Positions 1-43,432 of a DNA stretch of 43,432 bases are shown piece by piece. The stretch's first letter is position 1. The number at the start of each line of letters is the position of its first letter. Origin of the DNA: Bacteroidia bacterium (lineage in GTDB: Bacteria; Bacteroidota; Bacteroidia; AKYH767-A; OLB10); contig JAEUTI010000011.1 of assembly GCA_016788065.1 (NCBI GenBank), positions 1 to 43,432 on the forward strand, read 5' to 3'. The position numbers and the translations under genes are program-made. The notes below the pieces were generated by a model. That model saw only the letters and a program-made list of their open reading frames with translations, ran no database searches and was not told the origin of the DNA.

Positions 1-85
<85 letters not shown>

Positions 86-189
86 ATGAAAGTAGTTTAT
101 TACAGCACCTAAAAGTAGAGAAAAGGAAATAAAGTTCCAAATTTTTAGTTCTAAAAGCATATTAAATGACACATTAATTACTGATTCGT

Positions 190-197
190 TACCTTTG
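190..197 (+). promoter_or_regulatory. Probable -7 promoter element (TACCTTTG)
   Basis: TACCTTTG fits the Bacteroidota -7 consensus TAnnTTTG exactly and lies 25 bases upstream of the ATG at 223. No clear -33 TTG is seen at the expected distance. The gap 85-189 is AT-rich and shows nothing else. Confidence 0.5.
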
Positions 198-222
198 TAA
201 ATCGAATGTTAATCAAAATATT

Positions 223-789
223 ATGAAAAAAATTGTCTTGATAATTGTTGGAGTATTGCTGACGACACAAGTTTTAATTGCGCAAAAGAAAAAAGAGCCC
301 TTGGTAATGCCGGATCTGCCCACGAATTCTGAAACGGGCTTGTTCAGTTATACGGAAGTGGTTGAGGTCCCATCTGTTTCGAAAGCTGAATTATACAAGC
401 GTGCTTTAGCCTGGGCGAACACCTATTTTAAAAACCCAACAGATGTAATCAGGGAAAAGAATGAGGAAACAGGAGAGATTCTGTGTAAAGCCCGGTTTCG
501 TATTATGAATGAGGCCGATAAAGATGGTGTTGCTACCAATGCCGGAGATGTTATGTACAGTTTAACCATCAGTTTAAAGGATGGCAAGTATAAATATGAG
601 CTTACCAAATTTAACTGGCAACAAAAATCGGCATTCCCGATCGAGCGTTGGAAAGATATTAATTCACCATCCTTTATTCCTGCCTATGCTTATTATCTGA
701 AGCAGGCAGATGATAAAGCAAAGGAAATTACATCAAGCTTGAAAAAAGGGATGCTAGCGACAGGTAAAAAAGCAAATGCCGAATGGTAA
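223..789 (+). CDS. Secreted DUF4468-type protein
   Basis: This is a 188-aa protein of unknown role, probably periplasmic. Residues 1-20 form a Sec signal peptide (two lysines, a hydrophobic stretch, then IAQ before a lysine run). The body, from about residue 40 to 150, carries the LYKRALAWANTYFKNP segment and the strand-rich layout I associate with DUF4468, a TBP-like fold common in Bacteroidota exported proteins; that assignment is from memory. The ATG start is supported by the signal peptide directly behind it and by TACCTTTG 25 bases upstream. It ends 3 bases before the end of the convergent amidohydrolase gene, so the two share a tail-to-tail junction with no room for a separate terminator. 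The lysine-rich tail is probably disordered. Confidence 0.75.
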   Translation: MKKIVLIIVGVLLTTQVLIAQKKKEPLVMPDLPTNSETGLFSYTEVVEVPSVSKAELYKRALAWANTYFKNPTDVIREKNEETGEILCKARFRIMNEADKDGVATNAGDVMYSLTISLKDGKYKYELTKFNWQQKSAFPIERWKDINSPSFIPAYAYYLKQADDKAKEITSSLKKGMLATGKKANAEW

Positions 790-792
790 TTG

Positions 793-1965
793 TTATTTAA
801 TTCGATGTACAGAAATATTTTCTTGAAGTTGTTGATGTGCTTTTTTCAATTCCGGAAAATTCAGAATTCCGGGAGTTCTTCCAATTTCAAAAGTTCCTAA
901 ATGTGACAACCTCATAAAGGCGGCACCGTTTGATGTAGCCCAATGTAGCAATTCACCGGTGCCGATTTCCGGATGATGTTTTGCAATCGTTTTTAATTCT
1001 TCCAATACTGAAAGTTGGTGATTGGAAGCCAGGCTATCAGTACCGATGGTAATTTGAGCACCGGTTTTCCGGAGTAAGGCAATATCAGGAATACGATCTT
1101 CGATATACAAGTTTGCCAGCGGGCAAAGACAAAACCAGATTCTATCCTTCAAGTTTTTCGAGAATAAAAAATGTAAATCTTTCTCCCTGATAAAAGTGTT
1201 ATGCACCAGCAGGATATTTCCTTTTTCAGGGAAAAACCGGGATGAACGTTGAATGGACTCTGTGGGGAAAGGAATGTCATCATAAAAATCGACCCCGGCT
1301 TTTTGCATCAATTCAAATAACTTTCCTTCGTGCAATTCAAAGAGTTCATTTTCTCCGGAGCTTTCCTGATTGTGCAGCGACCAGAGGGTATCAGTGGTGT
1401 TGTTATGAGCTGCAATGCTGCTGAATAATTTATCCGAAACTGAATAAGGAGCATGCGGAGTAAGGGAGGCGGCAAGTTGCGATGATAATGCATTTTCATA
1501 TAGCCTCAATCCGTTAGAATAGGCATCGTGTGTTGCAGCTTTTCTGATGTCAAATAATTCAATAAAGCTATGGTAAACTATTTTGCTTACTAGTTTAACA
1601 GCAAACGAATCGGTAGTATTACAAATATCGGCAACAGCCATGATGCCATTTTCCCACATTTGGTGATCTGCATTTTTAATAGCATCAGGATCGGGTGAGG
1701 GATCATTTTTTCGTGCATGAAGAAAATCGGAAATAAATCCGTGCAGTCCATTTTTTTGCGGAATTCGGTTTTCGAGGTGTGATAATTCGAGATGGCAATG
1801 TGTGTTAATGAATCCGGGGGAAACAGTGCCGGAAAAATGTTCATCGATTTGCTCTTTGATGGGGCCGAAATAATGAATGGTTCCACGATCATCAAATGTG
1901 AGCTGGTGTCCGGCTACCAGTTCTCCGGTTGGGGTGAGCATGAGATCGGCGGAAATGCGTTTCAT
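793..1965 (-). CDS. Amidohydrolase, aminofutalosine/SAH-deaminase-like
   Basis: A 390-aa metal-dependent hydrolase of the amidohydrolase superfamily. Visible active-site residues are H56-x-H58 in NTHCHLELSHL, the segment LTPHAPYSVS (H171), H198 and E201 in SLHNQES, H254 in LLVHNTF, and D309 in GTDSLASN. HAPYSVS and GTDSLASN are typical of the MTA/SAH/aminodeoxyfutalosine deaminase branch rather than of dihydroorotases. A role in menaquinone synthesis by the futalosine route (6-aminodeoxyfutalosine to futalosine) is plausible but is inference, since no other mqn gene is in the window. The length is usual for the family. It is divergent from rlmN, with 113 bp between the two start codons. AGACCTTTG just upstream of its ATG is a near match to the promoter consensus. 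Confidence 0.8.
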   Translation of the reverse strand: MKRISADLMLTPTGELVAGHQLTFDDRGTIHYFGPIKEQIDEHFSGTVSPGFINTHCHLELSHLENRIPQKNGLHGFISDFLHARKNDPSPDPDAIKNADHQMWENGIMAVADICNTTDSFAVKLVSKIVYHSFIELFDIRKAATHDAYSNGLRLYENALSSQLAASLTPHAPYSVSDKLFSSIAAHNNTTDTLWSLHNQESSGENELFELHEGKLFELMQKAGVDFYDDIPFPTESIQRSSRFFPEKGNILLVHNTFIREKDLHFLFSKNLKDRIWFCLCPLANLYIEDRIPDIALLRKTGAQITIGTDSLASNHQLSVLEELKTIAKHHPEIGTGELLHWATSNGAAFMRLSHLGTFEIGRTPGILNFPELKKAHQQLQENISVHRIK

Positions 1966-2039
1966 TTCTCAAAGGTCTGATTTTAATGGGAGACGAGCCA
2001 AATGGAAGTAGTTAATTTTGTATTTGTTTGATATTTAAG

Positions 2040-2071
2040 TTGTTAGAACTTATATTTTTGCCGTATCTTTG
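2040..2071 (+). promoter_or_regulatory. Promoter for rlmN (TTG-N21-TATCTTTG)
   Basis: A TTG at 2040-2042 and TATCTTTG at 2064-2071 are separated by 21 bases, as in the main Bacteroidota sigma factor promoter. The expected transcription start is about 2076-2078, directly before the ATG at 2079. This gives a leaderless or nearly leaderless mRNA and excludes an upstream in-frame start at 2028. Confidence 0.7.
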
Positions 2072-2078
2072 CACTTCC

Positions 2079-3119
2079 ATGCAAACCTCCAGACAAGACA
2101 TCCGATTATTATCGAAAGAAGCTTTGACGGCTTATTTCGCCACCATTGGTGAGAAGCCATTTCGGGCAAAGCAGGTTTATGAATGGATCTGGAAAAAATC
2201 GGCACGTTCTTTTGAGGAGATGACGAACTTATCGAAGGAACTTCGGAATACTCTGGAAGAACATTTTGTAATAAATGCAATTTCTGTTGCCACAAAGCAA
2301 ACGAGTAATGACCGGACTATCAAGAGTGGATTCAAGCTGCATGATAGTCACATTATTGAAGGTGTTTTAATTCCTACGGAAGATCGAATGACTGCTTGTG
2401 TATCATCACAGGTTGGTTGCAGTTTAACCTGTAAGTTTTGTGCCACCGGCCGCCTCGATCGCATCCGGAATCTGGATGCTGCAGAGATTTATGATCAGGT
2501 AGCCATTATAAAGCATCAGGCAGAATCGGCATATGGTATTCCATTGAGCAATGTTGTTTACATGGGAATGGGTGAGCCTCTTTTAAATTATGCTAATGTG
2601 TTAGAATCGATTGAGCGGATTACTTCTCATGAGGGATTGGGAATGGCGCCTAAGCGGATTACGGTTTCGACAGCCGGCATCGCTAAAATGATTAAGAAGC
2701 TGGGTGATGATCAGGTAAAGTTTAATTTGGCCTTAAGTCTACATGCTGCCAATGACATCAAGCGTGACAAGATTATGCCTATTAATGAACACAATTCGCT
2801 GGAGGCTTTGAAAGAAGCGTTGCAATATTTTTATAGTAAGACCAAGTCGAGAGTTACCTTGGAGTATATAGTTTTCAAAGGATTTAATGATGAGATATCA
2901 GATGCACGTGAATTGGCGGAATTTTGCAAATCTGTTCCATGTAAAGTAAATCTTATTGAATATAATCCGATAGAAGGTGGTGAATTTACCAATGCCGCTG
3001 AAGATAAGATTAATGCTTTTTGGCAGTTTTTAGTTGACAGGAATATCATTGTCAATTTTCGCCGCAGTCGTGGTAAAGACATTGATGCAGCATGCGGCCA
3101 GTTGGCGAATAAGCATTAA
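2079..3119 (+). CDS. rlmN: 23S rRNA/tRNA adenine-C2 methyltransferase RlmN
   Basis: A radical SAM enzyme that methylates C2 of A2503 in 23S rRNA and of A37 in some tRNAs. It is 346 aa long. The 4Fe-4S motif C114-x3-C118-x2-C121 lies in VGCSLTCKFCATG. The conserved substrate cysteine is C339 in the C-terminal DAACGQLANKH. GMGEPLLN and the N-terminal RAKQVYEWIWKK helix are family hallmarks. A longer in-frame reading from 2028 is possible, but its extra 17 residues are unlike RlmN and would be encoded by the promoter itself, so the start at 2079 is chosen. It stands alone, divergent from the amidohydrolase and followed by about 300 bp of AT-rich spacer before the restriction-modification island. 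Confidence 0.96.
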   Translation: MQTSRQDIRLLSKEALTAYFATIGEKPFRAKQVYEWIWKKSARSFEEMTNLSKELRNTLEEHFVINAISVATKQTSNDRTIKSGFKLHDSHIIEGVLIPTEDRMTACVSSQVGCSLTCKFCATGRLDRIRNLDAAEIYDQVAIIKHQAESAYGIPLSNVVYMGMGEPLLNYANVLESIERITSHEGLGMAPKRITVSTAGIAKMIKKLGDDQVKFNLALSLHAANDIKRDKIMPINEHNSLEALKEALQYFYSKTKSRVTLEYIVFKGFNDEISDARELAEFCKSVPCKVNLIEYNPIEGGEFTNAAEDKINAFWQFLVDRNIIVNFRRSRGKDIDAACGQLANKH

Positions 3120-3363
3120 TTGATTGAGCAAATGGAAATCTCTGCTAATTCTTATTTCTGGACGAAAATTCAAATTTTTCAGATTAGAATTTAACATATA
3201 TGAGAATGTAATTTTAAGCATGTTAAGATTAGAATGAATTTCGTTTTTCCTAATTGCTTTTAAGATTATGGCTCCGTAGCTAATCCACTTTAAATTCAAA
3301 TTCGTAAAGATCCCCAAGTTGTGAAATTTAGTATTTACCGCAAGCTTTAGATGAATATAATGA
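3120..3363. other. AT-rich spacer before the R-M island
   Basis: No credible gene. Reading frames here are shadows that run back into rlmN. The segment AGATTAGAAT occurs twice (about 3182-3191 and 3227-3236). Composition drops in GC relative to rlmN, consistent with the left edge of an acquired island. No terminator hairpin with a T-run was found after rlmN. Confidence 0.5.
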
Positions 3364-3389
3364 TACTTATAGTCCGTAGACTTATTAAC
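3364..3389 (+). promoter_or_regulatory. Candidate C-box operator of the R-M controller
   Basis: TACTTATAGTC (3364-3374) matches the C-box consensus GACTnnnAGTC at all but the first position. It is followed by CGTA and then GACTTATTAAC (3379-3389), whose left half is again GACT. The centre AGTC-CGTA-GACT (3371-3382) is a perfect inverted repeat. C-boxes are the binding sites of small XRE controller proteins in type II restriction-modification systems. This one lies 34 bases before the start of just such a gene, so autoregulation is the natural reading. Confidence 0.65.
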
Positions 3390-3423
3390 ATCAATTCTAG
3401 ACCTTCGTTCACAAAATCCTAAA

Positions 3424-3651
3424 ATGGGAGCAACTTATTCAAAAGACGAAAAACTTTTTCTGCAGCAAATTGGCGAAAGAATTAAAAATCTGAGAATTGA
3501 AGCGAATCTTTCTCAGGAAAAATTGGCTTTTTCTTGTGATTTAGACAGAACTTATATTGGCTCTGTTGAAAGAGGAGAAAGAAATATATCCGCTTTAAAT
3601 ATTAGAAAAATAGCAAAGGCCCTTAAAGTAAAACCGTCCGAATTGGTATGA
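3424..3651 (+). CDS. XRE-family controller protein (C protein) of R-M system
   Basis: A 75-aa helix-turn-helix protein that is all one DNA-binding domain. The HTH region covers residues 17-72 (IGERIKNLRIEANLSQEKLA, then LDRTYIGSVERGERNIS). Size, the motif SQEKLAFSCDLDRTYIGSVERGERN and position directly before a restriction gene fit the C-protein family, which delays endonuclease expression until the methyltransferase has protected the DNA. It overlaps the endonuclease start by 4 bp (ATGA), so the two are translationally coupled. The C-box-like palindrome 34 bases upstream is its probable operator. As a C protein it would act as a dimer, activating at low and repressing at high concentration; that mechanism is family knowledge. 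Confidence 0.85.
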   Translation: MGATYSKDEKLFLQQIGERIKNLRIEANLSQEKLAFSCDLDRTYIGSVERGERNISALNIRKIAKALKVKPSELV

Positions 3652-4766
3652 ACAAAAAATTTAAATTTCCGCCAAAATCAAAAAAATTACTAACAGACCC
3701 CAATTTGATAGCACAAAGGTTATCTATACTTGTAGGTAAACCATTTTTTTTGACAGGAAAAACCCGTACAGATGGTTCAAATGTTAGAAAGCTAGTTGCA
3801 GCGACCTTGGAAAAATATCCTTTACCAGAACTTGCAGAAATTAGTCAATTTGAAATCGTGCCTCCTAAAGGGAAAGGGATTCCCAAAATTGCACTAGAAT
3901 TTGTTGATACTTATATTGTTTCTAGTGGAATTTCTTACAATTTGCAAGTATGGAATAGGATCCCATCTGCTGAAACTTTGCTGATCAGATATGACAATGG
4001 TGAAAACTTGAAATGTACCGATGTTAGGTTTGTTTTTGTAAAAATTAATATAGAAGAGTTAAAAATTGCTTCGGTTGTCATTCTTACACCTGGTTATATT
4101 GTCAAAAACTTTGGTGTTTTTGGTCAACCAACAATTAAGCATCAACTCTTGATATCTAAAAAAGTTCGACAGGAAATTTATGGAAGCTTTGACAAAATCC
4201 TAGTCTTCCCTGATTCAAAAAGAATGACTTATTATATTCAACATGAATATCGGCCTCCAAATATGAATATGACTGAAGAGCCTAATATTAAAAATTTGTA
4301 TTCAATAGAGTTATTGAGAATACGTGTTGCTGAAAAATTAATCGGATTTAAACTAGGTGCTGCTTCTACCAAAAATAGGGGGCAGGCATTAGAAAAAAAA
4401 ACACTTGAATTGTTAGGTTATACAATAAAAGATGAAGATTTATTATATGGCGCATACCCAGACATTAGGAATCAATTATTAGAAGTAAAAGTGCAAGATA
4501 GTCCAACTGTAGATTTGGGCAAATTTTCACCAAACAAAGAAGAAGTTGTAGCTCAAGAATTCAATTTGACCACTTTTGACGTACGCTATTTAATAGTATT
4601 GACAAATCCTCAAACAGAAATAATAGAAGGTGTAATTCTTTGTCCTGGTGAAAAGCTAGGAGAAATATTTTCATATGTGAGCACAGAAAGTTACAAATGT
4701 CAAAGAGCAATACCAATGAAATTTTTCGATAAATATAATGGAAGAAGTGTGTTTAATCCAAAATAA
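3648..4766 (+). CDS. PD-(D/E)XK restriction endonuclease (probable type II)
   Basis: A 372-aa protein. The C-terminal half carries a nuclease signature: NRGQALEKKTLELLGYT (E249) followed by YPDIRNQLLEVKVQD, in which P271-D272 and E279-V-K281 form a PD-x6-ExK catalytic site. The N-terminal 230 residues are not recognised and may hold specificity. Position between a C-protein gene and a convergent DNA methyltransferase gene makes it the restriction enzyme of the island. Its recognition site cannot be told from sequence. Its last 14 bases overlap the end of the methyltransferase gene on the other strand. Codons are AT-rich compared with the backbone genes, a sign of lateral transfer. Confidence 0.82.
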   Translation: MNKKFKFPPKSKKLLTDPNLIAQRLSILVGKPFFLTGKTRTDGSNVRKLVAATLEKYPLPELAEISQFEIVPPKGKGIPKIALEFVDTYIVSSGISYNLQVWNRIPSAETLLIRYDNGENLKCTDVRFVFVKINIEELKIASVVILTPGYIVKNFGVFGQPTIKHQLLISKKVRQEIYGSFDKILVFPDSKRMTYYIQHEYRPPNMNMTEEPNIKNLYSIELLRIRVAEKLIGFKLGAASTKNRGQALEKKTLELLGYTIKDEDLLYGAYPDIRNQLLEVKVQDSPTVDLGKFSPNKEEVVAQEFNLTTFDVRYLIVLTNPQTEIIEGVILCPGEKLGEIFSYVSTESYKCQRAIPMKFFDKYNGRSVFNPK

Positions 4767-6462
4767 AAATTGGATCCACTCCAAAAGCTTCTGCTACTTT
4801 TATTTCTAACATTTCTTCAAATTTAGATACCAAATCCTTGTCTGATGTTTCATTTAATTGCTTAACCAAAGAAATAATTTCTCTGGAAACATTGCTGTCA
4901 AATTTGGGAAGTGGATATTTTTCAACATATTGTGTAAAGTATCTTCGTCTCCCTGAATATAATTTATTTTTAAATACCAAATCGTGGTACCTAGTCATTA
5001 ATTTTGAATTTGAAATTCCTTGAATTAACAATAATTTGTCTATATCATTTTTTGATTGGGCAACAATCCAGTAACAATTACCATTCACAATTCTCCCGCC
5101 GGTATCAAAGTAAAATCTTGGGACAGAGCTTATATCTGGAAAAACCAATTTCGGGTTCTTCCATAAGTCAGGATTGTGAGGTACCCACATCTCAAACCAT
5201 TGTCGCCCTGCTTCAATAAGGTAATTTCTGGATCTCAGTTTAGCCTCATGTGTTAAAAGATAATTTTTCGCGTTTGGATATTTGTCAATGTCAACAGTTT
5301 GTTTTTTTCCATTTACTGAAATATGTGGATACAGTACTTTTAAATCAAAATTATCTGAGGCGCACCAAGCAGTAATGTTTTCTTGAGAAATTAATTCTTT
5401 CAAAAGTTCATCTTCAGGCTTAAGTCCATCTAATTCTTCCCATTTTTCACTGATGAATACTTTATCAGCAGTAGATTTAATCCCTACCTTTACCTTAAAA
5501 AAGTCTTCAATTCGATTAGATGCAGTCCTGTCAATTTTTGATACCCATTCAGATTCCGAATCAGATAGCATTTCCCAACAAACCCCCGAAGCAATTTCAT
5601 ATTTTAAAGATCCAGATGATTTTTTAAATGGTTTTTCATTCACAGAAAAATATCCAGATTGATCACATTCTAGGATGTCATAAATGGAACCCATTGGAAT
5701 TCGAACTCCTTGATATCCATTTAGTTCTTCATATATTTTAATGAAATTTGCTGAAGATGGAATTTGCAGTTTCTGCTTTCTCCCAATAAAAATAGCCGGA
5801 AGAACAGCTGCCTCAAATAGCTTAGTGTCTCCTAAGTCAATGAGCTCTAATATTTCAAAATTTTCAGATAAATATTTTCTAACACTTTCACCACTTTTTG
5901 TAGAAAGATAACGATTAGATGTGATAACACCTAATATTCCTCCTTCTTTTAGGCTTTCAGTCATTGCCATCAAAAAGGGATAGTACAAATCAACTCTACC
6001 TTTCAGTTTAAATTTCTTTGCTAATTCTTGAGCTTGAAGTGTTCCTAATATTTGAGTTCTGACGTATGGTGGATTTGCAATAACAACATCATATGTATTA
6101 TTTAGGTATTTCTTTTCTGATTTGAAGAAATTTAAAGAGATTTGATCCTCTCTTAAATCTACAGCATTTAAAAAATCTCCTTGTACAAAATCGAGAAGAT
6201 GGGGACTGTATGCTATCATCCTTTCTTTGGCCGTACTCAAATACTGATTATTCTCATCATAACCTGTCATTGAAAACCTAATTCCGGCATCTGAAAGCTT
6301 TTGACCAAGTGAGAGCAGCAATTCACCTTCACCACATGCAGGATCCAAAACATTGATTTTCTCATAGTTTATATGTTTGACTATTCGGCTAGCCAGAAAA
6401 TCTGCCAGTCCTTTAGGTGTAAAAGTTGCTCCAGTAATTTTTATTTGTTCTTTACTTAACAT
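4753..6462 (-). CDS. Adenine-N6 DNA methyltransferase (M.TaqI-like)
   Basis: A 569-aa gamma-class N6-adenine methyltransferase that would protect the host sites of the adjacent endonuclease. Numbered from an upstream in-frame GTG at 6477, motif X is TGATFTPKGLADFLA (15-29), the SAM-binding motif I is VLDPACGEGELL (43-54), and catalytic motif IV is ANPPYV (134-139). The order X-I-IV followed by a long C-terminal target-recognition region is that of M.TaqI and Eco57I-type enzymes. The ATG at 6462 is preferred over the GTG because TATCTTTG at 6489-6482 puts transcription start near 6477. It has its own promoter, facing away from the controller, which allows methylation before restriction. Confidence 0.9.
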   Translation of the reverse strand: MLSKEQIKITGATFTPKGLADFLASRIVKHINYEKINVLDPACGEGELLLSLGQKLSDAGIRFSMTGYDENNQYLSTAKERMIAYSPHLLDFVQGDFLNAVDLREDQISLNFFKSEKKYLNNTYDVVIANPPYVRTQILGTLQAQELAKKFKLKGRVDLYYPFLMAMTESLKEGGILGVITSNRYLSTKSGESVRKYLSENFEILELIDLGDTKLFEAAVLPAIFIGRKQKLQIPSSANFIKIYEELNGYQGVRIPMGSIYDILECDQSGYFSVNEKPFKKSSGSLKYEIASGVCWEMLSDSESEWVSKIDRTASNRIEDFFKVKVGIKSTADKVFISEKWEELDGLKPEDELLKELISQENITAWCASDNFDLKVLYPHISVNGKKQTVDIDKYPNAKNYLLTHEAKLRSRNYLIEAGRQWFEMWVPHNPDLWKNPKLVFPDISSVPRFYFDTGGRIVNGNCYWIVAQSKNDIDKLLLIQGISNSKLMTRYHDLVFKNKLYSGRRRYFTQYVEKYPLPKFDSNVSREIISLVKQLNETSDKDLVSKFEEMLEIKVAEAFGVDPIFILD

Positions 6463-6481
6463 ATGATTTATTTTCACACTT

Positions 6482-6489
6482 CAAAGATA
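6482..6489 (-). promoter_or_regulatory. -7 promoter element for the methyltransferase
   Basis: On the minus strand TATCTTTG runs from 6489 to 6482, an exact fit to TAnnTTTG, 19 bases before the ATG at 6462. No TTG is found at the ideal spacing; the nearest one is 15 bases upstream. It decides the start codon, because the alternative GTG at 6477 would lie at the transcription start. Confidence 0.55.
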
Positions 6490-6711
6490 CTTATAATCAT
6501 CATTCAATTCTGATAGAATCCAATTTTATATACTAAAGTTATAAACATTTTTTAATCCATAAACGAACGTAAGTCGAGTAACTCAATTGTATTTCGTAAA
6601 AATAACATATTCAATGCATTATATTAAAATTGCTAGTTCCTGTTAATTTTGTATGTATTATTAGATCATATTTTGATCACCTTTAATAATTAAGATATTA
6701 AAAGAGGTACA

Positions 6712-6764
6712 AAAAGCTAAACCGCCCTCTCAATCCATTAAAAGAGGGCGGTTGAAAAGCTTTT
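6712..6764. terminator. Long GC-stem hairpin, possibly a two-way terminator
   Basis: An 11-bp stem AACCGCCCTCT (6720-6730) with AGAGGGCGGTT (6743-6753), loop of 12, extended outward by AAAAGCT/AGCTTTT after a small internal bulge. A run of T follows on either strand (AGCTTTT on plus, AGCTTTTT on minus). It could end a short plus-strand transcript or stop read-through from the kinase operon. Confidence 0.55.
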
Positions 6765-6951
6765 CGAAAAGCAGAGATATCGCTTGCTGCATCCGGATAT
6801 CTCTATGAAAAGAACATGTCAAAGGAACGGCAGATAATTTATACCGTAAATAGCCAATGAGGAATTGTTGGGATAAATTGAGGGAACGTTGGGTATTGAC
6901 TCGTAATAGCAGTTTTTCCGTGTAATCATTTAATAGACTTTGGGAATTTCT

Positions 6952-6993
6952 TTGTAAAAAATAAAGCCATCTCAACCTTAAATGAGATGGCTT
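6952..6993 (-). terminator. Rho-independent terminator of the kinase operon
   Basis: A perfect 11-bp stem AAGCCATCTCA (6964-6974) with TGAGATGGCTT (6983-6993) and an 8-base loop. On the minus strand it is followed by TATTTTTTAC, so it terminates minus-strand transcripts. It lies about 145 bases beyond the stop of the propeller histidine kinase, the only upstream minus-strand gene. Confidence 0.7.
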
Positions 6994-7137
6994 ATCAAAA
7001 CACACATGAATCTTGTCGATGCCAGTTGAAAAGCTGAAGCACTGTGCGACTTAAGTCAATTCAAAGGAATTAAAGATTGTATTCGTTAACAACAGGTAAT
7101 GAGGGAGATGCTGTCTTGACTGAGGGAACGTAGTCCT

Positions 7138-10074
7138 TTAATGAGGCAACGGGCTAGAATTGGAAGCTAACCGGTACATTTTAGGAGTTAATTGGAGCCT
7201 GATCCGGGTGCCGGGACTGGCATTTTCGATGGTAAAAAAGGCATTTGATGAAGGGTCGAGTAGTTGAAGGCGTTCCTGAATGAGCTTCATACCTTTCGAC
7301 TGGTGGCCATTTTTCTTTTCTTTTAAAGGCAATTCGACGCCTACGCCATTGTCGATAATTTCAATCACTACTGTACCATCGGCCATTTTGCGGAAATTGA
7401 GAATAACCTGACCATTTTTTTCCGAGGGCATAATTCCGTGCCAAATGGCATTCTCGACAAAGGGCTGGATGATCATATTCGGAATTTCGATTTCGGTTAG
7501 ACCATTTTCCCGATCCAGATTAATTTTCCACTGGAGCTTATCGCCGAAGCGCATTTGTTCGAGACTCAGGTAATATTCCAGGCGATTAATTTCTTCCTGA
7601 ACGGGAATAAAACTTTTATCGGCAGCATTGAGGTGCATCCGCATGAGTCGGGAAAATTTCGCGAGATAATCGTTGGCCTCTTCGGGCTGATGTGAATTGA
7701 TGAAATGTTGAATGCTGTTTAAGGAATTAAAAACAAAGTGCGGATTCAGGTTTCCTGCTAAAGCTTTTTGCTGCAGCTCAACTAATTTTTGTTCGATGCG
7801 GTTTTTTTCGAGTTGTTTTTTTTCAGCCAGACTGATCTGTTTTTTGATAAAAAAGAAAACGATGAAAAGAAATCCTGCGAAGGTTAATAAATAGAACCAC
7901 CAGGTGCGATAGAATGGAGGTGCAATTTGAAGAGATATAGTTTTTTCCGGTCCCCATTTCCCATTCGATATTCCTGCTCTTACTTTAATCAGGTAAGTAC
8001 CGTAGCCTGCAGCTGCAAACTCTATCTTCCCCTGCGACAAAGTGACCCACGGCTCGTCGTTTAATTGATATTGATATTGAATTCTCGAAGCATTTGCAAA
8101 ATAAAATGCACTCAATTTTATTGATAAAGTATGACCACCGAAAGGTACCTCCATGTTTTCGTGTGCATGAATTTGCCGGTCGCCATACCAGATCTGAATA
8201 TCATTTATTGGAATCGTTGTATTGGCAATATTTCGGATGGCATCCGGATTCATCTCCATGAAACCTTCAGAAGAAGCTATCCATATTTTATTCGTCTTTT
8301 GATCGTAATATATATCGTTTATGGTTTCTGAAAGCAATCCATCATCCGGCTTCAGCCAGATACTTTCGTTATTAATATGATATAGCAATCCGGTTCCTGT
8401 ACCAGCAAGGTATTCGTTTTCATTAAAAAACAGCAGGCAGGAAGGCTTTTTAAGTTCTGTAAATGATTTTACTTTAGCATAAGGAGGTGTTTGCTGCATG
8501 GTCAATAAATAAAATCCTTTTGCAGAAAGCAGCGCTGCTGTTGAATCATTGATCCAGTTCAGATCGGCAATATCAGTGTTTTGGAATTCGCCTTCGGGAA
8601 ACCATTTTCGTTTTTCACGATCTATAATACATAGACCCTGCTGACCGGCAATCCATAGGTTTTCATTCTTGTCGATGCTTACATCTCTGATGCGTACATC
8701 TGCTGCATTTTGCGCTTCGAAAATGTCAGTCAATTCACCAGCAGGCAAAAAAGTATTCTTATCATTTAGCTGTACATTATTATTCCAGCCTCCCGAATAT
8801 ATGAATTGTTTACCTGTAAATATAGTATTGCAGACCAAGTAATGAACTTTAAATGGAGTGCCGTTAATGTTGAGTTCATCGGATAGTTTTCCATTCAGCC
8901 TTTGTTCAGATGTTGCTACCAGTAAGGTGGAACTATCTATTACAGCCAGATCTTTGACAAATTCAAAATAATCGGGGAAAAATTTAACAGAAGTTGAAGT
9001 GTTTAACGATTGATCGAGAGTAACCAGTCCGTCATTGGTACCAAAAATCATCCATTTTTCATCAGGTTGAATGATGGCATGAATTGAAGTGTTCTGGAAA
9101 TCTGGTGTTTCCGGATACATCCGCATATCGATGTTGGCAAAAAGAAAAATCCCTTTTCCCAGAATGGAAACCCAAATATTTCCAGCGCGATCACTGTATA
9201 TGGTTGCAATCGTACCTTTATTCAGCCCCATTTTTTCGGATACATTCACTACATTATTTCCATTGATCATGAACAGATCATTATTCCCCCAAACGCTGAA
9301 CCAAATGTTATTGCGTTTATCACGAAGCAGATTAAAAATGCGTGATGAGGTATTTTTGAAAAGTTGTTTAACAACTGAAATTTTATTATTTCGCAAGGAG
9401 TAAATAGCATTTTCACCTGCGATTAATATTGAGCCATCCTGTTCTTCAAATAGGGAAAATGCTGAAATGTCCCTGAAGCCTTCAATAGCTATTTTGTGCA
9501 ATTTATTATTCTCTAATCGATACAAACCTTTACTCGTGCCGATTATAAATTCTCCATTTTGAGTTTTAATGATATCTACAGGCGCATTATTTTCAGGAAC
9601 AGGAATAATATTTGATGTACTATCTTTTAAGTTTAATGTTTCCAGCAAATTAAACGGATGAATGGAATGAATCTTATTTCCGTGTAGCTGCAATTCGCTA
9701 CACATTCTCATAGGTGTTTTGTTGATTTTTGATGTCGACCCCGATTCATAATTAAAGAGAAAAATTCCTTCGCTTCTTGTTCCAATGTACATGTGAGCCG
9801 AATCTCTTTCGGTCAGTGAAGTAATGATGGTGGAAATACCTAGTTCTTCCTGACTGTAATTGGTGAAATTGATTCCATCAAATTTACTCAGTCCGTTTTC
9901 GGTTCCAAACCACATGAATCCTTTGTGATCCTGCATGATACTGTACACGGATGAATTTACCAAACCCTGTTTGGAAGAGTAATGGCTATACGGATAAATC
10001 TGTGCTGAACCGGGATGGTTTATCAGGTTAAGCACAAACAACAAAAGCAAAATAACAGTATTTTTCATCCTCAC
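7138..10074 (-). CDS. Two-component propeller sensor histidine kinase (LytS-like)
   Basis: A 978-aa inner-membrane sensor. In order: a signal peptide (residues 1-24); two-component propeller repeats such as YSIMQDHKGFMWFGTENGLSKF (about 30-620); a Y_Y_Y domain (about 640-715); one transmembrane helix (FYLLTFAGFLFIVFFFI, about 725-745); then a His_kinase domain with LNPHFVFNSLNSIQHFI, whose H near residue 778 is the phosphorylation site; then an ATPase with N-box NMIIQPFVENAIWHG and G-box DNGVGVE. This class pairs with LytTR regulators, and one is encoded 14 bp upstream in the same operon. The ligand is unknown; the large periplasmic propeller would be the sensor. Confidence 0.92.
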   Translation of the reverse strand: MRMKNTVILLLLFVLNLINHPGSAQIYPYSHYSSKQGLVNSSVYSIMQDHKGFMWFGTENGLSKFDGINFTNYSQEELGISTIITSLTERDSAHMYIGTRSEGIFLFNYESGSTSKINKTPMRMCSELQLHGNKIHSIHPFNLLETLNLKDSTSNIIPVPENNAPVDIIKTQNGEFIIGTSKGLYRLENNKLHKIAIEGFRDISAFSLFEEQDGSILIAGENAIYSLRNNKISVVKQLFKNTSSRIFNLLRDKRNNIWFSVWGNNDLFMINGNNVVNVSEKMGLNKGTIATIYSDRAGNIWVSILGKGIFLFANIDMRMYPETPDFQNTSIHAIIQPDEKWMIFGTNDGLVTLDQSLNTSTSVKFFPDYFEFVKDLAVIDSSTLLVATSEQRLNGKLSDELNINGTPFKVHYLVCNTIFTGKQFIYSGGWNNNVQLNDKNTFLPAGELTDIFEAQNAADVRIRDVSIDKNENLWIAGQQGLCIIDREKRKWFPEGEFQNTDIADLNWINDSTAALLSAKGFYLLTMQQTPPYAKVKSFTELKKPSCLLFFNENEYLAGTGTGLLYHINNESIWLKPDDGLLSETINDIYYDQKTNKIWIASSEGFMEMNPDAIRNIANTTIPINDIQIWYGDRQIHAHENMEVPFGGHTLSIKLSAFYFANASRIQYQYQLNDEPWVTLSQGKIEFAAAGYGTYLIKVRAGISNGKWGPEKTISLQIAPPFYRTWWFYLLTFAGFLFIVFFFIKKQISLAEKKQLEKNRIEQKLVELQQKALAGNLNPHFVFNSLNSIQHFINSHQPEEANDYLAKFSRLMRMHLNAADKSFIPVQEEINRLEYYLSLEQMRFGDKLQWKINLDRENGLTEIEIPNMIIQPFVENAIWHGIMPSEKNGQVILNFRKMADGTVVIEIIDNGVGVELPLKEKKNGHQSKGMKLIQERLQLLDPSSNAFFTIENASPGTRIRLQLTPKMYRLASNSSPLPH

Positions 10075-10088
10075 AGCAGTGGTACCGT

Positions 10089-10826
10089 TCAGGGACGGAT
10101 CATGAGTGAAAATTTCTTCAGGGCATCAAAGAAAACCGAATTTTTTCGTTTCGACACCGGAACTTTGTAGCCATCCTGTAAAGTCACCAGTCCGCCATCT
10201 TCATTCGAAAATTCTTTCAGAAAATGAATGTTGATCATGTATGACTTATGTGTTCTGATAAATACATCGGCAGGTAAAACGCGTTCAAAATCTTTTAAAG
10301 GTTTTGAAATCAGATATTGTTTTCCTTCTCTGGTATAAACGCGGGTGTAATTATCGTCGGCGTGTAAGCGCACAAGATTGGCAATTTCTTCAATAGCAAA
10401 ACCATTCGAATGAGCCAGAGCAATTTTGCTTGCTGCTTCCGTATTTCCTTTTTTTCTGTTTTCGAAAAAAGTAGCAATTTTTCCAGTCGCTTGTTGCAGT
10501 TCTTTGATACTAATGGGTTTCAGAACGTAATCGAGTACGCCTGCTTTCAGTGCCTGAATGCCAAAATCGATGGATGCAGAGACAAAAATCACAGCAAATT
10601 TTCTGTTGGGGAAATGATCCAATAAATCGAATCCATTGTATTGTGGCATCAGAATATCGAGAAAAACAACATCAGGATTCAGCTGATCGATCAATCCTTT
10701 TGCTTCAACAACAGAAGCTGCTTCGCCGGCGATTGAAATTTCCGGACAGTAATTTGTAAGCATGGAACGGAGATTATCTCTGCCATGTTTTTCATCATCA
10801 ACCAAAAGTGCTTTAAATTTACTCAT
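10089..10826 (-). CDS. LytTR-family response regulator
   Basis: A 245-aa cytoplasmic regulator. The receiver domain (1-115) has acidic pair D10-D11, phosphoacceptor D57 in VVFLDILMP, S83 in VIFVSAS and K103 in VLKPIS. The LytTR DNA-binding domain (about 145-240) is shown by YLISKPLKDFERVL, FIRTHKSYMINI and PVSKRKN. It is the first gene of a two-gene operon; the kinase follows after 14 bp. The upstream region shared with the M28 peptidase (10827-11035) is AT-rich and holds only a weak minus-strand match to the promoter consensus (AAATTTTG). Its targets cannot be named, though the divergent peptidase gene is a candidate by proximity only. Confidence 0.93.
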   Translation of the reverse strand: MSKFKALLVDDEKHGRDNLRSMLTNYCPEISIAGEAASVVEAKGLIDQLNPDVVFLDILMPQYNGFDLLDHFPNRKFAVIFVSASIDFGIQALKAGVLDYVLKPISIKELQQATGKIATFFENRKKGNTEAASKIALAHSNGFAIEEIANLVRLHADDNYTRVYTREGKQYLISKPLKDFERVLPADVFIRTHKSYMINIHFLKEFSNEDGGLVTLQDGYKVPVSKRKNSVFFDALKKFSLMIRP

Positions 10827-10986
10827 TTCAAAATTTTTTAACTGTTAAAATCAGATATCCCGGAAAACGGGCAAAAAGTTGTCGAAATATAGTTAAAATG
10901 ATCATTTCCACTGCAAAATAGTCCTTTTTTTATGATAATTGTACTTTTTTGGTCATTTTAAAGGGCATATATGGGTAGGTCATAGA

Positions 10987-11015
10987 TTGAAGCGAACTAA
11001 AAATATGTAATTTTG
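10987..11015 (+). promoter_or_regulatory. Promoter of the M28 peptidase-gpsA operon
   Basis: TTG at 10987-10989 and TAATTTTG at 11008-11015, separated by 18 bases, form a good Bacteroidota promoter. The ATG follows 20 bases after the element. Confidence 0.65.
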
Positions 11016-11035
11016 CACCTGTAAAAAAATAAAGA

Positions 11036-12715
11036 ATGCGCCACTTAATCTATTCCAAATCAATGCTGGCGGCCATCATGTGGGTCGGTTCAGTTTACTC
11101 TTCCGTTGCACAGGTACTTTCTCCTGACACCCTACTGTTGAAGCAACATATTACAATTCTGTCTGATGATAAAATGGAAGGCAGAGAGACGGGTACTGCG
11201 GGAGAAAAGATGGCTTATGAGTACCTGTCGGCTGAATTTCGAAAAGTTGGTTTATTGCCAAAGGGTAGTGCCGGTTACATTCAACCATTTCCATTTAATG
11301 CCGGTTCCTATATGGGCTCCGGGAATACTTTGCGGATTAAGAAGCAATCGTTCGTTGCGGGAGAACAATTTTATCCGTTAGCCTATTCTGCCAACAAAAC
11401 ATTTTCAGGAGAAATTGTGCATGTGAAGCATGGTGTGTGTGCTCCGGGAATGGATGATTATGAAGGAATGGAAAATCTTAGCGGAAAAGTGTTTGTGATG
11501 GAAATTGGTTATCCGGAAGGAATTGATCCACATTCAAAACTTGCAGAGTATGCTGATTTAAGAACACGAATAGATTCTGCTGCTGCAAAAGGAGCTGTGG
11601 CTGTGATTTTCATCAATTCGGATAAAGACACTGAAAATCCATCGAAAAAGTATTCGAACCGGATTACTCCAACTACATTGCCTGTAATTTTTGCAAACGG
11701 TGATGTTGCCAAAGCAATGATTGATACCAAGCGTGTTTTGGTAACAGGTGTAACGGAAATTCTTAAAAAAGAAAAAACAGGACACAATGTTTTAGGATAT
11801 ATCGATAACAGTGCCAAGCAAACTGTAGTTATTGGAGCACACTACGATCACCTTGGATATGGTGAAGAAGGATCGCTTTATCGTGGTGAACGTGCAATTC
11901 ACAATGGTGCCGATGACAATGCAAGTGGTACAGCAGGTTTGATAGAGCTGGCACGAATTCTTAAAGCATCCAATTACAAATCGAATAATTATTTATTCAT
12001 CGCCTTTTCCGGTGAAGAAATGGGATTGCTTGGTTCCAACCATCTGGTGAAACATTTTCCGATGCCAGTGGAACAGGTAAACTATATGCTGAATATGGAT
12101 ATGATAGGAAGATTAAAACCTTCAGATCCTGTTCTGATCATTAATGGTGCCGGAACTTCTCCTGAATGGAATCCTGCAATTTCAGCTATTGTTATTGATG
12201 GTGTGAAGCCTAAAACCACTGAGTCGGGAGTAGGACCAAGTGATCATACTTCTTTTTATCTGAAAGATATTCCGGTGCTGCATTTCTTCTCCGGTACCCA
12301 TGATGATTACCACAAGCCCAGTGATGATGAGCATAAAATTAATTATGCGGGGCAGCAAAAAATTATGGAGTTCATGCTGCAGATTATTGCTAAACTCGAC
12401 ACTAAAGGCGAAATCGCATTTACTAAAACCAATGATTCTGCTAATGAAGATGCACCTCGTTTTAAAGTAACTTTAGGTGTGGTGCCCGATTATGGTTTCG
12501 ATGGCGAAGGAATGCGCATTGATGGCGTGAGTGATGGTAAGCCTGCACAAAAAGCAGGTCTGAAAGCAGGCGATATCGTGATGCAAATTGGAGATCATAA
12601 AGTTGTGGATATGATGAGCTACATGAAAGCACTTGGTAAATTTGCTAAAGGTGACAAGACTACTGTGAAAGTTAAACGTGGTGATCAGTTGCTGGATCAG
12701 GCAATTGAATTTTAA
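11036..12715 (+). CDS. Secreted M28 zinc aminopeptidase with PA and PDZ domains
   Basis: A 559-aa exported peptidase. Residues 1-26 are a signal peptide ending VYSSVAQ. A protease-associated insert covers about 100-240. The M28 zinc site is visible in GAHYDHLGYG (first His near 268), NGADDNASG, FSGEEMGLLG (catalytic and metal Glu pair near 327-328), MLNMDMIGR (Asp) and DDYHKPSDD (His near 427). A C-terminal PDZ domain (about 465-559) has DGKPAQKAGLKAGDIVMQIG. All metal ligands of the family are present, so activity is expected on peptide N-termini in the periplasm or outside. It has its own promoter, and gpsA follows 23 bp downstream. The ATG is supported by the signal peptide. Confidence 0.93.
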   Translation: MRHLIYSKSMLAAIMWVGSVYSSVAQVLSPDTLLLKQHITILSDDKMEGRETGTAGEKMAYEYLSAEFRKVGLLPKGSAGYIQPFPFNAGSYMGSGNTLRIKKQSFVAGEQFYPLAYSANKTFSGEIVHVKHGVCAPGMDDYEGMENLSGKVFVMEIGYPEGIDPHSKLAEYADLRTRIDSAAAKGAVAVIFINSDKDTENPSKKYSNRITPTTLPVIFANGDVAKAMIDTKRVLVTGVTEILKKEKTGHNVLGYIDNSAKQTVVIGAHYDHLGYGEEGSLYRGERAIHNGADDNASGTAGLIELARILKASNYKSNNYLFIAFSGEEMGLLGSNHLVKHFPMPVEQVNYMLNMDMIGRLKPSDPVLIINGAGTSPEWNPAISAIVIDGVKPKTTESGVGPSDHTSFYLKDIPVLHFFSGTHDDYHKPSDDEHKINYAGQQKIMEFMLQIIAKLDTKGEIAFTKTNDSANEDAPRFKVTLGVVPDYGFDGEGMRIDGVSDGKPAQKAGLKAGDIVMQIGDHKVVDMMSYMKALGKFAKGDKTTVKVKRGDQLLDQAIEF

Positions 12716-12738
12716 TAGCAGATAATTTAAAAGCCACT

Positions 12739-13734
12739 ATGAACACTGGTAGAATAGCCGTAATAGGAGGAGGTAGCTGGGCTACTGCTATAATCAAAAT
12801 TCTTTCTGTTAATTGTGACCAGATTTCCTGGTGGCTGAGAAGTGAAGATGCCGTAAACTTTATTAAGACACATCATCACAATCCGGTTTATCTGAGTGAT
12901 GTTGTTATCGATACCAATAAAGTTCATCCAACCAGTTCACTCGATGAAGCTGTGGCAGATGCAACAATTGTTATACTTGCAGTTCCTTCGGCATTTCTGA
13001 AAGATGTTCTGAAAGATGTTTCTGATTCTATTTTCGCCAATAAAATAGTTTTTTCAGCAATCAAAGGGATTGTACCTGATGATTTATTAATCGTTGGTGA
13101 GTTTCTACACCGCCGTTTTCAGATTCCGATTTCTCATATCGGTGTGATCACCGGACCATGTCATGCCGAAGAAGTAGCACTCGAGAAATTAAGTTATCTC
13201 ACGGTTGCATGTAACGAAACAAAACATGCAGCGCTGTTAGCAGGATTGATGAATGGAAGATATATCAAGACCATTGTCTCAGACGATATTTATGGTACAG
13301 AATATTCCGCAGTCATCAAAAATATTATTGCAATTGCAAGTGGTGTTTGCCATGGTTTGGGGTACGGCGACAATTTTCAGGCGGTATTAATCTCGAATGC
13401 TATTCAGGAAATAAAACGTTTTCTGGATGCCGTTTCACCAATCAGCCGCGATATTAATGATTCTGCTTACCTGGGTGATTTGTTAGTGACTGCATATAGT
13501 CAGTTTAGCCGCAACCGAACATTCGGAAGTATGGTTGGGAAAGGTTACTCTGTTAAGTCGGCGCAACTTGAAATGAATATGATCGCCGAAGGATATTATG
13601 CAGTAAAATGTATTCATGAACTGAATAAAAAGCATGGTGTTGATCTTCCGGTTTGCAATGCAGTTTACAAAATTTTGTATGAGCAAGCATCACCGAAGAA
13701 CGAGATGAAATTGTTGTCGGATAGGTTGCGGTGA
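12739..13734 (+). CDS. gpsA: Glycerol-3-phosphate dehydrogenase [NAD(P)+]
   Basis: A 331-aa cytoplasmic enzyme that reduces dihydroxyacetone phosphate to sn-glycerol-3-phosphate for phospholipid synthesis. The N-terminal Rossmann motif is IAVIGGGSWATAI (residues 5-17). VILAVPSAFLKDVL, AIKGI, ITGPCHAEEVA and the C-terminal catalytic helix region EYSAVIKNIIAIASGVCHGLGYGDN, whose lysine is the active-site base, are standard. Length is normal. It is the second gene of the M28 operon. The stop codon lies against a tandem array of 14-bp repeats, whose first unit starts 2 bases later, so any terminator was displaced or lost. Confidence 0.95.
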   Translation: MNTGRIAVIGGGSWATAIIKILSVNCDQISWWLRSEDAVNFIKTHHHNPVYLSDVVIDTNKVHPTSSLDEAVADATIVILAVPSAFLKDVLKDVSDSIFANKIVFSAIKGIVPDDLLIVGEFLHRRFQIPISHIGVITGPCHAEEVALEKLSYLTVACNETKHAALLAGLMNGRYIKTIVSDDIYGTEYSAVIKNIIAIASGVCHGLGYGDNFQAVLISNAIQEIKRFLDAVSPISRDINDSAYLGDLLVTAYSQFSRNRTFGSMVGKGYSVKSAQLEMNMIAEGYYAVKCIHELNKKHGVDLPVCNAVYKILYEQASPKNEMKLLSDRLR

Positions 13735-13735
13735 A

Positions 13736-13875
13736 CAATTATCAGTGAGCAGTTATCAGTGAACAGTTATCAGTGAACAGTTATCAGTGAACAGTTATCA
13801 GTGAACAGTTACCAGTGAGCAGTTATCAGTGAACAGTTATCAGTGAGCAGTTATCAGTGAACAGTTGCCAGTGCT
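13736..13875. repeat. Tandem array of ten 14-bp units
   Basis: Ten head-to-tail copies of CAGTTATCAGTGAA starting at 13736 and then every 14 bases to 13862, with scattered single-base changes (GAA to GAG, TTATC to TTACC or TTGCC). The period is not a multiple of three and no frame across it is coding. The last copy is the most decayed. Similar CAGTTATCAGTGAA strings recur between genes in unrelated bacterial genomes, from memory. It begins two bases after the gpsA stop. Confidence 0.95.
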
Positions 13876-14369
13876 GCTCTGGTCGTAACCGAAGGGTGAC
13901 AAATCGGGTGTGTGGGTAAAAAAATGTGACTGCTTTAAATGTGCTGATGCTCCGCCCTGAGCGAAGCCGAATGGGTGCTAATTTGCTAATGTGCTGATGC
14001 TTGCCCTGAGCGAAGACGATGGGTTGAAGGCTGATGATGGGTATTCCTGAGTAAAAAAAATAAAACTGCACTTTGTTAAAAGTTAAATGTTGTAAGTTGC
14101 AAGCCTCCCCTGAGCTACGTCGAGGTTTTAAAAGTTGCAGCTTTTGGCAGAATGAATTTCTGTTTTTCAAATTTGATTTATAATGGGGCTGCTAAAGTTG
14201 AAGGATCCCTAAGTTAAGATGCTTTTATTGAATATCATTTAACAAGAATTGAATTGTGAATGTTGGCATTTCAAACCAAGTCAACCATTTTCAGACTAGG
14301 TCAATTTAAATTTTATCATCTATAAATCCTAAATTCTTAATTCTTCTTCTTTTTTCGTATTTTAGCCTG
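13876..14369. other. Repeat-rich intergenic region
   Basis: Nearly 500 bases without a gene. Besides the REP-like units annotated separately, AATGTGCTGATGCT occurs twice (13938-13951 and 13989-14002). From 14170 to 14369 the sequence is AT-rich and unstructured. TATTTTAG at 14358-14365, one base off the promoter consensus, is the only promoter candidate for the secreted protein that starts at 14370. Confidence 0.5.
13955..14125. repeat. REP-like elements (CCCTGAGCGAAG...GGG)
   Basis: Three imperfect copies of a short palindromic element: CCCTGAGCGAAG through GGG at 13955-13975, again at 14004-14023, and a diverged CCCCTGAGCTACGTCGAGG at 14107-14125. The arms CCC/GGG and the GAGCGAAG core resemble the intergenic REP sequences that are frequent in Bacteroidota genomes. 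They sit between the 14-bp tandem array and the T9SS cargo gene. Function is unknown; they may fold in RNA or be substrates of a REP-associated transposase encoded elsewhere. Confidence 0.65.
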
Positions 14370-15899
14370 ATGAAGTTATGCCCGGCAGGTCTCCTTATCA
14401 TTGTTCTCAGCATCATCTCTTGCGGGGTGCAGGCCCAAAAACGGGGTAACGTTTGGTGCTTTGGTCATGAAGCAGCCATTAATTTTAATAGTGGATTTCC
14501 AGTTGCAGATTCATCTTCTGTGATCAGTCGTGGAAGCTGTGCAAGTATTTGTGATTCGTTGGGTTCACTTTTATTTTATGTCAGTAATGATACTGTCTCA
14601 GTGACAACGACTCAGCTAAATGGAGGGAAAATATATGGGAAGGATCATCAATTAATATCAGGTGGAGACTCTATAAATTCTCAAGGTTGGTATTATGAGT
14701 TGATTATTATTCCAGCGCCAAATTCAAATGACCTTTATTATGTTTTTTCAATCGGTGTTACTGCATTTTATGGAATTTACTATTCAGTTATAGACATGAG
14801 CTTAAATGGAGGATTCGGAGAAGTGACACAAAAAAATGTTCAATTGCAGAATTTTGCGAATGTAGATTGTCTTACTGCTATCAAACATGGGAATGGTCGT
14901 GATTGGTGGATTGTATTTCGGCAATACAATCAGTTGGGAAGTAATAATTTATATTACCGATATTTAATATCACCCAATGGAATTAGTAACGTTTATGTTC
15001 AAACAATTGGGTCTTCCAATTCAACAAATAGTGGAAATATAACTTTCAACTCAACAGGAGTGAACATGATGTTTACCAATTTAATGGGTCAAATGGAATA
15101 TTTTGACTTTGATCGTTGCAATGGCATTTTATCGAACCCACGAACTATATTTCCAGAACAGTCAGCACCCTTCACTAGATTATTTTGGGATGGGCAGTTC
15201 TCGCCATCAGGCAATTTATTTTATACAACTTTGATTTCTTTGCCTGGTGTAACAGACAGTTGCTTTTTGATTCAGTATAACCTAAATGCATCTAATATAG
15301 CTATGAGTGCAGATACACTAGAAATTGGTTTATTAATGAATAATATGAGTCATTTAAAACTCGGTCCAGATAATAAAATATACTTGAGTAGTGTGTATAA
15401 CAATTTACAAACTATATCTTATCCTTATCCGGATACAGTTTATTCAATTTACAATTCTTATTTAGGCGTCATAAATTCTCCCGATAACATTGGCGCGGCG
15501 TGTGACTTTCAACCCTACTCATTTTATTTAGGCGGTAAACGCACCTATTACGGCCTCCCCAACAACCCCGATTACGACTTACCGGCCCTTGCAGGCAGTT
15601 CTTGTGATACGTTGGTATCGCAAAATGAGTTGGCAGGGGCAGCGGCAGTAGGTAGTCTTCATGTATACTACCACCCGGCATGGGAAAAAGCTTTTATAAA
15701 TGCTTCTAATTTGAAAGGCAAAACCGGCAAGTTGTTGGTATATGATATGCAAGGGAAAGTTGTTCATTCGGAGCCGTTGCGGATACAGAATGGGTACTAT
15801 ACAATGGATTTGTCGATGGCGGGTTATGCTAATGGAATGTATTTGGTTACGATTCAGACTGAAAAAGAACAATTAACCAAAAAGTTGATGATTGATTAA
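14370..15899 (+). CDS. Secreted protein with T9SS type A sorting domain
   Basis: A 509-aa extracellular protein. A signal peptide covers residues 1-22 (hydrophobic LLIIVLSIISCGVQAQ). The middle is beta-rich with WD40/propeller-like strands (for example LKLGPDNKIYLSS and GNLFYTTLIS). Residues about 430-509 form a type IX secretion C-terminal domain: GKTGKLLVYDMQGKVVHSE, then MDLSMAGYANGMYLVTIQTEKEQ ending KKLMID. It would be carried through the outer membrane by the Por machinery and anchored or released. IISC could be read as a lipobox, but VQAQ is a normal signal peptidase I site and cargo with this tail is usually not lipidated. Base composition changes sharply near 15475. The substrate or ligand is unknown. 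Confidence 0.82.
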   Translation: MKLCPAGLLIIVLSIISCGVQAQKRGNVWCFGHEAAINFNSGFPVADSSSVISRGSCASICDSLGSLLFYVSNDTVSVTTTQLNGGKIYGKDHQLISGGDSINSQGWYYELIIIPAPNSNDLYYVFSIGVTAFYGIYYSVIDMSLNGGFGEVTQKNVQLQNFANVDCLTAIKHGNGRDWWIVFRQYNQLGSNNLYYRYLISPNGISNVYVQTIGSSNSTNSGNITFNSTGVNMMFTNLMGQMEYFDFDRCNGILSNPRTIFPEQSAPFTRLFWDGQFSPSGNLFYTTLISLPGVTDSCFLIQYNLNASNIAMSADTLEIGLLMNNMSHLKLGPDNKIYLSSVYNNLQTISYPYPDTVYSIYNSYLGVINSPDNIGAACDFQPYSFYLGGKRTYYGLPNNPDYDLPALAGSSCDTLVSQNELAGAAAVGSLHVYYHPAWEKAFINASNLKGKTGKLLVYDMQGKVVHSEPLRIQNGYYTMDLSMAGYANGMYLVTIQTEKEQLTKKLMID

Positions 15900-16079
15900 A
15901 TTGATGATTTGATTATTATTAGTTTGAATTTTTCTGCTCAGCAATTTGAATTATCCTTAAAAAATGTTTGTTGCTGAATTAAAAGTGATAAACACAAAAT
16001 TAATAATTAAGAACTGGTACTTGCCTCGATACTGTAAATTTTATTTGATATCTCCTCCTTTCCCCAAAAATCCTTCCCA

Positions 16080-17453
16080 TCAAAAATATTTCAAAAGTAA
16101 AGTCACGAGTTTTTGTTTCCACTTGTTGTAAGGTGGATATAACAACTTCGCAGTGGTAAATCCTATTCGTTGTTTGAAATAGACACGCTCATTCGAAAAA
16201 GCCTGGAAACCTGCTTTGCCATGTGACCGGCCGATGCCACTATTTTTAATTCCTCCGAAAGGCAATGCAGGATTTAGAAACTGAACAGCACATTCATTGT
16301 AACACAAACTTCCCGATTTTGTCTGCTTGCGAAATTGCTTTTTTACATCGCCCGATTTGGTGAATACATAAATGCTGAGTGGTTCATCCAAAGTATTCAT
16401 AATCGAGATTGCCTCTGCTTCGGAACTCACTATTTGGAATGGCATTATCGGACCAAAAATTTCTTCCTGCATCAAAGGCACATTCAGGCCGCTACATTCT
16501 TTGAAAGTTAGCGGCAATATGCGAAGCTGCTTTTGCTCTGCTGTTAGTTCCGGCTTTCCTACCAAAGTTAACTGACGCTGAAAATGAGAATCGCTTACAA
16601 TGGACGCATAATCTTGATTATTAGCTGATTGCGATGGATTGTAGAAGTTTCTGGCTGCTGCATGGAGCTCGCGGAGCAACGGTTCTTTGATTGATTGATT
16701 CACTAAAAGGTAATCGGGGGCAATGCACGACTGCCCGGCATTCACCATTTTCGCAGCTATTATTTTACTTGCTGCATCTTTCACATCGGCATCGGCATGT
16801 ATGTAAACGGGTGATTTCCCTCCCAATTCCAGGGTAACCGAAGTTAAATTTTTAGCTGCTGCTTCCATCACTACTCTCCCGATTTTCGGACTTCCCGTAA
16901 AGAAAATATGATCGAAGGGAAGTGCCAGCAATTCGGTTGCAACAGATTTATCGCCTTCCACCAAAGTGACATGGCGTGGTTCAAAGACTTTCTCAATAAT
17001 TGATTTCATTAAAGCCGCCGTCGCTGGTGTAAATTCACTTGGTTTAATGATGGCTGTATTTCCGGCTGCCAGACACAAGGCAAGTGGTCCGAAGGTGAGA
17101 TTCACGGGATAGTTCCAGGGCGATAAAATAAGGCAGGTCCCTTTTCCCTCAAAAACAGTCTCGGCGGAAGTCCCGAGCATGGCCAACGGAATATCTGCTT
17201 TTACCGGACGCATCCAGTTTCGCAGATTTTTACGGATGTGTCGTATTTCAGCCAAAACCACCCAGAGCTCCGTGATATCGGCCTCCATAGCGGGTTTTCT
17301 GAAGTCGGTGAAAAGCGCCTGCTGCAGGTCGGTTCGCCGGTTTAACAGTTCCTTTTCGAGCTTCTTCAGCAATGCTGAGCGTTCTGAAACGGTGGTATTT
17401 CGGATAGCAGTCTTGTGCTTTTGCTGTTCCTGAAAGAGGTGAGAAATGCTCAT
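16080..17453 (-). CDS. Aldehyde dehydrogenase (class 3-like)
   Basis: A 457-aa NAD(P)-dependent aldehyde dehydrogenase. Counting from the ATG at 17453: PWNYP with N114, LELGGKSP with E209 and AGQSC with C243 form the complete catalytic set, and FTGSPKIGR is the nucleotide site. The short length, absence of the N-terminal extension of larger classes, and the basic, hydrophobic C-terminus (WKQKLVTLLLKYF, possibly membrane-touching) fit class 3 or fatty-aldehyde enzymes. A TTG four codons upstream is in frame but the ATG is preferred. It stands alone, divergent from the NtrY-like kinase. The 180 bp after it (15900-16079) contain only a weak inverted repeat TCAGCAA/TTGCTGA. Confidence 0.92.
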   Translation of the reverse strand: MSISHLFQEQQKHKTAIRNTTVSERSALLKKLEKELLNRRTDLQQALFTDFRKPAMEADITELWVVLAEIRHIRKNLRNWMRPVKADIPLAMLGTSAETVFEGKGTCLILSPWNYPVNLTFGPLALCLAAGNTAIIKPSEFTPATAALMKSIIEKVFEPRHVTLVEGDKSVATELLALPFDHIFFTGSPKIGRVVMEAAAKNLTSVTLELGGKSPVYIHADADVKDAASKIIAAKMVNAGQSCIAPDYLLVNQSIKEPLLRELHAAARNFYNPSQSANNQDYASIVSDSHFQRQLTLVGKPELTAEQKQLRILPLTFKECSGLNVPLMQEEIFGPIMPFQIVSSEAEAISIMNTLDEPLSIYVFTKSGDVKKQFRKQTKSGSLCYNECAVQFLNPALPFGGIKNSGIGRSHGKAGFQAFSNERVYFKQRIGFTTAKLLYPPYNKWKQKLVTLLLKYF

Positions 17454-17573
17454 AAATTGGTTCAATCGATATCAAATTGAGCATGCTAAATTAGCTAAAA
17501 GTGCGTTAACCAATTGTTGGGTTTTTTGTGGATAAATGAATTTTCGGCATACATCGTGCTGCCTGTGGCTGGT

Positions 17574-17581
17574 TATCTTTG
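17574..17581 (+). promoter_or_regulatory. -7 promoter element for the NtrY-like kinase
   Basis: TATCTTTG fits TAnnTTTG exactly, 16 bases before the ATG at 17598. A longer in-frame reading from a TTG at 17514 would be encoded upstream of and across this element, so it is rejected. Confidence 0.6.
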
Positions 17582-17597
17582 TAAACCGATTAACCTG

Positions 17598-20500
17598 ATG
17601 AAGTCCAATTACCGCCTGTTTCTGTTAGTAGCTATTTTGATGTTCGGAGGAGCTATGATTTCCGAGCAACTGCTGATGAAGCAGAAAACAGATTTCGAAG
17701 GTATTGCTGCCGATGCCCGTCATTGTCTTGATAAGCTCGAAAAACGGAGTCTTGCTTCCCTCAATCAAATTGCTGAGAAAGTCACTGCACAGGGACTTCC
17801 GGCAGTAAGGAATTATACTGGTGATGTAGAAGGGCTCAGCATTTCCATTTTCAGAAACGATTCGTTATTATGGTGGTCAGATAACAGCGTATTACCCAAG
17901 CGATTGATGTTTACGCCTGGTTTTTATTTTCAGAAAAACGGATGGTACGAAACTTTTTCGGTGAAGAAAGGCGATTTCACCTTCATTGGTATGTTGAAAA
18001 TCCGCAATCAGTATGCTTTCCAGAATCGTTTTTTGTCTAATGATTTTAATCCCGGACTCGATATTCCGCCATCCGCCATTCTGTATGAGAAAGAACATCC
18101 TGGATCATTTGCGGTGCAGGGTAGTTCGGGCAAACCACTTTTTTATCTCGCATTTCCAAATAGCAACCATGTGAGCCGGGATCATCCGGTGATTGCCTTC
18201 ATTTATATTTTAGGATATCTGCTGTTGTTGCTTGCCATCTATCACTTTGTAAAACAAAAATCGGGGAGTGAGCAAAAAGCGGGATTGATGACTCTGGCGG
18301 CGCTAATTGTCACCAGGGTACTGAGTATTTACTTCAATTTCCCGGCTGCTTTATACGATTTGTCTTTGTTCAGTCCCAGTTACTATGCAAGTTCGTTGGT
18401 TCTGAATTCGCTTGGTGATTTACTGATCAGTGCTTTGGTAATAACCTATCTCGTAAATGTAATGTTCAAGCTGCTGGGCACACAACCCGGTAACAGACTT
18501 GCAACGGCATCAGGATTCACGGTGCCGGTAGTGTTGACGCTGTTGTTACTTTTCACGTTTTTATATTCTGTATTTATCAATTATTTACTGGCGGGGCTCA
18601 TCATCAATTCCAGAATTTCATTCAACATCAATAATGTTTTTGAGCTGAATATTTACAGTCTGGTTGGTGTTGTAATTATCGGAATTCTGCTCTTTTCTTT
18701 TTATCTGGTTTGTGATGGTGTTGTGCGTTTCATTCAGCGAACGAAGACAGGAGTTCGTAAAATGTTCATTTTATTTCTGATCACACAAGGAGTGTTTTTA
18801 TTGATGCTGTTGCTGTTCCGCGAGTCCTCCTTATTTTGTGATTATGGAATCAGTGCCTATTTGCTGACGAATTTTTTAGTGATCTACAGCGGATACATCC
18901 GCAGGAACATGCGGAATATTATTGCCTTTACAAGGTATTTACTCATTGTGTTCGGATTCAGTATTTATGCAGCGCAAACCATTTCTGAATTTAATAAAGT
19001 ACGTGAAAAGGAAAACCGGAAACTGCTTGCCGGAAAACTGGAAAATGAACAGGACCAGATTGCAGAATATCTTTTTGATGACATTGCAGATAAAGCATCC
19101 AAAGATAAAGTCTTGCGATCGTTCTTTGAAAGTTCTTATGATCAGTTAGTAAGTAATGCATCCACCGAAGAAGTGATTTCACGTAGGATGGCGCAATTGT
19201 ATTTTACCGGTTACTGGGGAAAATATGATATAGCCATCAAGTGTTTTAATATGGATGGTTTGCCGATTAATACCGGTGGCGACCCAACCTGGAACCTCGA
19301 TTACTTCAATGTGATCATCAATGAAGAATCTACACCAACGTACAGTCCCTACCTTCGTTTCTCGGGCAATAATGCCGGACGAATTTCTTATATCGGGAAG
19401 CTTCCGGTTTATGCAGTAACCGATAATGAAGTTCAAACCGGAACCATTATTGTTTCACTTTCATCAAAGCCTTTGCAGGATGGTGATGGATTTCCGGAAT
19501 TGCTGATCAGTGATAAAATCCCGCAGAAGCGTGACATCTCCAATTATTCTTATGCACATTACAGAAATCAGGTTCTGGTAAATCAGTTTGGTAAATTTAA
19601 TTATCCGCTTAACAGCAAAAGTTATGCATCACAAATTGATCGCGAAACCAAAGAAAAGTTTGTAGTGATAGAAGGATATTCGCATCTAATTTATAAAACT
19701 GGTGATGAAGGCATGCTGATTGTAAGTATCGAAACTCCGGGCATTATGGAGTTTGTGACTTTGTTTTCTTATCTGTTTTCATTTTATGGATTTTGTTTTA
19801 TCTTAATTTATGCAATCATATTACTTTCCAAAAACAAAGGCCAGATCAGCATAAATTTCAAGAACCGGATTCAGGCTACGGTACTCATCATTGTGGTGAC
19901 TACTATGTTGCTTATTGGTGGTGCTACGGTTTATTACATCTTCAATAACTACGTTACCAATTTAAGTTATAGTGTGAATGAGCGACTGAAGTCGATGTTA
20001 ATTGCCATTCAGGATGAGTTAAGCAAACGTGCTATTGAAAATAATGAGATCACCGATGAGTTGAATTATTCTTTTTCGAAACTTGCGGGAACTTTATCAA
20101 TCGACTTTAATATTTATACACCTGAAGGTCGATTGGTTTACAGTACGCAGCCCAAAATTTATGATCAGGGAATTATATCCCGCAGGATGAACCGCGAGGC
20201 ACTCAATCATTTGGCGGTCGATGATAAATCGTTGCATATTCAGTTTGAAGAAATTGGCAAGCTCCGTTATTTATCGGCATACGAACCGGTTCGGAATAAT
20301 AATTTCAATACCATTGGATATGTCAATCTTCCCTACTTTGCGCGACAGGATGAACTGAAAAAAGATATCTCATCTTTCCTGGTTGCACTGATCAATATTT
20401 ACGTGTTGTTGTTTGCGTTTGCCATTTTTATCACGTTCATGATATCGAGTCGCATCACCAAGCCATTGCAGCTAATTCAGCAAAGGCTAGGGAAAATTAA

Positions 20501-21320
20501 ACTGGGCAAACGAAATGAACTTATTGAATGGACGCATGACGATGAGATTGGTTCTTTGGTGAAGGAGTACAATCGCATGGTTACGGAATTATCGGAGAGT
20601 GCCGAATTACTGGCGCGTTCAGAGCGGGAAAGTGCCTGGCGGGAGATGGCCAAGCAGGTTGCGCATGAAATTAAAAATCCGTTGACGCCAATGAAGTTGG
20701 GTGTGCAGCATTTACAACGAGCATGGAAGGAACAGAGTCCGAATCTGGAAAGTATCATGCAACGTTTTTCGCAGACTTTGATTGAGCAGATTGATACGCT
20801 TTCGAATATTGCAACCGAGTTTTCGAATTTCGCTAAGATGCCGAAAGCCAATAATGAGGAAACCGATATTGCACTCATCTTGCGCAATTGTGTTACGCTG
20901 TATGGTGAAAATGAATCGGCAACCATCACTTATTACGAGCACAAAAGCGGGCCATTCATGGCTTATGCCGATAAGGAACAAATGATGCGGGTGTTCTCGA
21001 ATTTGTTGAAGAATGCCATTCAGGCGATTCCCGATGATCGGAAAGGACATGTGCATGTAGAAATAAAAACGGAAGGTTCGAAACTGGTTGCTTCAATCAA
21101 AGACAATGGTGTAGGAATTCCGGAAGAGGAGCGGGGTAAGATATTCACGCCCAACTTCACAACCAAAACAGGAGGTACGGGATTAGGGCTTGCCATGGTG
21201 AAGAATATAGTGGAGCAGGCAGGTGGAGCAGTGTGGTTTGAATCGGAGCCGGGAACCGGAACAACATTCTTTGTTTCGATGCCGGTTTTTAATGGTTCTA
21301 TTCCGCCACTTCAGGCATAA
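17598..21320 (+). CDS. Multi-pass sensor histidine kinase, NtrY-like
   Basis: A 1240-aa membrane sensor kinase. About ten to twelve hydrophobic helices are visible: the N-terminal anchor (LFLLVAILMFGGAMI), a cluster of seven or eight between about residues 195 and 475, then helices near 715-745, 760-785 and 930-950. They are followed by HAMP (SSRITKPLQLIQQRL), a dimerisation domain with H-box VAHEIKNPLTPMK (H1023), N-box VFSNLLKNAIQAIP, and G-boxes DNGVGIPEEE and GGTGLGLAMVK. The WREMAKQVAHEIKNPLTPMKLGVQHLQRAW segment is typical of NtrY. No regulator gene is adjacent, so its partner is encoded elsewhere. The large multi-helix N-terminal part is unusual compared with classical NtrY. The signal is unknown. 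Confidence 0.9.
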   Translation: MKSNYRLFLLVAILMFGGAMISEQLLMKQKTDFEGIAADARHCLDKLEKRSLASLNQIAEKVTAQGLPAVRNYTGDVEGLSISIFRNDSLLWWSDNSVLPKRLMFTPGFYFQKNGWYETFSVKKGDFTFIGMLKIRNQYAFQNRFLSNDFNPGLDIPPSAILYEKEHPGSFAVQGSSGKPLFYLAFPNSNHVSRDHPVIAFIYILGYLLLLLAIYHFVKQKSGSEQKAGLMTLAALIVTRVLSIYFNFPAALYDLSLFSPSYYASSLVLNSLGDLLISALVITYLVNVMFKLLGTQPGNRLATASGFTVPVVLTLLLLFTFLYSVFINYLLAGLIINSRISFNINNVFELNIYSLVGVVIIGILLFSFYLVCDGVVRFIQRTKTGVRKMFILFLITQGVFLLMLLLFRESSLFCDYGISAYLLTNFLVIYSGYIRRNMRNIIAFTRYLLIVFGFSIYAAQTISEFNKVREKENRKLLAGKLENEQDQIAEYLFDDIADKASKDKVLRSFFESSYDQLVSNASTEEVISRRMAQLYFTGYWGKYDIAIKCFNMDGLPINTGGDPTWNLDYFNVIINEESTPTYSPYLRFSGNNAGRISYIGKLPVYAVTDNEVQTGTIIVSLSSKPLQDGDGFPELLISDKIPQKRDISNYSYAHYRNQVLVNQFGKFNYPLNSKSYASQIDRETKEKFVVIEGYSHLIYKTGDEGMLIVSIETPGIMEFVTLFSYLFSFYGFCFILIYAIILLSKNKGQISINFKNRIQATVLIIVVTTMLLIGGATVYYIFNNYVTNLSYSVNERLKSMLIAIQDELSKRAIENNEITDELNYSFSKLAGTLSIDFNIYTPEGRLVYSTQPKIYDQGIISRRMNREALNHLAVDDKSLHIQFEEIGKLRYLSAYEPVRNNNFNTIGYVNLPYFARQDELKKDISSFLVALINIYVLLFAFAIFITFMISSRITKPLQLIQQRLGKIKLGKRNELIEWTHDDEIGSLVKEYNRMVTELSESAELLARSERESAWREMAKQVAHEIKNPLTPMKLGVQHLQRAWKEQSPNLESIMQRFSQTLIEQIDTLSNIATEFSNFAKMPKANNEETDIALILRNCVTLYGENESATITYYEHKSGPFMAYADKEQMMRVFSNLLKNAIQAIPDDRKGHVHVEIKTEGSKLVASIKDNGVGIPEEERGKIFTPNFTTKTGGTGLGLAMVKNIVEQAGGAVWFESEPGTGTTFFVSMPVFNGSIPPLQA

Positions 21321-21324
21321 TTTA

Positions 21325-21332
21325 TAACTTTG
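21325..21332 (+). promoter_or_regulatory. -7 promoter element for the B12-subunit operon
   Basis: TAACTTTG, an exact fit to TAnnTTTG, 34 bases before the ATG at 21367 and 4 bases after the kinase stop. No -33 TTG is evident. It suggests that the following genes can be expressed apart from the kinase. Confidence 0.5.
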
Positions 21333-21366
21333 ACGCGATAACCGGATCGATGCCGGCAAAACAGTT

Positions 21367-21786
21367 ATGACAACTCAGAATTCACGCCCAATCAGGGTAT
21401 TAGTTGCAAAAGTAGGTCTCGATGGACATGATCGGGGTGCCAGAGTAATTGCCGCTTTTTTGCGGGATGCAGGCATGGAAGTGATTTATACCGGTCTGCG
21501 CCAAACACCTGAAATGGTTGTAAATGCTGCCATTCAGGAAGATGTGGATGTGATTGGCGTAAGTATTTTGTCGGGGGCACACATGACTGTTTTCCCGAAA
21601 ATCATGAATCTGCTGAAAGAAAAAGGGGTGAATGATGTCTTGCTCACCGGAGGCGGAATTATTCCCGATGAGGATATGAAAAAACTGGGAGAAATTGGTG
21701 TTGGCAGGTTATTCCCTCCGGGCACCGATACCTCTGAAATTGTAACTTATATAACTAATTGGGTCGCTGCAAACCGATCTTACTAA
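21367..21786 (+). CDS. Stand-alone B12-binding subunit, methylmalonyl-CoA mutase type
   Basis: A 139-aa cobalamin-binding domain. The base-off/His-on motif is D19-G-H21-D-R-G24 in [23 protein letters not shown] and [12 protein letters not shown], which line the dimethylbenzimidazole tail pocket, follow at the usual spacing. It matches the C-terminal domain of methylmalonyl-CoA mutase, here as a separate chain as in split (archaeal-type) mutases. The large catalytic subunit is not in the window, so it must lie elsewhere if this is a mutase. A crotonase gene follows after 7 bp, consistent with a CoA-thioester pathway. It might serve a related mutase such as isobutyryl- or hydroxyisobutyryl-CoA mutase. 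Confidence 0.88.
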
Positions 21787-21793
21787 ATATACT

Positions 21794-22573
21794 ATGGCAT
21801 TCGAAAATCTATTAACCACCAATGAAGATGGCGTATTTACCATCACCATTAACCGCCCCGATAAATTAAATGCACTCAACAAAAATACCATTGCTGAAAT
21901 AGGTGTTGCTGTTGCTCAGGCTGTGGCCGATGGTTCTGTTCGGGTAATTATTCTTACCGGTTCGGGAGCAAAAGCTTTTGTTGCGGGAGCAGATATTTCG
22001 GAGTTCAGCAGTTTCAGCGAAGCAGAAGGAATGGCACTTGCACAACATGGCCATGATGTGTTTAACAGCATTGAAAGAAGTCCAAAACCTGTGATTGCAG
22101 CCATCAACGGATTTGCCTTAGGTGGTGGTTGTGAACTGGCAATGGCTTGTCACCTGCGAGTTGCTGCTACGAATGCAAAATTTGGTCAGCCGGAAGTGAA
22201 GCTGGGATTGATTCCCGGATATGGCGGAACACAACGTTTGCCGATGTTGATTGGTCGTACCAAAGCATTGGAATTGCTGATGACTGCCGATATGATTGCC
22301 GCACCGGAAGCACTTGCGCTGGGATTAGTGAACTATGTTACCGAACCCGATCAGCTGTTGCCGAAGTGTCATGAAATTGCAGGAAAAATAAAAAATCAGG
22401 CACCGCTTGCTATTGCCGGAATTATACGAAGTGTGAATGCGTACTATGGTGATGAACCAAATAGTTTTGGTTCGGAAGTGAAAGAATTCGGAAAGTGTTT
22501 TATCACGGAAGATTTCACCGAAGGAACCAATGCATTCCTTGAAAAACGTCAGGCATCATTTAAAGGAAAATAA
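21794..22573 (+). CDS. Enoyl-CoA hydratase (crotonase family)
   Basis: A 259-aa crotonase-fold enzyme that hydrates trans-2-enoyl-CoA in fatty or branched-chain acid degradation. The oxyanion-hole region is FVAGADISEFS. Both hydratase glutamates are visible, in GGGCELAMAC and in FGQPEVKLGLIPGYGGTQRL, which favours a hydratase over isomerase members that lack one. Length is typical for short-chain hydratases. The gene lies 7 bp after the B12-binding subunit and runs into the acylphosphatase gene. The start ATG is followed by AFENLLTTNEDGVFTITINRPDKLNALN, the standard N-terminus. Confidence 0.92.
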   Translation: MAFENLLTTNEDGVFTITINRPDKLNALNKNTIAEIGVAVAQAVADGSVRVIILTGSGAKAFVAGADISEFSSFSEAEGMALAQHGHDVFNSIERSPKPVIAAINGFALGGGCELAMACHLRVAATNAKFGQPEVKLGLIPGYGGTQRLPMLIGRTKALELLMTADMIAAPEALALGLVNYVTEPDQLLPKCHEIAGKIKNQAPLAIAGIIRSVNAYYGDEPNSFGSEVKEFGKCFITEDFTEGTNAFLEKRQASFKGK

Positions 22574-22574
22574 A

Positions 22575-22844
22575 TTGCGATCTGTACGGATCATAGTGAC
22601 AGGCAAAGTGCAGGGTGTATTTTTCAGAAAATATACGCTGATGAAAGCAAATGAAACCGGTGTCCAGGGGTTCGTGAAAAATTTGCCTGATGGAAATGTG
22701 CACATTGAAATATCCGGAAATGAAGATGCAGTGAATGATTTCATCGCATGGTGTTATACCGGTTCACCAAATGCTGTAGTTGAAAAAGTTGAAGTTCTTG
22801 AAATGGAACCCGTAATATTCAGGAATTTTGAAATTCACTACTGA
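22575..22844 (+). CDS. Acylphosphatase
   Basis: A small cytosolic enzyme that hydrolyses acyl phosphates. The signature RIIVTGKVQGVFFRKYT gives catalytic R18, and GFVKNLPDGNVHIEISG gives N36; the spacing of 18 residues is that of the family. From the TTG at 22575, one base after the hydratase stop, the protein is 89 aa, the normal size. An ATG at 22530 is in frame but would add 15 residues that overlap the hydratase and match nothing, so the TTG is preferred; this choice is not certain. Confidence 0.9.
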   Translation: MRSVRIIVTGKVQGVFFRKYTLMKANETGVQGFVKNLPDGNVHIEISGNEDAVNDFIAWCYTGSPNAVVEKVEVLEMEPVIFRNFEIHY

Positions 22845-22882
22845 TTGCAATAGAATGATTCAATTAAACCCCGCTATTTAAA

Positions 22883-24370
22883 TTGGGTACACTCCGGAAA
22901 CTTGCAGGTCAGTCGGCTATTTATGGGCTGAGTAGTATTGTTGGCAGATTTCTGAATTATCTGTTGGTGCCTTTGCACACCAATATTTTTAAACAGCCCG
23001 GTGAGTACGGTGTGGTCACCGAATTGTATGCTTATATTTCTTTTCTGATGATCATCTATACCTATGGTATGGAAACATCTTTTTTCCATTTTTCAGAAAA
23101 AGAAAAAGCCGATAAAAACAAAGTCTTCAGCACCGGTATGATTACTTTGTTTGTAACTACGTTTTTATTTTCGGGCCTCATTATTTTTTCTTCCGAAACC
23201 ATCGCAGGTTGGCTCGATTACAAAAAGCATCCCGAATATATTACCTGGATGGCATTGATCATTGGGTTCGATACGTTTACAGCATTGCCTTTTGCGCGGC
23301 TCCGACAGCAATCGAAAGCACGAAGGTTTGCCATTCTTAAGCTGGTGAATATTATGGTGAACATCGGCTTCAACATGTTTTTCTATATCATACTTCCGGT
23401 GTGGAATAAAGCCGATGGGGGAACACTTCACAGCATCGCGAAAGCCATTTACAATCCTTCCATTGGTGTGGGTTATGTATTTATTTCCAATTTGCTGGCA
23501 AGTGCCATTACGCTGTTGCTGATGATTCCTGAAATGCGATTCAGCAGATCCGATTTCGATAAACAGCTACTCGGTAAAATAATACTCTATTCGTTTCCGC
23601 TATTGATTGCCGGTCTTGCCGGGATGATTAATGAAACACTCGACCGCATCATGGTAAAGTTTTTATCCCCTGAACCGGGTTCCGCCATGAAGCAACTTGG
23701 AATTTATGGTGCCTGTTACAAATTGTCGATTTTAATGACACTGTTTATACAGGCATTCCGCTATGCCGCCGAACCATTTTTCTTTTCGCAATTTAAGAAA
23801 GAAGATGCAAGAAAAGTATATGCCATGGTGATGAAGTACTTCGTAATTACCTGCGCAATTATTTTTCTGGCAATCATGATGTATCTCGATATCATCAAAT
23901 ATTTCATAGGTAAAACCTATTGGTCGGGATTGAAAGTGGTGCCTGTTCTGCTGATTGCGAACATGTGTCTCGGAATTTTCTTTAACTTAAGTATGTGGTA
24001 CAAATTAACGGGACAAACCCGCTATGGCGCCTACTTCGCTGTCTTCGGAGCTTTCATCACCATTGCTGCGAATATGATTCTGATTCCTAAAATGGGATAC
24101 ATGGGAGCTGCATGGGCAACACTCATTTGTTATGCAAGTATGATGATTGCATCTTATGTTACGGGACAAAAAAATTATCCGGTGCCATACGAAACCAAAC
24201 GAATTCTCATTTATGTGCTCTTCGCTATCGGACTCTTTTTCGTGAGCAAAGGCATTGCTTCCATGCTTGAACCAACAGCAGTTTTACAACTCATCATCAA
24301 TACGATTTTACTCGGTACTTATATGTTCGTCTTATCGCGCTACGAACGTCCGCCGGTAGAACTCAAATAA
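22883..24370 (+). CDS. Polysaccharide flippase (Wzx/MATE-type)
   Basis: A 495-aa integral membrane protein with about 12-14 hydrophobic helices, of the oligosaccharide flippase family that moves lipid-linked sugar units across the inner membrane. The N-terminus [33 protein letters not shown] is characteristic of the Bacteroidota branch and starts right at the TTG codon at 22883; no ATG is available upstream, so the TTG start is well supported. [13 protein letters not shown] and the alternating hydrophobic blocks to the C-terminus agree. It lies 38 bp after the acylphosphatase gene and 10 bp before dut, so it is probably in the same transcript. Confidence 0.88.
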
Positions 24371-24380
24371 AAATTTAGTT

Positions 24381-24815
24381 ATGAAAGTAAATATCATTAA
24401 TCAATCACATCATCCGCTTCCTGCTTATGAAACATCGCTTTCAGCAGGAATGGATTTACGAGCAAACCTGGATGCAGAACTGGAGCTAAAACCACTTCAA
24501 CGCATGCTGGTTCCAACGGGATTGTTCATTGAACTTCCTGCAGGATATGAAGCACAAATTCGTCCCCGTAGCGGACTAGCTTTCAAGCATGGTTTAACCG
24601 TTCTGAACTCACCGGGAACCATTGATGCCGATTACCGTGGTGAAATTAAAGTTCTGCTCATTAATTTGTCGGATACCTCATTTGTCATTAAAGATGGAGA
24701 ACGAATTGCCCAGATGATTGTGGCTCCGCACAGCAGGGTGGAATGGGAGCAAACCGATGCTTTGAACAGCACCGAACGGGGAGCAGGTGGTTTCGGTCAT
24801 ACCGGAACCAAGTAA
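24381..24815 (+). CDS. dut: dUTP diphosphatase
   Basis: A 144-aa trimeric dUTPase that removes dUTP and supplies dUMP for thymidylate synthesis. All five motifs are visible: SAGMDLRA (1), RPRSGLAFK (2), [16 protein letters not shown] (3, with the catalytic Asp), [10 protein letters not shown] (4) and the glycine-rich [15 protein letters not shown] (5). Length is normal. It follows the flippase gene by 10 bp. The 129 bases after it contain the promoter of the next operon. Confidence 0.97.
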
Positions 24816-24896
24816 ATAGTTGAAAATCAAATAAATAAAATTCCAATAGACCGTATTTTAGGCGGTTTGAAAGGTAAATAATAACGCAGGGTTTTG

Positions 24897-24904
24897 TACT
24901 TTTG
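24897..24904 (+). promoter_or_regulatory. -7 promoter element of the envelope operon
   Basis: TACTTTTG, an exact TAnnTTTG, 40 bases before the ATG at 24945. A TTTG at 24866-24869 is 27 bases upstream, longer than the usual spacing. Confidence 0.5.
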
Positions 24905-24944
24905 CGCTTCGAATCAAACGATTACACTTTAAATTCAAAGTTTT

Positions 24945-25952
24945 ATGAAAATTATTGTTCCAATGGCAGGTATGGGGAAAAGAATGCGTCCACATACGTT
25001 AACAATTCCAAAACCATTAATTCCGGTTGCAGGCAAACCAATTGTGCAGCATCTGGTTGAAGATATTACCAAGGTATGTCATGAAAAAGTAGATGAAATT
25101 GCTTTTGTCATAGGGAATTTTGGTAAGGAAGTGGAACAAAATTTAATTCGTATTGCTGAAGAGCAAGGTGCTAAAGGAAGTATTTACTATCAGGATGAAC
25201 CACTGGGAACAGCGCATGCTATTTTGTGTGCTGCACCTGCACTAACAGGCAAAGTGGTTATTGCTTTCGCAGATACTTTATTCAAAACGGATATGATTGC
25301 CGACACAGAAAATACCGATGGTTATATCTGGGTTTCAAAAATTGATGATCCACGAATGTTTGGTGTGGTGAAGCTGGATGGAACAGGTGTGATTACCGAT
25401 TTTGTGGAAAAACCACAAACTTTCGTCTCTGATCTGGCTATTATTGGTATTTATTACATTAAAGATGGTGATAATCTGAAGGCTGAATTACAATATTTGC
25501 TCGATAACGATATCCGCGACAAGGGTGAGTATCAGTTAACCAATGCTTTGGAAAATATGAAGCAGAAAGGCAAGAAATTGCGTGCTGCCACCGTTGAAGA
25601 ATGGCTCGATTGCGGAAATAAAGACGCAACCGTATTTACCAACAACCGAATGCTTGAAATTAAAAAAGGTGCTGCTGCAAATCTGGCGACTCCATCCGAC
25701 ATAAAAAATTCAGTCATCATTCAACCTTGCTTTATTGGAGAAGGTGTGAAGATTGAAAATTCTGTTGTCGGGCCACACGTATCTGTCGGAAAGAACACAG
25801 CTATTCGGGGATCTATAATTAAAAATTCTATCATTCAAACCAATTCGGTGATCAATTCCGGATGCATCGATAATTCCATGATCGGAAATTTTGTAAATCT
25901 CACCGGTGAGGTTCGCGAATACAGCATGGGAGATTATACCACTGAACAATAA
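24945..25952 (+). CDS. Sugar-phosphate nucleotidyltransferase
   Basis: A 335-aa enzyme. The N-terminal nucleotidyltransferase domain (1-235) has the signature MAGMGKRMRPHTLTIPKPLIPVAGKP (G-x-G-x-R and the KP lysine) and the metal aspartate in VVIAFADTLF. A left-handed beta-helix of hexapeptide repeats (about 250-325: IIQPCFIGEGVKIENSVVGP and so on) follows. It resembles glucose-1-phosphate thymidylyltransferase-like and bifunctional GlmU-like enzymes; the substrate sugar cannot be decided. It heads a run of envelope genes: the TPR lipoprotein begins in the next base after its stop codon. Confidence 0.9.
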   Translation: MKIIVPMAGMGKRMRPHTLTIPKPLIPVAGKPIVQHLVEDITKVCHEKVDEIAFVIGNFGKEVEQNLIRIAEEQGAKGSIYYQDEPLGTAHAILCAAPALTGKVVIAFADTLFKTDMIADTENTDGYIWVSKIDDPRMFGVVKLDGTGVITDFVEKPQTFVSDLAIIGIYYIKDGDNLKAELQYLLDNDIRDKGEYQLTNALENMKQKGKKLRAATVEEWLDCGNKDATVFTNNRMLEIKKGAAANLATPSDIKNSVIIQPCFIGEGVKIENSVVGPHVSVGKNTAIRGSIIKNSIIQTNSVINSGCIDNSMIGNFVNLTGEVREYSMGDYTTEQ

Positions 25953-27734
25953 ATGACAAATTATTCCCGGTTTTTAAGAGTTTCGTTTTTGCCGTTTGCA
26001 TCATTGCTACTGGTGTTTGCAATTAGTTCGTGCAAGCCATCTGAAAAAGCAACGCAAACAGCAAAAGCACCTGCAACTACATCCCCGAAAGGGAAAAAGC
26101 AGTTGACCGAAGAAGAACTGATTAACCTCAAATTCTTATTCGTAAATGCAACCAAAGAACGTGCTTTGGGAAATGATGATAAGGCTGCGGAATTATTTGC
26201 ACAGTGTATTCGCATTGATGGCGGCAATCATGCATCTATGTATGAACTGGCACGTATTTATGCTGAGAAGAGAAAACTTACCGATGCCTTGTTTTTTGCC
26301 CGTAGTGCGCGACAATTAGATCCGCAAAATGAGTGGTACCGGATTTTCCTTGGTAACCTGTACATGTCTGCGAAAAAAGGTCCTGAAGCAGAATCAGAAT
26401 TTTCATCATTATACAAAGATCATCCACGCAATCTCGATTATGCTTTTAAGTATGCATCGGCATTGTTGTTTAATGGAAAAATTCAGGAAGCGATTAAAGT
26501 ATATGATAAGGTTGAAGATGAAATAGGCGTTTCCGCTGACCTGTCAGTTGAAAAAGAACGTTTGTGGTTGCGTCTCGGAAAAGTGGATAAGGCAGCAGAA
26601 GAAATTGAGAAGCTGATTGCAAGCGATCCTAAAAATATAAAACACTATTCCTTGCTGGTAGAATTATATCAGGTGAATAACATGCCTGAAAAAGCCTATG
26701 AGTCTATTCAGCGCATGCAAGGTGTGGATGCCGGTTCTCCCTATGTGATGCTTGCTCTTGCAGAATATTATCGCAGCACAAATCAAAAAGAAAAATCGTT
26801 TGAGCAATTAAAACTTGCTTTCGGAAATAAGGACCTGGAAACAGATCTGAAATTAAAAATTATTACTTCCTACATGCCACTTGTGGAAGGAAGTCCTGAA
26901 ATGATGGATCAGGCTACTACGCTTTCGCAGATATTTGCTGAAACAAATCCTGAGGATGCAATGGCGCTGGCAATTTATGCCGATTTCCTGACCATGAATC
27001 AGAAGTATGAAGAAGCAGCAAAAAAATATGAAGCATCGTTGCTCATCAACAACAAAACGTTTATCGTTTGGCAGCAATTGTTGATTTGTCAATCACAGTT
27101 AAACGATTTCCCTGCCATGCTGCGTACTTCCACCGAAGCATTAACCTTATTCCCCGATCAGTCGATTGTTTATTTGTTCAATGGTATTTCCTTATCGCAA
27201 TCGGATCGTCATGAAGAAGCGGTATCTATATTGAATGCCGGAAGCAAACTTGTTGTCGATAACGATTTTCAGTTGATTCAATTTTACAGTAACCTCGCCG
27301 ACAATTACAATACGCTCAAAAAATATGAGGAATCGGATGCAAATTTTGAGAAGGCTTTGAAATTAGATCCTCGCGATCCTTTGATTCTAAATAATTACGC
27401 ATATTATCTTTCTGTGCGGAAAGTAAATCTTGAAAAAGCTGAAAGCATGTCGAAGCTTTCCAATGAAATTCGTCCCGATCAGGCTTCTTATGAAGATACC
27501 TATGGATGGATACTTTTTGAGATGGGAAAATACAATGATGCTTTAATCTGGTTGCAGAAAGCACTCGATCATGGTGGTTCTGCAAACGGCACCATACTGG
27601 AACACATGGGTGATGTGCTATTTAAATTAAACAGAAATACCGAAGCACTCGATTACTGGAAACGTGCTAAGGAAGCAGGCGATACAAGCGATAAGATAGA
27701 TCAGAAAATAAAGGACCAGAAATTCTATGAGTAA
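25953..27734 (+). CDS. TPR-repeat lipoprotein
   Basis: A 593-aa lipoprotein. The lipobox FAISSC gives C27 as the lipidated residue. A threonine/lysine-rich linker follows, then tandem tetratricopeptide repeats across about 50-590, for example AAELFAQCIRIDGGNHASMYELARIYAE and DANFEKALKLDPRDPLILNNYAYYL. It is probably a scaffold on the inner leaflet of the outer membrane; partners are unknown. The ATG directly abuts the stop of the nucleotidyltransferase (TAA-ATG), and the stop overlaps the DUF4292 start by 8 bp, which indicates translational coupling. Confidence 0.88.
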   Translation: MTNYSRFLRVSFLPFASLLLVFAISSCKPSEKATQTAKAPATTSPKGKKQLTEEELINLKFLFVNATKERALGNDDKAAELFAQCIRIDGGNHASMYELARIYAEKRKLTDALFFARSARQLDPQNEWYRIFLGNLYMSAKKGPEAESEFSSLYKDHPRNLDYAFKYASALLFNGKIQEAIKVYDKVEDEIGVSADLSVEKERLWLRLGKVDKAAEEIEKLIASDPKNIKHYSLLVELYQVNNMPEKAYESIQRMQGVDAGSPYVMLALAEYYRSTNQKEKSFEQLKLAFGNKDLETDLKLKIITSYMPLVEGSPEMMDQATTLSQIFAETNPEDAMALAIYADFLTMNQKYEEAAKKYEASLLINNKTFIVWQQLLICQSQLNDFPAMLRTSTEALTLFPDQSIVYLFNGISLSQSDRHEEAVSILNAGSKLVVDNDFQLIQFYSNLADNYNTLKKYEESDANFEKALKLDPRDPLILNNYAYYLSVRKVNLEKAESMSKLSNEIRPDQASYEDTYGWILFEMGKYNDALIWLQKALDHGGSANGTILEHMGDVLFKLNRNTEALDYWKRAKEAGDTSDKIDQKIKDQKFYE

Positions 27735-28572
27735 TTGTTACGGCAGGATTCCGGTAATTTTATTTGTTGTTGTTATTGCTATCATGACGGGTGTGTCATC
27801 GTGCAAAACACGACACAAAGCGCAGGTGCCTGTTGTTAAGGATGAAAAAAATCCGGATGATAAATCGGCTCCCGATCTGCAGCAATTGATTTATGACAAT
27901 TCTTTTAAAGTAAATTCGTTTTCTGCTAAAGCATCTGTAAAAACAAATATTGGTGATCAGTCGAATTCATTTAATATAAACCTGCGTGTTAAAACCGACA
28001 GCGTAATCTGGATTTCAGTGAGTCCCTTGTTGGGAATTGAAGTTGCCCGAGTGATGATCACCAGAGATTCGGTTAAGTTTATGGATCGCCTCAATAACAA
28101 GTATTCAAATTCTGATTTTCGTTTTTTCAATGATCTGCTGAATGTAAATATCGATTTCGAAATCATACAGGGAATACTAACCGGAAATTTATTCTCGTAT
28201 AAGAAAAATAAGTTTAACTCCGTTTATATCGAAGATAAGTATTACATCCTGAGTACACTCAGTAAAAGAAAACTGAAGCGTTCACTCGAAGATATTGATC
28301 CCAACAAACCAATAGTACAGGATATGTGGGTAAGTTATCAGAACTATCGGATCACCCGTTTAAGTGTAGAAGATCAGCGATTGCAAAAATCTTTATTAAC
28401 CGATTATTCCGACCATCGCCAAACGGAAGGCGGACTCTTTCCTTTTTTATCAAAGACAGTTGTGAAGGCCGAAAAGCAAGTGAACATCGAAATTGAATAT
28501 AATAAAGTTACCATTAACAGTGATCCCGAGTTCCCATTCAATATTCCGTCAGGCTATGAGAAGATGCGGTAA
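27727..28572 (+). CDS. DUF4292 lipoprotein (LolB-like)
   Basis: A 281-aa lipoprotein with lipobox GVSSC (C26). The body NSFSAKASVKTNIGDQSNSFNINLRVKTDSVIWISVSPLLGIEVARVMITRDSV is the DUF4292 pattern: an antiparallel beta-barrel half like LolB/LppX, which bind lipids or lipoproteins. A role in handling outer membrane lipoproteins is therefore possible but unproven. It overlaps the TPR gene by 8 bp and the EnvC-like gene by 17 bp, so these are one operon. Confidence 0.85.
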   Translation: MSNCYGRIPVILFVVVIAIMTGVSSCKTRHKAQVPVVKDEKNPDDKSAPDLQQLIYDNSFKVNSFSAKASVKTNIGDQSNSFNINLRVKTDSVIWISVSPLLGIEVARVMITRDSVKFMDRLNNKYSNSDFRFFNDLLNVNIDFEIIQGILTGNLFSYKKNKFNSVYIEDKYYILSTLSKRKLKRSLEDIDPNKPIVQDMWVSYQNYRITRLSVEDQRLQKSLLTDYSDHRQTEGGLFPFLSKTVVKAEKQVNIEIEYNKVTINSDPEFPFNIPSGYEKMR

Positions 28573-29785
28573 ATTTCTGTTGTTGTTGTGGCTGCTACTG
28601 CTCACAATTCCTGCCATTCCGCAAAGTAAAAAGGAGCTGGAGCGGAAAAAACAGCAGCTGCAAAGAGAGATTGATCAGACTAATAAGGAACTGAATGCAA
28701 CTGCGAAGAGTAAGAAGTTAACTGCCTCTCAGGTTGATGCGCTTAAGAAAAAAATTAAACTTCGTCAGCAATTAATCGGCACCATCAATTCTGAGTTAGA
28801 TGGATTGAGTAGTCAGATTACCACCACATCCGGTGAAATAACATCGCTGGAACATAAGATGGAACAACTACGGAATGAATATGCCAACATGGTACGATTC
28901 GCGCAACGCAATCAGGGAAGCTACCAGAGGTTGATGTTCATTTTTGCTTCCGATGATTTTAATCAGGCATTCAAGCGACTTAAATATCTTCAGCAGTACA
29001 GTGATAGTCGCAAGCGACAGGCAGCATTGATCGACAGCACACAATCGCAACTCAGCAACCGTAAGTCGGAACTTGAGGCTAAGAAGAATGAAAAGACCAG
29101 CTTAAGAAATCAGGAGCTGCAACAAAAGCAGGAGCTTGAAAAAGATAAGAAGGAGCAGGATAAAGTGCTTGCCAATTTGCAGGATCGCGAGAAAAAACTG
29201 AAGAAGCAATTAGCAGAAAAACAAAAAGCAAAACAACGTCTCGATCGCGCTATCGATAATTTGATTCGGAAAGAAATTGAAGCTGCCAAGAAAAAGGCAA
29301 CTGCATCTGGAAAGAAAAATGTGACCAATGCGAATGTCTTTTCGCTGACTCCAGAATCGCAGAAGCTGTCGAATAGTTTTGCCGGCAATAAAGGTAAGTT
29401 GCCATGGCCTGTTGAGAAAGGAAATATCAGCAGCAGCTTTGGTGAGCATCCGCATCCGGAACTAAAAGGAATTGTGGTGAAGAATAATGGTATTGATATT
29501 CGTTCAACACCTAATTCACAGGCGCGTTCGGTGTTCGATGGTGAAGTGAGTGGCGTAATTACCATTCCGGGTTCTAACAGTGCGGTGATTATCAGGCACG
29601 GTGAATACCTTTCGGTATATTCCAATCTCGAGTCGGTTTATGTGAAAAAAGGGGATAAGGTGACCACGCGACAAAAAATCGGGCAGGTTTACACCGATCA
29701 GGCTGAGGGCACTACCGAACTCCATCTGGAAATCTGGAAAGGGACCACTAAACTTAATCCGGCCCCCTGGTTGGCAGGAAAATAG
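28556..29785 (+). CDS. EnvC-like murein hydrolase activator, degenerate M23 domain
   Basis: A 409-aa periplasmic protein. A signal peptide (1-23, KFLLLLWLLLLTIPAIPQ) is followed by a long coiled coil (about 24-250; KKELERKKQQLQREI and repeated KK/EQ heptads) and a C-terminal LytM/M23 fold (about 290-409). Zinc ligands of M23 are partly lost: NNGIDI has Asn where the first His of HxGxD is expected, and YSNL replaces YxHL, while LHLEIW keeps one His. It is therefore probably inactive and, like E. coli EnvC, an activator of cell-wall amidases in division. The ATG at 28556 is chosen over an in-frame start at 28493 because the signal peptide begins there. Confidence 0.85.
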   Translation: MRRCGKFLLLLWLLLLTIPAIPQSKKELERKKQQLQREIDQTNKELNATAKSKKLTASQVDALKKKIKLRQQLIGTINSELDGLSSQITTTSGEITSLEHKMEQLRNEYANMVRFAQRNQGSYQRLMFIFASDDFNQAFKRLKYLQQYSDSRKRQAALIDSTQSQLSNRKSELEAKKNEKTSLRNQELQQKQELEKDKKEQDKVLANLQDREKKLKKQLAEKQKAKQRLDRAIDNLIRKEIEAAKKKATASGKKNVTNANVFSLTPESQKLSNSFAGNKGKLPWPVEKGNISSSFGEHPHPELKGIVVKNNGIDIRSTPNSQARSVFDGEVSGVITIPGSNSAVIIRHGEYLSVYSNLESVYVKKGDKVTTRQKIGQVYTDQAEGTTELHLEIWKGTTKLNPAPWLAGK

Positions 29786-29805
29786 CCAAATCCGAAAATA
29801 TTTTG

Positions 29806-29813
29806 TATTTTTG
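29806..29813 (+). promoter_or_regulatory. -7 promoter element for tatA
   Basis: TATTTTTG, an exact TAnnTTTG, 23 bases before the tatA ATG and 20 bases after the EnvC-like stop. No -33 TTG lies at the expected distance. Confidence 0.5.
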
Positions 29814-29836
29814 CAGCACTAAATAAAGAATAAATC

Positions 29837-30037
29837 ATGTCTACGCTATTGATACTAGGGTTTCTGGGCGGCATCGGCGGTACCGAAATCATCCTGATTA
29901 TTGTGGTTTTACTGCTGTTTTTTGGCGGGAAGAGAATCCCGGAACTGGCAAAAGGGCTGGGAAAAGGTATCCGTGAGTTCAAAGATGCTACTAATGGCAA
30001 ATCTGATGAACCAAAGGAATTGCCTAAAAAAGATTGA
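29837..30037 (+). CDS. tatA: Sec-independent translocase subunit TatA/E
   Basis: A 66-aa membrane protein: one N-terminal transmembrane helix ([15 protein letters not shown]), the hinge [21 protein letters not shown] with the conserved FG and amphipathic helix, then a short charged tail. TatA oligomers form the pore of the twin-arginine pathway; TatC is not in the window. It is a single-gene unit with its own promoter element and a strong terminator just downstream. Confidence 0.95.
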
Positions 30038-30061
30038 CATTCAATAACTTAAATAACTTTT

Positions 30062-30093
30062 AAGCTGTTTCTGAGCCGGAAACAGCTTTTTTT
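30062..30093 (+). terminator. Rho-independent terminator after tatA
   Basis: A perfect 10-bp stem AAGCTGTTTC (30062-30071) with GAAACAGCTT (30079-30088), a 7-base loop, then a run of T to 30093. It starts 24 bases after the tatA stop. Confidence 0.9.
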
Positions 30094-30152
30094 GTGTCTG
30101 GTCGTATTTTTATTCGATTTTAAACTTGAAAGCTTCTTAGTTACTTTGCACT

Positions 30153-30986
30153 ATGTATTATCTGAAATGTAATCATTGTGGACATGCTAATGAACTGAAA
30201 ACGGAGTTCCTCACGTTTTGTAATCAGTGTGGTAAAAAGTTAAATTCCAATTTTCAGGAGTGGAGCAAAGAGCATCCGGGTGCCAGCTTCGACGATTATA
30301 AAAAAATGGTAGGAACCACCGATTTGCAGGTGCTGAAAGAGGGGCCATTTCAAAAAAAGAAAAAGTTCCCGATAATAGCCGGTGTTCTGGTTGGAGTGGC
30401 ATTCATGGGATTATTCACGTATTATATGACGAACATGTCGGGAGTTAGTATTCTCTCTCTGATACGTTCCGGAAAAACTCCTGATTCTATTATACAAAGT
30501 AAATGGGAGCGATATAATTTCGGTCGCTTTGGTTTGTCGGTTGAAGCGCCTGTTAAACCGGAAGCAGTAGAGCTTGCTATTCCTGATGAGGTTAAGCAAC
30601 AGATAAAAGAAATGGAAACATTTCAGTATGCACCGCTCAACGGATTTGAAATGATGGTGAGCAGTGTGTTGTATTCGGAAGGCATTACTGCGAGTCTGGA
30701 AGGTGCTGCAAACGGTTCGCTGAATGAGATTGTAAATAAGCCCGGAGTAAGTAATTTTGAATTCAAGGATAGTCCCGTTACATACAATGAAGTGAATGGT
30801 GTTCTGATAAATGGCAGTTTTCATTTGAATGGTGTTTTTATGCGATTCAGCACTGTTATTTATACTCGCAATTCACACATGTGGCAAGTGTTGGTATCGT
30901 GGCAGGATCAAGATGCGAATGGTAAGATTGCCGCTGAGCGAATTCTTGATTCGGTGGAGATTAATTATTACGTGAAAACTATTTGA
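30153..30986 (+). CDS. Zinc-ribbon membrane protein of unknown function
   Basis: A 277-aa protein not recognised as a named family. The N-terminus is a zinc ribbon with C6-x2-C9 and C23-x2-C26 (KCNHCGH and FCNQCGKK). A single transmembrane helix follows at about 71-91 (FPIIAGVLVGVAFMGLFTYYM), then a C-terminal domain of about 180 residues outside the cytoplasm, with alternating strands and helices. The layout suggests a sensor or tether with a cytoplasmic zinc knuckle. TTACTTTG four bases before the ATG is one base off the promoter consensus and would give a leaderless message. Confidence 0.7.
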   Translation: MYYLKCNHCGHANELKTEFLTFCNQCGKKLNSNFQEWSKEHPGASFDDYKKMVGTTDLQVLKEGPFQKKKKFPIIAGVLVGVAFMGLFTYYMTNMSGVSILSLIRSGKTPDSIIQSKWERYNFGRFGLSVEAPVKPEAVELAIPDEVKQQIKEMETFQYAPLNGFEMMVSSVLYSEGITASLEGAANGSLNEIVNKPGVSNFEFKDSPVTYNEVNGVLINGSFHLNGVFMRFSTVIYTRNSHMWQVLVSWQDQDANGKIAAERILDSVEINYYVKTI

Positions 30987-31043
30987 TACACTATTGCCGG
31001 AAGCAAGTAAATTCCTGTGCGATCACCCATTAAAAAAAATAAA

Positions 31044-31502
31044 ATGAACGGAGCTCATATTCACCTGCTGTTAAATCATGTTCCTATTCTGGGATCTGTC
31101 TTTGCCCTTTGTTTGTTGTTGTATGGTATCTTTTTTAAGAATCGATCCATACTTTATGCGGGACTGGTTACGGTGGTCGTGACTTCGTTAATCGGGATTC
31201 CTGCTTTTTTATCGGGTGAAGAAGCGGAGCACATGGTGGAGCCAATCATTGGCATTAACCGTGAGGCATTGGAAGAGCACGAAGACATGGCCGAAATCGC
31301 ATTTTGGGCGATGCTCATGAATGGGGTGATTGCTCTGGGGACATTATCGTCGGGGCGCAAAACCGGTACTCCTGCGCAAGCGTTGGTATGGCTTAGTCTG
31401 TCGGGTTTATTGCTGGTGACGGTGCTAATGGCCCGCACGGGAGGTTCCGGAGGCGAAATCAGGCATACAGAGATCCATTTGCAGCAGTCTGAGCACGATT
31501 GA
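31044..31502 (+). CDS. Four-helix membrane protein with HxH...NHxP motif
   Basis: A 152-aa integral membrane protein with four hydrophobic helices (about 10-25, 33-55, 85-105 and 115-135). The N-terminus MNGAHIHLLLNHVPILG and the other histidines (EEHED, HTEIH) could bind heme or metal. It recalls small DUF2231-like membrane proteins, but I do not assign it firmly. The ATG at 31044 is preferred over a GTG at 31017, since the extra residues are basic filler and the family-like motif starts at the ATG. The neighbours give no clear functional hint. Confidence 0.65.
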   Translation: MNGAHIHLLLNHVPILGSVFALCLLLYGIFFKNRSILYAGLVTVVVTSLIGIPAFLSGEEAEHMVEPIIGINREALEEHEDMAEIAFWAMLMNGVIALGTLSSGRKTGTPAQALVWLSLSGLLLVTVLMARTGGSGGEIRHTEIHLQQSEHD

Positions 31503-31601
31503 TCAGTTAATCATGATAATTATCAGGCAGCGGGCTTGACGTTGGTCATGCCAAACCAATAATCAATTCCTCAATTTTGTTGTAACTAAAACAACAAACT
31601 T

Positions 31602-31982
31602 ATGGAAGGAATTAAAATGGAAGTTTTGCATCAGGAGCATCTGGAATGGTTGAATAAACTGGACTTTTACAAAGATGACATTGCAATTCTGAAAAGAAGA
31701 ATCGAAGAGGTAGCTGCAAAAAATACCGGTCACGATGTGATGGCCATGATAGAGCATTTCCAGAATCAGCTCATCATTCAGCGCAACGAACTCGACGAGT
31801 TCAGGCATGCCATTAAAGAACACGAAAACGAATTAGAGGCGGCTGTCAAATCGAACCCCACAGCCACCAACCGCCAACGCCTAAGCGACGATCCCATGCT
31901 CAGAACCCGCATGGAAAGATACGAAACCATCTTTAATGAATTGCGAATGGAGTTGTATCGGTTTCTTTCGAAGAGTCTTTAA
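31602..31982 (+). CDS. Small coiled-coil protein of unknown function
   Basis: A 126-aa soluble protein, almost wholly helical, rich in E, K, R and L with heptad spacing (for example LKRRIEEVAAKN and LIIQRNELDEFRHAIKEHENELEAAV). No catalytic motif or signal peptide. It is followed within about 25 bases by a strong terminator, and it is the last gene of backbone character before the AT-rich defence island. Function cannot be inferred. Confidence 0.65.
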   Translation: MEGIKMEVLHQEHLEWLNKLDFYKDDIAILKRRIEEVAAKNTGHDVMAMIEHFQNQLIIQRNELDEFRHAIKEHENELEAAVKSNPTATNRQRLSDDPMLRTRMERYETIFNELRMELYRFLSKSL

Positions 31983-32004
31983 AAAGTATTATACGATTTT
32001 TTGC

Positions 32005-32030
32005 GCACCCCTTTGGGGTGCTTTTTTTTT
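32005..32030 (+). terminator. Rho-independent terminator
   Basis: Stem GCACCCC (32005-32011) with GGGGTGC (32015-32021), a 3-base loop TTT, then nine T (32022-32030). It terminates the coiled-coil gene. Confidence 0.9.
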
Positions 32031-32328
32031 GGGGGGGTGGGGGGGTGCTAAAAAGTAAATTCAATGTAGACACAATTTTGGAGAGTAGTAAATTCCAATT
32101 TAGTTTCGTAGTTTTTTGTGGTCTAAAACCTTAGAGATTACTCATCTCTAAACTTAATTGTTACAAATTGATACATTTACTCTTAGAATTATTTTTTTAA
32201 GTGCTTTTCAGTTCAAGTAGCTTCAGGCTTCCATTATTTAACTGGAATTCGGTTTATCCAGATCCAATTACTGACTAAATATCAATTATTTGAAAGTATT
32301 TGCTATTTTCGTAACATAAACATTTCCA
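32031..32328. other. G-run and AT-rich boundary of the defence island
   Basis: Directly after the terminator come seven G, one T and seven G (32031-32045), a run unlike anything else inside the contig. The rest is AT-rich without a gene. TATTTTCG at 32301-32308, one base off the promoter consensus, lies 20 bases before the ATG at 32329. The switch in composition marks the left edge of the island. Confidence 0.55.
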
Positions 32329-33537
32329 ATGAAACAGGATTTAGAATTCCCACAACAAATGACAAATAAAGAGGGTCAAAATATTGAGATTAACAAAGAG
32401 GAAGCTGTAGAATTTTATAAAAAGTTTTATCGTGACAATTTGTTAAATGTAGCAAATCGAAATAAGGCATTAAATGATTTGGAGCAATTGATCAGAAAGC
32501 ATTCAGTAAATGTTGATAGCAACTTTTTAATAACTCAATATTCCTTTGAATCAGAAGCGGAAGATGTCTTAAAAAAGCACTTTTCTTCGGAAATCCTTCA
32601 AGGATTCAATAAAACCTTTAAGCCAGACTTAGATTTAGCTATTGGTGATTCGAAGAACTTATTGCAACTGTATTTGCATGCCATGGCTTATGAAACAGAT
32701 CTTAAGAAAAGGCAAAACTCTTACAGAATTGAATATTTGAGATTTGTATATGACTGTTTAAATGATTATGGGTTGCATAAATATATTTTAGAAAGAGATA
32801 TAGCATTTAAACGTTATAATGTTGTAGTGCACTATTTTGACACCAATAAATTACGAGACTGTGATGAAAAAATGTTGATAAACTATGACATGCTTAAAGA
32901 AAATTATTTGACCCCATATAAGCAGCAGTTGCCAATAAAGATAAATGGCAAATTGATCTTTTTTAAAGATATAATTAGCATTCAAATTACATCCACATTA
33001 TTAATGGATGATGAAATCTATTTATTGGGTTTAAGGGAAGGTTGGAAATGGACAGAGAAGTCTAAAAACAAATATGGGCTAATATTAGCCTCTTGTGATG
33101 AAACTGACGAATTGACAACTAATCCATTCTTACCAGAATCTTTACCGCATGCTCGCATTTCTCAACAATGCATAAATGAACTTAAGAAATTACAGTCTCA
33201 AGAATATAACTTTAATAAATTGATTTTGCTTTTAGAAGAGTTAAATATGAATATGTCAAAAGGAAACTTTTACAGCGTTTCAATGCTAACCAGAGCAATT
33301 ATTGATCACATTCCTCCATTATTCAATGCAAAAAATTTCAGTGAGTTTGTTGCCAATCTTAAGGGCACATCCTTTAAATCAATCATGACCAAACTTGATC
33401 AAACTTCCAGAAAAATAGCAGATATTAGCCTGCATCAATCTATAGAAAAGAAGGAAATACTACTTACGGAAACACAAGTAAACGTGTTTGCAGAATTAGA
33501 AACCCTAATTAATAAAATTATTTCTGAATATAAGTAA
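32329..33537 (+). CDS. Unrecognised 402-aa island protein
   Basis: Not assigned to a family. It is soluble, AT-rich in codons, with no signal peptide or membrane helix. Three blocks can be seen: a helical N-terminus (20-170); a strand-rich middle with LPIKINGKLIFFKDIISIQITSTLL (about 200-260), reminiscent of a small sensor or binding domain; and a helical C-terminus (about 290-402) with KGNFYSVSMLTRAIIDHIPPLF, TSRKIADISLHQSI and EKKEILLTETQVNVF. I have the impression that the last block (RAIIDHxPPxF ... RxIADxxLH) recurs in accessory-region proteins, but no enzymatic domain is visible. It is convergent with the type III-B operon, 174 bp from cmr6, so it may be an independent defence gene or cargo. 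That gap (33538-33711) holds a 13-bp direct duplication of AATAAGCTTGAAC-like sequence near 33561-33586. Confidence 0.6.
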   Translation: MKQDLEFPQQMTNKEGQNIEINKEEAVEFYKKFYRDNLLNVANRNKALNDLEQLIRKHSVNVDSNFLITQYSFESEAEDVLKKHFSSEILQGFNKTFKPDLDLAIGDSKNLLQLYLHAMAYETDLKKRQNSYRIEYLRFVYDCLNDYGLHKYILERDIAFKRYNVVVHYFDTNKLRDCDEKMLINYDMLKENYLTPYKQQLPIKINGKLIFFKDIISIQITSTLLMDDEIYLLGLREGWKWTEKSKNKYGLILASCDETDELTTNPFLPESLPHARISQQCINELKKLQSQEYNFNKLILLLEELNMNMSKGNFYSVSMLTRAIIDHIPPLFNAKNFSEFVANLKGTSFKSIMTKLDQTSRKIADISLHQSIEKKEILLTETQVNVFAELETLINKIISEYK

Positions 33538-33711
33538 TTGATCTGACAAATATGTTAATCAATAAGCTTGAACAATAAGCTTGACCTATAAGCAACTCTC
33601 CTAATAAATGGCCTATATCATATCTATTTTTCATTTGCATACCTCGTAAAATACTTCGACATATAGCTTAATTATTTTAATAAAGTTTCAAGTTGCACGA
33701 ACTTCAACAAA

Positions 33712-34611
33712 TTACTCACTCAATTGACCAAATCCAACATTTGTTTTTGCTCCAATTCCAATAGTTGTTAAGACATGCATGAACAATTTAAGTTTAAGAG
33801 ATGGTGACAGAAGAGAAGAATCTGCAGCCGTATTATCATGTACATAAAATCCAAATCGAAAGCTGATTCCGGGTCTAACTTTAATAAAAGTTATAGGATC
33901 TGGTTCCTTTAGTATTACATCCTGGAGAGGGATTCCTTTTTTGAAATGAGGTGTAATTGTTTCTTTATCAAGAATTTCGGTATTTTTTGTATTCTCAAGC
34001 ATAGCATCAAAAAATACATCTCGTTGATATATTGAAAGTTTATTATCATTTACAATTCCATTAAAAATTTCATTTTCAATCGCAGATATATATTTTTGAT
34101 TCAAAGGATCGCTTCCTGAATTTTTGTCTTTTATGCCATGTATGAAATTTAATAAAAAGAAAGTTTGATTTTCCTTTATCTTTAAGGCTTTGTCTGTTAA
34201 ACGTATCTTTCTTTGATTAGACCAATCGGGAAAAATACTTCTCAGAACTCCTTTGATACTGCTTCCTGGTATATATGGCAAACCTGATGTGTAATCAAAC
34301 GAAAACCCCAATTTAATCTCACCTTTGTACTTAATTTCATGTGAATATCCTGCACCAATTAATAATCCGGGATTAAGAATTTTGAGACAAAAAGACTTCG
34401 AATTATCAAATTGCAAATTTTCGAATAGATTCTTAATAAAAGAGCCATCTACTGAAATGTTGAAAGAACGACTTAAAATCGCCTCATTCTTTTTCTCAAA
34501 ATAGACTTTGTATTTTTCGCTTTTTCGATCACTCAATATTAAAGAAAAGTCGAGTTCTTTATCAGAAAAATATCGAGTATTAAATAACAAATGTAAGTTT
34601 GCGTTATTCAT
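33712..34611 (-). CDS. cmr6: Type III-B CRISPR RAMP protein Cmr6 (Cas7 family)
   Basis: A 299-aa Cas7-type backbone subunit of the Cmr complex. GLLIGAGYSHEI followed by LGFSFDYTSGLPYIPGSSIKGVLRS (about 95-126) is the RAMP core, with the Cmr6 features DVFFDA, ETITPHFKKG and PITFIKVRPG, and a glycine-rich C-terminal loop GIGAKTNVGFGQL. It caps the 3' end of the crRNA in Cmr complexes. It is the last gene of the operon, overlapping cmr5 by 8 bp. No clear terminator follows. Confidence 0.88.
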   Translation of the reverse strand: MNNANLHLLFNTRYFSDKELDFSLILSDRKSEKYKVYFEKKNEAILSRSFNISVDGSFIKNLFENLQFDNSKSFCLKILNPGLLIGAGYSHEIKYKGEIKLGFSFDYTSGLPYIPGSSIKGVLRSIFPDWSNQRKIRLTDKALKIKENQTFFLLNFIHGIKDKNSGSDPLNQKYISAIENEIFNGIVNDNKLSIYQRDVFFDAMLENTKNTEILDKETITPHFKKGIPLQDVILKEPDPITFIKVRPGISFRFGFYVHDNTAADSSLLSPSLKLKLFMHVLTTIGIGAKTNVGFGQLSE

Positions 34612-35020
34612 AATTTTGCAGATTGTATGTTCTTAGAATCAACTTTAGAGCGATACATGCATGAACAATATTGTGTACATGTTGCTCTTTATCAAAATCT
34701 GAAGCAACTTTATAGTTATCAATGAATTTTTCTAAGGTCAATTCACTTTTATTTATAGTAAAGAGTATGGCCTTTAGAACATTATTCGGATCAGCTTCCT
34801 TTTTGCTTGAAGCATGCTTCTTTACAATATTATTCTCGATAGGCTTAGAATACAATATTAAAGTCGGTAAAAGTCCTATTTGGATCAATTTTGGACCAAA
34901 TGCATTGATATAACTTTGATATTCTTTGTTGGTGATCTTTTCGTTTTCAATTATGCCGTATTTTTCAAGTGAAATGTCTGCATTATTGAAAAAGGATTTT
35001 ATAAGGGACTTCTTTATCAT
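34604..35020 (-). CDS. cmr5: Type III-B small subunit Cmr5 (Cas11)
   Basis: A 138-aa, all-helical protein. YQSYINAFGPKLIQIGLLPTLILYSK (about 34-59) is the typical Cmr5 segment. The C-terminal helices (ALKLILRTYNL) agree. Cmr5 copies form the inner filament that runs along the target RNA in the Cmr complex. The start overlaps cmr4 by 4 bp (ATGA) and the stop overlaps cmr6 by 8 bp. Position between cmr4 and cmr6 supports the call despite the short, weakly conserved sequence. Confidence 0.85.
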   Translation of the reverse strand: MIKKSLIKSFFNNADISLEKYGIIENEKITNKEYQSYINAFGPKLIQIGLLPTLILYSKPIENNIVKKHASSKKEADPNNVLKAILFTINKSELTLEKFIDNYKVASDFDKEQHVHNIVHACIALKLILRTYNLQNYE

Positions 35021-35865
35021 AGTGAATCATATAAACATAGTTTACACCAGCCATAGCCAATTGATGCATTAGCTCCAATTTGCACAATTGGATTAGATTT
35101 CAAGGTTTTTTCGAACGCATTGCATTTAGATTCATATGAAATAAAGCTATAAAAATGCGTGTATCGAGGCAATACCTGCTCATAAAATAGATTTTTACTT
35201 ATCCCGTGATCTAAATTGTTTCTAGCAATAAATGGTAAATTATAGTCATTTACTCTTCGAGCCAGATTGGAATGGTTGACCAATATTAAATTACCCCCAA
35301 ACAGTAATTCAATTTCAGGGGTAATATCAAATGAATTAGGCCTTGTGATGATGATATCTTCTGCAGTATTGTTTGTTAGATTCTCTGCAGATGGGCTTAA
35401 TTTTAAACCTTTATTCAAATCAATTTCTTTTAAAGAAAGCTTATGCAGAACATCCATCATTTTTTCATTGACAGGGAAGTGAAATAGTTTGGTTTGTTCA
35501 AGAAATGAGATTATTAATTCCGGGCTGGTCGCATTATAATATGGGTATGAATCACCACGGTAAGGAAATGAAAGTAATGTTGCTTCCTGAAAATAGTAGT
35601 TACCACGTTTCATCAGTTCAGTTTTCGCTTCATTTCTTTCTGAACCAAAGACAGCTATAAGATCTGCTTCAGGAAACTGTCTATTTGCTACTTCGAAATT
35701 TATCCTTTCCCTCAGAGCGCCCTTCAACCCGGAACCCGGAATACCAGGTAAATTAGTCGTAAAATCACGATAAATGAGATTGTCGATTATTCCTGAAGAT
35801 TCTGAGCCTGAACCAACATGAAGATTAGCCTGATTAACGATACTAACTAATTGTGAATGAATCAT
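35017..35865 (-). CDS. cmr4: Type III-B backbone and target RNase Cmr4 (Cas7)
   Basis: A 282-aa Cas7 subunit that polymerises along the crRNA and cuts target RNA every 6 nt. NLHVGSGSESSGIIDNLIYRDF (14-35) is the Cmr4 N-terminal motif; D28 corresponds to the catalytic aspartate of the family, so RNase activity is expected. LPGIPGSGLKGALRERI (39-55) is the RAMP core, and IGANASIGYGWCKL the C-terminal glycine loop. It overlaps both neighbours by 4 bp (ATGA). Confidence 0.9.
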   Translation of the reverse strand: MIHSQLVSIVNQANLHVGSGSESSGIIDNLIYRDFTTNLPGIPGSGLKGALRERINFEVANRQFPEADLIAVFGSERNEAKTELMKRGNYYFQEATLLSFPYRGDSYPYYNATSPELIISFLEQTKLFHFPVNEKMMDVLHKLSLKEIDLNKGLKLSPSAENLTNNTAEDIIITRPNSFDITPEIELLFGGNLILVNHSNLARRVNDYNLPFIARNNLDHGISKNLFYEQVLPRYTHFYSFISYESKCNAFEKTLKSNPIVQIGANASIGYGWCKLCLYDSL

Positions 35866-36980
35866 ATTTTTTCTAATGTAAATTGATTATAACCAATAAG
35901 TGAATAAGCTGGGTGAGCTTCAATCAGCCTGATGGCTTCATTTAGGACGCTGCCGTGAATATAAAAAACCGAACCAGAGTCATAAAATGTTTCTTTACCA
36001 CCTTTAAAAGCGGTGTTCAGATCATCCTTTTGAGCAAGCCCGGCATAATTAATCGTTTTCGTGGAAGTACGAATATTCCTAAAATGAATTAGGCTACTCA
36101 TACCGCCTTTAACGTAGTTCATGAATTCAGAACCTACTTTCAATGGACTTATAGCTGTCAATCTGTAATCTTCATTCATATCATAGTTTTCTTTTGAGTT
36201 TTCAATTCTTTCATCATCTAAAGAGCATTCACGAACTTCAAAACTAAACAAGCTACCTTCACCACCAACTTTACATATAAATTTGCCCAAGTGAGATAAT
36301 CTTTCACTTAATACTATGTCAACTCCAAATGAAAAATTAGAAAGAAGCTTAACAACTTCTTTTTTGAAATAGCCATCAAGAGGTTCATCGGAAAAAGTGT
36401 TTTTTGCATTTGATGTGATTGTAAATCGTTTAAAAATATCCTGCTCAGTATAAAAATAAGTTTTGTTTTTATTTGTCCAAATCTTGCCAAAGTAGTACTG
36501 TTTATGATTAAAGTTAATATTTGAAACAGTTTCTTTTCGAAGAACTTCATTTACTGAAGACTCATATGCATTTGTTTCAGTAATTAGATGAGCAATGTTC
36601 TGGTTTGGATTTGATTGGAAGAAATCTTTTCTAAGCGGAGTAAGTTTAACAGCTTCTTGCGAATTTTTATTCTTATGAAGTATATATACTGGGCTTAATT
36701 TTCTAATTATTCCAAATGAATCGTTTCTCCCATTGAATGAAGTTGGTCCAATGAGAAAATCAGGTGAATTGGAAATCAGATTAATGTCAATAAACCCGTT
36801 TAGAATCGCATACCTAAGCGTACCGAGGATCGTTGTTTGCTGAGGCAGCAACATTGAACGAACGAAATAATTTTCTCTTCCACCATCAGCAGGGTTATAA
36901 CTGGACTCACCTCCAAAAAAGTAGTGCGAGATGGGTTTGATTTCACATTGGTATATGAATTGTTTAGTTGTCATTTTCAT
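35862..36980 (-). CDS. cmr3: Type III-B subunit Cmr3 (Cas5 family)
   Basis: A 372-aa Cas5-type subunit that holds the crRNA 5' handle and contacts Cas10. The N-terminal IKPISHYFFGGESSYN and LPQQTTILGTLRYAILNGF match Cmr3 (dispensing with the RAMP loop but keeping the FFGG and TxxGxLR elements). SPLKVGSEFMNYVKGGM and the C-terminal SLIGYNQFTLEKI also fit. The ATG at 36980 overlaps the end of cas10 by 17 bp; a second ATG lies two codons later at 36974, and an in-frame TTG at 36995 is less likely. Confidence 0.85.
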   Translation of the reverse strand: MKMTTKQFIYQCEIKPISHYFFGGESSYNPADGGRENYFVRSMLLPQQTTILGTLRYAILNGFIDINLISNSPDFLIGPTSFNGRNDSFGIIRKLSPVYILHKNKNSQEAVKLTPLRKDFFQSNPNQNIAHLITETNAYESSVNEVLRKETVSNINFNHKQYYFGKIWTNKNKTYFYTEQDIFKRFTITSNAKNTFSDEPLDGYFKKEVVKLLSNFSFGVDIVLSERLSHLGKFICKVGGEGSLFSFEVRECSLDDERIENSKENYDMNEDYRLTAISPLKVGSEFMNYVKGGMSSLIHFRNIRTSTKTINYAGLAQKDDLNTAFKGGKETFYDSGSVFYIHGSVLNEAIRLIEAHPAYSLIGYNQFTLEKI

Positions 36981-38493
36981 CCAATCCCTTAGCAAAATTA
37001 ATGTATCTTAATAAATTATAAGTCAATTCTAGACTGCTTTTTAACTCGCCTTGTTCTTTTAGAATAATTTCGTTTAAGAGAACTGTTGAACTTTCTAAAT
37101 ATTTGTTGGATGAGTAATCCTCAATATTATTTTTAAAGAAGTTAGTACGTCTGTTGAAATTGACACCAATATATTCATGCAAATCACTAAATTCATGTAA
37201 ATTATGTATGAAACTATTAAGTAAATTATCCTTATTTGCAAATTTGAGGGTATCAAGAAATTTGGAATAAATAGCAGAATTGGGATCAAGTGAAAATTGA
37301 AACTTTCTTCCGGAATGCTTCCTCACAAGAATATTAAGGTGATTTACTTTCTTATTAAACTTCATCTCTGCAAGTAATTCATGGGCATTTATCAATGCCT
37401 CAGCTAAAGGGAATTTATAATAGAAGATGCTGATCCCAAAGGAAATCCCTAAGTCCGGCATGTTCTTTGAATTCACAGTGATTTTAAACTCCCTTTGAAT
37501 TATTTTGCACAGTTCAATAATATCGGATCCATTACTTACAATTGGTGAGACAAATAAGAGGTCGTCACCACCTACATAAATCGGGACTGCTGAAAATTCT
37601 TTTAAAATATTGTAGGTATAATTTGACCAATTGAACATAGTCTCTGAAAACTTTAACTTTTCTACATCATTTAGTGTTGATAGATAATTACCAACGCCAT
37701 CTGCATCTGCAGTTACAATTGCTACATATTTATGGTGAGACTTTATAACATTTTGCTGTACTAGATTTTTTAATTCTTTGAAAAATGAATTATCATTTTC
37801 TTCATTTGAATTAAAAAAGTACTTATTAATCAAGCTGCTTTTGTCTTGATTTGGAAGATTATGAAGCAAAGATGCGGTTGCTATTTCAAGCAAGCTTGGA
37901 AAGCGGTCATCTTGTTTAGTTTTATATTGCGATTTGAAAAATTCAGTATCTGGCAGTTTGTTAAATAATCTTTGAAGAAAACGATTTTCGTCAAATTCAA
38001 TTATCCGGTTTTCAAGATCAGCCTGTTGGAGCAAATCTATAACACGGCTAATGTTCTCATGCGATGAATTGATAGAATTGGTATTAAGTAAGTCGTCAAT
38101 ATTTAATTTGATAGAATTTACTCTGAAATATTGTTGCGAAAATTTCAATGCCTCATCAAAATTAATTAAACCCGGAACCTGAATTAATGATGCATAATTT
38201 ACCAAGACAGATTCGATAATGGATCGAACAATGTCAAGTTTCAGGTCAGATTTTGATGCTACTATTAATCTGTCCGGGTATGTACCAACTCCTTTTTTAG
38301 AACCTTCCTTTAATATTTCATGATTTGGCAAGATGAAGATTATTGAATCTCCATATTTTATTGTTAATTCGTTACAAATAGATTTCATCAGAAATGAAAA
38401 GGTGTATGAACAAAACCAAAGTTCACGAAGGCGACGGGCACTTCCAAGAAAACGTGTAATTGGACCAATTGTAATTCCTAAGTAATATGTCAT
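36964..38493 (-). CDS. cas10: Type III-B Cas10/Cmr2, HD-less with GGDD cyclase
   Basis: A 509-aa large subunit. It starts straight in the Cmr2 palm-like region (YYLGITIGPITRFLGSARRLRELWFCSYTFSFLMK), with no upstream HD nuclease domain and no HD motif. The catalytic palm has TADADGVGNYL (D263, D265) and YVGGDDLLFV (G308-G309-D310-D311), so the nucleotidyl cyclase site is intact. On target RNA binding it should make a nucleotide second messenger. In Cmr loci with CorA that product is known to be SAM-AMP, and the CorA gene here points the same way. No zinc-binding cysteine cluster of the usual type is obvious. It overlaps cmr1 by 4 bp and cmr3 by 17 bp. Confidence 0.93.
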   Translation of the reverse strand: MTYYLGITIGPITRFLGSARRLRELWFCSYTFSFLMKSICNELTIKYGDSIIFILPNHEILKEGSKKGVGTYPDRLIVASKSDLKLDIVRSIIESVLVNYASLIQVPGLINFDEALKFSQQYFRVNSIKLNIDDLLNTNSINSSHENISRVIDLLQQADLENRIIEFDENRFLQRLFNKLPDTEFFKSQYKTKQDDRFPSLLEIATASLLHNLPNQDKSSLINKYFFNSNEENDNSFFKELKNLVQQNVIKSHHKYVAIVTADADGVGNYLSTLNDVEKLKFSETMFNWSNYTYNILKEFSAVPIYVGGDDLLFVSPIVSNGSDIIELCKIIQREFKITVNSKNMPDLGISFGISIFYYKFPLAEALINAHELLAEMKFNKKVNHLNILVRKHSGRKFQFSLDPNSAIYSKFLDTLKFANKDNLLNSFIHNLHEFSDLHEYIGVNFNRRTNFFKNNIEDYSSNKYLESSTVLLNEIILKEQGELKSSLELTYNLLRYINFAKGLDENDN

Positions 38494-39623
38494 GCCCTTG
38501 AATAAATTAGTTTGTAGTGTTTAGCAAGATTCATTTCTAAAAATTCTTTCAAATCAAATTCACCGCTTCCAGGAGCATAAATTGAGTCAAATTTTACTGT
38601 TTTAAACTCATATCGACTTTTACTCAAAACATCGAATTTAAATTCATTTGCAAATATGCTCTTATGAATTTCCCTAACTAATATATATATATTGTTGTTA
38701 ATCAATTTATAAGTAAGAGGTGATGGGAAGCGCTCTATTTTATTATTCGCATCTCTTACTCCTATTTGAACTTTATCTCTAGACTTAAGAATGCGGTATT
38801 CATATTGATTAGGCATACCGAGCAGTATTCGTACAAATGCATATTGCAATTTATCTTTTTCAATTGTATTTCTGAAATGATTCTTAGATATAAGACTCAA
38901 AAGGTTTTTCTTTGAAAAGGATAAGTATATAAAATCTTTTTCCCAATAAACCGGCGGTCTTTTTGAAATGAAATATTTCTGTATTGCAGATTTTTCTCTC
39001 TTAGCTAAATCTTCAGATTTCAGAGCTTTGTATTGACTTAATGTTAACTCAAAAAACGGAATAAAGGAATTATTTGGAGTTAGATTCGCAATTGCTGACC
39101 AGCATAAAAAATATTCATTTGAGTATGCAATGGCTTCTACAAATTTACTTTCCTCAAAGGTAACATCTACTCCATCAATTTTCGATACAGTAAAGCTTCC
39201 AAATCCTTTCGTTTTTCGATTTCCAAAATTATTGCACATGTAGAACCCCGGAATATAAACTTTTATGGCATCAATTAGTTCGCTAAAATAGGATATGATT
39301 TCGAGTTGAATGATTTTGTAAATAAAACCGGAACCTTCACCAAAATAGTTACCCAGAATTTGTTTTGGAGTTTGGTTTCCTTTTTTCTGTGTTGAAATTT
39401 TGAATTCTTCATGTTGTTCACATTTGATTCTTAATTTGTAATTTAGCGCTTTGTTATTCTCTTTGTCGATAAACCAATCTTCTTCAATATTTTTTATTGT
39501 TTTGAGAAGCCACCTATCCAAAGCTGGTTTGATTTCACTTGCGCGCAAACCATTTTCGGGCACGCTTGATTTAGAATGAATTAGCGGTGTATGTTGTTTG
39601 AGATGTATAGTTGTTTTAAACAT
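38490..39623 (-). CDS. cmr1: Type III-B RAMP protein Cmr1 (Cas7 family)
   Basis: A 377-aa protein. The N-terminus TIHLKQHTPLIHSKSSVPENGLRASEIKPALDRWLLKTI is a RAMP core as in Cmr1 (TPL followed by LRxSxIKxALRxW). NNFGNRKTKGFGSFTV is the basic glycine-rich loop (about 130-145). Cmr1 sits at the head of the Cmr complex near the crRNA 3' end. The sequence is diverged: the loop has Asn where Arg/Gly are common. It begins 2 bp after the CorA gene and overlaps cas10 by 4 bp. Confidence 0.82.
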   Translation of the reverse strand: MFKTTIHLKQHTPLIHSKSSVPENGLRASEIKPALDRWLLKTIKNIEEDWFIDKENNKALNYKLRIKCEQHEEFKISTQKKGNQTPKQILGNYFGEGSGFIYKIIQLEIISYFSELIDAIKVYIPGFYMCNNFGNRKTKGFGSFTVSKIDGVDVTFEESKFVEAIAYSNEYFLCWSAIANLTPNNSFIPFFELTLSQYKALKSEDLAKREKSAIQKYFISKRPPVYWEKDFIYLSFSKKNLLSLISKNHFRNTIEKDKLQYAFVRILLGMPNQYEYRILKSRDKVQIGVRDANNKIERFPSPLTYKLINNNIYILVREIHKSIFANEFKFDVLSKSRYEFKTVKFDSIYAPGSGEFDLKEFLEMNLAKHYKLIYSRA

Positions 39624-39625
39624 TT

Positions 39626-41218
39626 CTATTTGTTTAAGAATTTGTTAATTAGGATCGTGATTAAAGTCGCAATCACTGCCCATATGGTAACCACAGCAAA
39701 TCTGGATATATCGAAATTGGTAAATGAAAGAACTTTAATGTCATCAATGAACCATGCAAAAAATGAAATTAATACCGATGCCGGCAGAAATTTACTCGCT
39801 ATTCTGTTTAGCACTTTAGATTCATGATTCAGCACAAAACTTTTCAATTCTTCAACTTCGGCTTTTAGCATTTTAGCATCTTCCGGAATTCCCATTTGAT
39901 TTTGTAACAAACTATAAAGTTCCATTCCTTGTAATTGTGGTGTTACCTGCCTGAAATAAATGCGATTAATAAAGATTAAATAGTTTTGGTGTAATTCTTC
40001 AATCAGATCTATTAGATCTCTCTTTAACCTAATTTTTCCTTTATTTCTCTTTTCTTTAATTTTCCCGGCAATAATTTGAACCTCACTTGAATACGAAACT
40101 ATTGACCCATATTGAACCAATGAAAGCAAAACCATTTGATAATATTGATGTGTGAAGTGTTTCTTTATGAAATCTTCATTAAAATTTACTTTTTCACTTA
40201 CCAATAAAACAAAAGAATACGGTGTTATGCCATATAATTGACTTGGCCCATCGGAATCTAACCACCTTTCGTAAGTTGCTGATTTATTTAGTTGTTTCAA
40301 AAAAGATTTCCCCTTACATGAAACTTGATTACCGTCTATATAAATCAATTTATGCCATTCGGGATCTGTTGTGTATTGATATTCATTAGTTGAATCTGAC
40401 CATAATTTTAGTTTGTTTATGAGTGGGTCATTTTCAACACAGCACATTGTAAACATTCTATCATCACTAATTGGGTATAAATTGATTTTACGTTCAGGAT
40501 TCAGCGGATTGAACGATTCTCCTAGTAGGCCGATGATATAATTTGGTAAGCAATTTATATTTTTCCCTAATGTTTCGATATTATCAAAATCCGTGAAACT
40601 ATCCTCAGTTGACAGTAGACTGTTGAATTTAAAGGCTATATTTGAGGCAAGAAAGTTGGACTTTATCGGTTGGGTTAATTTGTTGGACACTTTTTCAGGA
40701 TCTTCCGCTGTATTATCAAGGTATGCAGGATACACCCTTCGAAATACATCATTAAAACATCTGATCTCATCCAAATTTAATATTTCGGAATTTTCAAGAA
40801 AAAAAGAGATTACTCCAACTCCGGAGGAAAAGAAATTGACATGCACAGCTGTTAGACTTATTGACAATTGGGTAAGCTTTTTCTCTTTTTCGATCTGAAT
40901 CGTAACTGATGAATCCTTATCTAATTTTGCTATGTACCGGCTGCAATCGGTAATATTTTCATTTTCGCTATGTCTTAGCACATCGTGAGTGAAACGATAA
41001 AAGTATCGCAGTTCATTGTAAGGGTTAAATAATTTTGCAGTTTCGCTGTTGATTGCAAATTTATATGGCTCGAGGGATGAAGCTTTATCCAGTATTTCGG
41101 AAATCGTTTCAATATTTTTCCGAGTGTTGAAAGAACTGGTTTTACGCTCGCTGATAGGCTGTTCTACATCCCATGTAAAACCGAATAAAAATATATGTGA
41201 ACTGTTTGTTTTTTTCAT
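39626..41218 (-). CDS. corA: CRISPR-associated CorA-like membrane effector
   Basis: A 530-aa protein with a large soluble N-terminal part, a long helical stalk (about 420-475: LQNQMGIPEDAKMLKAEVEELKSFV) and two C-terminal membrane helices at about 477-491 and 507-525. This is the CorA fold, but the GMN motif between the helices, needed for magnesium selectivity in transporters, is absent (the loop reads FAWFIDDIKVLSF). Membrane proteins of this kind are the SAM-AMP-gated effectors of Cmr systems, for example in Bacteroides fragilis; binding is thought to disrupt the membrane of infected cells. That role is inferred here from architecture and position. It overlaps the exonuclease gene by 4 bp and sits 2 bp before cmr1. 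Confidence 0.78.
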   Translation of the reverse strand: MKKTNSSHIFLFGFTWDVEQPISERKTSSFNTRKNIETISEILDKASSLEPYKFAINSETAKLFNPYNELRYFYRFTHDVLRHSENENITDCSRYIAKLDKDSSVTIQIEKEKKLTQLSISLTAVHVNFFSSGVGVISFFLENSEILNLDEIRCFNDVFRRVYPAYLDNTAEDPEKVSNKLTQPIKSNFLASNIAFKFNSLLSTEDSFTDFDNIETLGKNINCLPNYIIGLLGESFNPLNPERKINLYPISDDRMFTMCCVENDPLINKLKLWSDSTNEYQYTTDPEWHKLIYIDGNQVSCKGKSFLKQLNKSATYERWLDSDGPSQLYGITPYSFVLLVSEKVNFNEDFIKKHFTHQYYQMVLLSLVQYGSIVSYSSEVQIIAGKIKEKRNKGKIRLKRDLIDLIEELHQNYLIFINRIYFRQVTPQLQGMELYSLLQNQMGIPEDAKMLKAEVEELKSFVLNHESKVLNRIASKFLPASVLISFFAWFIDDIKVLSFTNFDISRFAVVTIWAVIATLITILINKFLNK

Positions 41219-41760
41219 GATTCTGTGCTCATCAACTCAAAATAACACTCTTTTAGTAACATTGCATCGTAATAAGCGTGATGGAGTTTTATACCGTGAA
41301 TGCTTTCGGGAAAACTACTCAAACTATTTCTGCTGATATCCGTGGTTCCATTCCTGGCTAATATCATAGAATTCAAATCTATTGGAAACGGAGAAATATA
41401 TTCTGGTAAGTTCGGTTTAAAACAAGGTAATTTGAAAAAAAATTTCCAATCATAATAGGCGACATCCGTGACTATTGTAACCTTGTAACTATCATCCTTA
41501 TAACTTTCAATAAATTCGTATACACTCCTTGCTATTTGATGATAATTTCCACGAACACTTATTAAAGTATCAACTATTGTGGGCAAGTTTCCAAGCTGAG
41601 GAATTACATTTTGGTATACAAAATCTGAGCATGTATTTTTATTAAAATCATCACACTCGCCATAGAACCCATTGCCTGCTTCATCAACCAAAGCAATAGA
41701 AATTAGTTCCGACTGGAAGGTCAAATTTGTGAATTCCGTATCAAGAAAAATTAAAGTCAT
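41215..41760 (-). CDS. DEDDh 3'-5' exonuclease, CRISPR-associated
   Basis: A 181-aa single-domain exonuclease of the DnaQ/RNase T fold. Catalytic residues: D7 and E9 in IFLDTEFT (ExoI), D99 or D104 in TDVAYYDWKF (ExoII), and H160-x4-D165 in LHHAYYDAMLL (ExoIII). It is the first gene of the effector operon and is coupled to CorA by a 4-bp ATGA overlap. Other Cmr-CorA loci have a phosphodiesterase (NrN) or SAM-AMP lyase in this place to remove the messenger. By position this enzyme is a candidate off-switch; it could instead trim crRNA 3' ends or degrade viral nucleic acid. A consensus promoter lies 20 bases upstream. Confidence 0.85.
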   Translation of the reverse strand: MTLIFLDTEFTNLTFQSELISIALVDEAGNGFYGECDDFNKNTCSDFVYQNVIPQLGNLPTIVDTLISVRGNYHQIARSVYEFIESYKDDSYKVTIVTDVAYYDWKFFFKLPCFKPNLPEYISPFPIDLNSMILARNGTTDISRNSLSSFPESIHGIKLHHAYYDAMLLKECYFELMSTES

Positions 41761-41779
41761 AAAAAGCGAATTGTATGAT

Positions 41780-41810
41780 CAAATGTATAAAAAATATTTT
41801 GGAATTTCAA
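41780..41810 (-). promoter_or_regulatory. Promoter of the type III-B operon (TTG-N20-TACATTTG)
   Basis: On the minus strand TTG (41810-41808) and TACATTTG (41787-41780) are separated by 20 bases, a full match to the Bacteroidota consensus. The start codon follows after 19 bases. The effector genes can therefore be transcribed apart from the arrays. Confidence 0.7.
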
Positions 41811-41909
41811 AATCTTTTTTCAAGAGTTATAGACTTCTTTTCGAATAAACTACTACTAAACACAATTATTAAAGGATAATTTAACTTCTGGTAGATATCC
41901 ACCGGCGTA

Positions 41910-42479
41910 ATTGCAACATCAACGAAGGTCGGCCTCTTTTGGGACTGTGGCGTGCAATAAAATACAAAAGTTTCACCCGTCTCAACAGCTACGTAGGTCA
42001 GTCCCTTCGGGGACAAACCAACTATATGAAAAAAACAATTACAATTTTGTCTCAAAACCAATGTAGGTCGGTCCCTTCGGGGACCGTGTTGTTCTGGTAA
42101 AGGTTGTAAAATAGTCTCAACACCTACGTAGGTCGGTCCCTGCGGGGACGGTAGTGCATTAGTGCTTCGCAAATGTAAATCGTCTCAACACCTACGTAGG
42201 TCGGTCCCTTCGGGGACGCGGAATATTCACGTTGGTATCAAAAACATGGGTCTCAACACCTACGTAGGTCGGTCCCTTCGGGGACATTTTAGTAATGGGT
42301 TTGCGTTACTTGGTAGTCTCAACACCTACGTAGGTCGGTCCCTTCGGGGACAACCAACCGAATAACTAAAAATTGAGAAGTCTCAACACCTACGTAGGTC
42401 GGTCCCTTCGGGGACAATTATTTCACATAAAATCAAAAATTATGTCTCAACACCTACGTAGGTCGGTCCCTTCGGGGAC
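41910..42479 (-). CRISPR. CRISPR array 1: nine 36-bp repeats, eight spacers
   Basis: Repeats start at 41910, 41979, 42049, 42114, 42182, 42250, 42316, 42380 and 42444. Spacers are 28-34 bp. As written on plus, the repeat begins GTCTCAACAC, has the palindrome CCTACGTAGG, and ends with the hairpin GTCCC-TTCG-GGGAC. The repeats at 41910 (about 10 changes), 41979 (2), 42049 (3) and 42114 (1) are decayed; the last five are identical. Decay marks the old, leader-distal end, so the array reads on the minus strand. The crRNA 5' handle would then be GUUGAGAC. The cas operon starts 150 bp beyond the decayed end. Confidence 0.96.
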
Positions 42480-42485
42480 TCTTGG

Positions 42486-42518
42486 CAAATATATGAATTG
42501 TATTTCAATATATTACAA
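42486..42518 (-). promoter_or_regulatory. Leader promoter of CRISPR array 1
   Basis: On the minus strand TTG (42518-42516) and TATATTTG (42493-42486) are 22 bases apart; transcription would start at about 42479-42481, the edge of the first repeat. The 116-bp AT-rich segment between cas2 and the array (42480-42595) is the probable leader. This supports minus-strand transcription. Confidence 0.55.
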
Positions 42519-42595
42519 GGGTAAAATTCAGAAACCAACCTTATCATTTCAAAATAAATCATATCAACTGCAGGTTCTGAATGAACTTTTTATTT

Positions 42596-42865
42596 TCAAC
42601 TAATATAGTGGTGATCATCATCATTATCAAGCTTATCTGAATTGTAGCCGTAAGCGAGTTTTTTAGCATTAGCATCAAGTATAAAGATTCGAATATTACT
42701 AATCTCAAAATTCAATTTCTCAACTTCTGTAATTAAATTACGTAATTGGGATTCTGAAATCCTGCATTGAAATACTCTTTTCTGAATTCTAAAACCAAAA
42801 CCGGAAATCACCTTATCCGCTGCAGTGCGCTCCTTATCATTTGTAATATCGTAAACAACGAGATA
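42596..42865 (-). pseudogene. cas2: cas2 without a start codon
   Basis: From 42865 the minus strand reads YLVVYDITNDKERTAADK, then VISGFGFRIQKRVFQCRISE, to ILDANAKKLAYGY and a TGA at 42598-42596. This is a near full-length Cas2 (89 residues), including the conserved Asp of VVYDI and the RVFQCR strand. The codon before the first tyrosine is TAA, where ATG is expected, and no ATG, GTG or TTG precedes the catalytic strand. The first usable start, GTG at 42811, would remove that strand. Cas2 is the structural partner of Cas1 in spacer acquisition; this copy is probably not made in working form. It lies between the two arrays, with a cas1 remnant just upstream. Confidence 0.8.
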
Positions 42866-42909
42866 TTAACCGACTCCTCAGAAACCGATTGTATTTTGAA
42901 TATATCTGT

Positions 42910-43106
42910 TCAAATTTTCCATTGAATAAAAGTTAGCGATTGAAAATCTTTAGCCCAACGTTTTTCTATCAGTGCTTGACAATAAATTTGTTCTTTCCAA
43001 ATGAGTTCAGATCTGCACATTTTTCGATTAAGTTCAGCTTCAAATTCCAATAGGAATTTCCTTCAGCCTTTCATCCGAAGCTTTTTACCATATGTTTTTT
43101 AAAGCC
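42910..43106 (-). pseudogene. cas1: C-terminal remnant of cas1, frameshifted
   Basis: Two frames on the minus strand carry pieces of a Cas1 C-terminus. From 43106 one frame reads GFKKHMVKSFG, then TGA, then KAEG. The adjacent frame continues RKFLLEFEAELNRKM and, to its TGA at 42912-42910, QIYCQALIEKRW and FIQWKI. FEAELNRKM and a terminal aromatic-rich segment are typical of the Cas1 end. The 5' part is missing: the fragment begins exactly at a decayed CRISPR repeat. About 45 bases separate it from cas2, as expected for an old cas1-cas2 pair. The assignment is from pattern memory. Confidence 0.62.
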
Positions 43107-43432
43107 GGAACACCTACATAGGTCGGTCCCTTCGGGGGCACGATACGATTGATATTTCTTACTAACATAGTCTCAACACCTACGTAGGTCTGTCCCTTCG
43201 GGGACATTTCCAAAGATGTTGGAAGTAAGCTCAAAGTCTCAACACCTACGTAGGTCGGTCCCTTCGGGGACTATATACTATGAAAAACTTCCTCTTAATC
43301 CTAAGTCTCAACACCTACGTAGGTCGGTCCCTTCGGGGACATTCGTAGTTATATCCATGTTGGTATCAAAGTCTCAACACCTACGTAGGTCGGTCCCTTC
43401 GGGGACTATATACTATGAAAAACTTCCTCTTA
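43104..43432 (-). CRISPR. CRISPR array 2: five repeats, cut by contig end
   Basis: The repeat is the same as in array 1; copies start at 43104 (decayed, first five bases changed), 43170 (one change), 43236, 43305 and 43371. Spacers are 30-33 bp, and the last one is cut after 26 bases by the contig end. The decayed copy abuts the cas1 remnant, so the leader lies beyond the window to the right and the array reads on the minus strand. The final 67 bases (43366-43432) repeat 43231-43297 exactly, including the start of the spacer at 43272. Confidence 0.95.

Follow-up and report, generated by a model that had tools for sequence, protein, structure and literature searches.

A strain-specific gene beside a type III-B CRISPR operon encodes a rare, unnamed domain that may be HEPN-like

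What does an unrecognized gene do when it lies beside a CRISPR operon, and does it belong to that operon? We asked this of a gene for a 402-aa protein in a 43,432-nt stretch of DNA from a Bacteroidia bacterium (GCA_016788065.1, contig JAEUTI010000011.1), which we call the window. Our preferred reading, to which we give a probability of roughly 0.4, is that the protein would be a stand-alone sensor joined to an HEPN-like effector that acts on RNA and arrests growth under attack, and that its gene would be island cargo and not a III-B component.

The ORF starts with ATG and ends with TAA. Since 300 single-base shuffles of positions 32046-33700 gave no open frame longer than 123 codons, compared to the 405 observed, it is not a chance frame; it is a real protein-coding gene. 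Its GC content is 0.303 (0.295 at third codon positions, GC3), compared to 0.295-0.347 (GC3 0.227-0.307) for seven genes of the III-B operon, including a CorA-like gene, and 0.395-0.481 (GC3 0.370-0.528) for seven genes on its left. The gene and cmr6 (33712-34611, minus strand) converge, with 174 nt between them. Coordinates, base composition, and spacing thus confirm the initial annotation, which had placed the ORF in an AT-rich island facing cmr6. A terminator-like site (32005-32021) follows the preceding gene, and a gap of 346 nt lies in front of ours, which probably has a separate transcript. A promoter scan found 12 sites, and since this number is no higher than shuffles would give (mean 9.6, sd 2.8), we claim no promoter.

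A sister genome of the same genus (G029) matched the left flank with 96% DNA identity by blastn, window positions 28652-31129 lying on one contig and 30896-32045 on another. The last alignment (96% over 1151 columns) ended at 32045, 284 nt upstream of the 402-aa start codon and directly past the terminator of the preceding gene, a junction with some room for assembly error, G029 being a draft of about 350 contigs. Beyond this point G029 carries different genes, and the 402-aa protein had no match there. Because the sequence changes at 32045, a strain-specific stretch begins here, with the 402-aa gene as its first gene. This AT-rich stretch extends from the 402-aa gene across the III-B operon as far as the CRISPR repeats; its right end was not found inside the window. 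The gene at the same site in G029 (L068, 1204-2412, minus strand) by chance also encodes 402 aa and had no Pfam match at E 0.001.

Table 1. Features of the 402-aa gene and its surroundings, in window positions
Feature	Position	Strand	Basis
402-aa gene	32329..33537	+	ORF list and translation; longest shuffled frame 123 codons versus 405
N-terminal part, residues 1-269	32329..33135	+	no relatives found; helical, low confidence
C-terminal domain, possibly HEPN-like, residues 270-402	33136..33534	+	family alignments, AlphaFold2 model, structural neighbors
RAIIDHIPPLF, residues 322-332	33292..33324	+	column counts, 30 rows
RKIADISLH, residues 361-369	33409..33435	+	column counts, DUF4145 motif comparison
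Terminator-like stem 3′ of the preceding gene, between that gene and the 402-aa gene	32005..32021	+	terminator scan
Left junction of the strain-specific stretch	32045..32046		blastn against sister genome G029
Gap up to convergent cmr6	33538..33711		ORF list; cmr6 by PADLOC

The III-B operon (33712-41760, minus strand) consists of cmr6-5-4-3-cas10-cmr1, the CorA-like gene, and a gene of the DEDDh type. Its Cas10 has 509 aa, with GGDD at position 308. The operon looks like the SAM-AMP/CorA type described in excerpts of PMC12255297, in which the slot held by DEDDh in the window is occupied by NrN or a SAM-AMP lyase. Two CRISPR stretches (41979-42479 and 43170-43406) share one 36-nt repeat, found in 12 copies at up to three mismatches, and the window ends within the second. 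Between them lie an 89-codon frame that resembles Cas2 by eye (42596-42865, minus strand) and a short frame that resembles the tail of Cas1 by eye (42910-43062, minus strand), possibly decayed adaptation genes.

One explanation is that the 402-aa protein is an ancillary III-B effector, triggered by the nucleotide signal of that system and acting beside CorA or instead of it. Csm6 and Csx1 effectors typically act through HEPN domains, and the gene adjoins cmr6 and shares the strain-specific stretch and base composition of the operon. We consider this explanation very unlikely, as the gene lies on the opposite strand and has an upstream region of its own, the operon already contains CorA-like and DEDDh genes, and CARF and SAVED gave no library match in the protein, whose N-terminal half was modeled at low confidence. 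Relatives of the window Cas10 were found in five of 345 genomes of the host phylum, its own included. The four other III-B loci all contained Cas10, Cmr4, and Cmr1; the C-terminal domain of our protein was absent within 14-15 kb of each, including one with a CorA-like gene (L071), in a search that detected the positive control (L002). No CRISPR-like arrays of exact repeats were found at the other loci that we examined. Across the four III-B loci of the host phylum, the link between the domain and III-B is not conserved. In L071, the CorA-like gene (9045-10637, minus strand) adjoins cmr1, as in the window. Of the anti-phage factor proposed in the initial annotation, there remains an uncharacterized, accessory protein on a CRISPR-bearing, strain-specific stretch, with a domain that may be HEPN-like; a functional tie to III-B is not supported.

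Searches with the 402-aa protein against Pfam, NCBIfam, PADLOC, and PDB sequences gave no meaningful match, and the earlier statement that it has no known enzymatic motif holds in these libraries. A Pfam match to CPDase (E 0.11) was judged to be chance. When plasmids were searched with tblastn, nine records matched, all within residues 238-401, and in these records the protein is annotated "hypothetical protein." When residues 1-267 were searched on their own, no match turned up among plasmids, phages, or viral contigs. Phage records yielded no relative. In PHROGs, residues 284-399 weakly matched one 621-position phage family without an assigned function (phrog_37804, E 2.4e-4), and this match covers only positions 371-484 of the family.

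Scanning genome contigs with an alignment of the C-terminal region yielded 24 candidates, of which 15 were domain loci; a scan with the single protein gave 23 pattern stretches and no relative. Two scans of viral contigs, partly the same contigs, yielded seven and 11 domain loci. By record title, the sources include Flavobacterium, a Spirochaetes MAG, Syntrophaceae, Herpetosiphon, Rhizobiales, Gammaproteobacteria, cyanobacteria, sphingomonads, and Streptomyces. The C-terminal domain is a family without a name whose members occur across several phyla of bacteria and also on plasmids and in viral contigs. Its distribution is rare and patchy. In whole-genome samples, where all counts are lower bounds, at least one of 42 genomes of the host order and at least one of 395 of the host phylum (by protein and again by profile) were positive, in each case the window's own genome. 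Samples around two relatives gave at least two of 244 and at least one of 274, the starting genome counted in each. A second copy in the Herpetosiphon genome (L045, 748-1899), split into two ORFs relative to the first, is possibly a decayed paralog.

The domain follows different N-terminal halves. Cut from 29 proteins, the N-terminal pieces measured 104 to 271 residues and fell into 15 clusters (blastp E<1e-3); some of these may be distant kin, since L008 and L049, two whole proteins from different clusters, can be aligned over 211 residues. Conflict proteins that pair a sensor with an effector are usually built this way, with one domain behind many N-terminal halves, and by this analogy the layout suggests such a role. 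HEPN proteins with swapped AbiJ-NTD domains are described in excerpts of PMC3710099.

We next consider the fold. In the full-length model, all but residues 271-402 was poor, with most of the N-terminal part below a pLDDT of 70. The initial annotation had described a strand-rich middle; residues 143-270 have pLDDT values under 50 and only two five-residue strands, which does not bear this out. An AlphaFold2 model of the domain alone (residues 270-402) was confident (pLDDT 90.7, pTM 0.83) and forms an all-helical bundle, with main helices at model residues 10-17, 27-41, 45-57, 78-100, and 118-132. H369 (model residue 100) sits at the extreme end of the long helix.

When the domain model was compared to known structures with VIA-align, HEPN proteins headed the list at Z scores of 7.6-8.8, although VIA-align's own note places scores near 8.8 within reach of unrelated helical bundles and below the level trusted for them. 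These neighbors included 2hsb, titled HEPN (Z 8.8, rmsd 2.8 over 106 residues), Csm6 (6tug; Z 8.6, rmsd 3.8 over 113), and MntA-HepT (6m6u; Z 8.4, rmsd 3.0 over 103). Rows 1-11 comprised six entries for HEPN, MntA-HepT, Csm6, or SO_3166-SO_3165 and five structural-genomics entries, four of which we take to be HEPN; Dfer_2879 (3mfn) is the only one of these 11 rows without a HEPN placement. Among the six is 7bxo, titled only "toxin-antitoxin," which, like SO_3166, is presumably HepT. The full-length model gave a similar list. Foldseek returned nothing significant, with vinculin tail first (best E 0.27), and a BFVD structure search found nothing at E 0.001. We judged the vinculin-tail and alpha-catenin matches to be common helical bundles.

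Because Foldseek puts vinculin tails first, without significance, and Z scores of about 8.8 are common among helical bundles, we call the fold only HEPN-like; the model suggests that it may be HEPN, short of proof. The structure prediction and fold search proposed in the initial annotation thus gave a confident helical domain with HEPN first in VIA-align, and fell short in Foldseek and in the poorly modeled N-terminal half. HEPN is a fold common in anti-phage effectors, to which the C-terminal domain may belong.

The two C-terminal strings singled out in the initial annotation proved to be the best-conserved part of a real domain family. Our alignment has 30 rows, two of which (L003 and L016) are one protein in two records. 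Its signature is RAI[LIM]DH[VI]PP ... [RK]-x2-A-D-x2-L-H. L298, R322, H327, P329, P330, and H369 are invariant across all 30 rows, followed by D365 and F337 (29 each) and E304 and N306 (28 each). Position 326 is D in 28 rows and N in two, and position 361 is R in 27 and K in three. A literature search of a limited collection found no mention of these motif strings.

HEPN RNases bear Rx4-6H, according to excerpts of PMC3710099. The family departs from this canonical motif: the spacing is R361-x7-H369, and position 364, where the canonical catalytic arginine would lie (H-5), is A in 25 rows, T in two, G in two, and S in one. The second HEPN motif in those excerpts is Ex3[KR]; R322-x3-D326 carries an acidic residue in 28 of 30 rows, in the reverse order. 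HepT/MntA toxins and the Csm6 HEPN domain, among the best VIA-align neighbors (Z 7.6-8.8), likewise differ in having Rx4-6H where our domain has R-x7-H. No MNT antitoxin or CARF domain was found in the proteins scanned at the 402-aa locus. As the polar residues R322, H327, and H369 are invariant and D365 and R/K361 nearly so, the alignment argues for an active or binding site, and we propose that RKIADISLH forms the end of an active-site or ligand-binding helix.

DUF4145 (PF13643), a helical bundle, offers a parallel in motif layout. It has R-x2-x-[ED] in one helix, followed by [RK]-x2-[GA]-[ND]-x3-H, as in our domain, and excerpts of PMC3710099 place it after many other domains. Our domain differs in having A-D in place of G-N, an invariant H-x-PP right after the R-x3-D motif, and no HMMER match to DUF4145. 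Among 25 domain members, no Pfam HEPN or DUF4145 match was significant (one member gave Csx1_HEPN at E 0.28). DUF4145 was absent from the results for the 402-aa protein and from the 22 families returned for the 25 members at E up to 1. The window domain alone matched no Pfam family, and a search of 41 genomes, the host and its relatives, turned up no DUF4145. The best line overall, to the nematode allergen family NPA in one member (E 7.1e-5), was judged to be chance.

We compared the motifs to 20 DUF4145 domains, four places taken from 56 genomes and 16 from 148. R occupies H-8 in 15 of the 20 and K in three, in two of which (L079 and L088) the wrong histidine was taken. Since the search rule for DUF4145 required N or D at H-4, agreement at that position counts for nothing. 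An R-x3-[EDQ] helix is present in 14 of 20 rows, 50-58 residues ahead of the histidine in 12, and the other six lack the pattern. The corresponding distance in our family is 47-48 residues in the nine rows with the right histidine; the first-histidine rule took the wrong one in 21 of our 30 rows, and the family counts given above come from a separate column count.

Profile comparison with hhalign gave P 0.0021 with 25 rows and 0.003 with 30, at probabilities of 10-13%. The first motif aligned locally, and both motifs aligned upon forced extension (P 0.0021, probability 13%). In a column-shuffle control, a rough one, four of 500 shuffles scored as well, with one outlier at 134.5; an earlier run gave three of 200 at P 0.0021 or less, with an outlier at 210. 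Against the reversed DUF4145 profile, P was 0.11; a comparison to only four DUF4145 domains, with a probability of 1.1%, added no information. The profile and the motif register are together supportive of kinship and not conclusive. From the fold ranking and the motif register, at no significant profile match, we infer that the domain may be kin to HEPN.

A further comparison is BxaP, which in excerpts of PMC10799925 also combines a predicted HEPN-type domain with another domain in one anti-phage protein. There, DUF4145 is N-terminal and linked to BREX; our domain is C-terminal, and its partner half has no known relatives.

The departures from the canonical motif raise an alternative that we regard as somewhat unlikely: the domain may be HEPN-like and non-catalytic, binding RNA or a nucleotide or dimerizing, in a regulator that reads DNA or some other signal through its N-terminal half. 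The catalytic arginine position is A, T, G, or S in all 30 rows, and excerpts of PMC3710099 argue that motif-less HEPN domains may bind RNA. The N termini of L007, L008, L014, and L049 appear winged-helix-like by eye; among those scanned, only L014 had a Pfam helix-turn-helix line, below the cut-off (E 0.024). At L007 (8629-10366), L008 (1418-2699), and L049 (3082-4279), from three distant sources, the domain gene overlaps its upstream gene by 11-14 nt, an overlap that depends on the start codon chosen. The upstream partners, of 266, 194, or 163 aa, had no Pfam match over the cut-off; they too look winged-helix-like by eye and perhaps represent a two-gene form of the system. Against a regulator, a pure scaffold would not usually keep several charged residues invariant, as this domain does, many DUF4145 domains also have R at H-8, and excerpts of PMC3710099 score the DUF4145 motif as mostly conserved.

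The initial annotation had suggested surveying the neighborhoods of homologs, with mainly housekeeping contexts counting against a defense role. On a Methylobacter plasmid, a homolog lies between a DUF3644 gene (PDC-S19, E 5.3e-145) and a GajA/GajB Gabija pair. A cytosine methylase lies near the domain gene at both L015 and L048, and at L048 there is also an HNH gene upstream. We scanned 139 neighboring proteins at 24 loci (134 of 161 listed proteins plus five overlapping a target gene), considering the best 25 of 272 families in one scan and the best 25 of 113 in the other. Among the best 25 of 113 Pfam families, phage integrase was commonest, with three occurrences; portal, cytosine methylase, cytochrome c550, AAA_25, resolvase, and HNH occurred twice each; and phage structural and housekeeping genes occurred singly. 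We claim no enrichment.

All-against-all blastp of 25 neighborhoods (E 1e-4, ORFs of at least 90 aa), with the near-identical L003/L016 regions set aside, found no partner gene common to three loci. Partners were shared by pairs only (L011/L023, L014/L015, L015/L048, L022/L024, and L047/L053). The neighbors of the relatives are mixed, from plasmid and prophage genes to some defense and some housekeeping genes, and are not mainly defense. The survey thus neither places the homologs mainly in housekeeping contexts nor clearly rejects such contexts.

These mixed contexts bear on another explanation, that the protein is a housekeeping or metabolic accessory with no part in conflict and that its HEPN resemblance reflects the commonness of helical bundles. 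The fold and profile scores are weak, and some relatives lie among ordinary genes (cytochrome c550, ABC transporter, Mg-chelatase). We consider this unlikely, as the domain is patchy, plasmid- and virus-borne, strain-specific, and attached to many different N termini.

We return to the stand-alone sensor-effector. In that model, the variable N-terminal half would sense something or hold the protein off. Once released, the C-terminal HEPN-like domain would act on RNA, by cleavage or by binding that blocks translation, using H369 with D365, R361, and R322. This would arrest growth during phage or plasmid attack, perhaps by abortive infection, and the gene would travel with the CRISPR island as cargo, outside the III-B system. 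The analysis itself establishes the ORF, the domain family with its varied N termini and conserved residues, the presence of that family on plasmids and viral contigs, and the strain-specific location of the gene; HEPN kinship, RNA as target, toxicity, a defense role, and control by the N-terminal half are all parts that we infer.

A broader proposal is, in our estimation, doubtful: that the domain founds a new HEPN-type effector family with a shifted active site and interchangeable sensors, a widespread stand-alone anti-phage class. The same doubt attaches to its proposed motif, [RK]-x2-[AG]-D-x2-L-H with an invariant R-x3-D-H-x-PP helix, and to the sensor of the window, so far unique, as part of it. 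If true, a domain now recorded as "hypothetical protein" on plasmids would turn into an effector class open to test, and the various N-terminal halves attached to it into candidate phage sensors. It would also mean that R-x7-H is compatible with an HEPN-type active site; the spacings of many DUF4145 domains already raise this question.

What the first reader, a model, noticed from the sequence alone, without database searches (positions are those of the whole stretch)
42596..43106. Dead cas1-cas2 pair stranded between two arrays
Cas2 is nearly full length but its start position is TAA. Upstream lies a cas1 C-terminal scrap with a stop and a frameshift, and its 5' end stops exactly at a decayed repeat of array 2. 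This suggests a deletion or recombination that joined an array to the interior of cas1, leaving a locus that can defend but not acquire spacers with its own genes.
Basis: partly seen in the sequence, partly recalled or inferred. Interest (0 to 1): 0.7.

Follow-up and report, generated by a model that had tools for sequence, protein, structure and literature searches.

The report
Leftover cas1-cas2 between two CRISPR arrays
Between two CRISPR arrays lies the dead tail of an old spacer-capturing gene pair, but a complete replacement pair sits at the far end of the second array, so this bacterium has probably not lost the genes to record new infections: a tidy scar of CRISPR evolution rather than a crippled immune system.

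Summary
In detail: window 42596-43103 (minus strand) holds a dead cas2 and the last ~50 codons of cas1 between two arrays with the same 36-nt repeat. One detail is wrong.

The locus is not without adaptation genes. The window is a contig that ends inside array 2; its last 80 nt are the first 80 nt of contig C92, found at no other place in the genome. There array 2 continues (27 repeats in all) to a near-identical leader, an intact cas2 and an 876-aa Cas6-RT-Cas1 fusion.

The dead pair is 84% identical to that module, with low dN/dS (cas1 tail 0.11, cas2 0.24). Simulation rejects a copy truncated from birth, so it is the remnant of a once-functional second module, cut by recombination or deletion. 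Leader 1 stays 59/61 identical beside the array, so the intact enzyme could probably still use array 1. Three other RT-Cas1 loci carry comparable scraps between arrays. Ordinary parts, informative scar.

The parts
42596..42922 (-). cas2 pseudogene: ATG present, TGA at codon 15 and TAA at codon 19, own stop at 42598-42596
   Evidence: Cas2 profiles 7.5e-12 and 8.8e-13 when read through; 75% aa and 84% nt identity to the intact Cas2 on C92
42910..43062 (-). cas1 C-terminal scrap (last 50 codons plus stop of an RT-Cas1), open frame, no catalytic residue
   Evidence: 86% aa identity to the last 50 residues of the genome's RT-Cas1; dN/dS 0.11
43063..43103 (-). junction stretch with stop codon(s) and only weak in-register similarity to cas1
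42480..42540 (-). leader of array 1, array-proximal part (59/61 identical to the leader of array 2, 36/36 next to the repeat)
41979..42479 (-). CRISPR array 1: 8 repeats of 36 nt, plus a decayed repeat at about 41910-41945 (10 mismatches); leader-proximal five repeats perfect
43104..43432 (-). CRISPR array 2, distal end; terminal repeat decayed; continues into contig C92 (27 repeats in all)
43353..43432 (.). 80-nt overlap with the first 80 nt of contig C92, which carries the rest of array 2, leader 2, intact cas2 and intact Cas6-RT-Cas1
41215..41760 (-). DEDDh-type 3'-5' exonuclease of the type III-B operon
   Evidence: RNase AS 2.4e-11, below the curated cut-off; PADLOC DEDDh 1.7e-6
39626..41218 (-). 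CorA-like membrane effector
   Evidence: PADLOC CorA 1.9e-92
33712..39623 (-). cmr1, cmr2 (cas10), cmr3, cmr4, cmr5, cmr6: type III-B effector complex

Best explanation
[quoted passage not shown] Shown: the order is cmr genes - CorA - exonuclease - array 1 - leader 1 - dead cas2 - cas1 tail - array 2 - leader 2 - intact cas2 - intact Cas6-RT-Cas1 (the last part on an overlapping contig). Inferred: two modules that had diverged while both were functional (an old duplicate, or a related module gained by recombination) came to lie in tandem. Recombination or deletion at the distal end of array 2 removed most of cas1, RT and cas6 of one copy, and its leftover cas2 then decayed. The living Cas6-RT-Cas1/Cas2 processes crRNA and adds spacers at leader 2. 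Because leader 1 and the repeats of array 1 are almost unchanged, it probably also serves array 1 in trans. The Cmr complex uses guides from both arrays.
For: Intact Cas6-RT-Cas1 and Cas2 in the same genome. Unique 80-nt contig overlap. 84% nt identity over leader, cas2 and cas1 tail. dN/dS 0.11 and 0.24; a copy neutral since divergence gives as few replacements as observed in fewer than 1 of 400 simulations for either gene. Array-proximal leader 59/61 identical against 269/321 in cas2 (Fisher p = 0.005). Array 1 keeps five perfect leader-proximal repeats and unshared spacers. Scraps of cas1 or cas2 ahead of a second array in three other loci (L056, L106, L114); the L106 scrap is 77% identical to a homologue in another record but 65% to its own locus's RT-Cas1. 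Survey data: same-repeat arrays in one genome acquire spacers at comparable rates (PMC12814883).
Against: The join of C95 to C92 rests on an 80-nt overlap inside an array, not on reads. No close relative of this locus was found, so the order of events and the donor are unknown. The cas1 test uses only 50 codons, and the block was chosen where homology is clear. Use of array 1 by the intact enzyme is not shown. Conserved leader sequence could also reflect gene conversion between the two leader-array ends.
Confidence: 0.75

Rival explanations
1. Single tandem duplication: a segment running from the distal end of the array through leader and cas2 into cas1 was copied in tandem, so the copy was truncated at birth and has decayed ever since.
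For: It gives exactly the observed order in one step. A short fresh copy of this kind (cas2 3' end, leader, array; 94% identical) exists in L056.
Against: The cas1 tail has dN/dS 0.11 and no stop in 50 codons, cas2 0.24; a copy neutral since divergence should carry about 24-28 (cas1 tail) and 42-48 (cas2) replacement changes, while 8.5 and 27.5 are seen. cas2 alone could have stayed functional for a time, but a truncated cas1 tail could not.
Confidence: 0.12
2. One reading: deletion left the locus without its own working adaptation genes; array 1 and array 2 are static.
For: The window alone shows no working cas1 or cas2.
Against: An intact Cas6-RT-Cas1 and Cas2 lie beyond array 2 on the overlapping contig.
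Confidence: 0.05
3. Assembly artefact: the dead pair or its junction is a chimera of two strains.
For: The contig ends inside an array; draft assembly of 97 contigs.
Against: The junction lies in unique sequence (decayed repeat); the two leader ends share only 72 identical nt in a row, less than the 80-nt contig overlap; the alternative wiring would need a closed circle; L056, L106 and L114 show the same kind of structure in unrelated assemblies.
Confidence: 0.05
4. The cas1 tail or cas2 remnant still makes a useful peptide (for example a decoy of the integrase), which is why it is conserved.
For: Low dN/dS in the window and in the open scraps of L106 and L114.
Against: cas2 carries two early stops; the tail lacks every catalytic residue; low dN/dS is explained by divergence before truncation, as L106 suggests.
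Confidence: 0.03

Closest known systems
Type III-B CRISPR-Cas with Cas6-RT-Cas1 (Marinomonas mediterranea MMB-1; Thiomicrospira structure 7KFT)
   Same: RT-Cas1 fusion with an N-terminal extension, separate Cas2, cmr effector genes, two arrays at the locus (MMB-1 has CRISPR02 and CRISPR03: PMC5576922); 7KFT is the best solved match (3.3e-46)
   Different: A dead cas2 and cas1 tail between the arrays; CorA and DEDDh genes present; only distantly similar fusion protein
CorA-containing (SAM-AMP) type III-B systems (Bacteroides fragilis; Streptococcus oralis and Syntrophothermus lipocalidus with a DEDD nuclease)
   Same: cmr genes with corA next to a DEDD-family phosphodiesterase gene; RT-Cas1 adaptation known in the group (PMC10600005)
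   Different: Signalling molecule not tested; Cas6 probably fused to RT-Cas1 here
Multi-array RT-Cas1 loci with adaptation-gene scraps: L056 (Deltaproteobacteria MAG), L106 and L114 (Chlorobiaceae)
   Same: 3' scrap of cas2 or cas1, then a leader copy and a second array
   Different: Unrelated sequence sits at the scrap's 5' edge there (about 0.4 to 1.7 kb between first array and scrap); in the window the scrap runs to the array within about 37 nt
Truncated cas1 in Bacteroides fragilis type I-B loci
   Same: Array beside cas2 and a truncated cas1 (PMC5704556)
   Different: There most of the operon is gone; here an intact module remains

Membership tests
Type III-B CRISPR-Cas | cas10/cmr2 with cmr1, cmr3-cmr6 | tested here: met
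RT-associated CRISPR adaptation module (Cas6-RT-Cas1 + Cas2) | one protein with RT (YADD) and Cas1 domains, Cas2 next to it | tested here: met
   PF00078 2.8e-24, PF01867 3.6e-53, Cas2 PF09827 1.3e-16; VRYADDF and Cas1 E/H/D-E positions
RT-associated CRISPR adaptation module (Cas6-RT-Cas1 + Cas2) | N-terminal Cas6 domain | tested here: inconclusive
   876-aa length; alignment to 7KFT begins at residue 228, in the glycine-rich end of the Cas6 part; Pfam Cas6 not detected
RT-associated CRISPR adaptation module (Cas6-RT-Cas1 + Cas2) | spacer acquisition from RNA | not testable with these tools
   needs an in vivo assay
cas1/cas2 pseudogenes | sequence homology with disabling lesions | tested here: met
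CorA / SAM-AMP type III-B | CorA effector beside a SAM-AMP-degrading enzyme | tested here: inconclusive
   CorA and DEDDh genes present; the signal and enzyme activity were not tested

The most novel reading that the evidence does not exclude
Adaptation modules of RT-Cas1 CRISPR systems are regularly exchanged by recombination that uses the arrays as joints. Each exchange leaves a readable scar, the 3' end of the displaced cas1 or cas2 with its leader and old array, so the old memory is kept and stays writable by the new enzyme.
Probability: 0.3. Interest if true: 0.55.

Novelty: new member of a known kind. Interest (0 to 1): 0.33.

Why it matters
Read from the contig alone, the locus looks unable to learn; with the next contig it looks complete. 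That is a warning for annotating CRISPR loci at contig ends. The scar also gives a test of how CRISPR loci get second arrays and swap integrases: old leader and array kept, old integrase discarded.

Tried and rejected
Search for close relatives with RT-Cas1, and for the repeat or RT-Cas1 in 395 genomes of the class: none, so the intact ancestral order could not be compared directly. Plasmids and phages: no match. The viral scan for a motif shared by one spacer of each array gave nothing. A first, too divergent RT-Cas1 alignment could not be used for scanning. One Pfam scan used the wrong frame for the cas2 remnant and found nothing; repeated in frame. A single truncated-at-birth duplication was my first model and was dropped after the dN/dS and simulation results. 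Pfam Cas6 in the genome: none. Promoter and terminator scan of 42400-43200: no more promoter-like sites than in shuffles.

Full report
What was claimed. A dead cas1-cas2 pair at 42596-43106 between two arrays, cas2 starting with TAA, cas1 a C-terminal scrap with a stop and a frameshift ending at a decayed repeat, and hence a locus that can defend but not acquire.

What is there. The repeat GTCTCAACACCTACGTAGGTCGGTCCCTTCGGGGAC forms array 1 (41979-42479, 8 repeats plus one decayed copy further out) and array 2 (from 43104). Between them, on the minus strand, lie a cas1 tail and a cas2. The cas2 remnant matches Cas2 profiles and is 75% identical in protein to an intact Cas2 elsewhere in the genome. 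Its ATG at 42922-42920 is present and overlaps the cas1 stop by 13 nt; TGA at codon 15 and TAA at codon 19 break it. The cas1 tail, 50 codons in one open frame, is 86% identical to the end of the genome's RT-Cas1. The stretch from there to the decayed repeat contains a stop and shows only weak in-register similarity to cas1 (17 of 37 nt); whether there is a frameshift there cannot be decided.

The window is a whole contig. It is C95 of a 4.26-Mb, 97-contig assembly. The repeat occurs only on C95 and C92. The last 80 nt of C95 are the first 80 nt of C92, and this 80-mer is found in full only at those two ends. C92 continues array 2 to 27 repeats in total, then a leader, an intact cas2 (108 aa) and an 876-aa RT-Cas1. 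The latter has RVT_1 and Cas1 domains, VRYADDF, and the Cas1 catalytic positions. Its best solved relative is the Cas6-RT-Cas1 of 7KFT, with the alignment starting in the glycine-rich end of the Cas6 part. It is the only Cas1-family match in the genome. So the claim that the locus lacks its own acquisition genes fails.

How old and how formed. Leader, cas2 and cas1 tail of the two copies align at 84%. Nei-Gojobori dN/dS is 0.11 for the cas1 tail (50 codons) and 0.24 for cas2 (105 codons). In simulations a copy unconstrained since divergence never (0 of 400) gave so few replacement changes; an unconstrained share of up to about a quarter of the branch fits the cas1 tail, and up to about half fits cas2. 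The two copies therefore diverged mostly as functional genes; truncation is later. The limits are the short block and the choice of its edge where homology is clear.

Leader 1 is kept. The 61 nt next to array 1 are 59/61 identical to those next to array 2 (36/36 nearest the repeat), against 269/321 in cas2 (Fisher p = 0.005). Array 1 has five perfect leader-proximal repeats and its own spacers; one of them shares 18 of 20 nt with a spacer of array 2 (sequences). [quoted passage not shown] I infer, without proof, that the intact enzyme also serves array 1.

Recurrence. A second genome scan gave 78 loci encoding relatives. Loci with two or more arrays often carry a copied leader. Three carry a scrap of the adaptation genes between the arrays: L056 (cas2 3' end, 94% nt identity with its leader), L106 (79-residue cas1 tail, 65% identical to the resident gene) and L114 (33-residue cas1 tail, 97%). 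The L106 scrap is closer to homologues in other records (up to 77%) than to its own neighbour (65%), which points to replacement of one module by another. In L056 and L114 the scraps look like more recent copies. Both routes thus seem to exist; the window, with 16% divergence and low dN/dS, resembles L106 more, but no relative is close enough to prove it.

Setting. The operon next to array 1 encodes Cmr1-6, a CorA-like protein and a DEDDh exonuclease, the gene set described for SAM-AMP signalling type III-B systems, some of which use a DEDD nuclease (PMC10600005). Marinomonas mediterranea MMB-1 likewise has two arrays at its RT-Cas1 type III-B locus (PMC5576922).

Verdict. Real pseudogenes, correctly spotted, with the start codon misread and the functional conclusion overturned by the neighbouring contig.

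Noticed in passing
window 43272-43304; C92 (L022) 55-87 and 192-224: One 33-nt spacer occurs three times in array 2, alternating with others (the copy at the window's end is the C92 55-87 copy); this repetition probably caused the contig break. Independent re-acquisition or internal duplication.
   Followed up: partly
window 42218-42249 and 43341-43370: A spacer of array 1 and one of array 2 share 18 of 20 nt in shifted register, as if taken from the same variable target; the viral collection has no exact match to the shared motif.
   Followed up: partly
window 33712-41760: Type III-B operon with CorA and a DEDDh exonuclease: candidate SAM-AMP signalling system with a Cas6-RT-Cas1 adaptation module.
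   Followed up: partly
window 32329-33537 (+): 402-aa protein next to cmr6, opposite strand, no match in Pfam, NCBIfam or PADLOC.
   Followed up: no
L106 14204-15890: Between the arrays, ORFs that look like an AbiE-type toxin-antitoxin pair (recognised by eye, not tested) sit ahead of the cas1 scrap.
   Followed up: no
genome G000 versus same genus and class: The repeat and this RT-Cas1 were absent from the 395 sampled genomes of its class, and a close Cas2 from the one same-genus genome searched, suggesting horizontal gain of the whole system.
   Followed up: partly
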